A stretch of 35,052 nucleotides of DNA from a virus. This document shows, piece by piece, positions 1-35,052 of the stretch (its first letter is position 1; the number at the start of each line of letters is the position of its first letter). The DNA is taken from the IMG/VR virus record IMGVR_UViG_3300046694_000617, positions 1 through 35,052 of that record. The stretch is one strand, 5' to 3'. A model generated the notes under the pieces. It saw only the letters and a list, made by a program, of their open reading frames with translations, ran no database searches and was not told where the DNA came from. A program made the position numbers and the translations under genes.

Positions 1-606
1 ATGTTTTCGAGATTAATGAGAGATAACCTGTCGGTGAGAAAGGCTGATGGTACAGAAGTGCCAGGTTTGCGTGGAAGCGTTCAGGGAGACACGATCATAT
101 TGATGCAGGCTACCCCTGTGATTGAGCCAGGGGATGAGGTTGTTCGTCATGCGTCGAACGGCACAACTGAACGATACGTGGTGGTTGATCCTGGCTTCAA
201 GGAAGGTCTTGGCAGGATCCCAAAACATTATCAGATGACTGTAAAAAAATGGCAGTCTGTTGAACAGACTGCCCAAGCACCGTCAGGTTTTCATGTAACG
301 ATCAACGGACATAACGCGCGAGTTAATCACCACTCGACTGATAACTCCGTTAATGTCGTCCACGACAATAGCGGTAGTGCAGAGCTTATCGCCGAACTCC
401 GACAGTTGATTGATCGAACTGATCTGCCAATGGCAGAGCGAGAAGCGGCCCATGAAGTTGTTGGTGAAATAGAGGAGCAGTTCACATCGGGCAAGCCAAA
501 GTTCCGTATTGTTTCTGCACTAATCAAAGCCTTGCCAACGGTTGTTGCTACGGCTGAGGCGTGCGCCAAGTTAGTAGCGTTGGCTCACGGAGTACCGGCA
601 CCATAA
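1..606 (+). CDS. Hypothetical protein, possible cargo or flank gene
   Basis: A 201-residue protein of unknown function. The first half (about 1-95) is rich in short beta-like stretches and contains a RIPKHYQM segment. I loosely recall similar N-terminal modules in small uncharacterised proteins near mobile elements, but cannot name a family. The middle (about 96-125) is rich in N, H and S. The last part is helical, with an Ala-rich amphipathic or weakly hydrophobic stretch at about 175-200. There is no clear signal peptide and no catalytic motif. The base composition is visibly AT-richer than the phage genes, which suggests separate acquisition. It converges on the integrase gene with a 16-bp gap, so it is either a cargo gene at the prophage end or the first host-side gene. 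The start is at the window edge and could lie further upstream. Confidence 0.7.
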   Translation: MFSRLMRDNLSVRKADGTEVPGLRGSVQGDTIILMQATPVIEPGDEVVRHASNGTTERYVVVDPGFKEGLGRIPKHYQMTVKKWQSVEQTAQAPSGFHVTINGHNARVNHHSTDNSVNVVHDNSGSAELIAELRQLIDRTDLPMAEREAAHEVVGEIEEQFTSGKPKFRIVSALIKALPTVVATAEACAKLVALAHGVPAP

Positions 607-622
607 GCCACCTAAGGTAGGG

Positions 623-1777
623 TTACAGTTCGGAAATCGCTTGCTCGATCTTGGCCAGTTCGCGTTCGTCGTGCTGACCATCGATCCACTTGGCGTAGAC
701 CTTGAAAAACATTTCCAGGCTGTGGCCCAGCTGGCGGGCCATGAAGGCTGGGTTCACGCCGGCCATGAGGCCGATGGTCGCGTACGTGTGGCGCGTGTTG
801 TAAGTGCGGCGGTGCCGGATGCCGAGCCGCTTGAGCGTCGTCGTCCAGAAGGCGGCACGCGTGATCCTGTGATAGAGCCAGGGCTCGTTATAGTACGGGT
901 CGTGAAAGACCTTGCCGCTGCTGCCGGTGAAGCGCTTTTGCGAGAGCACGGCCGCCAGTGCCTCGCGCGGCAGCTTGACCACGCGGGAGGTCGACGTCTT
1001 GGTCGAGTCCTGCTCCTCATCGTAGACATTGACCGCCTCGACCAGGATCTCGCCCTTGTTGATGTCGACGTTTGACCAGGCCAGCGCGATCGCCTCCGAG
1101 GTCCGCAGGCCCGAAAAGAACTGGAACTGCAGGTAGTTCAACACCTGCTCGTTGTAATGCTCGGCCACGCTGGACAGGATCTTCCTGACCTCTGCCAGCG
1201 AGAAGGGGTCAGGGCCGCGCAGCTGCACGTCGGCGTACTCGAGGCCCGAGCACGGGTTCTCCTTGATCTGCTTGTCCATGATCGCCAGCTCGAACACGCT
1301 ACGGATAATCGACAGCTGGTTGTTGCGGCTCTTGTTGCTCTTCCAGGTGCCCTTCTTCAAGGCGGCCTTGATGTCCGAGTGGACGAACTCTTGGATAGGC
1401 TTGTTGGGCAAGTGCACCTTCCAGAAGTTGTCCTTCTGCCGGCGGTATTGGCTCTTGGTCGACGGCTTCAGCTCGAGCAGATCCCACCAGCGATCGATGA
1501 GATCGAAGAACAACTCCTCGCCAGTCCGGCCGGCCGGCTCGGGTTCCGGCGCCTGCGTCGAGTCGGGGAAGGTCTTCCGGTAATCGAAGGTGCCGGCCGC
1601 GATCTGCTGCCGGACCTCGGCCACCAGGCGAGCCGCGTACTTGATGTTCGCCGGCGTCGGCGCCAGTACCTGGCCCTCGAACTTCACCGGCTCTTTGCGC
1701 TGTTTGCCCTGGAAGGAGAACAGCACGCGGATGCTGCTTTCCCGAACCTCGACGCCACTTAGCTTTGTGCGACCCAC
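623..1777 (-). CDS. int: Tyrosine-type site-specific integrase
   Basis: Phage integrase of 384 residues that catalyses integration and excision by strand exchange through a covalent 3'-phosphotyrosine. Residues 1-70 look like the arm-type DNA-binding module of the DUF3596 kind. About 85-175 is the SAM-like core-binding domain, and about 190-375 is the catalytic domain. Visible catalytic residues are Arg225 (SGLRTSEAIAL), Arg329 in YNTRHTYAT, His352 in LGHS and Tyr361 in VYAKW. Position 326 of the HxxR box is Tyr rather than His; related DUF3596 integrases, as I recall them, also deviate here, so I do not read it as inactivating. It is the last gene of the leftward early operon, and its start overlaps the end of xis by 19 bp. 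Its stop lies 16 bp from the convergent gene at 1-606, so attP probably lies at this end. Confidence 0.96.
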   Translation of the reverse strand: MGRTKLSGVEVRESSIRVLFSFQGKQRKEPVKFEGQVLAPTPANIKYAARLVAEVRQQIAAGTFDYRKTFPDSTQAPEPEPAGRTGEELFFDLIDRWWDLLELKPSTKSQYRRQKDNFWKVHLPNKPIQEFVHSDIKAALKKGTWKSNKSRNNQLSIIRSVFELAIMDKQIKENPCSGLEYADVQLRGPDPFSLAEVRKILSSVAEHYNEQVLNYLQFQFFSGLRTSEAIALAWSNVDINKGEILVEAVNVYDEEQDSTKTSTSRVVKLPREALAAVLSQKRFTGSSGKVFHDPYYNEPWLYHRITRAAFWTTTLKRLGIRHRRTYNTRHTYATIGLMAGVNPAFMARQLGHSLEMFFKVYAKWIDGQHDERELAKIEQAISEL

Positions 1778-1953
1778 TTGTAGTATTCCTGAAGATTCAT
1801 CGTAATGCGCCCGTCCGGCGCCTTCTTGTAGTGCTTACCTTCGAGCCATACTCCGTCCTCGATCTTGCGCCGGACGGCCTTCTCGCTGTACCCGGTCAGG
1901 TTCGCGAAGGCAGGGATGAGAAGCCACTCAAGGTGGATAGCTACTGCATTCAT
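1759..1953 (-). CDS. xis: Excisionase-like DNA-binding protein
   Basis: A 64-residue winged-helix type excisionase, the directionality factor that bends attachment-site DNA and helps the integrase excise the prophage. The sequence includes the typical LTGYSEKAVRRKIEDGVW recognition-helix segment at about 19-36, followed by a KAPDGRI wing and a C-terminal EYYKWV. The length is typical for this family in betaproteobacterial prophages. It starts immediately after the stop of the upstream DnaJ-zinc-finger-like gene (TAA directly followed by ATG) and overlaps int by 19 bp, so the three are almost certainly translationally coupled. Placement directly upstream of int supports the assignment. Confidence 0.9.
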   Translation of the reverse strand: MNAVAIHLEWLLIPAFANLTGYSEKAVRRKIEDGVWLEGKHYKKAPDGRITMNLQEYYKWVAQS

Positions 1954-2274
1954 TTATTTGCCTTGTCCTTTCTGCTCTTGGGCCGCACGCCAGATTAGGT
2001 GACCCTTGGCGGCAATGGAAAAGCCGCGAAGCTCGGGATGCGCGGACAGCCAGGCGGTGTACTCGGTGTCCGCTTCGGTGCTTGCGGCTCCTGCGGCAGC
2101 CAGCTGCTGTCGGGCGGCGGACTCTTGGATGTACTGCTTGGCGTAGGTAACGCGGCCAGTCCCCTTGCAGTCGAAGCAGGGCAGCAGCTGGCCTCCCAGA
2201 GTTCCGTAGCCATCGCACTCGGGGCACTTGGGTGCATCGGCCGAAGCGACGTCTAAAGTATTGGTGGTGTTCAC
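1954..2274 (-). CDS. Small protein with DnaJ-type zinc-binding motifs
   Basis: A 106-residue protein. Residues 16-43 contain two CxxCxGxG-like repeats (CPECDGYG and CFDCKGTG), the zinc-binding signature of the DnaJ cysteine-rich domain; a single pair would bind one zinc ion. The rest (about 48-106) is Ala/Gln-rich and probably helical, with no J-domain, so it is not a chaperone of the DnaJ type. Similar short CxxCxGxG proteins are common in phage early operons, with unknown roles; a protein or nucleic-acid adaptor is only a guess. The ATG overlaps the preceding stop by 4 bp (ATGA) and the stop abuts the xis start codon, so it belongs to the leftward operon. Confidence 0.82.
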   Translation of the reverse strand: MNTTNTLDVASADAPKCPECDGYGTLGGQLLPCFDCKGTGRVTYAKQYIQESAARQQLAAAGAASTEADTEYTAWLSAHPELRGFSIAAKGHLIWRAAQEQKGQGK

Positions 2275-2543
2275 GTTGTCTCTTTCGCAGTTAAGGTAGA
2301 TTCGGTTTTCGTAATCGCTTGCCAGTCAGCGCGTCGTTTGAGCCAAGGCGCGACCGTGTCGGCGAGTTCGACGAGCGCGCTGGCGTTTTCCCGCAGGTCC
2401 CTGGTGATCGCTTCGACGTGCTGCCCGGCGAGCTGCTTTGCAGGGCCGGTAGCGCTCCAGAAGACAAGGCTCTTCGAGAGCGCCTTGCGGTCGTTCAGGA
2501 GCGCCCGGGCGATCGCGCTGATGGTTTGTTCGCTCAGGATCAT
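2271..2543 (-). CDS. Hypothetical early protein
   Basis: A 90-residue, mostly helical soluble protein with no motif that I recognise. It has basic and acidic residues in alternating amphipathic helices (about 5-35, 42-65 and 68-80), and no membrane segment or cysteine cluster. Both ends overlap neighbours by ATGA: the start overlaps the stop of the parB C-terminal fragment, and the stop overlaps the next gene's start. That coupling and the operon position show it is a genuine translated gene of the leftward early operon, but they give no function. Confidence 0.75.
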   Translation of the reverse strand: MILSEQTISAIARALLNDRKALSKSLVFWSATGPAKQLAGQHVEAITRDLRENASALVELADTVAPWLKRRADWQAITKTESTLTAKETT

Positions 2544-3088
2544 TTCGAGGCCTTGCCGGCGCGCGCCGCGGTGCTCTTGGCCTTGGCAGGCTTCGACGCC
2601 TGCGCCGGCGCTGCGGCCTTCGTGCTCGACCTGGTCTTGGCCGGCTTCGCTTTTGCCTTCGTGTTGGCTGTTGCCGGCGTTACCTCGTCCAGCTGCTCGG
2701 CCAACTGCTCGCCGTCGACCAGGTCGACCGTGGGCGCGATCTCGTCGGCCCGCGCCGCTGCCTGCTCGACCTGGTCACCCGTGACTCGGGTCTCGTCGGC
2801 CAGAACCGCTGGCTGCTCGACTTGGTCGATCAGCGTGAACCCTTGAGCCTGCAGATCCTGGTCAACCAGCTGCTCGTCATCGACCTGGTCAGCTGCTGCC
2901 GGCGTCTCGTCGGGTGGCGCCGACTTGGTGACCCAGGCGCGGTTCTCATAGACATAGCCACAGCTTTCTGCGGCAGTTTGCAGCCAGCCGGTCAGTTCGC
3001 CGCGCGGATGCACCAGGATGATCTCGGTAAGCTCACCGAGCCTGTCTGGGTTATTCAAGATGAAGTCGACCAGGTCGCCGTACTGCAT
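2540..3088 (-). CDS. C-terminal part of the parB-like protein, separated by a frameshift
   Basis: As an independent reading frame this gives 182 residues. Positions 1-55 are folded-looking (YGDLVDFILNNPDRLGEL, then a GWLQTAAESCGY helix); about 60-130 is acidic and Gln/Val-rich, with repeated DQVxxEQL units; the last 40 residues are Ala/Lys-rich and histone-H1-like, suitable for non-specific DNA binding. There is no Shine-Dalgarno sequence before the ATG at 3088 and no alternative GTG or TTG start. The same frame stays protein-like upstream to about 3226 (VDVDAVRAEAFGPAAPA and so on), exactly where the long parB frame turns into Arg/Pro/Ser-rich nonsense. I therefore read it as the tail of the parB product after a -1 shift, not as a separate gene. 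Confidence 0.7.
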   Translation of the reverse strand: MQYGDLVDFILNNPDRLGELTEIILVHPRGELTGWLQTAAESCGYVYENRAWVTKSAPPDETPAAADQVDDEQLVDQDLQAQGFTLIDQVEQPAVLADETRVTGDQVEQAAARADEIAPTVDLVDGEQLAEQLDEVTPATANTKAKAKPAKTRSSTKAAAPAQASKPAKAKSTAARAGKASK

Positions 3089-4809
3089 GGCCGATACGTC
3101 GATCGCCGGAACGTCCTGGTCGGCGGCTGCCGGCGCTTCGTTGACCAGCGGTGCGGACTCGTCGACGGCCGCAGGCGCCGCCGGCCCGAACGCCTCGGCG
3201 CGAACGGCATCGACGTCGACGCCCTCGTGGCGAAGCCGTCGTCCTCGTCGACAGTTCCGTCGCTGTTGACATCGTACGAGCAGATCTCGAGCGAGCGGCC
3301 GAGCATCACATCGATCAGCAGCAGCTGCAGCGCGCCGGCGTCCGCGTTGTCGATATAGCCGTCGAGGTCGGTGCTGACGTCGGACTCGTAGAGGTCATGC
3401 AGGGACGAGTCCAGATCGTGCTCCTGGATCACCGCCTTCGCGAACTCGCGCAGCGACGGCAGGCTCAGGCCCGTCACGCTCGCACGTTGGCGCAGTTGCT
3501 TATACAGTGCAAGTCGGTACGCGTTTTCCCCGGTGACGACCGCCTCTCGTTCTTGGCGTTTCTTTTGCTCGGCCTCTTCTTTCGCGGTGGCGCCGGGATC
3601 TGCGGCCTTGGCGGCATTCATCCTTTCCGCGTGTGCTTCGACGGTCTCGCAGGCGCCGACCTTCTCGAGCGCGGTCTGAATGTCAGCACGCTTGTACAGC
3701 GGCGTCAGGCTGCCGTCGTCCCTTTTCGCGTAGCTGGCGACAGCCGGGAGCATGTCTTCCTTCAGGTAGTCCTTGACGTCGCCGTTGTTCTTCGTCGACG
3801 GCGCATTGCGCCTGAAATACCAGAGGCCCATGTCAGCGGTCACCAGCTCGCTTTCGTGGTTCCAGCGGCGCGACAGCGTTTGCGATGCTTCGTCGCCCTC
3901 GAGGACTGGGATGCCTTGCTTGTTCGCCTGGACCAGGAGCGCTGCGCCGTGTGCCGCGCGCTTTTCCGCGAAGCAGTCGGGGTCAGTGCAGACGTTTGCA
4001 TCGATGCCTTCAAATACCTCAGGTTGGTTCCCGGTGCGCTTCGGGCACTTCGTGCATGCGCCGGCCGCGGCCAGCAACTTCGCGTCGGTTATGGAGAAGA
4101 CTGCCGTGCTCAGCTTCAACATGTATCGCCCCTGGATATGGGACGCAGCCGAGCGGTGCGACATTGGCTCGCTGCCGCGGCCATATGGCTCAAGGATTTC
4201 CTGTGCAGCTTTCGCCTGCAGCGCCGGGACCGGGATGCGAGCGATCAGCAGCGCCGTCGACGCTGACAGTTTGTTGTCCAGGAAGAGCTCGCGCACGTCG
4301 CTGCTCAGGGCGCACAGTTTGAGGCGGCCATAGATATAGGCGCGAGACTTCTTGACCTCGTCCACCAGCTGGTCTGCCGTGAAGCCGTGCTGCAGCATGA
4401 GTAGCTGGTAGCCCTCGGCCTCTTCCATCGGGTGCGGATCTTCCCGCTGCAGGTTTTCGAGGATGCGGATCTTGGCGGCGTCCAGGTCGCTGAGCTGCCG
4501 GCACAGTGCCGGAATATGGGTCTTGCCGGCGAGTTTAGATGCGCGGAACCGACGCTCGCCGGCCACGATCTCGAATTCCGCCGGCGCTTCCACGGTCGGG
4601 GTCACCGGGCGGATCAGGATCGCCTGGGCGACGCCCATTGCCTTGATGCTCTCGGCGAGTTCCTGCAGGGCCTGTTCATTGAAACGCTTACGGTTGTCCG
4701 GCGAGGCGCGCAGCTTCGCGATCTCATACAGACCATACGTTCCCTGGTCACCTACGAGCTCGTCGACGATGGTAGTTTGTTCAGTAGTGGCGAGTGCGGT
4801 CGAGGTCAT
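3055..4809 (-). CDS. parB: ParB/RepB/Spo0J-family DNA-binding protein, 3' end out of frame
   Basis: ParB-like protein. Residues about 24-110 form the ParB N-terminal (CTPase/nuclease-like) domain with GERRFRASKLAG at 84-95. The ENLQREDPHPMEEAEGY box is at 118-134, and a KorB/HTH region at about 138-195 should recognise a palindromic centromere-like site. A cysteine cluster at about 256-285 (CTKCPKR then CTDPDC) may bind zinc. No ParA ATPase is encoded nearby, so active partition is unlikely; phage ParB-like proteins may act as regulators or nucleases. It starts at an ATG preceded by GGAG and overlaps the upstream stop by ATGA. From about residue 528 the frame becomes R/P/S-rich and stops at 3055, whereas the -1 frame continues into the 2540-3088 segment. 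One restored base would give about 756 residues. Confidence 0.88.
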   Translation of the reverse strand: MTSTALATTEQTTIVDELVGDQGTYGLYEIAKLRASPDNRKRFNEQALQELAESIKAMGVAQAILIRPVTPTVEAPAEFEIVAGERRFRASKLAGKTHIPALCRQLSDLDAAKIRILENLQREDPHPMEEAEGYQLLMLQHGFTADQLVDEVKKSRAYIYGRLKLCALSSDVRELFLDNKLSASTALLIARIPVPALQAKAAQEILEPYGRGSEPMSHRSAASHIQGRYMLKLSTAVFSITDAKLLAAAGACTKCPKRTGNQPEVFEGIDANVCTDPDCFAEKRAAHGAALLVQANKQGIPVLEGDEASQTLSRRWNHESELVTADMGLWYFRRNAPSTKNNGDVKDYLKEDMLPAVASYAKRDDGSLTPLYKRADIQTALEKVGACETVEAHAERMNAAKAADPGATAKEEAEQKKRQEREAVVTGENAYRLALYKQLRQRASVTGLSLPSLREFAKAVIQEHDLDSSLHDLYESDVSTDLDGYIDNADAGALQLLLIDVMLGRSLEICSYDVNSDGTVDEDDGFATRASTSMPFAPRRSGRRRLRPSTSPHRWSTKRRQPPTRTFRRSTYRPCSTATWSTSS

Positions 4810-5177
4810 GCGTGCTCCAGGGTAGAAGGTTGAGGTTTCTTGACAGGGCCGGCCTTGCCGGCATCGGGGGTATAAAAGCCAATATCGAATTCAGCGCGCC
4901 GAATTCGGATGTGAACCAGCCAGCCGGTGAAGCCGCGCTTCGGCTGATGCGGTGCGCGGACAGGGTCGGATACTTCATAGCCGCGCGAACGCATCAGCTG
5001 CAGCACACGGGGAAGGTGGAGACGCTTGCCGTCTACGGAGACTTCATCAGGAGTGCAGACGTGTGCACTGCAAAAGTTGGCCAGTTCTACGCGGTCTCGC
5101 GCATCCTCAAGGGCCTGGTGCAGCTCGCCCGTGCCGAGCGGTGTAGTGCGAGCACGGGAGTTGGGCTGGCGATTCAT
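4806..5177 (-). CDS. Hypothetical early protein
   Basis: A 123-residue protein with no recognised family. The central part (about 25-75) holds LPRVLQLMRSRGYEVSDPVR, which looks like a helix followed by a turn. The second half has beta-like GFTGWLVHIRIRRAEFDIGFYTP, ending in a Lys/Pro tail. Two cysteines (about 35 and 41) lie in an AHVCTPDE region whose DNA overlaps a near-copy of the repeated phage palindrome (5053-5068). It is translationally coupled at both ends: its ATG overlaps the stop of the 48-codon gene upstream, and its stop overlaps the parB start. A role linked to ParB is possible from position only. Confidence 0.75.
   Translation of the reverse strand: MNRQPNSRARTTPLGTGELHQALEDARDRVELANFCSAHVCTPDEVSVDGKRLHLPRVLQLMRSRGYEVSDPVRAPHQPKRGFTGWLVHIRIRRAEFDIGFYTPDAGKAGPVKKPQPSTLEHA
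5053..5068. repeat. Near-copy of the repeated palindrome upstream of parB
   Basis: GTGCAGACGTGTGCAC differs from the perfect form at one position and lies in the gene immediately upstream of parB. A weaker copy, TGCAGACGTTTGCA, lies at 3987-4000 inside parB itself. Confidence 0.6.
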
Positions 5178-5320
5178 GCCGGCACCACCGTAATACCGAA
5201 AACGTTGTCACCCTGTTCGGCTGCGACGAGGTGATAGGCGGCCGCCGAGTTAAGTGCGGGGCGATAGAAGCGCTGGTCTTGCCAGCCAGGCTTACGTAGG
5301 GTTACGAAGAAGTAGCTCAC
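5174..5320 (-). CDS. 48-residue protein, first gene of the leftward operon
   Basis: A small gene with a GTG start at 5320 preceded by AAGGA at 7 bp. The product begins MSYFFVTLRKPGWQDQRFYR and ends FGITVVPA. The stop overlaps the next ATG (ATGA), matching the coupling seen along the whole operon. It is the first cistron downstream of the PL-like promoter at 5360-5387. No motif is recognised; the alternation of hydrophobic and polar residues suggests a small beta-rich fold. It is easy to miss because it is short and uses GTG. Confidence 0.68.
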   Translation of the reverse strand: MSYFFVTLRKPGWQDQRFYRPALNSAAAYHLVAAEQGDNVFGITVVPA

Positions 5321-5359
5321 GGTCACATCCTTTCTTTGGATCTAGAAGAGATGCGCCGA

Positions 5360-5399
5360 TTATTACATACGTACTATTTCCATACAATACGTTTGTAAT
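5360..5399 (-). promoter_or_regulatory. PL-like leftward early promoter with two operators
   Basis: Reading leftward, TTGTAT (5387-5382) and TAATAA (5365-5360) are separated by 16 bp, a good sigma70-type promoter about 40 bp before the first leftward gene. Two operator-like sites overlap it. On the + strand 5385-5399 reads CAATACGTTTGTAAT and covers the -35. The minus strand of 5362-5376 reads TAGTACGTATGTAAT and covers the -10 and spacer. Both match the sites at 6205-6242, so the repressor should shut this promoter in the lysogen. Confidence 0.72.
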
Positions 5400-5411
5400 T
5401 TTGGAGAAAAG

Positions 5412-5437
5412 AAAAAAGCCCCGAGGCTGTCGGGGCT
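5412..5437 (-). terminator. Rho-independent terminator of the repressor gene
   Basis: On the minus strand an 8-bp stem (AGCCCCGA with TCGGGGCT, loop of 5) is followed by a run of T (A run at 5412-5416 on the + strand). It lies about 30 bp after the repressor stop and just upstream of the PL-like promoter, so it insulates repressor transcription from the leftward operon. Confidence 0.85.
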
Positions 5438-5469
5438 GTTGTCAAAATGTAGATTATTACGTTTGGAGG

Positions 5470-6180
5470 TCAGATCTGGTCGGTCTCCCGTCGGACGACC
5501 CTGCCAACAATGATGCATTCGGCACCGCGACATGCCCGCCTACCAAACTTCGGGGATGGGTTATCGGAGGCCAAGTACCAGTGGCCACCCTCGCGGATCA
5601 TTCGCTTGATCACGGCTTCCCCTTCATAGTTGATAGCGTAGACAAGCCCATTGACCGGGGTGACGTCAGCCGTGTTGATGACGACCAGGTCGCCGTCGTA
5701 CAGGGAAGGCTCCATGCTTTCCCCCTTCACATCGATAGCAATGAGCTTCTCGGGGTTGTACCCGTGCTTCTCCACCCACCGCAACGGCAATTCCCACATT
5801 CCGCCATCACGATGGTCGGGCTCGACACCAAAACCTGTAATACCTGCTGAGAGTTTCAACTTCACCTTCGGAATCTTGATTCTTGACGGACTATCTGGGC
5901 TCGAGACGAACACAGGCATCCCGCCTGGCAACATGGAAGCAGGAGCCTTATTAGGGAAGGGTTCTCCCTTTCCTTGGCTGAGCCACATTACGTCTACGCC
6001 TAATGCCTCGGCGATTGCGGTGATGTTGCGGGATGTCTGAGTACGGCCGGATTCAAGATGGGCGATGTTCCCCTGCGTCACACCCGCCTTCACGGCAAGG
6101 TCGGTTTGGGTGAATTCGCGACCCTCTCGCTCGGAGCGCTGCGCCCTGGCCCAGATCAGTCGTTCTCTTAATGTGTTCAT
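5470..6180 (-). CDS. CI-like phage repressor, XRE HTH plus S24 peptidase
   Basis: A 236-residue lysogeny repressor. Residues about 3-68 are an XRE-type helix-turn-helix (TQTDLAVKAGVTQGNIAHLESG), and about 110-230 are a LexA/S24 self-cleavage domain. The expected cleavage bond is Ala112-Gly113 (LSAGITG). The nucleophile is Ser155 in GESMEPSLYDGD and the general base Lys192 in AVIKRM, so prophage induction by RecA during the SOS response is expected. No Shine-Dalgarno lies within 15 bp of the ATG, and a TACAAT -10 (6187-6192, minus strand) places the transcription start at the ATG, so the maintenance mRNA is probably leaderless, as for lambda cI. The gene is divergent from the Cro-like gene and ends at a strong terminator. 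Confidence 0.95.
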   Translation of the reverse strand: MNTLRERLIWARAQRSEREGREFTQTDLAVKAGVTQGNIAHLESGRTQTSRNITAIAEALGVDVMWLSQGKGEPFPNKAPASMLPGGMPVFVSSPDSPSRIKIPKVKLKLSAGITGFGVEPDHRDGGMWELPLRWVEKHGYNPEKLIAIDVKGESMEPSLYDGDLVVINTADVTPVNGLVYAINYEGEAVIKRMIREGGHWYLASDNPSPKFGRRACRGAECIIVGRVVRRETDQI

Positions 6181-6244
6181 ATCACGATTGTAATAATTTT
6201 CCTCATTACAAAGGTATTGTGAACGACCAATACGTATGTAATAA
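6180..6244. promoter_or_regulatory. Immunity region: PR, repressor promoter and three operators
   Basis: Rightward PR is TTGTGA (6217-6222), 16 bp, TAATAA (6239-6244). Leftward, TACAAT (6192-6187) is a likely repressor-promoter -10 without a good -35, as expected for an activated promoter. Operator-like sites are CAATACGTATGTAAT at 6228-6242, CAATACCTTTGTAAT on the minus strand of 6205-6219, and a weaker ATCAC-N4-GTAAT at 6181-6194. The shared form is AWTAC-N4-GTAWT. The first two overlap PR, and the third overlaps the repressor promoter and start codon, the arrangement of a lambdoid OR. Confidence 0.75.
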
Positions 6245-6251
6245 TGTCCTC

Positions 6252-6479
6252 ATGGACACACAGAAAATCACCCGCGAGTTACTAGAAACAGGGCTGACCC
6301 AGCAGGAGCTGGCGGCCTTGGTCCCGTGCAGTCAGCCGACCATCGCGGCCTACGCGAACGGGAAGCGAGGAAGCAAGCCTTCCTTCCTCGTCGGCAGCCG
6401 CCTGTTGGAGCTGCACCGAGAGCGCTGCAAGCCCGAGTCGCCGCGGGTGAATGATCAGGATGGCCCGGCAGATGCATAG
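6252..6479 (+). CDS. Cro-like small HTH protein
   Basis: A 75-residue DNA-binding protein opposite the repressor. The helix-turn-helix lies at about 12-40 (GLTQQELAALVPCSQPTIAAY, shortened here by position), followed by a basic segment (NGKRGSKPSF) and a charged tail. It should act as Cro, lowering repressor synthesis and early transcription by binding the shared operators. The start chosen is the ATG at 6252. It has no Shine-Dalgarno and lies 7 bp after the PR -10, so translation probably begins on a leaderless mRNA. The last 25 bp overlap the 3' end of the oppositely oriented gene at 6455-6748. Confidence 0.85.
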   Translation: MDTQKITRELLETGLTQQELAALVPCSQPTIAAYANGKRGSKPSFLVGSRLLELHRERCKPESPRVNDQDGPADA

Positions 6480-6748
6480 ATCCGCTGCACTTGACACTGC
6501 AGGTGTTGCGGGATCGCGCGGTTGCTCTCGAAAGTCTTCGCCGGCTCCACGTTCAGGCCGTCGGTTATGTCGATCACCTTCCAGCCTTGCTCACCTTCCC
6601 CAGCCGGTCCGCCAGCAATTTGAAACGCAACGAGGACGAGCCGCAGCCCGGGGAACTGGGCAAACAAGTGCGGCTCGACGGTCCGGATAAATCCCCGATC
6701 GTGCCACTCCACTAGGTGCCGGCTGCGGACAGCATCAACTAGGTTCAT
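6455..6748 (-). CDS. Small WYL-like protein encoded against the early operon
   Basis: A 97-residue protein. The order of motifs (HLVEWHDRGFIRTVEPHLFAQ, then LVAFQIAGGPAGEGEQGWK, then VIDITDGLNVEP) resembles the WYL-type ligand- or nucleic-acid-binding fold seen in stand-alone proteins with RTVEPH and QxxGGSxSG-like segments; this family placement is from memory and moderate. Its ATG is preceded by GGAA at 7 bp. A TTTACT-17-TATTGA promoter can be read upstream on the minus strand, overlapping the palindrome at 6781-6805. It is transcribed against PR and overlaps the cro-like 3' end by 25 bp, so its transcript could be antisense to the Cro-like message. It could be a lysogeny-expressed cargo gene or a modulator of the switch. 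Confidence 0.6.
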   Translation of the reverse strand: MNLVDAVRSRHLVEWHDRGFIRTVEPHLFAQFPGLRLVLVAFQIAGGPAGEGEQGWKVIDITDGLNVEPAKTFESNRAIPQHLQCQVQRIYASAGPS

Positions 6749-6780
6749 CAGGTTTCCAAGTCGTCAATTTTTCAATAGCG

Positions 6781-6805
6781 AAACTTTACTTCTAAGTAAA
6801 AGTTT
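6781..6805. promoter_or_regulatory. AT-rich near-perfect palindrome between divergent genes
   Basis: AAACTTTACTT and AAGTAAAAGTTT face each other across 2 bp, with one extra A in the right arm. The site lies between the leftward WYL-like gene and the rightward YmfL-like gene, and overlaps a possible leftward promoter. It is unlike the AWTAC operators, so another regulator is implied, perhaps one of the two neighbouring proteins. A hairpin in RNA is the alternative. Confidence 0.5.
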
Positions 6806-6833
6806 GCAAAACCAAAACAAAGCAGAGGGATGT

Positions 6834-7304
6834 ATGGAATTGCGCGAAGCCAAACTAAAAATGATCTCGGCCATCGACGGCGGCTGGGATGTCGCTGCGG
6901 CGTATTTGGGGATGACGACAAACGCGCTGCGCAACCGCGTCTACGAAGTGAAAGAGCAGAAGCTTTCCGACGAAAATTCGCTGGCCCTGCAGCACTTGTC
7001 GAAGACGACGTTCTACGCGGACGCGATCGCCCAGGCCTCGGGCGGGTCGTTCGTGCTGCTGCCGACTGGTGGCGAGTTCGAGAACGCCGACCTGATGAAG
7101 AAGTTCAACGAGCTGTACACGTTGCTGGGCACGTTCTCCGGCGACTTCAATGCCGCGATCAAGAACGACGACGTGATCGACGGACGCGAACAGCATGTCC
7201 TCGAGGAGGATGTGCACCAGCTGCACAAGTGCCTTTCCGAGGTGCTCGCGCTGATGATCCACGTGTACGGCGTTGGTAAGCACGGGGAGAAGCGTGGTGG
7301 CTAA
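6834..7304 (+). CDS. YmfL-like/CII-type phage regulatory protein
   Basis: A 156-residue protein resembling the YmfL family of phage regulators, which occupies the CII position in many prophages. The N-terminus has an HTH-like segment at about 14-40 (GGWDVAAAYLGMTTNALRNR), then SLALQHLSKTTFYADAIAQASGG at about 53-75 and a helical C-terminus to 150. The start at 6834 is preceded by AGAGG at 6 bp; an ATG-free extension to 6804 lacks such a site. It is the first rightward gene after the Cro-like gene and overlaps the next gene by 8 bp. It probably helps decide lysis or lysogeny, or activates an early promoter, but the exact target is not visible. Confidence 0.78.
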   Translation: MELREAKLKMISAIDGGWDVAAAYLGMTTNALRNRVYEVKEQKLSDENSLALQHLSKTTFYADAIAQASGGSFVLLPTGGEFENADLMKKFNELYTLLGTFSGDFNAAIKNDDVIDGREQHVLEEDVHQLHKCLSEVLALMIHVYGVGKHGEKRGG

Positions 7305-7713
7305 GCATACTGGCCCGCGCGAGGGGAGCCGTGCGCATCGCGCGCTCAAGGCCCTGCATGAGCACGGCGACATGTACGAAGCGGCCTGGATGATCAAGGC
7401 GGCCTACGACCATTCGCCATCCGAGTTCTATCGCTCCGTGGTCCAGCCGCTGCTCGGCTGGAAGCTCGTCAAGGAGCACGGCATTTCTTATCGAGTCACG
7501 CCAGCTGGCCGCGCGTGCCTGGGTGTGTCGGACGTGCCGGATGTCGAGCCGGTGATCACGCCCGGCACTTACGTCCCGCCCATGGGGCGCCCGCTGTCGG
7601 CCCAGTATCGTCCTGGGCTGCGCGTGATGCGCCCTGGTGCGCTTGATTTTCGTGAGATTCCCTCCCGCATCGGCGAACAGATCATCCAATATGGAGCGAA
7701 GGCAGCAGCGTGA
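7297..7713 (+). CDS. Hypothetical protein with winged-helix-like N-terminus
   Basis: About 138 residues from a GTG at 7297 (GGGGAG upstream; a second GTG lies at 7294). Residues about 12-75 read like a winged helix: helix RAHRALKALHEHG, helix EAAWMIKAAYDH, then PSEFYRSVVQPLLGWKLVKEHGISYRVTPAGR, where the last part resembles a wing ending in TPAGR. The tail to 138 is Pro-rich and basic. It lies between the YmfL-like gene (8-bp overlap) and the replication gene (GTGA overlap), so a role in DNA replication initiation or its regulation is plausible. No family name can be given. Confidence 0.7.
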   Translation: MAKHTGPREGSRAHRALKALHEHGDMYEAAWMIKAAYDHSPSEFYRSVVQPLLGWKLVKEHGISYRVTPAGRACLGVSDVPDVEPVITPGTYVPPMGRPLSAQYRPGLRVMRPGALDFREIPSRIGEQIIQYGAKAAA

Positions 7714-10265
7714 CGCTTGATGATTTTTCAGCAGTTGGGCGCGAAGCGCTCAACTCTATTGAGACTCTGCTGCAGGAGTGGTTCCCGAACGGCATCAGGA
7801 CAGGGCACGAGTTCTGCATTGGGTCTCGGGCGGGCGAAGCCGGGCAGTCGCTGCGAATCCGACTCAACGGCGAAAAAGCCGGCGTTTGGTGCGACTTTTC
7901 TGACGACGGCGCCGCCGGCGGCGATCTGATCTCTCTTTATGCCTTTATCCACGGCCTCCGGCCTTGGCAAGCCTGCAGAGCTATCGCCGATCGCCTCGGC
8001 ATCACAATTGCGGACGTCACGAATAGGGGAAGCGAACCCATTAAACCGTTCGCCAAGCCTGGCGCAGCACGACCGAATCCCGCGCCTGCGCCAGCGGACA
8101 AAGGGGTAGAAGCACCGGCCGAGGGCAAGAAGCGCACGCCCTGGACGCCAATTTTGCCTGTCCCGGACAGCGCAGGGCCATACCCGAAGGCGCATGTCGT
8201 CCGTGGCCGTCCCGAAGCGCATTGGGAGTACCGCAACGCCGCGGGCCAGCTGCTGGGCGTGATCTATCGTTTCCGCCGCTCGGACGGCGAGGGCAAGGAA
8301 GTGCTCCCGTGCGTGTTCGCCGAGCGAAGCGATACCAGGGCGCGTGAGTGGCGGTGGCTGGCCTTCCCCGAGCCGCGTCCGCTGTACCTGCGCGGGCCGC
8401 ATCGTCCCGATGTCCCTGTGCTGGTTGTCGAGGGCGAGAAGTGCGTCGACGCCGCGGTGTCGCTTTCCGAGATCCATGAGGCGTTCGAGGTGCTGTCGTG
8501 GCCAGGTGGCGGCAAGGCCGTCAAGAAAGCGGACTGGTCTGCGATCCGGGACCGCGATGTATTCCTGTGGGCCGATGCGGACGCAAAGGTCTACAAGGAA
8601 GGTCACGAGCGCGCCGGCCAGATCATGCCCGAGCACGAGCAGCCTGGAATGAGCGCGATGATCAAGATCGCCGAGATCCTGCGCGGCCAGAACTGCAACG
8701 TGTTCTTCGTCGATATCCCCGCACCAGGTGAGCAGCCTGACGGCTGGGACATCGCGGATCTGATCGCCGGCGGCGCCACCCAAGAAGAGGTCATCCGGTG
8801 GGCGACCAACCTGCGTCCGCAGGAGACAAGCCAGCCGGCCCCGGCAGTCGCGGCGCCGGCCGCAGCCGACCAGGTCGGCGCCGCCAGCCCGGCCGACGAC
8901 GTGCCTGACTGGGTCAACGAACAGATGTCTGGCCAGTTCGAGGGCGCTTCTACCCCTTTGCCGGCTGGCGCGGGCAAGGGTTCCCGCAGCTCCTTGCGGG
9001 ACAAGCTGATCCCGACCGCGAACGGCGGGATCAAGGGCTGCCGTGAAAACGTCTACCTGGTGATGGAAGGCGACGAGAAGCTGCGCGGCCTGGTTGGGCT
9101 GGATCTGTTCTCCGGGCTGCAGGTGAAGCTTCGCAAGACGCCCTGGCCGAGCACGCCGATCGAATGGACCGAGTCCGATGACTTCGAGCTGGGCATGTAC
9201 CTGGCCCAGAACTACGGCCTCGTCCTGGCCTCGGTGGGCGACATCGAGCGCGGCGTGGCGCAAGCGGCACGTCGTCACCAGTTCGACCCGGTGATCGACT
9301 ACTTCAACCGCTGCGCGGAAAGCTGGGATGGCCAGCAGCGTGTGGCCACGGCGCTGTCGCGCTATTGGGGCGCCGAAGATTCGGAATACCTGCGCCTGGT
9401 GTCGACGATGTTCTTCATCGGTATCGTCATGCGCGGCTACAAACCCGGCGTCAAGAACGACCACGCGCCGGTGTTCGAGGGTGGCCAGGGCCAAGGCAAG
9501 TCGACCGCTCTAAAGGTGCTCGGCGGCGATTGGTTCGCCGACACGCCGTTCAGGATGGGCGACAAGGACGGCTACCTGTCGATCCAGGGCGTGCTGCTGT
9601 ACGAGGTCGCCGAGCTGGAGCAGTTCAACCGCTCCGAGGTCACCGCCATCAAGGCGTTCATGTCCAGCACCGTTGACCGCTTCCGGGAGCCGTACGGCCG
9701 CCGGATGAAGAACGTGCCGCGCCGCTGCGCCTTTGCCGCGACGACGAACGAGGACGCCTATTTCAAGGACACGACGGGCAACCGTCGATTCTGGCCGGTG
9801 GAGACGGGGAAGCTGGACATCGAGGCGCTGAAGGTCGACCGCGACCAGCTGTTCGGCGAAGCGATCGCGCTCATGAAGGCCGGCGTGCAGTGGTGGCCGA
9901 CCTTCGAGCAGCAGCGCCGCCTGATCGACCCGATGCAGGACAGCCGCGAGATTCCGGACCCATGGCGTGGCCGGATCTGGGAGTTCCTGGAAGGGATCGA
10001 CTCCGAAGGCAAGCCGATGTCCGCCGGCCCGTTAAAACGCGTCACGGCGCGCGAGCTGCTCACCAGGGCGCTCCACTTCGAGTTGTCGAAGATCGGGCCA
10101 GCAAGGGCCGAAACGATGCGCGTAGGCGCGATCATGCGCAAGTTCGGCTGGACGAAACATCGGGAGTCCAGTGGCGCACGCGAGTGGTACTACGAGCGCC
10201 CCGTAGCGGAAGCGGAGCAAGGGGCAGACAAGGCCGGAGGGGACGATGAGCCGCTCCCGTTCTGA
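7710..10265 (+). CDS. Primase/VapE-type helicase, phage replication protein
   Basis: An 851-residue fusion. Residues 1-100 resemble the small domain preceding phage primases (HEFCIGSR, VWCDFSDDGAAGGD). About 230-365 is a Toprim-like region with VLVVEGEK and LWADADAK as the metal-binding acidic motifs. About 370-440 is an Ala/Pro linker. About 500-800 is the virulence-associated E (VapE) SF3-like ATPase, with Walker A GGQGQGKST near 591-599 and downstream LLYEVAELEQF and RRCAFAATTNEDAYFKD segments. It should make primers and unwind the phage origin. It starts with GTG overlapping the previous stop (GTGA). It is followed directly by the repeat array at 10362-10643, which is a good candidate for the site where it works. 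Confidence 0.92.
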   Translation: MTLDDFSAVGREALNSIETLLQEWFPNGIRTGHEFCIGSRAGEAGQSLRIRLNGEKAGVWCDFSDDGAAGGDLISLYAFIHGLRPWQACRAIADRLGITIADVTNRGSEPIKPFAKPGAARPNPAPAPADKGVEAPAEGKKRTPWTPILPVPDSAGPYPKAHVVRGRPEAHWEYRNAAGQLLGVIYRFRRSDGEGKEVLPCVFAERSDTRAREWRWLAFPEPRPLYLRGPHRPDVPVLVVEGEKCVDAAVSLSEIHEAFEVLSWPGGGKAVKKADWSAIRDRDVFLWADADAKVYKEGHERAGQIMPEHEQPGMSAMIKIAEILRGQNCNVFFVDIPAPGEQPDGWDIADLIAGGATQEEVIRWATNLRPQETSQPAPAVAAPAAADQVGAASPADDVPDWVNEQMSGQFEGASTPLPAGAGKGSRSSLRDKLIPTANGGIKGCRENVYLVMEGDEKLRGLVGLDLFSGLQVKLRKTPWPSTPIEWTESDDFELGMYLAQNYGLVLASVGDIERGVAQAARRHQFDPVIDYFNRCAESWDGQQRVATALSRYWGAEDSEYLRLVSTMFFIGIVMRGYKPGVKNDHAPVFEGGQGQGKSTALKVLGGDWFADTPFRMGDKDGYLSIQGVLLYEVAELEQFNRSEVTAIKAFMSSTVDRFREPYGRRMKNVPRRCAFAATTNEDAYFKDTTGNRRFWPVETGKLDIEALKVDRDQLFGEAIALMKAGVQWWPTFEQQRRLIDPMQDSREIPDPWRGRIWEFLEGIDSEGKPMSAGPLKRVTARELLTRALHFELSKIGPARAETMRVGAIMRKFGWTKHRESSGAREWYYERPVAEAEQGADKAGGDDEPLPF

Positions 10266-10660
10266 CCAACGAGCCGGCGCCATGCCGGCGTCTCACCAGG
10301 GATCGTGGGCGCATTTTGCGCAGGCGGAAAAGGTGATGGCGTCGACCAGGTATGCCGGCTCGTCCAACCCAGGACGGCTAACCGTCCAACCTTGCAATTT
10401 TGAGGTTAGACGGCTGAAACCCGCATGGATACTAGCCTCGTCCAACCGTCCAACCTCGCCAACCGGGCCGCGCCCGCACGTACACCCGCGTACGCGTATA
10501 CGTGTGCGACGAGTCGGAAGGCCAGTTCTGCCGCTGGCAAAACAAAAAAACAGGTTAGACAGGTTAGGAGGTTAGACAAACCCAGCATCCATGCGGGTCC
10601 CAGCCGTCCAACCTCTAGGACCAACCATTTTGAGGTTAGACGGATTGAGGAGGAAAGGCG
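10266..10660 (+). other. Non-coding interval with repeat array, candidate replication origin
   Basis: No convincing gene is present. A reading frame from 10246 to 10575 exists, but its composition is arbitrary. The interval holds direct copies of GGTTAGAC at 10404, 10553, 10570 and 10634. Inverted copies, GTCCAACC, lie at 10362, 10384, 10440, 10448 and 10606. One-mismatch copies lie at 10562 and 10619. A 17-bp perfect direct repeat starts at 10397 and 10627, and a GGACGG/CCGTCC hairpin starts at 10372. A palindrome CGCGTACGCG lies at 10487-10496, followed by GTATAC. Repeats of this kind next to a primase/helicase gene suggest iterons, but a binding protein is not identified. Confidence 0.6.
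10402..10615. repeat. 34-bp imperfect inverted repeat enclosing 146 bp
   Basis: The left arm is 10402-10435 and the right arm is 10582-10615; 29 of 34 positions pair, including a perfect 12-bp core (10419-10430 with 10587-10598). All five differences are A in the left arm against G in the complement of the right arm. It could extrude as a cruciform or fold in single-stranded DNA or RNA, and it contains two of the GGTTRGAC-type motifs. Confidence 0.8.
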
Positions 10661-10900
10661 ATGACGAAGGGAGGTTTGCGGGACGTGATGCCGGTGACGG
10701 CTCAGCTGATCGATGAATACCGGGCAGTCTTCGGCACGGACAACATCGACAAGGTGCTGCGGAGGGCGATGAAGGGCGAGCCGGTGTTTTACGCAGAGGA
10801 GAACGGGCATACGTTCGGGACGCCCAGCCCGGCTCGGGTCAGGGTGCAGTGGGATGAGCGAGGGCTGCCGTATGTGATCGAGCCGGCCAAGCAGAAGTAG
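10661..10900 (+). CDS. Hypothetical small early protein
   Basis: A 79-residue protein preceded by a strong GGAGGAAA Shine-Dalgarno. The N-terminal half has helical DVMPVTAQLIDEYRAVFG and IDKVLRRAMKGEP segments. The C-terminal half (FYAEENGHTFGTPSPARVRVQW) is beta-like. Related short proteins of this shape are common in phages between replication and late-control genes, but I cannot name a function. It is isolated from the replication gene by the repeat array and may be translated from the same early transcript. Confidence 0.78.
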   Translation: MTKGGLRDVMPVTAQLIDEYRAVFGTDNIDKVLRRAMKGEPVFYAEENGHTFGTPSPARVRVQWDERGLPYVIEPAKQK

Positions 10901-10956
10901 GGCAGTGAAGGGATCGGCGCCGTAGAGCGTCAGGGACAACTGGAAGGGGTTTTGTG

Positions 10957-11928
10957 ATGGGAGCAGGATTGGAAATGGAAGCAATTTTTGGTAGCACCGG
11001 GCAGGCGGTGCACGTGGCGTTCATGGTGATGAGCCAGCCGGCAATGCAGGACGCGCCCCTGCGCAAGGCGCTGATCCGGGCCTTGGAGTCGATCCACCTG
11101 GAAGGCCAGCAGCGCGAGTGGCTCGACCAGCTGCGCGGGACGCCTTCGGAGTCGGTGAACTTCGGTGGCCTCAGCGGTGACGAAGTTCGTGCGCAGTGCG
11201 TGATGATCATCCAGGCGGTCAAGCACCTGCCTGATGCAGAGAAGTGGACCCTGCAGGCCAAGTACGGCTATGTCGAATTCGAGGACATGACCGATGGCGA
11301 CCTGACGGGGCAGCAGCTGCTCGACGCACTCAACCGGGCGACTGCCGACGTCGATGCAGCGCGTGAGAAGATGCGCCAGGCGCGCCTGGCTCTGGATGCA
11401 GCGCGGGAGCAACACCTGGCGTACGAGGGTCGGATTGCGCCGGCGGCGACCGAGGCATCGGTGAAGGAGACGTACTACGCCGCCCGGGACGATGTGCGGG
11501 ACGCCGGCGCCGCGCTGGCCCAGGCCGAATCAGTCGCGCGCCAGGTGCAGATCGCGGTCGATCGGGTGAAGGGCAGCACCGTGACCGATGGTGGTGGACC
11601 TGCGGCCGGGCAGGGTGGCCGGCGCTTCGCCTTCTCGGCGGAACGCATTGACGCCATCAAGGGCCTGTCCGACTGGTTCCGGCCGATCTTCCCGCGGATC
11701 AAGCCGCTCGCGATCGACTGCATGCTGGGCCGCTTGTTCGCCAACCACGCCAAGGTCGGCATAACGTTCAGGGACCTGGCTGGATCCTTTGGCGGCAACC
11801 CGATGCTCTACCAGCGCGCCTCGTTCAAGATGCAGAACCACCTCCGTCAGCTCGAGCAGTTGGCCCTGCAGCACCTCGAGCAACGGCTTGTGAAGGATGG
11901 TGTTGCACTGCCGACAGAAATTGATTGA
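10957..11928 (+). CDS. Candidate late-gene regulator in the position of lambda Q
   Basis: A 323-residue protein from the ATG at 10957 (GGAAGGGG upstream). About 45-105 is a helical region with SGDEVRAQCVMIIQAVKHLP and EKWTLQAKYG. About 118-205 is an Ala-rich coiled coil (ADVDAAREKMRQARLALDAA). About 225-323 is a basic helical domain with CMLGRLFANHAKVGITFRDL and YQRASFKMQNHLRQLEQLAL that may be a helix-turn-helix reading DNA. I do not recognise a named family. Its place at the end of the early operon, with a strong promoter overlapping its stop codon and a series of terminators beyond, is the genomic position of an antiterminator such as Q. That function is inferred from layout. Confidence 0.6.
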   Translation: MGAGLEMEAIFGSTGQAVHVAFMVMSQPAMQDAPLRKALIRALESIHLEGQQREWLDQLRGTPSESVNFGGLSGDEVRAQCVMIIQAVKHLPDAEKWTLQAKYGYVEFEDMTDGDLTGQQLLDALNRATADVDAAREKMRQARLALDAAREQHLAYEGRIAPAATEASVKETYYAARDDVRDAGAALAQAESVARQVQIAVDRVKGSTVTDGGGPAAGQGGRRFAFSAERIDAIKGLSDWFRPIFPRIKPLAIDCMLGRLFANHAKVGITFRDLAGSFGGNPMLYQRASFKMQNHLRQLEQLALQHLEQRLVKDGVALPTEID

Positions 11929-11954
11929 CTGCATTGTTACAGCTAGGATATATT
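11925..11954 (+). promoter_or_regulatory. Candidate late promoter (PR'-like)
   Basis: TTGACT (11925-11930) and TATATT (11949-11954) are separated by 18 bp. The -35 overlaps the stop codon of the putative late regulator. Transcription should start near 11961 and meet the first terminator about 75 nt later, giving a short leader RNA unless the polymerase is modified. Confidence 0.65.
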
Positions 11955-11997
11955 TTCGTCATTCTCGGAGTAATTGCGAACTGAGAACGAATTCTCG

Positions 11998-12035
11998 AAA
12001 AAGCCCTGCCCGGTTCACGCCGCGCGGGGCTTTTT
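11998..12035 (+). terminator. Strong Rho-independent terminator (tR'-like), first of three
   Basis: A 12-bp stem, AAAAAGCCCTGC against GCGGGGCTTTTT with one G-T pair, and a 14-nt loop, ending in TTTTTCTTT. It can act in both directions. It lies about 75 nt after the late promoter start, so it would stop late transcription unless antiterminated. Confidence 0.85.
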
Positions 12036-12179
12036 CTTTGCACCGTGTCTCCTCGTGCTGCCCACGACAGCACTTTGCCGGCAGGCTTGCGCCACCGGCG
12101 TCTTTTATTCTCAACGACGAAAGGTGGTGATCCTGTCTCGATCCGCTCCAAAGCGGGGGATACAAAGCATCATTCGTTT

Positions 12180-12201
12180 GCCCGGACCGCCGGGCTTTTT
12201 T
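12180..12201 (+). terminator. Rho-independent terminator, second of three
   Basis: GCCCGG and CCGGGC form a 6-bp stem with a 4-nt loop followed by six T residues. It lies between the late promoter and the small gene at 12275. Confidence 0.8.
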
Positions 12202-12274
12202 ATTTGTGGTTGCGGAACGTCGATTATACTAACTTGGCCGGATGGCAATTTGTCCCTAACTTTGAAAGTGAGCT

Positions 12275-12475
12275 ATGGCAGAAAATGTTACGGTTTCGGG
12301 TCCAGTTAGAGTTCAATCGGACACCGCTGAGCGCGTCGCCTACGATTTGATGGTGAAGATTATGACTAACGAGACTACCGTGTCCAAGGACAGGCGCTAT
12401 TACTTTGATCTCTACAGTCAATGCCGCCAACTCGTGAATGGTGTGCTCCCCGATAATATTTATCCGAAGGTGTAG
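12275..12475 (+). CDS. Small hypothetical phage protein
   Basis: A 66-residue soluble protein beginning MAENVTVSGPVRVQSDTAER, with a helical middle (VAYDLMVKIM) and a Tyr-rich YYFDLYSQCRQLV segment. Similar short proteins with a VTVxGxVRVQSD start occur, as I recall, in other betaproteobacterial prophages; no function is known to me. The gene is AT-richer than its neighbours. It is bracketed by terminators on both sides (12180-12201 and 12511-12538), and a TATACT element with a weak -35 lies 45 bp upstream. It may therefore be a separate unit, perhaps expressed in the lysogen, rather than part of the late operon. Confidence 0.75.
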   Translation: MAENVTVSGPVRVQSDTAERVAYDLMVKIMTNETTVSKDRRYYFDLYSQCRQLVNGVLPDNIYPKV

Positions 12476-12510
12476 GCCGCTGATCTGTACAGCACGGCTG
12501 AAACTGATTC

Positions 12511-12538
12511 AAAAGCCCGGTTTTGCCGGGCTTTTTTT
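12511..12538 (+). terminator. Rho-independent terminator, third of three, next to a structural gene start
   Basis: AAAAGCCCGG and CCGGGCTTTT form a stem with a 5-nt TTTTG loop and a run of seven T residues. It ends only 17 bp before the gpZ-like start codon at 12555, leaving no room for a promoter, so the gpZ-like gene must be read through this terminator. Confidence 0.88.
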
Positions 12539-12554
12539 ATTCCTGGAGCACAGC

Positions 12555-13130
12555 ATGGCAATCGCCGTCAACGTACGCGGAAGCATGGAGCGTGTCATTG
12601 CAGCTCAGCGGCGCAACACCCGCGAAGTACGAGAGGTTGCTGTGCCCCGTGCCCTGAACAAGATGATCGACCAGGTCAACACCGCGAGCGCACGGGAGAT
12701 CCGCGCGACCGGCTACAAGCTGAAGATCAGCGACATCAAGAAGGGCCTGAAGAAAACACGGGCCACGGCCCGCGCCCTGACTGCACGCGTTACCGCATCG
12801 GGCAAGCCCATCGCCCTGCAGGCGTACGGCGCGCGCCAGACCGGCAAGGGTGTGTCGGTCGATGTCCTGAACGGCCGCAAGGTCGTCACCCATGCGTTCA
12901 TCGCGACGATGCCGAACGGGCATAAGCATGTGCTGGTCCGTATCGGCAAGACCCACAAGAAGAAGCGCAAGGGCGACAGCACCCAGTGGAGCGGCCTGCC
13001 GATCAAGGCGCTGTTCGGACCATCGGTCCCTGACGGCATGGCCAACGTCGCCGTGCAGGCAGCGCTGCAGCGCCTGGTGATAGAGAAGTTCCCCACCATC
13101 CTGCGTCAGCAGATGGACCGACTCACGTGA
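12555..13130 (+). CDS. gpZ-like minor tail protein
   Basis: A 191-residue basic protein matching the shape of lambda gpZ (minor tail Z, about 190 residues), a tail-completion protein. Features are an early VPRALNKMIDQVNTASAREI helix at about 29-50, a basic KKGLKKTRAT segment at about 64-74 and the characteristic HAFIATMPNGHKHVLVRIGK stretch at about 113-132. Near the end lies LPIKALFGPSVP. The ATG has GGAG at 7 bp. In lambda Z lies between FII and U; here FII-like (20591) and U-like (20885) are adjacent, and the Z-like gene sits on the other side of cos. It is the first gene after the terminator series. Confidence 0.8.
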   Translation: MAIAVNVRGSMERVIAAQRRNTREVREVAVPRALNKMIDQVNTASAREIRATGYKLKISDIKKGLKKTRATARALTARVTASGKPIALQAYGARQTGKGVSVDVLNGRKVVTHAFIATMPNGHKHVLVRIGKTHKKKRKGDSTQWSGLPIKALFGPSVPDGMANVAVQAALQRLVIEKFPTILRQQMDRLT

Positions 13131-13138
13131 GGATAGCC

Positions 13139-13294
13139 ATGACCCTGAACATCCAACGTCGCACCCTCGGCGGCCGCATCCGCCGCCTGCCCCGCGTCGT
13201 GCGTGGGCACTACCGCATCCTTCGTCGCTATGCCACCCGCTGGGACGCGGCCTGCGCCTCGCTCCGCCTGGCCTGGGCCACGGTCGGCCCGTGA
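13139..13294 (+). CDS. 51-residue arginine-rich protein
   Basis: A short gene between the gpZ-like gene and the cos-like site. The start ATG is preceded by GAGG at 6 bp and lies 8 bp after the previous stop. The product is strongly basic (repeated RR and RLPR motifs) with a C-terminal amphipathic helix. It could bind DNA near cos, but that is only a suggestion from charge and position. No homolog is recognised. Confidence 0.5.
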   Translation: MTLNIQRRTLGGRIRRLPRVVRGHYRILRRYATRWDAACASLRLAWATVGP

Positions 13295-13302
13295 TGTTTC
13301 CC

Positions 13303-13372
13303 GGGTCCTTCCTGGGGACCTAACCCTGCGGGTGCGAAGACCCCGATTTCTCACTGGTTCTGAAAATCGCAA
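13303..13372 (+). other. Putative cos packaging site
   Basis: This region contains GGGTCCTT (13303-13310), identical to the lambda cosQ element I recall. A GC-rich cosN-like core follows, GCGGGTGCGAAGACCCC (13328-13344), and then a CTGAAAATCGC stretch that parallels the ATGAAAATTTT of lambda just right of cosN. It is non-coding and ends 26 bp before the small terminase start, where cos lies in lambdoid phages. The exact nick positions cannot be read from sequence. Confidence 0.6.
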
Positions 13373-13398
13373 GGGGGGTGTAAAACAAGGGAGTTCAC

Positions 13399-13920
13399 AT
13401 GCCTACTCAACAAGAGATCGCCGGCCACCTCGACCTGGCGCAGCAGAACGTGTCCGAGCTGATGAAGAAGCTCGGCATCGATTGGAAGACCGCGACGCTG
13501 GACGAAATCCGCGTCGCGTACATCCGCCAGCTGCGCTCCCAGGCCGCCGGCCACCGCACCGATGACGGTCTCGACCTGGTGCGCGAGCGCGTGCTGACCG
13601 AGCGGGTCGATCGCGAACTCAAACAGTACACCCTGGCCGAAAAGAAGGGCCAGCTCATCAACGTCGCCCAGCTCGAGCCCGAGCTGCAGCAGATGGTCGG
13701 AGCATTCCGCACCGAGCTGCTCGCGCGCGACGACAAACTCAAGGCCGACCTCGACCAGCTGCACGGCATCGATGTCGATATCCAGGTGCTCAATGCATAC
13801 ACCACCGACGCACTCCGTCACCTCGCTCGATACGACGCCCGCCGTCCAGGCGCTGCTGGGGCGACTGGTGCAGTCGATCGAGCCGACGCCCCAGGTCCCG
13901 CTGACCCAATGGGCGCGTGA
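13399..13920 (+). CDS. Terminase small subunit, Nu1-like
   Basis: DNA-recognition subunit of the packaging terminase, 173 residues. The N-terminal winged-helix/HTH lies at about 3-25 (QQEIAGHLDLAQQNVSELMKKLGI) and should bind cosB-like DNA. About 55-110 is helical (LVRERVLTERVDRELKQYTL) and about 120-147 ends in GIDVDIQVLN and LRHLARYD. The last 26 residues are Ala/Gly/Pro-rich and overlap the beginning of the large subunit by 128 bp in another frame, so they may be a dispensable extension. A GGGAG Shine-Dalgarno precedes the ATG. It is the first gene right of cos. Confidence 0.9.
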   Translation: MPTQQEIAGHLDLAQQNVSELMKKLGIDWKTATLDEIRVAYIRQLRSQAAGHRTDDGLDLVRERVLTERVDRELKQYTLAEKKGQLINVAQLEPELQQMVGAFRTELLARDDKLKADLDQLHGIDVDIQVLNAYTTDALRHLARYDARRPGAAGATGAVDRADAPGPADPMGA

Positions 13921-15937
13921 AAACCGCCGCCTCTCGGCCAAGGCCTCGGCGCTGCCGGGCCGGTATAACCCGGACCTGACGCCCTGGATCTCGGGCATGC
14001 ATGAAGCGCTGGACGACCCGGCCGTGTTCAAGGTCGTCTCCATGAAGTCCGCCCAGGTGGCGTGGACCGATGGCGTCGTGCTCAACTGGATCGGTAAGAA
14101 GATCGACATCGATCCGACGCCGATGATCGTCATGTTCGCCAAGGAAAAGGCGGCCAAGGAATTCAACGAAGAGAAGCTGACGCCGATGGCCGAGGTGACG
14201 CCGGCCGTCGCCAACAAGCTGCTGCTCGACCGGCGCAAGTCCGGCGACAACCGCTGGGACTACAAGAGCTTCCCTGGCGGCTTCCTCAAGTTGGTCGGCT
14301 CGAACTCGCCGTCGTCCGTGAAGTCGACGCCGGCGCCGTGCGTCGTGGTCGAGGAACCGGACGACTGTAACGACAACGTCCGCGACCAGGGCGACACGAT
14401 CACCCTGCTCGAGGAGCGGACCAAGACCTACAAGCGCCGCAAGGTGGTGTTCGGCGGCACGCCGACGATCAAGGGCGTCTCGCGTATCGAAGCCGCCTAC
14501 CTGGCCAGCGACCAACGCAAGTTCATGATCCCGTGCCATGACTGCGGCGAGTCGCACGTGCTCATGTGGGAGAACGTACGCGCGCAGGAAGACCCGGCTT
14601 TCAACCATGAAGTCTTCGGCCACGTCCGGCCGGAGACCGCGCGCTACATCTGCCCGCACTGCGGCAGCGCCTGGACCGATGCTGAGAAAAACAGGAACGT
14701 CCGCCGCGGCGTATGGATCGCGACGGCGCCGTTCTACGGCATCGCCGGCTTCTACATCAACGAGTTGTACTCGCCGTTCCCGGGCAGCACGCTGCAGATC
14801 TTGATGGAGAAGTACCTGACTGCGGAGCACCTGCTGCGCCAGGGCGACGACACGAAGATGCGCGCCTTTCGCAACAGCAGCGAGGGCCTGACCTACGAGT
14901 ACAAGAGCGATCTGCCGAAGGCCGACGTCCTGTCTGAGCGCGCCGAAGACTACGACGAGAAGTCGGTGCCGTGGGGCGGCATGATCCTCACGGCCGGCGT
15001 CGACGTGCAGCACGACCGCCTGGCCGTCGTAATTCGCGCCTGGGGCCGGGGCATGGAAAGTTGGCTCGTCTACTGGGGCGAGATCCACGGTCAGACCCTG
15101 ATCCCGAACGCCGGCGCCTGGGTGGATCTCGACATGCTGCTGACCGCCGACTTCGTCCACGCGAGCGGCAACGTCCTGCGGATTCGCGCGGCGTCACTCG
15201 ACTCGTCGGACGGCGCGACGACAGATGCCGTGTACGCCTACGTCCGCAGCCGAAAGGGGCGCGGCTACATGGCGATCAAGGGCGCCTCCGAGCAGTCAGC
15301 CGATACGAAGGAGATCTTCTCGAAGCCGAAGACGTCGGTCGACTGGAACAAGAAGCACAAGCCCCATCCCTCCGGCGTGACGCCGTACATCGTCGGCACG
15401 CACCGGGCCAAGGACCTCATCGTCGACGGCCGCCTGCGCTTGACCGGCAACGGCCCCGGGCGCTTGCACTGGTACAAAACGGTGCGGCCGGACTACTGGG
15501 ACCAGATCACCAGCGAGATCAAGGTCCCGCACAAGACCCAGAAGAATCGCAAGGTCTGGGCCAAGCGTGCCAGCACGCGCAACGAAGCGCTGGACTGCGA
15601 GGTCTATGCGCTGCACTCGGCGATGTCGCTCAAGCTGCACTTGCTCAAGCCGAGCCACTGGGACGCGATCGAGGAGCAGCTGCGGCAGAAGCAGATATTC
15701 GCCGAGGCATCGGCGCCGGCGACGGCTGATCCCGACCTCATGGATGCACCTGACGACACCGGCGCCGATGTGCCGGCTGCAGCAGAGGAGCCTGCGGACG
15801 ACGCGCCAGAACCTGTGCAGACGTCTGCACAGCCGCAGCAGCCCGCACCGCCACCGCCGCCGGCGGTGGTAACACCGCCTCGCAAACGCGGGCGGGTACG
15901 TAGCCGAACCGGCGGATATTCCGCCACCAACTTCTGA
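13793..15937 (+). CDS. Terminase large subunit, GpA family
   Basis: Packaging motor and cos nuclease, about 714 residues from the ATG at 13793 (an ATG at 13772 in frame is possible). The N-terminal ATPase has KVVSMKSAQVAWTDGVVLNWIG in the Walker A position (GpA proteins have a deviant motif) and VVVEEPDDCNDN as Walker B. A zinc-like CHDC...CPHC pair is at about 250-290. The C-terminal nuclease has GVDVQHDRLAVVI and downstream acidic residues. The tail (about 640-714) is Pro/Ala-rich and low complexity, and carries the repeated palindrome at 15815-15830 as a VQTSA coding segment. The first 128 bp overlap the small subunit, implying coupled translation. Confidence 0.95.
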   Translation: MHTPPTHSVTSLDTTPAVQALLGRLVQSIEPTPQVPLTQWARENRRLSAKASALPGRYNPDLTPWISGMHEALDDPAVFKVVSMKSAQVAWTDGVVLNWIGKKIDIDPTPMIVMFAKEKAAKEFNEEKLTPMAEVTPAVANKLLLDRRKSGDNRWDYKSFPGGFLKLVGSNSPSSVKSTPAPCVVVEEPDDCNDNVRDQGDTITLLEERTKTYKRRKVVFGGTPTIKGVSRIEAAYLASDQRKFMIPCHDCGESHVLMWENVRAQEDPAFNHEVFGHVRPETARYICPHCGSAWTDAEKNRNVRRGVWIATAPFYGIAGFYINELYSPFPGSTLQILMEKYLTAEHLLRQGDDTKMRAFRNSSEGLTYEYKSDLPKADVLSERAEDYDEKSVPWGGMILTAGVDVQHDRLAVVIRAWGRGMESWLVYWGEIHGQTLIPNAGAWVDLDMLLTADFVHASGNVLRIRAASLDSSDGATTDAVYAYVRSRKGRGYMAIKGASEQSADTKEIFSKPKTSVDWNKKHKPHPSGVTPYIVGTHRAKDLIVDGRLRLTGNGPGRLHWYKTVRPDYWDQITSEIKVPHKTQKNRKVWAKRASTRNEALDCEVYALHSAMSLKLHLLKPSHWDAIEEQLRQKQIFAEASAPATADPDLMDAPDDTGADVPAAAEEPADDAPEPVQTSAQPQQPAPPPPPAVVTPPRKRGRVRSRTGGYSATNF
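15815..15830. repeat. Repeated palindrome GTGCAGACGTCTGCAC, copy in terL
   Basis: A perfect 16-bp palindrome that extends to 20 bp at 15813-15832, inside the low-complexity 3' part of the large terminase gene. Its codons read V-Q-T-S-A and include TCT, which looks uncommon among the serine codons of these GC-rich genes, so the DNA sequence rather than the protein may be selected. Confidence 0.85.
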
Positions 15938-15941
15938 CGCC

Positions 15942-16472
15942 ATGAATACACCAAGCAAACTCTACGCTGGCGATTCCGCCAGCTGGCATGACGATCCGTG
16001 CACCATCGGCGGCGTGCGCTATACCAGCGCCGACTGGTTACTCACCTACGAGTTTCGTGGTCCCGCCGTGCTGACGGTCGTAGCGACGAGCGACTCGGAA
16101 GGCTGGAAGGCCAGCATCACTCCGGAGCAGAGCCAGACGCTGGCCGCCGGCTCGTACCTCTGGGGTGCGTTCCTGACGCGACCAGGTGAGCGCAAGACCG
16201 CCGCGACAGGTGCCCTCGTCGTCGAGGCCGACCTGGCGACGATCACGGCGCCTATCGATGCGCGCACCGTGGCCCAGAAGGCGCTGGCCGACTGCGAAGC
16301 GGCGCTTGCCTCCTTCAAGTCGAGCGGCGGCAAGGTCCAGAGCTATACGATCGGCACCCGATCGACCACCTTCCATTCGATCCAGGACATCCTGGCCCTG
16401 CGGCGCTTCTGGCAACGCCGGCGCCAGGCGGAAACGCGGAATACCCGTCAACTGCAGGTGAGGTTCCATTGA
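15942..16472 (+). CDS. gpW-like head-tail joining protein with N-terminal beta domain
   Basis: A 176-residue protein between large terminase and portal, the position of lambda gpW. Residues about 10-105 are beta-rich and look like an immunoglobulin-like or beta-sandwich add-on. About 110-176 resemble gpW: QKALADCEAALAS helix, then SGGKVQSYTIGTRSTTFHSI and a LALRRFWQRRRQ helix. gpW is normally about 70 residues, so this is a longer, fused version. It starts 5 bp after the terminase stop without a strong Shine-Dalgarno, and its TGA overlaps the TTG start of the portal gene. Confidence 0.75.
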   Translation: MNTPSKLYAGDSASWHDDPCTIGGVRYTSADWLLTYEFRGPAVLTVVATSDSEGWKASITPEQSQTLAAGSYLWGAFLTRPGERKTAATGALVVEADLATITAPIDARTVAQKALADCEAALASFKSSGGKVQSYTIGTRSTTFHSIQDILALRRFWQRRRQAETRNTRQLQVRFH

Positions 16473-18121
16473 AAAAGTTCTACAACGAAGAGCGCGTGAG
16501 CCAGCCCGGCTCGGTGGTCCTGCGCGAGTGGAACGCCCAGCGCGCGGCGGAGAAGGCCCGGCAGTCGAAGGGCGGCACCGGCAAGCGCATGTACGCCGGC
16601 GCGGCGATGAACCGGCTGAACGGTGAATGGCCGGTGTTGAACACGTCGGCCGACAGCGAGATCATCACCAGCCTGCGCGTGCTGCGCGCACGGTCGCGCG
16701 AGCTGGTGCGCGACAACGAGTATGCCAAGGCCGCGATGCGGCTCATCAAGAACAACGTCGTCGGCTCCGGCATCGGCATGCAGGCGCAGGTGAAGACCGC
16801 CAGCGGCAAGCTGCTCGGCAGCATGAACGACGCGATCGAGGAGGCCTGGGAAGAGTGGACCGACAAGGACACCTGTGATCCGGCCGGCAAGCTGTGCTTC
16901 GCGGACATGGAGCGCCTCATCATGGGTTCCATCCCGGAGAACGGCGAGGTCTTGGTCCGCAAGATCCGGCAGCCGTTCGGCCGCGGCAAGATCCCCTACG
17001 CGCTCGAGCTGATCGAGGCCGACCGCCTGGTCGACCAGTGGAGCATGGCCCGCGCCGAGAACGGCAACGTGATCCGCATGGGCGTCGAGCAGGATCGGTG
17101 GGGGCGCGCGGTCGCGTACTGGTTCTACCCCACGCATCCCGGCGATTACCAGTTCCAGCACTTCGTCGAGAGCGCTCTGGTGCGCGTGCCTGCCGAGGAA
17201 ATCTTCCATCTGTTCGTGCCGGAACGGATCGGCCAGACACGTGGCGTGCCCTGGATGCACGCCACGATCAAGCGCCTGCGTCACATGTCCGGCTACGAGG
17301 AGGCCGAGATCGTCGCGGCCCGCGCTGCAGCGTCGATCGTCGGCATCATCGAATCGGAGGAGGACCTGGTCCCCGATGGCCTGGATGACGACGACGACGC
17401 CGGCGGTCGCGAACCGCCGGTGCTGACGATGCAGCCCGGGACGTTCCAGCAGCTGCAGCCCGGCGAGAAGTTCACCGGCTTCAATCCCAGCCGGCCGAAC
17501 ACGGGCCTGGACCCGTTCATGCGCTACATGCTCCGGGCCTTCGCTACGGGTGTGGGCGTCTCCTACGCGAGTGTGTCGAGCGACTACTCGCAGAGCAACT
17601 ACAGCAGCTCGCGCCTGGCGTTGCTCGACGAGCGCGACTGCTGGCGGGTCCTGCAGGGCTGGCTGATCCGCAATTTCCGGATGCAGGTGCACCGTGACTG
17701 GATGGAGGCCGCCGTGCTGGCGGGCGAGCTGTCGATCCCGGATTACTACACGCGGCAGAAGAAATACTGGGCGGTCCGGTTCAAACCGCGCGGTTGGTCG
17801 TGGATCGACCCGACCAAGGAAGTCGCAGCGTACGTCCAGGCGGTGCGTGCCGGCTTCATGACGGTGAGCGACGTGATCGGGCTGACGTCCGAGCACTCGG
17901 ACGCCGAGGACGTGTTCAAGCAGCGCCGCGAGGAGTTGGACCTGATGGCCGAGATGAACCTGGTATTCGACACCAACTCGGCGCAGACGGACAAGAAGGG
18001 TGCTGGCCAAGAGGGTACGTCATCCGATCTACCGGCGCCGGGCCCCGATGATGGAGGAGATCCGCCGCCGGAAGACGGAAGCGATAAGCCGGCGGCCGGC
18101 GACAGCCAGAACGACGAATAG
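16469..18121 (+). CDS. Portal protein, lambda gpB family
   Basis: The dodecameric portal through which DNA enters the head, 550 residues. It shows the family order: N-terminal RARSRELVRDNEYAKAAMRL at about 75-94, NNVVGSGIGMQAQV at about 96-109, and DMERLIMGSIPENGEVLVRK at about 145-165. Next come ALELIEADRLVDQ and the AGVGVSYASVSSDYSQSNYSS-type segment near 355-375. The C-terminal 50 residues are acidic, Gly/Pro-rich and probably disordered. The start is TTG at 16469 (GAGG upstream), overlapping the previous stop by 4 bp. A terminator follows at 18141. Confidence 0.95.
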   Translation: MKKFYNEERVSQPGSVVLREWNAQRAAEKARQSKGGTGKRMYAGAAMNRLNGEWPVLNTSADSEIITSLRVLRARSRELVRDNEYAKAAMRLIKNNVVGSGIGMQAQVKTASGKLLGSMNDAIEEAWEEWTDKDTCDPAGKLCFADMERLIMGSIPENGEVLVRKIRQPFGRGKIPYALELIEADRLVDQWSMARAENGNVIRMGVEQDRWGRAVAYWFYPTHPGDYQFQHFVESALVRVPAEEIFHLFVPERIGQTRGVPWMHATIKRLRHMSGYEEAEIVAARAAASIVGIIESEEDLVPDGLDDDDDAGGREPPVLTMQPGTFQQLQPGEKFTGFNPSRPNTGLDPFMRYMLRAFATGVGVSYASVSSDYSQSNYSSSRLALLDERDCWRVLQGWLIRNFRMQVHRDWMEAAVLAGELSIPDYYTRQKKYWAVRFKPRGWSWIDPTKEVAAYVQAVRAGFMTVSDVIGLTSEHSDAEDVFKQRREELDLMAEMNLVFDTNSAQTDKKGAGQEGTSSDLPAPGPDDGGDPPPEDGSDKPAAGDSQNDE

Positions 18122-18140
18122 TATTCAACCGAAACCAGAG

Positions 18141-18169
18141 GCCCACCGGTACGTCCCGTGGGCTTTTTT
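18141..18169 (+). terminator. Terminator inside the structural operon
   Basis: GCCCAC and GTGGGC form a stem with an 11-nt loop followed by six T residues, between the portal stop (18121) and the protease/capsid start (18183). A terminator inside a late operon would matter only for unmodified polymerase, or it could adjust expression between portal and capsid. The Shine-Dalgarno GGAGAAGG of the capsid gene follows directly. Confidence 0.82.
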
Positions 18170-18182
18170 ATTTGGAGAAGGA

Positions 18183-20210
18183 ATGTCCACCAAACAACGA
18201 AAGCTTGCAGACGGCGTCCAGAAAATGAAGCCGCTCACCCGCCATGTGCGGTTGGCTGGCGGTCAGGACGAAACGCTGGAGGTTTCCGTCGGCGTCGTTG
18301 ACCTCGAGGCCCGGACTGTCACGTTCTCGTTTTCGAGCGAGACGCCATGCCCGATGTGGTACGGCGACGAGATTCTCAGCCACGCGCCTGGGTGCGCGCG
18401 CATGCAGCGCATCAACAGCGGCGGGCCTCTGCTGTTCAACCACGACATGGACGACCTGCTCGGCGTGGTCGAGCGCGCGTGGATAGGCGCTGACAAGCGG
18501 GGCTATTGCACCGTGCGCTTCGGCAATGACGAGCGCGGCACCTGGGCGATGAACCAGGTGAACGACCGCGTGCTGCAAAACGTGTCGTTCATGTATCGCG
18601 TCTACACCTACGAATACGACGTGGACGGCGACATCTACACCGCCACCGATTGGGAGGTGTACGAAATTTCCCTTGTGACCGTGCCGGCCGATGCCTCAGT
18701 GGGCGTGGGGCGGTCCGCCGCGAGTGAAGAACTGGACGTGGTGGTCAAGCGTCCGCAATCCAACCCGGCTCCTGCCGACAATGAAGAAGGAAACGAAATG
18801 CGCTTCAAGAAGAAACAAGTCCTGCGTAATGCCGCAGGCGAAGGTGCGGCCGGTGGTGGCGCGGCCGTTGTAACCCCGCCGGCACCGGCTGTCGACCCGG
18901 CCGTAGCCGAGCAGGCGCGCCGCACCGAGATCGAGGCGATGTGCCGCCAGCACCAGGTGCCGGATGCGGTGCGGGACGCCCTGATCAACACGAACGCGCC
19001 GCTGGAGCAGGCGCGCGGCCTGGTGCTCAACCAGGTGCTGGCCCGTAACGGTGGCGTCGCCTCCCTCGGCGGCAACCCGAATCCGGACCTGACCGAGAAG
19101 GAAAAGGCGAAGTACAGCATGCTGCGCGCGCTCCGCGCGGCGATCGCCGAGCGTGAAGGCGGGGCGAATCCCTGGAAGGAGGCCGGCTTCGAGCGTGAAG
19201 TCTCCAACGACATCCGCAAGCGTTCGGGCCGCGACAGCGCCGGCCTGTTCATCCCGACCAATCTGCAGTTCGCCATGCGCGCCGCCGACTACAGCTTCGG
19301 CACCGGCGCCGGCCTGAGCGGGACCTCGGGCGGCTCCAACCTGGTGGCGACGAACCTGCTGAGCGGGAGCTTCATCGAACTGCTGCGCAACAAGGCCCGC
19401 GTGTTCGGCCTGGGCGCACAGCTGCTGTCCGGCCTGATCGGCAACGTCGACATTCCGCGCCAGAAGGCGGCGGGCTCCGTGTACTGGATCGGCGAGGGCC
19501 AGACCCTGACCCAGACCGGCGCGCAGTTCGACAAGATGTCCCTGACCCCGAAGCACATCGGCGCGCTGTCGGTCATCACCCGCAACATGCTGCAGCAGTC
19601 CTCGCCGGACGTCGAGATGATGGCCCGGGCGGATCTGCTGGCCACTGTCGCCCTCGGTATCGACCTGGCGTCCCTGTCGGGTAGCGGTACCTCGAACGTG
19701 CCGCTGGGCATCTCCAACCAGGCCGGCATCGGCTCGGTGATCGGCGGCGTGAACGGCGCTGCGCTGACCCTCGACCACCTGATCGACCTGGAAACCTTCG
19801 TTGCGTCGAACAACGCGGACGAAGGCGCGATGGCGTACCTGACCAACGCCAAGGCGGTCGGCACGCTGAAGAAGCTGAAGTCGACCACCGGCCAGTACCT
19901 GTGGACGAACTCGCCGATGGGCCAGCGCTCCGGCACGCCGGGCGAGATCAACGGCTATACCGTGGCCCGTACCAACCAGGCCCGCTCGAACCTGACCAAG
20001 GGCACTGGCACGAACCTGTCGGAGGTCTACTTCGGCGACTGGTCCCAGGTGCTGGTCGGCGAGTGGGGCGTGATCGAGATCCTGCCGAACCCGTACGCGG
20101 CTGGCATCTACGAGCAGGGCGGCATCGAACTGCGCGTGCTGCAGACCCTGGACATCGGCATCCGCCATGCCCAGTCGTTCGCGGTGATGAGCGACGCCAT
20201 CACCCAGTAA
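18183..20210 (+). CDS. Fused prohead protease and HK97-type major capsid protein
   Basis: A 675-residue polyprotein. Residues about 15-190 are an HK97-family prohead protease, with likely catalytic His87 (LLFNHDMDD) and Ser163 (YEISLVTVPAD). A linker at about 190-300 includes a KxKKKQV start-like Met206 (18798), then an Ala/Pro stretch and a helical scaffold-like segment. About 345-675 is the HK97 major capsid fold, with GSVYWIGEGQTLTQT, HIGALSVITRNML and ADLLATVALGID segments, ending in HAQSFAVMSDAITQ. The protease should cleave itself and the scaffold off the capsid domain. Many HK97-like phages encode the two separately; here they form one frame with a strong GGAGAAGG start at 18183. An internal start at 18798 could also make free capsid protein. 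Confidence 0.93.
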   Translation: MSTKQRKLADGVQKMKPLTRHVRLAGGQDETLEVSVGVVDLEARTVTFSFSSETPCPMWYGDEILSHAPGCARMQRINSGGPLLFNHDMDDLLGVVERAWIGADKRGYCTVRFGNDERGTWAMNQVNDRVLQNVSFMYRVYTYEYDVDGDIYTATDWEVYEISLVTVPADASVGVGRSAASEELDVVVKRPQSNPAPADNEEGNEMRFKKKQVLRNAAGEGAAGGGAAVVTPPAPAVDPAVAEQARRTEIEAMCRQHQVPDAVRDALINTNAPLEQARGLVLNQVLARNGGVASLGGNPNPDLTEKEKAKYSMLRALRAAIAEREGGANPWKEAGFEREVSNDIRKRSGRDSAGLFIPTNLQFAMRAADYSFGTGAGLSGTSGGSNLVATNLLSGSFIELLRNKARVFGLGAQLLSGLIGNVDIPRQKAAGSVYWIGEGQTLTQTGAQFDKMSLTPKHIGALSVITRNMLQQSSPDVEMMARADLLATVALGIDLASLSGSGTSNVPLGISNQAGIGSVIGGVNGAALTLDHLIDLETFVASNNADEGAMAYLTNAKAVGTLKKLKSTTGQYLWTNSPMGQRSGTPGEINGYTVARTNQARSNLTKGTGTNLSEVYFGDWSQVLVGEWGVIEILPNPYAAGIYEQGGIELRVLQTLDIGIRHAQSFAVMSDAITQ

Positions 20211-20282
20211 TCGCGATCTCGCGATAGGCGTTCCCGCTGTGGCGGGAGCGTTCCCCTCAATCGATCCCTACCTGGAGCAACC

Positions 20283-20591
20283 ATGCCCAAGAAATACATC
20301 ATCCGTGCCGGTTTCACCTTCCGCGGCGACGACGGCCAGCTCGCCGCCGGCGGCGACACGATCGAGCTCGAAGACGACGTGGCCAAGCTGCACGCCCACA
20401 AGCTCGAGCCTGCCGAAGAAGCCCCGAAGCGCCGCAAGCAGCAGGCGTCGTCGGCACCGGCCGGCGCCGGCAACGCGCCGAGCGCTGACCCGGCCGGCGC
20501 CGACCAAGGCACCACCGATCCGGCAGGTGCCGGCGACGATGCAGGCTCGCAGGAACCGGCCGGTACCGATCCCGCCGCTGACCCGCAGTAA
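20283..20591 (+). CDS. Small capsid-associated protein, gpFI-like by position
   Basis: A 102-residue protein. Residues 1-45 look like a small beta domain (KKYIIRAGFTFRGDDGQLAAGG) similar to short phage head proteins. The last 55 residues are low complexity, Ala/Gly/Pro/Asp-rich with repeated DPAGA units, and probably disordered. It lies immediately after the capsid gene, where lambda has FI, but sequence similarity to FI is not clear. Its stop shares one base with the next gene's start. Confidence 0.75.
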   Translation: MPKKYIIRAGFTFRGDDGQLAAGGDTIELEDDVAKLHAHKLEPAEEAPKRRKQQASSAPAGAGNAPSADPAGADQGTTDPAGAGDDAGSQEPAGTDPAADPQ

Positions 20592-20881
20592 TGGCAATGG
20601 TCGAGGATCTCGACGGCTTCCTGGAGGATCACGGGGAGCCATGCAAGGTCGGCGCCGTCGACTTCCTCGGGATCTTGGATGCCCCGGGCGAAGTGCTGAC
20701 GCTCGGCGGCGACGGCGTCATGTCGAACGAGTACGCGCTGACGATCAAGGCATCCGTCATCGGCCTGGCCGGCATCAAGCACGGCAAGCAGGTGCTGGTG
20801 GATGGCGTTGCGTTCACCGCCCGCCAGCCGCGGCCGATCGACGATGGGGCATTCGCAGTCGTCCCGCTCTCGAAGGTGTAA
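20591..20881 (+). CDS. Head-tail joining protein, gpFII-like
   Basis: A 96-residue protein in the position of lambda FII, which attaches tails to filled heads. It has an early acidic LDGFLEDHGEP segment, a central MSNEYALTIKASVIG strand region and a C-terminal VLVDGVAFTARQPRPIDDG hairpin typical of the phage head-tail attachment fold. Length is close to FII (about 117). The ATG overlaps the previous stop (TAATG). It precedes the tail terminator by only 3 bp. Confidence 0.78.
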   Translation: MAMVEDLDGFLEDHGEPCKVGAVDFLGILDAPGEVLTLGGDGVMSNEYALTIKASVIGLAGIKHGKQVLVDGVAFTARQPRPIDDGAFAVVPLSKV

Positions 20882-20884
20882 CCG

Positions 20885-21322
20885 ATGAAGCCTAGCCTCA
20901 ATCAACAAACCATCGCCCGGATCGAGGCGGCCCTGTCCGGGGCCACTGCGGCCGACGACAGGGTGTTCCGGGACCGCACGGTCCCGATCTCCCGCGACGA
21001 AACGCCGTGCATCACGATCCGCCGGGTGCGCGAGCAGAAATCGGCCGTCAGCCGAGCGGCCGATTCCGCAGTGTTCACGGCGCACGTTTGCGTCCACGTC
21101 CGTGGCGAGCCCTGGACGGACATCGCCGACCCGATCGCCGTGCAGGTTCACCAGGTGCTGTGCAGCGACGTGCAGCTGGCCCAGCTGGTGGCCAGCGTGC
21201 GCAACACAGCTTCCGAGTGGGACGACCACGAGGCGGACGAGAGCGCCGGCTGCCTGACGCTCGAGTACGAGTTCCGATACACCGCGCGTGCGGCGGACAT
21301 CACCAACAGCAACATTCTTTGA
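20885..21322 (+). CDS. Tail terminator/completion protein, gpU-like
   Basis: A 145-residue protein between the head-tail connector and the tail tube gene. An N-terminal helix (NQQTIARIEAALSG) is followed by a strand-rich core (ETPCITIRRVREQ and FTAHVCVHVRGEPW) and a C-terminal LTLEYEFRYTAR strand. The shape fits tail-terminator proteins of the gpU or DUF3168 type that cap the tail tube. Exact family is uncertain because these are weakly conserved; synteny carries most of the call. Confidence 0.7.
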   Translation: MKPSLNQQTIARIEAALSGATAADDRVFRDRTVPISRDETPCITIRRVREQKSAVSRAADSAVFTAHVCVHVRGEPWTDIADPIAVQVHQVLCSDVQLAQLVASVRNTASEWDDHEADESAGCLTLEYEFRYTARAADITNSNIL

Positions 21323-21332
21323 AGGGAAAACA

Positions 21333-22088
21333 ATGCAACTCTTTGGCTCGGGCGTCGTCTGGGGTACTGCCACCCAGGACGCCTTCGGTAACATCCTGGC
21401 CACGCCGCAGCCGGTGCAGTTCGGCGCGCTGCAGGACGTGAGCGTCGACATCAGCTTCGACAGCAAGCTGCTCTATGGTCGCGGTCAGTTCGCGATCGAC
21501 GCCGCGCGCGGCAAGGGCAAGATCGCCATCAAGCCCAAGTTCGCCCAGGTCAACGGCGCGCTGATGAACAACCTGTTCTTCGGCCAGACCACGACCGCGC
21601 AGCTGGTCGGCGACTTCGATGACCTGACCGGCGCCGCGATCCCGGCGGCGCCTTCCACCATCACGCCGACCGTCCCCAGTGGCGGCGCCTGGTCGAGCGA
21701 CCTGGGCGTCCGCGACAGCAACGGTGTGCCGCTGACGCGCGTGACGGCTGCTCCGACCACCGGGCAGTACAGCGTGGCTGCCGGCGTCTATACCTTTGCA
21801 GCGGCTGACACCGGCAAGACCGTCTACATCGCCTTCCAGTACACGGCCACCGTCGCCGGCGCGAAGAAGGGCAACATCCAGTCCCTGGTGATGGGCCCGG
21901 CGCCGAAGTTCCGTTGCGACCTGTCGATCCCCTACGGTACGAAGATGCTGACCATGGCGTTCATGAACTGCGTGTCGTCGAAGCTGACCCTCGCAACCAA
22001 GCAGGACGACTTCATCGTGCCCGAGATGGACATCGACGCGATCGGCGATGCCTTCGGCAACGTCGGCTACTGGAGCATCTCCGAATGA
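21333..22088 (+). CDS. Major tail tube protein
   Basis: Tail tube subunit, 251 residues from the ATG at 21333 (AAGGGAAAA upstream). About 1-90 and 190-251 form the tube domain (FGALQDVSVDISFDSKLLYG; KMLTMAFMNCVSSKLTL and DDFIVPEMDIDAIG). About 95-180 holds a beta-rich insert with TITPTVPSGGAWSSDLGV that may be an Ig-like surface domain. It lies between the tail terminator and the frameshifted chaperone genes, as in lambda gene V. Its stop overlaps the next start (ATGA). Confidence 0.85.
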   Translation: MQLFGSGVVWGTATQDAFGNILATPQPVQFGALQDVSVDISFDSKLLYGRGQFAIDAARGKGKIAIKPKFAQVNGALMNNLFFGQTTTAQLVGDFDDLTGAAIPAAPSTITPTVPSGGAWSSDLGVRDSNGVPLTRVTAAPTTGQYSVAAGVYTFAAADTGKTVYIAFQYTATVAGAKKGNIQSLVMGPAPKFRCDLSIPYGTKMLTMAFMNCVSSKLTLATKQDDFIVPEMDIDAIGDAFGNVGYWSISE

Positions 22089-22435
22089 GCCTGATCCCTG
22101 GAACCGAAATCCAGCTGGGCGGCAAAGACCGCATCCTGGCGCCCCTCAATGCCGCGACCGTCAAGCAGTTCCGCGAAAAGATCAACGCGACGTTCGTGGG
22201 ATCGATCCCGGACATCGAGTTCGTCTCGACGCTGGCCTACCACTCGCTCAAGCGCAACGAGCCCGACATCACGCCCGACCAGGTCGACGAGATGATCGAC
22301 TACGGCAACTTGATCCCGGTGTGGGAAGCGCTGATGAACGTCTCCGGCCTGGCCGTCCAGGCGGGAAAGATGGCGCGGCGGGTGCAGGAGGCGATGCAGG
22401 AGACTGGCTTGCAGACGCAATCGCTCACATCGTAG
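22085..22435 (+). CDS. Tail assembly chaperone, gpG-like (zero frame)
   Basis: A 116-residue chaperone that coats the tape measure protein during tail assembly. Segments such as LNAATVKQFREKINATF, YHSLKRNEPDITPDQVDEMIDY and VWEALMNVSGL are typical of this family (two helical repeats, then a conserved ITxDxVxxMID-like motif). The GGGAAAG slippery sequence lies at 22363-22369 with the correct phase (G GGA AAG). A fraction of ribosomes should therefore shift to make the longer GT product. The gene starts on an ATGA overlap with the tail tube stop. Confidence 0.85.
   Translation: MSLIPGTEIQLGGKDRILAPLNAATVKQFREKINATFVGSIPDIEFVSTLAYHSLKRNEPDITPDQVDEMIDYGNLIPVWEALMNVSGLAVQAGKMARRVQEAMQETGLQTQSLTS
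22363..22369 (+). promoter_or_regulatory. Programmed -1 frameshift slippery site
   Basis: GGGAAAG in the phase G GGA AAG of the gpG-like frame, identical to the heptamer used in lambda G/GT. The -1 frame after it encodes a chaperone-like C-terminal domain, so this is a functional recoding site rather than a coincidence. Confidence 0.88.
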
Positions 22436-22695
22436 CGAGTACGGGCTGTACCCCGGCCCAGGCATGGAGGGAGTGGGACATTCCCTCCATCCTCGCGCAA
22501 TACAAATACTGGCGCCGTCAGCCGCCAGTTCATGTGCTCGCCGCACTCTACCTCGATTACAAGCCGCCGCCGGAGCCTACCCCGACGAGCATGGCTGACG
22601 ACCTCGCGCAGCTGCAGGCGAACATGCCGCAGATGCCTGACCACCTGAAGCTCACACCACAATGGCCAACGACAAGACTTCTGAATATGCCGTAA
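22369..22695 (+). CDS. Tail assembly chaperone T-part, made by -1 frameshift
   Basis: This is the -1 frame continuation after GGGAAAG; the fusion with the first 95 residues of gpG would give about 203 residues. It begins with a Gly/Ala-rich linker, then DWLADAIAHIVASTGCTPAQAW, DIPSILAQYKYWRR and a VLAALYLDYKPPPEP stretch. It ends 34 bp inside the tape measure gene. No independent ribosome-binding site is visible. Such T domains recruit tail tube subunits to the tape measure. The frame is open further upstream, but only the part after the slip looks protein-like. Confidence 0.8.
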   Translation, partial: DGAAGAGGDAGDWLADAIAHIVASTGCTPAQAWREWDIPSILAQYKYWRRQPPVHVLAALYLDYKPPPEPTPTSMADDLAQLQANMPQMPDHLKLTPQWPTTRLLNMP

Positions 22696-25352
22696 CCGCG
22701 GACCCCTCTGGCTACGAAGCCGGCATGCGTCGCGTGATCGAATCGTCGAGGGAGACGCAACGGGTCGTGTCCACCGCCTTCTCGTCGGTGGGCGATGTGA
22801 TGGGCAAAATCACCGGCGCCTTGGGGATGCTCACGGGTGTGATCGCCGGCGGCGCCGCCTTCAAGGCCGCCGTCTCGGCATCGGTCGAGTGGACTGGCGA
22901 AGCGAAAAAGCTGAGCACCGCTCTCGGGACTACGACGGAAACTGCCAGCGTCATGATGGTGGCGATGCGGCGCGTGGGCCTGGACGCCGACCTGGTCACC
23001 CGGGCGTCTTCCGAGCTGACCAAGCAGATCGCGAACAACGGCGCGTCGTTCACCAAGCTGGGCGTTCAGGTCAAGGACTCGAACGGCTATTTCCGGCCGG
23101 CGGGCGACCTGATGGCCGAGGTGAACGACAAGCTCAAGGCGATCAAGAATCCGGTCGAGCAGAACATCGTCGGCATGAAGCTGTATGGCGAGTCCTGGCT
23201 GGAAGTCAAGGGCGTGCTCAAGCTGACGTCCGACGAGATGGAGAAAGCCAAGGCCAAGGCCGAAAACTTGGGCCTGATCGTCGGGCCGGAGGGCGTGGCC
23301 CAGGCCAAGCAGTACAAGGAGACGATGAGCGACATGAAACTCGTCCTCACGTCCCTGGAGGTGCAGCTGGGCACGGCCGTCCTGCCCACGCTGGTTAAGC
23401 TGGGTTCCTGGCTGAGCGGTGTCGGTCCCGTCGTAGGCGGCGCGTTCCGGATGACCATGGAGTCGGTCGTCAACATCATCGAGATCTGCGGTGAAGCGGT
23501 GATGACACTCTGGGGCGTGGTCTCGGAAGGCTTCTCACAGATCGGTCAGCTGGTGGCATCCGTGTTTGGCGGAAAGGCGCCGGGTGCGATGGAGTTCTTC
23601 GGCAACTGCCTGAAGGTGGTCGAGATCGCGTTCATCGGCCTGAAGGTTGGCGCGCTTGAGGTGCTCGAATTCGTCATGGGCCTCCTGGACGTGTTCATTG
23701 CCAGGTCCCTCCGATTTGCCGACACGGTCGAGCGGGCGATCCACCTGGACTTCACCGGCGCCAAGGCGGCGTGGCAGCGGGGAACGGAAAACCTCGAGGC
23801 CGTCGAGCAAAAGCACATGCAGAAGATGGTCGAGATTGCACAAAAGGGGCAGGACCAGATCAACGAGGTGCTGCTGCGCGGCCCGAAGGCGCGTGCGCCC
23901 GAGAGCGCGAAGCCGAACACGGCAACTGGCCCGAATTACGACATGGGCAACGACAAGCAGAACCGCATGTCGGAATGGGAGTCGAAGCTGGCCGTCGACA
24001 AGGATGGCTTCGAGAGGGCGCAGCAGCTGGCCGGCACCGCGCAGGAATATGGCAAGGCGCGGGAGCGCGACTACTGGAAGCACATCCTCGATACGACCAA
24101 GATGGCGGACGAGGAAAAGAACCAGGTCACGCGGCGCTACCTGACGCTCGAGCACGACATCAGGCAGGCGGCATTCGATGCCCAGATCGCCGGCGAAAAG
24201 TCGGCGCTGGAGGAATTCAAGAACAACCACACTGCGCGCCTCCAGATCGCTACGCAGATGTACGAGCAGCTCAAGGCGCGCTACGGCGCCGACAGCAAGG
24301 AAGCGAAAGCGGGCCTGGCCGAAATCAACAAGGAACAGCGCGCGATCGCCGAGCAGGCCCTGCAGGTCAACCAGGTTGTCTCGGCGGCCAAGCAGGCATC
24401 GGCGCTGGCCGACATCGACAACCAGCAGCGGCAGGCCGAGCTGCAGCTCAGCCTGGGCGAGATCACCGGCACGAAGATGCTCGACCTCGACCGCAGCTTC
24501 GAGGAGCGCCGCTACCAGGTGAAGCTGGGCGCGCTGCAGCAGCTGCTGCAGCTGCAGGAGCAGTCGCCCGATCGCAACCCGGTCGTGCTCGCCCAGCTGC
24601 ACGCGCAGATCGAGGAGCTCGAGCGAAAGCACGTCGAGGTCCTGGGCCAGATCAACGGCAAGGCCGCCCAGGATGCGCAGGCGCCCTGGCAGCAGATGAC
24701 GAGCAGCCTGCGCTCGTCGTATGAAGACACGTTCGCCGGGATCATCAGCGGCACCACCACGCTGCAGGGCGCCCTGGCCAAGGTGTGGCAGACGAGCTTG
24801 ACCACGTTCGCCCAGTTCATCGCCAAGAAGGTCGGCATGTGGCTGACGGGGGAAACAGTGCAGACGTCTGCAACGGTCGCCGGTGACACGGCACGCACGG
24901 CCAGCAACTGGTGGGCGGCAACACAGTCCGTGATGGCCAACGGCTGGGCGGCGATCAAGAACATCGCCATCAAGGCATGGGAGGCCGCAGCAGCCGTATA
25001 TGCGTCGATCGCGTCGATTCCCTATGTCGGTCCGGTCCTGGCGCCGGTAATGGCGATCGCGGCCACCGGCGCCGTTCTCGGCTTCGCTGGCCACATCGCC
25101 AGCGCGCGCGGTGGCTACGACATCCCGGCCGGCGTCAACCCGGTCACCCAGCTGCACGAGCGGGAGATGGTCCTGCCGCAGAAGCAGGCGGACGCGGTGC
25201 GCCAGATGGCCGAAGGCGGCGGCCCGGCCGGCGGTGACGTGCACGTGCACCTGACCGCGATGGACTCGCGCGATGTGAAACGGTTCCTGCTGGATAACAA
25301 GCGGCACATTGCGGATGCGGTGCAGTCGGCAGTCAAGGACGGAAAGCGATGA
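22662..25352 (+). CDS. Tail tape measure protein
   Basis: An 896-residue protein that sets tail length and lines the tube lumen. Residues about 1-45 are the assembly N-terminus; about 46-75 are a hydrophobic Ala/Gly stretch (MGKITGALGMLTGVIAGGAA). About 75-215 is a conserved globular part with STALGTTTETASVMMVAMRR. Hydrophobic segments at about 250-345 follow. About 420-690 is a long charged coiled coil. The C-terminus has a membrane-like YVGPVLAPVMAIAATGAVL and the usual HEREMVLPQKQADAVRQ motif. The repeated palindrome occurs at 24859-24872 as VQTSA codons. Start and stop overlap the chaperone and next gene. Confidence 0.95.
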   Translation: MANDKTSEYAVTADPSGYEAGMRRVIESSRETQRVVSTAFSSVGDVMGKITGALGMLTGVIAGGAAFKAAVSASVEWTGEAKKLSTALGTTTETASVMMVAMRRVGLDADLVTRASSELTKQIANNGASFTKLGVQVKDSNGYFRPAGDLMAEVNDKLKAIKNPVEQNIVGMKLYGESWLEVKGVLKLTSDEMEKAKAKAENLGLIVGPEGVAQAKQYKETMSDMKLVLTSLEVQLGTAVLPTLVKLGSWLSGVGPVVGGAFRMTMESVVNIIEICGEAVMTLWGVVSEGFSQIGQLVASVFGGKAPGAMEFFGNCLKVVEIAFIGLKVGALEVLEFVMGLLDVFIARSLRFADTVERAIHLDFTGAKAAWQRGTENLEAVEQKHMQKMVEIAQKGQDQINEVLLRGPKARAPESAKPNTATGPNYDMGNDKQNRMSEWESKLAVDKDGFERAQQLAGTAQEYGKARERDYWKHILDTTKMADEEKNQVTRRYLTLEHDIRQAAFDAQIAGEKSALEEFKNNHTARLQIATQMYEQLKARYGADSKEAKAGLAEINKEQRAIAEQALQVNQVVSAAKQASALADIDNQQRQAELQLSLGEITGTKMLDLDRSFEERRYQVKLGALQQLLQLQEQSPDRNPVVLAQLHAQIEELERKHVEVLGQINGKAAQDAQAPWQQMTSSLRSSYEDTFAGIISGTTTLQGALAKVWQTSLTTFAQFIAKKVGMWLTGETVQTSATVAGDTARTASNWWAATQSVMANGWAAIKNIAIKAWEAAAAVYASIASIPYVGPVLAPVMAIAATGAVLGFAGHIASARGGYDIPAGVNPVTQLHEREMVLPQKQADAVRQMAEGGGPAGGDVHVHLTAMDSRDVKRFLLDNKRHIADAVQSAVKDGKR
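24859..24872. repeat. Repeated palindrome TGCAGACGTCTGCA, copy in the tape measure gene
   Basis: A perfect 14-bp palindrome; the flanking bases (G and A) break the 16-bp form. It is in the same V-Q-T-S-A reading phase as the terL copy, although the two proteins are unrelated. Confidence 0.85.
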
Positions 25353-25951
25353 CAAACCTGGTTTACCCAACCCTTCCCGGGCTCACGCCGAAGGTAATAC
25401 GGCAGCCCGAGTGGAAGACCGACGTGAAAGAGGCATGGAACGGGCGCGAGACGGTCATTGGCCGACGCCCGTTCCCTCGCTGGCGTTACACCCTGTCCTA
25501 TGAGGTGCTGCGCTCCTACGGTGCAGACCAGGAGCGTGCGCAACTCATGGGCTTCTTCAACATGCACCGCGGCCAATTCGACAGCTTCCTGTACGTCGAC
25601 GAGGAGGACAACGCGGTGACCAATCAGCCGTTTGGCACGACCGACGGCATCACGAAGTCTTTCCAGCTGTGCCGCTCGATCGATTCCTGGGTCGAGCCGG
25701 TATGGGCGCCAACCGGCACGCCCACCATCAAGCGTGGGTCGACCACGCTGGCCGCAGGCCTCGACTATTCGATCGGCCCGACCGGCATCGTGACGCTGAC
25801 CAACGCCGGCGTCGGCGGCGATGCCCTGACCTGGACCGGCTCCTACGCAATGCGCGTCCGGTTTGCCAATGACGTGATCGGCTTCGAGCAGTTCCTGCGT
25901 GGGTTCTGGCAGGTGGGAAGCGTCGTGCTGCTGTCGAAGGTGTTCCCATGA
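25349..25951 (+). CDS. DUF2460-like distal tail protein
   Basis: A 200-residue protein in the tail-tip region. It has LPGLTPKVIRQPEWKT at the start, YEVLRSYGADQERAQLMGFFNMHRGQFDSFLYVDEEDN in the middle (about 50-90), and a C-terminal VRFANDVIGFEQFLRGFW. These mark the DUF2460 (TIGR02217) tail family, which seems to act at the distal tail in place of lambda M/L. ATGA overlaps link it to the tape measure and the next gene. Confidence 0.87.
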   Translation: MTNLVYPTLPGLTPKVIRQPEWKTDVKEAWNGRETVIGRRPFPRWRYTLSYEVLRSYGADQERAQLMGFFNMHRGQFDSFLYVDEEDNAVTNQPFGTTDGITKSFQLCRSIDSWVEPVWAPTGTPTIKRGSTTLAAGLDYSIGPTGIVTLTNAGVGGDALTWTGSYAMRVRFANDVIGFEQFLRGFWQVGSVVLLSKVFP

Positions 25952-26802
25952 TCCAGACCACGCAAGCGCACATCGCGCTCCTCGCAACGCGCCAGTTCTG
26001 GGCGGTCGACCTTTGGCAACTTACCTTCCTGGACGGGACGGTACTTCGTTACAGCAGCCATGCGTTGTCCACGAACTGGAACGGCTACACGTGGCAGGCC
26101 GGCCCGGTGTTCGATCGCGGCTCGACGAAGCTGACCAAGGGCCTCGAGGCGGACAGCCTGCAGATCGAGATCACGCCGCAGTCGACCGACCAGCTGTACG
26201 GCATCGACTTCTTCACGGCCGTGCGCAACGGTGCGCTCGATGGCGTCAAGCTGTCGCTGTACCGTGGGCACGCGGCAAACCCGGGCGATCCGATCGTGGG
26301 CGCCTTCCTGCGCTTCAAGGGCGACATCCAGGAGGTCGAGTCCGACCTGACGATCCGTATCACGGTGAAAAGCGACCTGGCGAAGCTGGACCAGCAGATC
26401 CCTCCGGACCTGTGGCAACCAGGCTGCAGCCGGACGCTTTATGACGCCGGCTGCGGCGTCGCGCGAGCGGCCTACCAGACCACGGGCGCTGCAGCAGCCG
26501 CGTCGACCAGGTCGATCATCGTCACCAGCGCGCGCCTCCCGAACGACTCGGGCTACTTCACGGCCGGCGAAATCATGTTCACGTCGGGCGCGAACGCCGG
26601 CGCCAGACGGAGCGTCCGCCTGCAGGCCGACAGCCAGACCTTGCGCCTGGCGTATCCGTTGCTGTCTCCCGTGACGGCCGGCGACCAGTTCCTGCTCTGG
26701 CCCGGCTGCTCGCGGACCTGGGAGGACTGCAAATCGAAGTTCAACAATGGGAGTGCGTTCAATGGACAGCCCTTCGTCCCATCGCCGGAGACTGCCCTGT
26801 GA
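25948..26802 (+). CDS. DUF2163/BR0599-like baseplate protein
   Basis: A 284-residue tail-tip protein. About 1-165 match the DUF2163 domain (FWAVDLWQLTFLDGTVLRYSS, DFFTAVRNGALDGVKLSLYR). About 195-284 match the small C-terminal BR0599-type domain. The conserved cysteine pairs GCSRTLYDAGCG and PGCSRTWEDCKSKFNNG lie in the two parts and may coordinate metal or form disulfides. This protein is the usual neighbour of DUF2460 and NlpC/P60 proteins, forming the tail-tip hub; the gene order here matches. Confidence 0.88.
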   Translation: MIQTTQAHIALLATRQFWAVDLWQLTFLDGTVLRYSSHALSTNWNGYTWQAGPVFDRGSTKLTKGLEADSLQIEITPQSTDQLYGIDFFTAVRNGALDGVKLSLYRGHAANPGDPIVGAFLRFKGDIQEVESDLTIRITVKSDLAKLDQQIPPDLWQPGCSRTLYDAGCGVARAAYQTTGAAAAASTRSIIVTSARLPNDSGYFTAGEIMFTSGANAGARRSVRLQADSQTLRLAYPLLSPVTAGDQFLLWPGCSRTWEDCKSKFNNGSAFNGQPFVPSPETAL

Positions 26803-27227
26803 CGACACGTGAACAGATTGTGGCGGAAGCACGGTCCTGGCTGAAGACGCCATACCACCACCGGGCGCGCGTCAAGGGCGCCGGCGTCGACTGCGCCCAG
26901 ATCCTGATCGCCATCTTTGCGGCCGTGGGGCTGCTCGAGGCGTTCGATCCTGGCGAGTACCCGATGGACTGGATGCTGCACCGCTCGGAGGAGCGGTTCC
27001 GGGACCTGGTGCGCGCGCATGGCGACCAGGTCGAGCTGGATGAGGTCCAGCCGGGTGACGTCGCGCTTTACCACGTCGGCCGCTGTTTTGCGCACGGGGC
27101 GGTCGTCATTGGCTGGCCCATGGTCATCCACGCGGATTCGCGTGTCGGCGCCGTCACCGAGGCCGAGGGGGACCAGGGCTGGCTTGCGGGCCGTGCGGTT
27201 GAGTTTTACAGAATACGAGGTCTTTGA
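26799..27227 (+). CDS. NlpC/P60-type tail-tip cysteine peptidase
   Basis: A 142-residue peptidoglycan hydrolase thought to open the cell wall for tail penetration. The catalytic triad is visible as Cys32 (GAGVDCAQ), His99 (CFAHGAVV) and a third polar residue near His111 (MVIHADS). The length equals the stand-alone NlpC/P60 domain of phage tails, related to lambda K. The start is GTG with a GTGA overlap. The stop TGA overlaps the next ATG by one base (TGATG). A GAGG Shine-Dalgarno for the next gene lies in its last codons. Confidence 0.92.
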   Translation: MTTREQIVAEARSWLKTPYHHRARVKGAGVDCAQILIAIFAAVGLLEAFDPGEYPMDWMLHRSEERFRDLVRAHGDQVELDEVQPGDVALYHVGRCFAHGAVVIGWPMVIHADSRVGAVTEAEGDQGWLAGRAVEFYRIRGL

Positions 27228-30200
27228 TGTCTCTTGGTGGCGGTCAGAACACACATACAGAAGAACCAAAAGTCCTGTCACTACGCGTCAACCAGTCAGC
27301 GTATGGCACGGCCAAGGCGAGGGTCTGGGGTAAGGCCCGGGTCCCGGGCAACATGCTGTGGTACGGGAACTTCACCGCGATCCCGCATACCGACACGCAG
27401 AAGACGGGCGGCAAGGGCGCCCCGACGACGACGACGTCGAACACCACCTACACCTATACTGCGGCCTTCGTGCTGGGCCTGGCAACGGGGCCGATCGCAG
27501 GCGTCGGCAAGGTCTGGATGGACAAGTCCGTCACGGACATCAACGCCCTCGGGATGACGCTCAAGAACGGCCAGTTGCGCCAGGCCGCATGGTCCCATCT
27601 GGCCTCGAACGTGCCGGACCAGGCCGTGACGTACTCCGGCATTGCGTATGTGGCGTCCTCGGCGTTCGATCTGGGGACATCGAGCAGTCAGCCGAACCTG
27701 AGCTTCGAGGTTCTCGGCGAGCGAATCATCCCGGGAGGCGACGACGCCCAAGCTGCCGACGTGATCAGCGACATCGTGTCCGATCCGCTGAACGGGCTTG
27801 GGCTGTCGGGTGTGCTGGGCGACATGACCGATTACTCCACCTGGTGCGCGGCGATGGGGTTGACCGTCTCCGTGGCGGCAACGGCCCAGCGCGCGGCTCG
27901 GGACTACTTGACCGAGCTGCTGAGTGCGACGCTCGCCGAGCCGGTGTGGAGCAATGGCCAGCTCAAGCTTGTGCCCTATGGCGACGAAGCGGTCGGAACG
28001 TGGAGGCCCAACACGACGCCGGTCTACGACATCACCGAGAGCGACCTGGAGGAGCCGCCGGTCGAGCGGCGCAAGCAGCCCTCAGAGGCGACCAACCGCA
28101 TCATCCTGAACTACACATCGCGCGCGAAGGACTACAACACCAGCACGGTGACGCGCGACGACCTGTCGTCGGTCACGCAGTACGGCGCGAAAAGCCAGAC
28201 GATGGAATTGCACTGCATCTCGCGCGCGGAGATGGCGGCGATCGTTGCCGAGTTCTGGCGCGACCGCGAGCTCTACATTCGCAACCAGTGGGAACTGCGC
28301 GTCCACGAGCATCTATGCCTGCTCGAGCCGATGGACCTGGCGACGTTGACGTTCGCGCCGAAGAGCCTCGACCGGGTGCCGGTGCGCGTCGTGGAAGTGG
28401 ATGACGACGGCAAAGGCAACATCACGCTGCTGGTCGAGGAGTGGCCGTTCGGCATGCTCGCGCCGACTGCAGTGCCAACGCAGGTGGCGACGCCGTTCAT
28501 CCCGCAGCAGCAGGTGGCGCCGGGCGCAGCGAATACGCCTGTGATCTTCCAGGCGCCGAACGCGATGACCGCACCGAACCTCGAGGTGTGGATCGGAGCA
28601 TCCGGCGGCGCCAACTGGGGCGGCGCCAATGTCTGGGTCTCCGACGACAACCAGACCTACCAGCAGGTCGGCGCCATCTATGGCCCGGCAAGGCACGGCG
28701 TGCTGTCCACCGCGCTGCCGGCCGGCGGCGATCCGGACACCAACAGCATCGCCTACCTCGACATGTCCGCCAGCCATGGCCAGCTGCTGTCGGCCAACCA
28801 GGGCGCGGCGGACAACGGTGACACGCTCTTCTGGCTGGACGGCGAGGTGATGTCGTACGGCACGGCCACGCTGACGGCCGTCGACCGCTACTCGCTGACG
28901 TACCTGCGCCGCGGCCAGAAGGGCACGGCCATCGCGTCCCACGCGACGGGCGCGCAGTTCCTGCGCCTCGACCAGGCGGTGTTCCAGTACGTGGTGCCGA
29001 GGGAGCGCCTCGGGCGCCCGATCTGGATCAAGCTGCAGTCGTTCAATAAATACGGTGCGAGCCCTGAACCGTTGAGCACCGTGACGCCGTACCAGTTCAC
29101 GCTGACGGGGAACAAGCCCAGCGGTGTCGCTTCGCTGGTGGCCGCTGGCGGGTTGTTCTTGAACGAACTGACCTGGTCATTCGTGGCGAACCAGCCAGAC
29201 CGCGACTACACCGAGGTATGGGGTGCGACGACGAACGACCGCGCGCAGGCCTTCGCGCTGACCGCGCAGAAGAACGCGGGCACGAGCTGGAAGCACCCGG
29301 GCCTGCAGCCCGGCCAGATCTGGTATTACTGGGCGCGGGTGATCGACACCTCGGGCAACGCGAGCGACTTTTACCCGGCGGGCGCCACGGCCGGCGTGAA
29401 GTGCTCGCCGACGAGCGATCCGTCGGCGCTCCTGGTGCAGCTGACGAACGCTATCGGGTCCACGCAGCTGGCCGCCGAGCTGGCCGCGCCGATCGTGCAG
29501 TCGCCGCAGCAGGGGCACCTGAACGCGCTGGCGTCGCTGCAGGGCGCCCTGGACGAGTACAAGACCGCTGAGCTGGTTCGCTGGCATGACACGGTCACCA
29601 AGGCGATTGTCACGACCGACCCCGATACGGGCAAGATCCAGCTGCTGGCGACCGCAGAGGTCACGACGGATGTTGAATCGCGGCTCACGTACGTCGAGCA
29701 GTTGGCCGACGCGAGCAAAGGCGAGCTGCAGGGCACTGTGGCCCAGCTGGCCAGCGTGCAGGACGGGCTGAGCAGCGCACAGTCGCAGATTACACAGGTG
29801 GCGAACAGCATCTCCCAGTCGGCATCGACGGTGTACGTCGACCGAGCGATCGCCGGCGCAACGGGCCAGCTCACGGTTGAGGCTGCAAACAGCGCCCAGG
29901 CACTGGCACAGACGGCGATCCAGGGTGCGCTCGATGCGTTCAACTCGGCCCAGGCTGACCAGGACATCAAGGCGAGCGTCGCGATCGCGCAGCAGAACAT
30001 CAAGACCAACGCTGATGCCACGACGGCCATCGTCGAGGCGCAGGCCGCCCTGGTGGCAGTGGTCAGCAACAACGCGGCTGCCTTCGCGGAGGAGCAGGAG
30101 GTGATGGCCGACCAGATCAGCGCCGAGGTGAGCGCCCGCCAGGCGCTTGCTACCCGGGTGTCGAGCGCCGAGTCGTCCATTCTGACCGAGCAGCAAGCGC

Positions 30201-31285
30201 GCGCTGATGCAGACGCGGCTGAGGCCACCGCACGTCAGGCACTGGCCGCACGGGTGTCGAATGCGGAGTCTTCCATCCAGACCGAAGCCTCGACGCGTGC
30301 CAGTGCGGACGAAGCGAACGCTTCGTCGATCAATACCCTGTACTCACGCTTGAACACCGGCGACTTCGCGGCGGTCAAGACCCAGTCGAGTGCCAACGCG
30401 TCCGCCATCACCGGGATGCAAGCGAAGTGGGGCGTGCAGGTCCAGACGATGCAGGACGGGAATCTCGCGCTTGCCGGCATCTCGCTGATGTCGGGTGGCC
30501 AGCAGCAGTCTACTGTGGCCATCCTTGCGGACCGCCTGCTTGTCTATAAGCCGAACGGCACGGGTGCTCCGCAGCAGATGATGATCCTCGGCACGGTAAA
30601 TGGGGTCAGTTCACTCGGGTTGAACGGGAGCCTGATTGTTGACGGATCCATTGTCGGCCGCGCGTTGGCAGCAGGCTCAGTAACGGCTGACAAGGCCGAC
30701 ATCAACCAGCTATCGGCGTTGTCCGCTGACCTGGGCGTAGTGACCGCAGGCTTTGCCCGAAATGCCAGTGGTACGAATTACATCAATTTCAACGCGTCTG
30801 GCACGCAGCCGTTCATCAAGGTCGGCAATGAGATCGCCCTAAACGCGGATGGTTCCGGCCGCTTCGCCCGTACGGTAATCAGCGCGCCGAATGTTGTCGC
30901 CTCCGGAAACATCACGGTCAATAGTGGGAAGGTCGGATATGTGACGAGCTCCGTTCCTACCTCTGAGGGATATGTCGATACGAGTGGTTACGTCGGCTTT
31001 GACTACCTGATCGATACCGGCATTCAGGTGACCGATGACTGGGCAACAGCTGCTACGGACATGTTCCTTGCGTCTGTCACCATCAATGCAGGTACTAGCT
31101 ACAACGGGGGATGCAACGGGTACTCGAAAGCTGATCTTGTCGTGGGTGACGGCTTGATCAGCGAGGGCGGATCGAACAACCCCATCGATAACCGCCTGTA
31201 CATCCACTACCAATGGGAGCCCGGGGGACCAAACACGGGACAAATCTTAATCACTGGTTTGGCTTGGAAAGTTGTTAAAGTTTAA
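27227..31285 (+). CDS. gpJ-like host-specificity/central tail protein
   Basis: A 1352-residue central tail-tip protein. The start ATG at 27227 has GAGG at 7 bp. About 1-330 form the hub (WGKARVPGNMLWYGNF; ADVISDIVSDPLNGLGLSG). About 330-480 has the ARAEMAAIVAEFW/LEPMDLATLTF region of the phage-tail_3 type. About 480-760 has fibronectin-like beta domains. About 830-1060 is an Ala/Gln-rich coiled coil that includes a 32-residue tandem duplication near DNA 30134 and 30230. The last 250 residues are beta-rich and probably form the receptor-contact tip. It sets host range in related phages. Composition drops in GC towards the 3' end, as common for receptor-binding parts. Confidence 0.93.
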   Translation: MSLGGGQNTHTEEPKVLSLRVNQSAYGTAKARVWGKARVPGNMLWYGNFTAIPHTDTQKTGGKGAPTTTTSNTTYTYTAAFVLGLATGPIAGVGKVWMDKSVTDINALGMTLKNGQLRQAAWSHLASNVPDQAVTYSGIAYVASSAFDLGTSSSQPNLSFEVLGERIIPGGDDAQAADVISDIVSDPLNGLGLSGVLGDMTDYSTWCAAMGLTVSVAATAQRAARDYLTELLSATLAEPVWSNGQLKLVPYGDEAVGTWRPNTTPVYDITESDLEEPPVERRKQPSEATNRIILNYTSRAKDYNTSTVTRDDLSSVTQYGAKSQTMELHCISRAEMAAIVAEFWRDRELYIRNQWELRVHEHLCLLEPMDLATLTFAPKSLDRVPVRVVEVDDDGKGNITLLVEEWPFGMLAPTAVPTQVATPFIPQQQVAPGAANTPVIFQAPNAMTAPNLEVWIGASGGANWGGANVWVSDDNQTYQQVGAIYGPARHGVLSTALPAGGDPDTNSIAYLDMSASHGQLLSANQGAADNGDTLFWLDGEVMSYGTATLTAVDRYSLTYLRRGQKGTAIASHATGAQFLRLDQAVFQYVVPRERLGRPIWIKLQSFNKYGASPEPLSTVTPYQFTLTGNKPSGVASLVAAGGLFLNELTWSFVANQPDRDYTEVWGATTNDRAQAFALTAQKNAGTSWKHPGLQPGQIWYYWARVIDTSGNASDFYPAGATAGVKCSPTSDPSALLVQLTNAIGSTQLAAELAAPIVQSPQQGHLNALASLQGALDEYKTAELVRWHDTVTKAIVTTDPDTGKIQLLATAEVTTDVESRLTYVEQLADASKGELQGTVAQLASVQDGLSSAQSQITQVANSISQSASTVYVDRAIAGATGQLTVEAANSAQALAQTAIQGALDAFNSAQADQDIKASVAIAQQNIKTNADATTAIVEAQAALVAVVSNNAAAFAEEQEVMADQISAEVSARQALATRVSSAESSILTEQQARADADAAEATARQALAARVSNAESSIQTEASTRASADEANASSINTLYSRLNTGDFAAVKTQSSANASAITGMQAKWGVQVQTMQDGNLALAGISLMSGGQQQSTVAILADRLLVYKPNGTGAPQQMMILGTVNGVSSLGLNGSLIVDGSIVGRALAAGSVTADKADINQLSALSADLGVVTAGFARNASGTNYINFNASGTQPFIKVGNEIALNADGSGRFARTVISAPNVVASGNITVNSGKVGYVTSSVPTSEGYVDTSGYVGFDYLIDTGIQVTDDWATAATDMFLASVTINAGTSYNGGCNGYSKADLVVGDGLISEGGSNNPIDNRLYIHYQWEPGGPNTGQILITGLAWKVVKV

Positions 31286-31299
31286 AGGAGAAGAACAGT

Positions 31300-33123
31300 A
31301 TGGCGTGGTACAAAACAGGGACGATCAACCTGACCAACGGCAGTGCGACCGTGTACGGCAACGGGACGCTGTGGGTTGACGCTGCAATCCTCAACGCCGG
31401 CGACGTGCTCATCGCGCCGGATGGAAAGCTCTATGAGATTGGAAGCTTCCAGTCCAACACTCAGCTTACGCTGACGACAGGCTATCTCGGCTCGACTGGC
31501 GCGGCGCAGTCGTATGCAATTGTGCCCATCGGGCTGCTCCCGTCCGCGCTCGCGCAGCAGGTCAAGACGACCCTCAGCACCGCCAACATCGCGCTGAGCC
31601 AGGCCGTGCGCTTCGACGCTACGCAGAACTTGACCGCTCCTCAGCAGGCGACGGCGCGCTCCAACATCGGCGCACTCGCCGGCGCCGATGTCGGCCTGGG
31701 CCTGCTGTCGAAGTCCGTTGCCGGCAACGTGGACGTTGCGCTCACCGGCATCGAGGCGGCCGCGTTGTTCTACGAGTTCACAGGTACGCTGACTGGAAAC
31801 ATTAGCGTAATCGTTCCTGCATCGGTTCGACAGTTCTATGTCCGTAACGCTACGAGCGGCGCTTACACATTGACAATCAAGACAGCGGCCGGGGTGGGTA
31901 TTGCGATCCTTCAGGGCACTCGCGCGCTATTGGAATGTGATGGGACCAATGTATTAGTTCCCGTTTCTCTCAATGCTGCAGCGATCGTCGACGCAGGCGG
32001 TAACGTTAATATTAACGGTGTACAAAGCGGTAACTCTTATCGTCTGTGGTTGAACGGCTATCCGGCCTTCGGGAACACTGGTAGCGGATTTGACGTTATG
32101 GATCTGTGGTCCACGAACGGTGTTCAGTTCCGTCTCCAGGCAATGGGTAACAGCGCTGCTTCGGCGATCGGAAATGTTGGGAATCATGGGTTCTACTTTT
32201 TTACCAACAATACCGAGCGCATGCGTATCGACACCAGCGGTAATCTGCTTGTGGGGGCGGCAAGCGGTAACTGGAACAAAATCTACAAGACGACCGGCGA
32301 AAGCGGTGCGGTTTTGGAGGTGCGTGGAGCCTCTACGTCCGGCGGCGTGGCTATCTACGCCGTCAACGCGGCGGGGGAAAACGCAGCAAGTTCAGCGATT
32401 TCCTCGGGCAAGAACAGTAGCACAGGACGATCGATCAACGCCGCGGGCACAATCAATGCGAGCGGAGCCGACTATGCGGAATACATGAGCAAGGCCGCCG
32501 GCTGTGGCTTAATCTCGGCCGGGCAGATCGTTGGTGTCGATGCAAACGGTACGCTGGTCGACGAGTGGGATCGGGCCGTATCCTTCCGTGTGAAGAGCAC
32601 GAATCCATCATATGTTGGTGGTGACACTTGGGGCAGCGAGGCCGCGCTAGGGATGGTGCGCCCCACCGAGCCGGTTTTCTTGGCGCCGGAGTACGAAGGC
32701 ATACCGCATCCTGGTGCCGCACCAGCTGCAGATGCTGGCGACGAAGAGCGCACTGTCTATAGTGCTACGCTGGCGGCCTACGAGGCTGCCCAGAAAGTGT
32801 ATGCAGAGGCGGTCGCCGCTGCTCGTACAGCCTTCGACACCGTAACCATGCCTGCCTACCAAGTTGAGCTCGCTCACTTCAATGAGGTGATCGAGCAGGC
32901 ACGCCAGAAGGTCGACCGCATCGCCTTCTGCGGCCAGGTGCCGGTGAATGTGACCGGCGCCGTCCCGGGCCAGTACGTGGTGCCGGTGCAGGATGGCACG
33001 GGCATCGGCGCCGCCCTGGTGAACGAGGCGGACATCACGTTCGAGCAGTACCGCCGCGCTGTTGGCCGCGTGCAGAACATCTTGCCCGATGGGCGGGCGA
33101 ACGTCGTCGTCAAGGTCGTCTAG
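31300..33123 (+). CDS. Tail fibre protein
   Basis: A 607-residue tail fibre. About 1-75 are a WYKTGTINLTNGSATVYG-type attachment domain. About 90-220 are collar-like, with APQQATARSNIGA, a motif typical of fibre shafts. About 230-390 are Gly/Asn/Thr-rich beta structure with SGNLLVGAASGN. About 390-450 are ADYAEYMSKAAGCGLISAG then FRVKSTNPSYVGGD, which resembles an intramolecular chaperone or autoproteolysis region (Peptidase_G2-like) though not certain. The last 130 residues are helical and then beta. It is preceded by a GGAGAAG Shine-Dalgarno and followed by a terminator. The middle is AT-richer than its surroundings, consistent with exchange of receptor-binding modules. Confidence 0.88.
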   Translation: MAWYKTGTINLTNGSATVYGNGTLWVDAAILNAGDVLIAPDGKLYEIGSFQSNTQLTLTTGYLGSTGAAQSYAIVPIGLLPSALAQQVKTTLSTANIALSQAVRFDATQNLTAPQQATARSNIGALAGADVGLGLLSKSVAGNVDVALTGIEAAALFYEFTGTLTGNISVIVPASVRQFYVRNATSGAYTLTIKTAAGVGIAILQGTRALLECDGTNVLVPVSLNAAAIVDAGGNVNINGVQSGNSYRLWLNGYPAFGNTGSGFDVMDLWSTNGVQFRLQAMGNSAASAIGNVGNHGFYFFTNNTERMRIDTSGNLLVGAASGNWNKIYKTTGESGAVLEVRGASTSGGVAIYAVNAAGENAASSAISSGKNSSTGRSINAAGTINASGADYAEYMSKAAGCGLISAGQIVGVDANGTLVDEWDRAVSFRVKSTNPSYVGGDTWGSEAALGMVRPTEPVFLAPEYEGIPHPGAAPAADAGDEERTVYSATLAAYEAAQKVYAEAVAAARTAFDTVTMPAYQVELAHFNEVIEQARQKVDRIAFCGQVPVNVTGAVPGQYVVPVQDGTGIGAALVNEADITFEQYRRAVGRVQNILPDGRANVVVKVV

Positions 33124-33149
33124 AGCATCCGTTGCATTCCCCGATCCGT

Positions 33150-33178
33150 GGGCCGCCGTCGAGCGGCCCTTTTCTTTT
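33150..33178 (+). terminator. Rho-independent terminator between tail fibre and lysis genes
   Basis: GGGCCGC and GCGGCCC form a 7-bp stem with a 6-nt loop followed by TTTTCTTTTC. It lies 26 bp after the tail fibre stop. A second, perfect palindrome (33198-33213) lies downstream, without a T run. Confidence 0.85.
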
Positions 33179-33197
33179 CTCGGCCCTGTAACGGCAG

Positions 33198-33213
33198 GTG
33201 CAGACGTCTGCAC
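33198..33213. repeat. Repeated palindrome GTGCAGACGTCTGCAC, intergenic copy
   Basis: A perfect 16-bp palindrome between the tail fibre terminator and the holin gene. It is embedded in a wider imperfect inverted repeat, GGCAGG...CCTGCC (33193-33220). Identical or near-identical copies lie at 15815, 24859, 5053 and 3987. Confidence 0.85.
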
Positions 33214-33265
33214 GCCTGCCGGCTCACCAAAAAGCTTCACATTCTCCTGAAAGAGACCATGACTA

Positions 33266-33469
33266 ATGAGCAAGTTCAATAATTTCGAGGCGACGAGCAT
33301 TGCCGGCGCCGTCACGTCGATCGGGGCATCGCTGACCCTGGAGCGCTTTGGCGTGATCGTCGGCATCGTCACCGCCTTGGTGACCTGCGCGGCAAACGTA
33401 ATCTACCGGGCTCGCCGGGATCGCCGTGAGGAGCGCGCCCTTGCCGCCCAGCTGGGAGGCAAGCAATGA
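33266..33469 (+). CDS. Holin-like protein
   Basis: A 67-residue membrane protein. A polar N-terminus (MSKFNNFEAT) is followed by hydrophobic stretches IAGAVTSIGASLTL (about 11-24) and VIVGIVTALVTCAANVIY (about 30-47), and ends with a very basic tail (RARRDRREERAL). This is the pattern of two-segment phage holins (class II-like) that trigger lysis. It begins the lysis cassette after the terminator. The start ATG has AAGAG at 10 bp; an out-of-frame ATG 7 bp upstream opens a 7-codon frame only. Its stop overlaps the next start. Confidence 0.8.
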   Translation: MSKFNNFEATSIAGAVTSIGASLTLERFGVIVGIVTALVTCAANVIYRARRDRREERALAAQLGGKQ

Positions 33470-33717
33470 TGACCCGACTCAAGGCTTTCCTGGTCCTGGC
33501 GCGCAAGAACGTATGGGGCGTGCTGCTGGTTCTGTACCCGTTCGCCGACCAGATCATCGCCGGCATTGAGGGCTGGCTGCCGGCGATGGCTCCGTACCTG
33601 GGGCCGGCCGTGTTCCGCTACATGGGCCTGGCCATCGTGGTCGTCAAGGTAGCGCTGCAGGCGTACCGCGGCTGGCAGCAGCTCGGCTCGCTGCTGGCCA
33701 AGAAGGAGGGCACATAA
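33466..33717 (+). CDS. Second small membrane protein of the lysis cassette
   Basis: An 83-residue protein with an early hydrophobic segment at about 14-32 (KNVWGVLLVLYPFADQI), an amphipathic middle, and a second segment at about 48-66 (FRYMGLAIVVVKVALQ), ending with a basic tail. It could be a second holin or an antiholin. It overlaps the preceding holin gene by ATGA (tandem ATGATG start) and is followed after 1 bp by the endolysin, so the three are co-translated. Confidence 0.75.
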   Translation: MMTRLKAFLVLARKNVWGVLLVLYPFADQIIAGIEGWLPAMAPYLGPAVFRYMGLAIVVVKVALQAYRGWQQLGSLLAKKEGT

Positions 33718-33718
33718 C

Positions 33719-34219
33719 ATGGCGGCCGACTCGAAGAAGCCGGCCGTCGCCGGCCGCCTGGCGATCGCTGCGGCGTTGGCAACGGCGCTGGCCATTCCGG
33801 CCGAAGGACTGCGCCAGGTGGCCTACCGTGACCCGCCTGGCGTCCTCACGGCCTGCTACGGCCACACCGGCGCCGACGTGCGCGCCGGCGTCACCTATTC
33901 GCTCGAGCAGTGCAGCAAGTGGCTGACGAACGACATGGGTGAGGCCCTGGCCCAGGTGGATCGCTGCGCACCAGGCCTGCCCGAGCCGGTACTGGCCGCG
34001 TTCGGCGACGCCGTGTTCAACCTGGGACCGACCATCGCCTGTGATGCCAAGAGGTCGACCGCTGCGCGCTACCTGCAGGCCGGCCTGCTGCGCGAGGCCT
34101 GCCGTGAACTGCCGCGCTGGGATAAGGCCCGTGTCCTCGGCGTACTGGTGCCGTTGCCTGGCCTGACGACACGCCGCGAGCGTGAGCGCGATCTTTGCCT
34201 GCAGGGGGCTGGCTCATGA
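33719..34219 (+). CDS. SAR endolysin, GH24 muramidase
   Basis: A 166-residue lysozyme that cuts peptidoglycan glycan strands. The catalytic triad is in the GH24 spacing E-8-D-5-T: Glu29, Asp38, Thr44, followed by ACYGHTG. The N-terminal 10-27 is weakly hydrophobic (VAGRLAIAAALATALAIP) and rich in Ala and Gly, with no signal cleavage site. This is the mark of a signal-arrest-release domain like that of phage 21 R or P1 Lyz. The enzyme would be tethered inactive in the membrane and released when holin collapses the potential. Its stop overlaps the Rz start (ATGA). Confidence 0.92.
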   Translation: MAADSKKPAVAGRLAIAAALATALAIPAEGLRQVAYRDPPGVLTACYGHTGADVRAGVTYSLEQCSKWLTNDMGEALAQVDRCAPGLPEPVLAAFGDAVFNLGPTIACDAKRSTAARYLQAGLLREACRELPRWDKARVLGVLVPLPGLTTRRERERDLCLQGAGS

Positions 34220-34785
34220 TCCTGATCGACGCCATGCTCGAGCGTCTCGGCGTGCCGCGCTGGGTCGCGATCGGCGCGCTGTGCGTGGCGGCCGCCGGCG
34301 CCGCGCTGACGTACCGTGCGCACCTGATAAACCAAGGCGTCGCCATCGAGGCCGCACGCCGCGACCAGGTCGACGAGGACCGCGATAAGCAGGCCAAGGC
34401 CGCGCTCTCACAAGCAAACGCGCGTACCGCCGCAATCCAGGTCAAGCTCGACGTAGCGCTGGCCAAAATCACCGTACAAGGAAAGGAAATCTCCGATGCA
34501 CAAAACCGCTCGGCTGCTCTGCAGTCTGATCTTGCTGCCGGCCGCCGCCGGCTGTCAGTCGCCATCGCCAGCGCCTGCCGTGCTGCTTCGGCCGAACCAG
34601 GTGAAGGTGCCGCCGCTGCCGGCCTGGATTCAGGCGGCGGGCCAGCAACCGCAACTCTCGACGGACGAGCTGCAGCGGATCTTGAATGGCTGCGGCAGAC
34701 CAGGAACGACGCCATCGCCGGCCTGCAGGCCTGCATTACCGCTTACGGGGAAGTGAAGGCGGCGTCCGATAGTCAGGTGCCGTGA
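34216..34785 (+). CDS. Inner-membrane spanin Rz
   Basis: A 189-residue i-spanin. A transmembrane helix lies at about 13-37 (RWVAIGALCVAAAGAALTYR), followed by a charged coiled coil from about 45-115 and a Gly/Ala-rich region. The periplasmic end is DLEWLRQTRNDAIAGLQACI. It joins Rz1 across the periplasm to fuse inner and outer membranes in the last step of lysis. The start at 34216 overlaps the endolysin stop, with GGGGG upstream. Rz1 is embedded within it. Confidence 0.88.
   Translation: MILIDAMLERLGVPRWVAIGALCVAAAGAALTYRAHLINQGVAIEAARRDQVDEDRDKQAKAALSQANARTAAIQVKLDVALAKITVQGKEISDAQNRSAALQSDLAAGRRRLSVAIASACRAASAEPGEGAAAAGLDSGGGPATATLDGRAAADLEWLRQTRNDAIAGLQACITAYGEVKAASDSQVP
34496..34756 (+). 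CDS. Outer-membrane spanin Rz1, embedded in Rz
   Basis: An 86-residue lipoprotein encoded wholly inside Rz in another frame, as in lambda. A signal peptide ends in LLPAAAGC, and Cys20 would be the lipidated residue (the -3 position is Ala rather than Leu, slightly unusual). The mature part is Pro-rich (SPSPAPAV, VKVPPLPAW) and ends after ACRPALPLTGK. A GGAAAGGA Shine-Dalgarno-like stretch precedes the start. Confidence 0.85.
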   Translation: MHKTARLLCSLILLPAAAGCQSPSPAPAVLLRPNQVKVPPLPAWIQAAGQQPQLSTDELQRILNGCGRPGTTPSPACRPALPLTGK

Positions 34786-34952
34786 TGGACTTCCACGTTA
34801 TCACGCCGGGTGGCGGCAAGAAGCACATCCTGAGTACGGACGATCGGAACAGGATCGTTACGCCGCTGCCGGCGGCACCCCCGCCGACACGCTCCGGCGC
34901 GCCCCGGGCAGGACCAGCACCCGCGCCGCTACCTCCTCTGGCACACCGCTGA
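34785..34952 (+). CDS. Possible 55-residue protein after Rz
   Basis: Starts on the A of the Rz TGA (TGATG overlap). The first 25 residues look protein-like (DFHVITPGGGKKHILSTDD); the rest is Pro/Ala-rich and resembles an opposite-strand shadow, since a leftward frame lies over it. I list it because of the tight coupling to Rz, but it may not be real. Confidence 0.3.
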   Translation: MDFHVITPGGGKKHILSTDDRNRIVTPLPAAPPPTRSGAPRAGPAPAPLPPLAHR

Positions 34953-35052
34953 CCGCCAGCATGCATGATACCTCCCACCAGGTTATCTCGGGCAGGAGGA
35001 TCAGGGCCAGGTCAACCCGGCTGGAGGTGATGATGTCGGTACGTGGCGTCAT
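34858..35052 (-). CDS. Hypothetical small protein at the right edge
   Basis: A 64-residue protein read leftward, starting at the window edge. It has DLALILLPEITWWEVSCML (hydrophobic helix) then SGVPEEVAARVLVLPGARRS, which looks like a small helical domain; no family is recognised. It converges on the lysis genes. It may be a prophage end gene, a cargo gene expressed in the lysogen, or the first host-side gene. The promoter and any upstream part are outside the window. Confidence 0.55.
   Translation of the reverse strand: MTPRTDIITSSRVDLALILLPEITWWEVSCMLAVSGVPEEVAARVLVLPGARRSVSAGVPPAAA

What the first reader, a model, noticed from the sequence alone, without database searches (positions are those of the whole stretch)
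10362..10643. Iteron-like array beside the primase/helicase gene, a candidate origin
Four exact GGTTAGAC and five exact GTCCAACC (complement GGTTGGAC) copies, plus two with a single change, are packed into 280 bp without a gene. A 17-bp direct repeat (10397 and 10627), a 34-bp inverted repeat and nested CG-rich palindromes add to this. The array follows the primase/VapE gene directly. Origins of phages with this replication type are seldom described.
Basis: partly seen in the sequence, partly recalled or inferred. Interest (0 to 1): 0.65.

Follow-up and report, generated by a model that had tools for sequence, protein, structure and literature searches.

The report
Phage replication origin beside vapE helicase
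The repeat cluster is very probably the place where this bacterial virus starts copying its DNA: it stays with the virus's own helicase-primase gene in dozens of distantly related viruses, and it carries two extra conserved features, a folded hairpin and an alternating CG-rich stretch, not described in the origin papers I read.

Summary
All nine exact GGTTRGAC sites of the 35-kb window lie in 280 bp of non-coding DNA 3' of vapE (chance: 1.4 sites per window). They form a large, nearly symmetrical array: two inverted 44-bp modules, each with an iteron at both ends, on either side of an alternating purine-pyrimidine tract and an A-tract. A 46-nt hairpin lies between the vapE stop codon and the array.

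The array is conserved in place and spacing in every close relative. An unbiased DNA scan of viral contigs with the module alone led back to vapE homologues down to about 39% identity. In two lineages cargo genes have come between vapE and the array, and the hairpin stays with the array. Distant vapE phages carry different iterons in the same 3' gap. The VapE C-terminus is predicted to be a winged helix; the nearest solved structure is PriRep1 bound to dsDNA.

Best reading: the phage's replication origin, recognised by the VapE C-terminal domain, working like SaPI/PICI rep-ori modules. Replication itself is untested. I class it as a new variant of a known kind. The covarying hairpin and the Z-prone tract are the less expected parts.

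The parts
7710..10265 (+). vapE: helicase-primase of 851 aa, proposed initiator
   Evidence: PF05272 VapE-like domain, E 2e-71; PHROG DNA helicase/primase families; nearest solved structure 7pds, PriRep1 with dsDNA
9921..10262 (+). part of vapE coding the C-terminal winged helix, proposed iteron-binding domain
   Evidence: predicted strand-helix-helix-strand-strand; fold hits 7pds then winged-helix proteins, weak scores
10292..10337 (+). conserved 46-nt hairpin element (CCAGGGATCG ... GCGGAAAAGG)
   Evidence: 31 distinct sequences, 97.3% of cells paired, covariation above all 500 shuffles; model R1 match 69.9 bits; no Rfam match
10362..10369 (-). iteron GGTTGGAC
10384..10391 (-). iteron GGTTGGAC
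10404..10447 (.). left 44-bp module, with iterons 10404-10411 (+) and 10440-10447 (-) at its ends
10448..10455 (-). iteron GGTTGGAC
10469..10511 (.). alternating purine-pyrimidine (Z-prone) tract at the centre
   Evidence: score 19.5; only 0.9% of same-length stretches of the window reach it
10536..10552 (.). A-tract, 71% A+T, proposed part of the opening region
   Evidence: the most A+T-rich 25-mer of the array starts at 10542; 0.8% of window 25-mers are at least as rich
10553..10560 (+). iteron GGTTAGAC
10570..10613 (.). right 44-bp module (inverted copy), with iterons 10570-10577 (+) and 10606-10613 (-)
10634..10641 (+). iteron GGTTAGAC

Best explanation
The 10292-10641 region is the phage's replication origin and VapE is its cognate self-loading initiator helicase-primase. 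The VapE C-terminal winged helix binds the GGTTRGAC iterons. Because the iterons stand in two inverted sets about 100 bp apart, two VapE hexamers are loaded head to head, open the central tract (alternating CG/CA plus A-tract), and move apart, giving bidirectional replication. Shown here: the array, its symmetry, its conservation and linkage to vapE, the concerted change of its copies, and the homology of VapE to PriRep1. Inferred: binding, loading, melting, direction and the role of the hairpin.
For: Same array at the same place 3' of vapE in 29 of 29 relatives, with fixed spacings. Scan of viral contigs with the module alone: 55 loci with at least three iterons in 500 bp, 50 of them with a vapE homologue in the stored stretch; the other five end close to the array or belong to the cargo-insertion lineage. 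Copies within a locus change together: base 5 same-state pairs 504 against 429 +/- 12 in permutations, 0 of 5000; in L029 most copies are shifted to TGTTGGAC-type; left and right arms are more alike within a locus than between loci (0.798 v 0.742, 0 of 5000). Iterons of other sequence in the vapE 3' gap of distant phages: PS3, U5, LPPA36, phiFL4A, Bob and phiSa2wa, Spn1, CL31, YeP5, RcMcDreamy. VapE residues 430-851 match 7pds at TM 0.76-0.79. SaPI Rep recognises, with its C-terminal domain, an iteron origin directly downstream of its gene (PMC7581432). PICI origins have two iteron sets on either side of an AT-rich region, 3' of rep (PMC6092414).
Against: No replication or binding data. GC skew shows no clear switch at the site. 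The central segment is mostly G+C-rich; only the 17-bp A-tract is A+T-rich, unlike the AT-rich centre described for PICIs. The concerted change could in part reflect gene conversion, and relatedness of the loci is not corrected for. The winged-helix fold match to 7pds taken alone is weak (E 0.06). Some vapE phages (Mica, two Bacteroides phages) show no clear iterons in the gap.
Confidence: 0.86

Rival explanations
1. The array is a centromere-like parS site for the phage's ParB (gene at 3055-4809).
For: A ParB family protein is encoded in the window, and inverted repeats are common at such sites.
Against: ParB was found in only 15 of 23 array-bearing records (records may be fragments). The array sits 5.5 kb from parB and tracks vapE.
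Confidence: 0.04
2. The array is an operator or control region for CI, CII or a downstream transcription switch.
For: It lies in an intergenic region of an early operon of a temperate phage.
Against: CI matched in 9 and CII in 13 of 22 array-bearing records. No promoter-like or terminator-like site. Some 280 bp of nine sites in two inverted sets is unusual for an operator.
Confidence: 0.04
3. The array is a packaging (pac) site.
For: The terminase genes begin 2.8 kb downstream.
Against: TerS matched in only 10 of 22 array-bearing records, some as low as 27% identity, while the array is kept.
Confidence: 0.02
4. The array is selected as a long RNA hairpin in the transcript that runs through vapE.
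For: The + strand folds far better than shuffles (z -8.7).
Against: Between the arms, A.C mismatches (151) outnumber G.U (85) on the + strand, the reverse of what selection on + strand RNA would give. Inverted binding sites explain the fold. A minus-strand RNA is not excluded by this count.
Confidence: 0.04

Closest known systems
SaPI / PICI rep-ori replicons (PriRep1, SaPIbov1, EcCICFT073)
   Same: Self-loading helicase gene followed by an iteron origin in two sets; homologous helicase (7pds) with a C-terminal DNA-binding domain.
   Different: Here in a full temperate phage; iterons stand at both ends of 44-bp inverted modules; the centre is mostly alternating CG/CA with only a short A-tract; a covarying hairpin precedes the array.
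Streptococcus thermophilus phage Sfi21 origin (PER element, 302 bp)
   Same: Non-coding phage origin in the replication module; an S. thermophilus phage sampled here (CHPC1282) has repeats 3' of its helicase gene.
   Different: Different repeats, AT-rich, no alternating CG tract in the phage examined.
SCCmec Cch2 and its putative origin
   Same: Helicase whose C-terminal domain binds direct repeats just downstream of its gene (PMC7581432).
   Different: Different helicase branch and only three short iterons.
Satellite phage P4 alpha protein with ori/crr
   Same: Primase-helicase with a C-terminal origin-binding domain and iterons (own knowledge, not tested here).
   Different: Different iterons and layout; no P4 sequence was compared here.

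Membership tests
SaPI/PICI-type rep-ori replicon | Self-loading Rep helicase related to PriRep1 | tested here: met
   7pds E 1e-45 by sequence; TM 0.76-0.79 over residues 430-851
SaPI/PICI-type rep-ori replicon | Origin immediately 3' of the rep gene | tested here: met
   Array starts 96 bp after the vapE stop in the window; kept in all 29 relatives; 3' gap also holds iterons in distant phages
SaPI/PICI-type rep-ori replicon | Two sets of iterons flanking the opening region | tested here: met
   Two sets, 10362-10455 and 10553-10641, related by inversion
SaPI/PICI-type rep-ori replicon | AT-rich region between the sets | tested here: inconclusive
   17-bp A-tract at 71% A+T, but the rest of the centre is an alternating G+C-rich tract
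SaPI/PICI-type rep-ori replicon | C-terminal domain of Rep binds the iterons | not testable with these tools
   Winged helix predicted; binding not measured
PICI (as an element) | Phage-inducible satellite dependent on a helper phage | tested here: not met
   Window encodes its own small and large terminase and lysogeny genes: it is a phage and shares only the replicon type
DnaA-dependent origin | DnaA boxes | tested here: not met
   No TTWTNCACA in the window
Rfam-described RNA element (for the hairpin) | Match to a curated family | tested here: not met
   No match at E up to 1

The most novel reading that the evidence does not exclude
The origin is a compound cassette in which a structured hairpin (primer, loading or regulatory RNA) and a Z-DNA-prone tract are working parts of initiation by VapE helicases, the tract being shared by vapE phages of several bacterial phyla.
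Probability: 0.3. Interest if true: 0.68.

Novelty: new variant of a known kind. Interest (0 to 1): 0.52.

Why it matters
VapE helicase-primases occur in over a thousand deposited phage records, and in the ones opened here the origin was not annotated. A rule that the origin lies in the 3' gap of vapE, with lineage-specific iterons, makes these origins findable by computation and testable with a simple plasmid assay. The hairpin that moves with the array, and the alternating tract, raise a direct question about how such helicases open DNA.

Tried and rejected
ParB, CI, CII and TerS as the array's partner: each was found in only part of the array-bearing records. Records are linear and may be fragments, so this lowers those readings without excluding them. 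A + strand RNA hairpin spanning the array: A.C exceeds G.U. DnaA origin: no box. Telomere-type palindrome: considered because of the TACGCG centre, rejected because the window carries an ordinary tyrosine integrase and two relatives lie inside long Duganella contigs. GC skew: uninformative. My first pattern for the hairpin box was two bases too long and found nothing; the corrected one gave 46 loci. My first structure for the box was out of register; the RNAalifold structure was used instead. A literature search for the 8-mer and one for vapE origins gave nothing relevant. The alternating tract is not universal: it tops its locus in VarioGold, Aval, U5, PS3, phiFL4A, Gardnerella AB1, Bob, NatCom_6392, NatCom_29765, Javan453 and YeP5, but not in Mica, two Bacteroides phages, phiSa2wa, Spn1, CHPC1282, CL31 or RcMcDreamy. 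In phiFL4A the top stretch is mainly TA steps, so it is a weak case.

Full report
Observation. The nine exact GGTTRGAC sites of the window are all between 10362 and 10641; shuffles give 1.41 per window. Four read GGTTAGAC on the + strand and five read GGTTGGAC on the - strand. The 17-bp direct repeat is exact, and the inverted repeat is 63 nt at 76%. The layout is close to symmetrical about 10508: two 44-bp modules in inverted orientation, each with an iteron at both ends, further iterons outside and inside, and between them an alternating purine-pyrimidine tract followed by an A-tract.

Surroundings. The window is an IMG/VR virus record with integrase, ParB-like protein, CI and CII-like regulators, VapE and terminases. 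The array lies between vapE (7710-10265) and a small gene (10661-10900) that is kept in L004.

Conservation. A protein search gave 26 viral and 3 genome loci with 56-86% identical VapE (two are Duganella chromosomal contigs, L032 is a Burkholderiaceae MAG). Every one has GGTTRGAC sites within 500 bp 3' of vapE, with hardly any elsewhere in the locus. Spacings are fixed: the two iterons of a module start 36 bp apart, and outer pairs are about 20 and 28 bp apart. The alignment is A1.

Unbiased scan. The module GGTTNGACGGCNGNANNCCGC alone was sought in all viral contigs: 67 loci. Of these, 55 have at least three iterons in 500 bp, and 50 of the 55 hold a vapE homologue in the stored stretch, down to about 39% identity. 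The remaining five end near the array or belong to the cargo lineage described below. Twelve loci with fewer than three clustered iterons are a mix of truncated stretches and probable chance matches.

Cargo insertion. In L052 and in L095 (L075 and L080 share the L095 arrangement) other genes, in L052 including a P22-type antirepressor and a Fic-like protein, stand between vapE and the array. The array and a decayed form of the hairpin box stay together, away from the vapE 3' end (the L052 model match is weak, E 0.13, but in the expected place). The array is therefore not simply the 3' end of the vapE mRNA.

Concerted evolution. Base 5 (A or G) is more uniform within a locus than expected (504 v 429 +/- 12 same-state pairs, 0 of 5000). 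L029 has shifted most copies to TGTTGGAC-type. Left and right arms are more alike within a locus (0.798) than between loci (0.742; 0 of 5000). Relatedness among loci is not corrected for. This is what one binding protein reading all copies would produce; gene conversion could contribute.

DNA rather than + strand RNA. The + strand of the array folds strongly (z -8.7), but between the arms A.C mismatches (151) exceed G.U (85), so pairing in a + strand transcript is not what is preserved. + strand iterons carry A more often than - strand iterons (56 of 121 v 20 of 149; Fisher p 2.5e-9 without correction for relatedness); I cannot explain this.

Initiator. VapE residues 430-851 were predicted at mean pLDDT 86. 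The best fold matches are the six chains of 7pds, PriRep1 with dsDNA, TM 0.76-0.79, and phmmer gives the same entry at E 1e-45. The last 114 residues form a winged helix, again nearest to 7pds and then to winged-helix regulators, at weak E-values. SaPI Rep proteins use the C-terminal domain to recognise an iteron origin directly downstream of the gene (PMC7581432), and PICI origins have two iteron sets beside an AT-rich region 3' of rep (PMC6092414).

Distant relatives. In sampled phages whose matched VapE regions are about 27-41% identical, the 3' gap of vapE holds other iterons, in most cases in both orientations: GGGGTGAC (PS3), GTGGGACA (U5, LPPA36), ATGGATAC (phiFL4A), CTGCAACA (Bob), TGATGCAACA (phiSa2wa), ATCGGTAG (Spn1), CGGGACAA (CL31), AGACAACC (YeP5) and CTGAGCGG (RcMcDreamy). 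VarioGold and Aval have shorter inverted repeats in the gap. The origin-beside-vapE layout therefore looks general, with lineage-specific iterons. The S. thermophilus phage Sfi21 origin is an experimentally supported non-coding phage origin (cited in PMC6356513).

Extra parts. (a) The hairpin 10292-10337: 31 distinct sequences, 12 pairs, 97.3% of cells paired, 28 cells with changes on both sides against 8.3 +/- 4.2 in shuffles. No Rfam match. Model R1 finds it in the roughly 40% identity clade, where in several members the loop is itself an iteron pair, and twice in tandem in L054. (b) The alternating tract is the strongest of its locus in all 16 array-bearing relatives tested and among the top 0.9% of stretches in the window; in 11 of 19 named distant phages it also tops its locus, so it is common but not universal.

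Verdict. Origin of replication, recognised by VapE, at confidence 0.86. It works like a SaPI/PICI rep-ori module but is in a full phage, so it is not a PICI. Replication, binding and the roles of the hairpin and tract are untested.

Noticed in passing
window 10292-10337: Covarying 46-nt hairpin between the vapE stop and the array, without an Rfam match; it stays with the array when cargo genes separate it from vapE.
   Followed up: partly
window 10469-10511; L106, L107, L109, L113, L115, L116, L122, L124: Alternating purine-pyrimidine (Z-prone) tract in the vapE 3' gap of many vapE phages, including AT-rich Gram-positive ones.
   Followed up: partly
window 10362-10641 and relatives: + strand iterons carry A at base 5 more often than - strand iterons; arms show more A.C than G.U on the + strand. 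Strand-biased mutation or a minus-strand RNA are possible; unexplained.
   Followed up: no
L052:2900-6400, L095:2400-4200: Cargo genes (antirepressor, Fic-like, unknown) inserted between vapE and the origin.
   Followed up: partly
L106:5093-5240, L107:6153-6290: VarioGold and Aval share a different conserved stretch (GCAACAAACGCGCCGT ... GTGCGGTAGCGGGGA) between vapE and their repeats.
   Followed up: no
L054:3933-4041: Two tandem copies of the hairpin box.
   Followed up: no

Follow-up and report, generated by a model that had tools for sequence, protein, structure and literature searches.

AlpA of Pseudomonas aeruginosa (PDB 7xya, 7xyb; PMC7969949, PMC9371919), by which we mean the processive antiterminator and not the same-named bacterial proteins such as one from Corynebacterium, is the nearest known relative of the system described here. 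AlpA is a chromosomally encoded protein of 176 amino acids that controls lysis and PA0807 genes, and its discoverers proposed a prophage origin of the Alp system (PMC7969949). The AlpA promoter contains a binding element, GGGACG, at positions -25 to -20 and a -10-like element, CACGAT, at -1 to +5; changing A+1 or T+5 impairs antitermination, and five residues of the protein, R128, K138, S139, T140 and H142, have been shown to matter for the binding element (PMC9371919). AlpA and 21Q share a nozzle fold and a mechanism, and lambda Q carries an inserted element, in this case a zinc finger (PMC9371919). For 21Q, loading of two protomers onto a direct repeat has been described (PMC6606751).

In lambda, the arrangement comprises the Q gene, a late promoter with a spacer element, a pause at +16/17, a terminator and the late genes. 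For lambda pR' and lac, PMC7876045 reports a pause at 16-17 where a -10-like region is combined with a 6-nt spacer between the -10 element and the start; in the class described there the -10-like region lies 11 bp past the -10 element, and elemental-pause motifs were not found necessary. GafZ of the Caulobacter gene transfer agent likewise has its antiterminator element between the -35 and -10 of a capsid-operon promoter, and its authors report no sequence or structural similarity to these antiterminators (PMC11150451). The authors who solved the AlpA structure anticipated that genome databases hold more Q-like antiterminators (PMC9371919, Discussion). Our literature search, with most subscription papers outside it, found no paper describing phage homologs of AlpA that sit at late promoters.

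Here we examine a viral locus whose 323-residue protein proves to be a distant relative of AlpA. We class it as a variant of the AlpA kind carried by a phage, outside the sequence family of lambda Q.

Genomic setting of the candidate antiterminator gene

The stretch of DNA analysed, referred to below as the window, comprises positions 1 to 35,052 (35,052 bases) of IMG/VR virus record IMGVR_UViG_3300046694_000617. At its left end the minus strand carries an integrase-like gene and a ParB-like gene, and a CI-like repressor gene on the minus strand faces a Cro-like gene on the plus strand. The gene for a VapE-type primase/helicase is followed by the candidate antiterminator gene and then by a block of genes lying exclusively on the plus strand, so that the 323-residue gene and its control module lie where the early and late regions of a temperate phage meet. 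The features of the locus are as follows.

7710-10265: VapE-type primase/helicase gene
10957-11928, plus strand: candidate AlpA/Q-like antiterminator gene, 323 residues from ATG, PHROG 17923
10957-11289, plus strand: segment with a putative ring role, by reference to PMC9371919
11290-11610, plus strand: insert forming the coiled coil (helical hairpin), roughly residues 112-218; short homologs lack it
11770-11823, plus strand: C-terminal helix-turn-helix, in which R272, P282, M283, L284 and Q286 align with AlpA R128, K138, S139, T140 and H142
11925-11954, plus strand: predicted late promoter, -35 TTGACT at 11925-11930, 18-bp spacer, -10 TATATT at 11949-11954
11936-11941, plus strand: putative antiterminator-binding hexamer GTTACA at -25 to -20, the register of the AlpA binding element
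11960-11965, plus strand: -10-like element CATTCT at -1 to +5, a putative sigma-dependent pause element
11961, plus strand: inferred transcription start, an A in Y-R-Y context, placed by its spacing from the -10 element
11967-11978, plus strand: pause-like motif GGAGTAATTGCG at +7 to +18, with the RNA 3' end at +17
11997-12038, plus strand: intrinsic terminator 1 (tR'-like), stem 11997-12036, -28.6 kcal/mol, z -6.0
about 12109-12165, plus strand: conserved non-coding element preceding terminator 2
12180-12201, plus strand: intrinsic terminator 2, stem 12180-12195, -12.6 kcal/mol, z -2.6
12275-12475, plus strand: 66-residue open reading frame between terminators 2 and 3, in a low-GC stretch
12511-12542, plus strand: intrinsic terminator 3, stem 12511-12535, -17.2 kcal/mol, z -4.7, just before the first structural gene
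12555-34785, plus strand: late block encoding neck/gpZ-like, TerS, TerL, joining, portal, capsid, tape measure, tail, fibre, holin, endolysin and Rz-like spanin proteins
33150-33177, plus strand: further intrinsic terminator, stem 33150-33169, -15.9 kcal/mol, z -2.8, between the tail fibre and holin genes

The candidate gene is an open frame throughout and would encode 324 residues if counted from a GTG at 10954. An earlier note on this DNA had proposed a promoter overlapping the stop codon of the gene, a terminator about 75 nt past the start and two more at 12180 and 12511, and all four were recovered, the -35 element of the promoter overlapping the TGA at 11926-11928. The note had also set the third terminator 17 bp ahead of the first structural start codon; its closeness to the ATG at 12555 holds, and the distance is corrected to 19 nt from the end of the stem. 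The 66-residue open reading frame, the conserved non-coding element and the terminator before the holin gene had been missed. In the interval that separates the late promoter from the structural genes, the G+C content of the window falls to 48-50% and the small open reading frames differ among relatives, and the 66-residue frame is a possible moron.

Members of the protein family were present in all ten of the relatives' records searched. Four of the ten also encode a GpA-type large terminase, each time downstream by roughly 1.6-2 kb and without a change of strand, like the window, and the remaining six may have other terminases. Scanning the plus strand of the window for consensus promoters from 12040 to 32000 and from 31900 to 35052, with a scan that sees the sigma70 consensus only, gave no match. 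Together with the further terminator before the holin gene, this gives reason to expect processive readthrough, within the limits of the consensus scan.

The encoded protein and its relation to AlpA

The 323-residue protein matches PHROG 17923, a family annotated "unknown function", with an E-value of 5.6e-49. The earlier statement that it bears no visible similarity to known Q proteins was borne out: searches of Pfam and NCBIfam returned no Q family model for it, no Pfam antitermination Q model (82Q / Pfam Q families) is present among the families listed for 52 members (25 of 39), and comparison with lambda Q by hhalign gave 0.06%. Scanning viral contigs gave overlapping sets of 8 close relatives, of 35 loci when a profile of these 8 was used, and of 80 when the profile was widened, and further homologs occur in a Massilia genome and in Burkholderia phage BgManors32. 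The family is rare in sampled genomes, being found in 2 of 399 from the order and in 3 of 369 from the class, where two of the three are marginal.

Homologs share a conserved core of about 200 residues and differ in length, with 43 of the 80 being short (about 200-230 residues), 35 long, with an insert of at least 60 residues, and 2 intermediate. The coiled coil that had been noted in the window protein was confirmed as a pair of long helices, predicted at residues 118-156 and 163-204, which lie in the insert and outside the core. Since the insert is long in only 35 of the 80 homologs, the coiled coil appears dispensable for core function.

We searched 177,635 PDB sequences with profiles built from the family. 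With a profile of 52 homologs (A4), AlpA of P. aeruginosa was the sole significant entry (E 7.4e-8), and with a profile of 12 divergent homologs (A5) it was found at E 1.1e-9, accompanied by a second stretch matching the AlpA N-terminus. Aligned against AlpA 78-175 by hhalign, the A5 profile reached 94.3%, compared with 27.8%, which is below significance, for a comparison of this type using 9 close relatives. The window protein alone did not find AlpA in the PDB; its sole matches were adenine phosphoribosyltransferases at E 0.06 or worse, which we rejected because a single-sequence search is too weak. A match of one homolog, L127, alone to TlmII (E 3e-4) was discarded as spurious, as TlmII is a large unrelated enzyme found by no profile. 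A tblastn search of phages with the AlpA 78-175 fragment gave no match.

Structure prediction pointed in the same direction. The model of homolog L056 (207 residues; pLDDT 81.5, pTM 0.76) retrieved AlpA at ranks 1 and 2 in Foldseek (E 6.8e-4 and 9.6e-4, the next match being at 0.3), and VIA-align superimposed it on AlpA over 144 residues at 2.6 Å with a Z of 15.0, compared with 5.5 for the next chain. The alignment runs nearly end to end, from residues 6-202 of the model to 4-171 of AlpA. The window protein's own model, folded with 9 close relatives, was poor (pLDDT 53.9) and was left out of the fold searches, and its fold is therefore taken from a homolog about 64% identical to it. On these models the AlpA fold, with an N-terminal exit-channel segment and a C-terminal helix-turn-helix, is predicted for L056 and would extend to the window protein. 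Neither lambda Q nor 21Q chains are among the 50 Foldseek and VIA-align matches listed, which is not evidence of differing folds. At the sequence level, the A4 profile at E<=10 in the PDB matched only AlpA and an unrelated M protein, and no 21Q chain.

A conserved promoter module downstream of the gene

Taken as a lone consensus match the late promoter is weak, as 4.5 kb contained 2 promoter-like sites where shuffles would give 0.8, but comparison across homologs makes the call strong. We tried 86 sites, 84 of which extend 160 nt or more past the stop codon; these represent 48 clusters of distinct downstream sequence. A module with a promoter in the same register just 3' of the stop could be placed in 46 of the 48 regions, and a strict criterion (at least 5 of 6 matches in both hexamers and a spacing of 17 or 18) was passed by 34 of the 48, compared with 0.0034 expected per shuffled region. 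The module is absent from two regions (L087 and L105) and from four paralogs in one genome.

When the 46 regions were aligned on the -10 element, strong conservation was evident both upstream of the start, at G-25 (45 regions), C-21 (43) and A-20 (43), and downstream of it, at A+1 (45), T+5 (45), C+6 (43), G+7 (44), A+9 (44), G+16 (43) and a pyrimidine at +17 (45). A+1 and T+5 occur jointly in 45 of the 46, and G+7, G+16 and Y+17 jointly in 42; all six listed consensus positions are found together in 5, the window included. The complete module pattern has a single match in the window, and 100 shuffles gave none. The hexamer stands 7 bp from the -10 element in 45 of the 46, for promoter spacers of 17 and 18 alike, the exception being L080, where it lies 6 bp away, offset by one extra base before the start. 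If the start is taken as 7 bases after the -10 hexamer, the published AlpA registers of both the hexamer and the -10-like element match those found here. The motif ending at +17 agrees with the pause register of lambda pR' but is only suggestive as a pause signal, given that PMC7876045 did not find elemental-pause motifs necessary and places the -10-like region at 11 bp.

Terminators accompany the module. A terminator was called where a hairpin with a folding energy of -12 kcal/mol or lower had a T-run behind it, no more than 170 nt from the inferred start; by this rule an energy-based finder detected one in 37 of the 46 regions (median end 66) compared with 5 of 45 shuffled controls. It made no call for L052, L054, L069, L073, L092, L100, L109, L118 and L127, several of which nevertheless show GC hairpins with T-runs on visual inspection. 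A finder for unbroken stems returned 34 of the 46 within 260 nt; it is blind to terminator 1 of the window, whose stem has 13+4 pairs around one mismatch and ends about 75 nt from the inferred start, and which the consensus scan also missed.

The locus resembles AlpA in profile homology, predicted fold and C-terminal helix-turn-helix, and in having the hexamer, the -10-like element and a downstream intrinsic terminator. It differs in that the protein is phage-borne, 323 residues long and provided with a coiled-coil insert, that its gene adjoins its own late promoter, and that the hexamer is GTTACA in place of GGGACG. The likeness to lambda PR'-tR' is one of layout only, although both proteins have an inserted element, and in contrast to the direct repeat described for 21Q a single hexamer is conserved here. 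The earlier proposal of Q-like antitermination on the lambda plan accordingly gained support from the AlpA homology, the module registers and the helix/DNA covariation described below; the type of antiterminator stood, and the nearest known relative proved to be AlpA instead of lambda Q.

The conserved hexamer lies inside the promoter, and the helix-turn-helix of one homolog resembles sigma70 region 4 (Sigma70_r4_2, E 4.1e-6, with weaker matches in 3 of 52 members), which would also fit a protein that brings polymerase to the promoter as an activator of transcription or in the manner of a sigma factor, with the terminators merely insulating modules. We consider such a role improbable, as the promoter is already near-consensus in its -35 and -10, every late gene is separated from it by terminators, the -10-like and +17 motifs past the start are conserved as much as the promoter, and the predicted fold matches AlpA end to end and not a sigma factor.

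Helix/DNA covariation and the proposed mode of action

We compared the helix-turn-helix with the hexamer across the family. In the HMMER alignment, family positions 159, 169, 170, 171 and 173 (L056 numbering) correspond to AlpA R128, K138, S139, T140 and H142. Before counting, we manually shifted the hexamer register of L071 and of L080 by one base and set aside L087, L088 and L105. Proteins with Met at position 170 mostly have A at -22 (GTTACA, GTGACA), and those with Thr, Lys or Arg mostly have C (GTTCCA, GTCCCA). Among distinct regions there are 21 with Met and A, 3 with Met and another base, 4 with another residue and A, and 18 with neither (Fisher p 3.6e-6, kinship ignored); the three exceptions with Met pair it with C or T. 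In addition, three loci whose helix reads SKSTYER, near the SKSTLHR of AlpA, have the hexamer GGGACA, near GGGACG.

On a tree of 77 proteins with 152 branches, built with the helix-turn-helix left out, position 170 was inferred to have changed 16 times and base -22 to have changed 12 times; 9 branches carry both changes, compared with about 1.3 expected if independent. When 181 variable columns were ranked by association with bases -24 to -22, position 170 came first and 169 third, followed by 173 at rank 19, the nearly invariant 159 at rank 119 and 171 at rank 169. Rank 2 was taken by column 121, outside the helix-turn-helix, so common ancestry contributes to the signal. The position of AlpA R128 is Arg in 43 of 46, those of K138, S139 and H142 vary and covary with the hexamer, and that of T140 shows no covariation with it. 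The covariation of the K138- and S139-aligned residues with hexamer bases argues for direct recognition of the hexamer by the recognition helix.

The covariation of helix and hexamer, the adjacency of gene and module in 46 of the 48 distinct regions, and a plus strand with no other consensus promoter up to the end of the window also count against the idea that the protein acts elsewhere, that promoter and terminators yield a short regulatory RNA only, and that the late genes start elsewhere. Despite a leader that is short and folds, and the module-less paralogs in one genome, we regard this idea as very improbable. The hairpin adjoining the start in close relatives was also considered as a put-like leader RNA that would overcome the terminators in place of the protein, and was dropped as highly implausible, because distant homologs lack it, the pause-like motif there running straight into the terminator, and a scan of the whole window against Rfam gave no match that reached gathering score (locally sub-threshold matches only).

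Taken together, the lines of evidence established by computation, from homology and the fold of a core homolog to the conservation of the module, the covariation and gene order, make it very probable that the protein is a Q/AlpA-type antiterminator acting at the neighbouring late promoter, and that antitermination in general operates here. In the mechanism we propose, sigma70 polymerase would start at about 11961, and the -10-like element together with the motif ending at +17 would hold it paused. The antiterminator would load at this adjacent promoter, presumably by binding the hexamer, and may insert its N-terminal segment into the exit channel. Polymerase would then read through the terminators at 11997, 12180, 12511 and 33150, and the structural and lysis genes would be transcribed, probably late in infection; when the protein is absent, transcription would stop after about 75 nt.

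A broader proposal is tentative and, as a whole, rather doubtful: that these phages have a late antiterminator class of their own, which is homologous to AlpA, stands alongside the lambda, 21 and 82 families and may have given rise to the Alp cell-death switch; that a short code between the K138/S139-aligned residues and bases -23/-22 insulates co-resident prophages; and that the coiled coil of the long form adds a contact absent in AlpA, whether with RNA polymerase, with a Nus factor or with a second protomer. Our analysis suggests a likely function for PHROG 17923, an unannotated phage family seen in dozens of viral contigs, and supplies a phage-borne branch of AlpA, in which the natural covariation of helix and hexamer makes antiterminator specificity directly testable.

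Conserved block ahead of terminator 2

Comparison with relatives brought out a conserved, non-coding block ahead of the second of the intrinsic terminators that precede the late genes:

12109-12165, TTCTCAACGACGAAAGGTGGTGATCC..CTCGATCCGC-loop-GCGGGGGATAC, with terminator 2 downstream

The block is nearly invariant, and no reading frame in it is conserved across the relatives compared. A search with a pattern derived from the block returned 38 viral contigs, many of which are also sources of members of the AlpA/Q-like protein family. The block could be a site of the cos type, or it could encode structured RNA; both readings are guesses.

Further features of the window

Three additional features were recorded:

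12275-12475, 66-aa ORF in a low-GC stretch between terminators 2 and 3
33150-33169, GC-rich hairpin with T-run inside the late block, in the gap that separates the tail fibre gene from the holin gene
3055-4809, minus strand, ParB-like protein of 584 aa, flanked by integrase and repressor

The 66-aa ORF matches just one phage protein, a hypothetical one from Acinetobacter phage AbIPP1 (46% identity), and different small ORFs occupy its slot in relatives; it looks like a moron. Downstream of the hairpin, a sigma70 consensus scan of the plus strand found no promoter match.

Family members in a bacterial genome, and a branch possibly near AlpA

One bacterial genome, G254, carries four family paralogs (L048-L051), and the promoter/terminator module is absent from the sequences adjoining them. 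Three other homologs, L109, L123 and L127, form a divergent branch of the family, with a recognition helix (SKSTYER) similar to SKSTLHR of the Pseudomonas aeruginosa antiterminator AlpA and a spacer hexamer (GGGACA) similar to its GGGACG. This is possibly the phage branch nearest AlpA.
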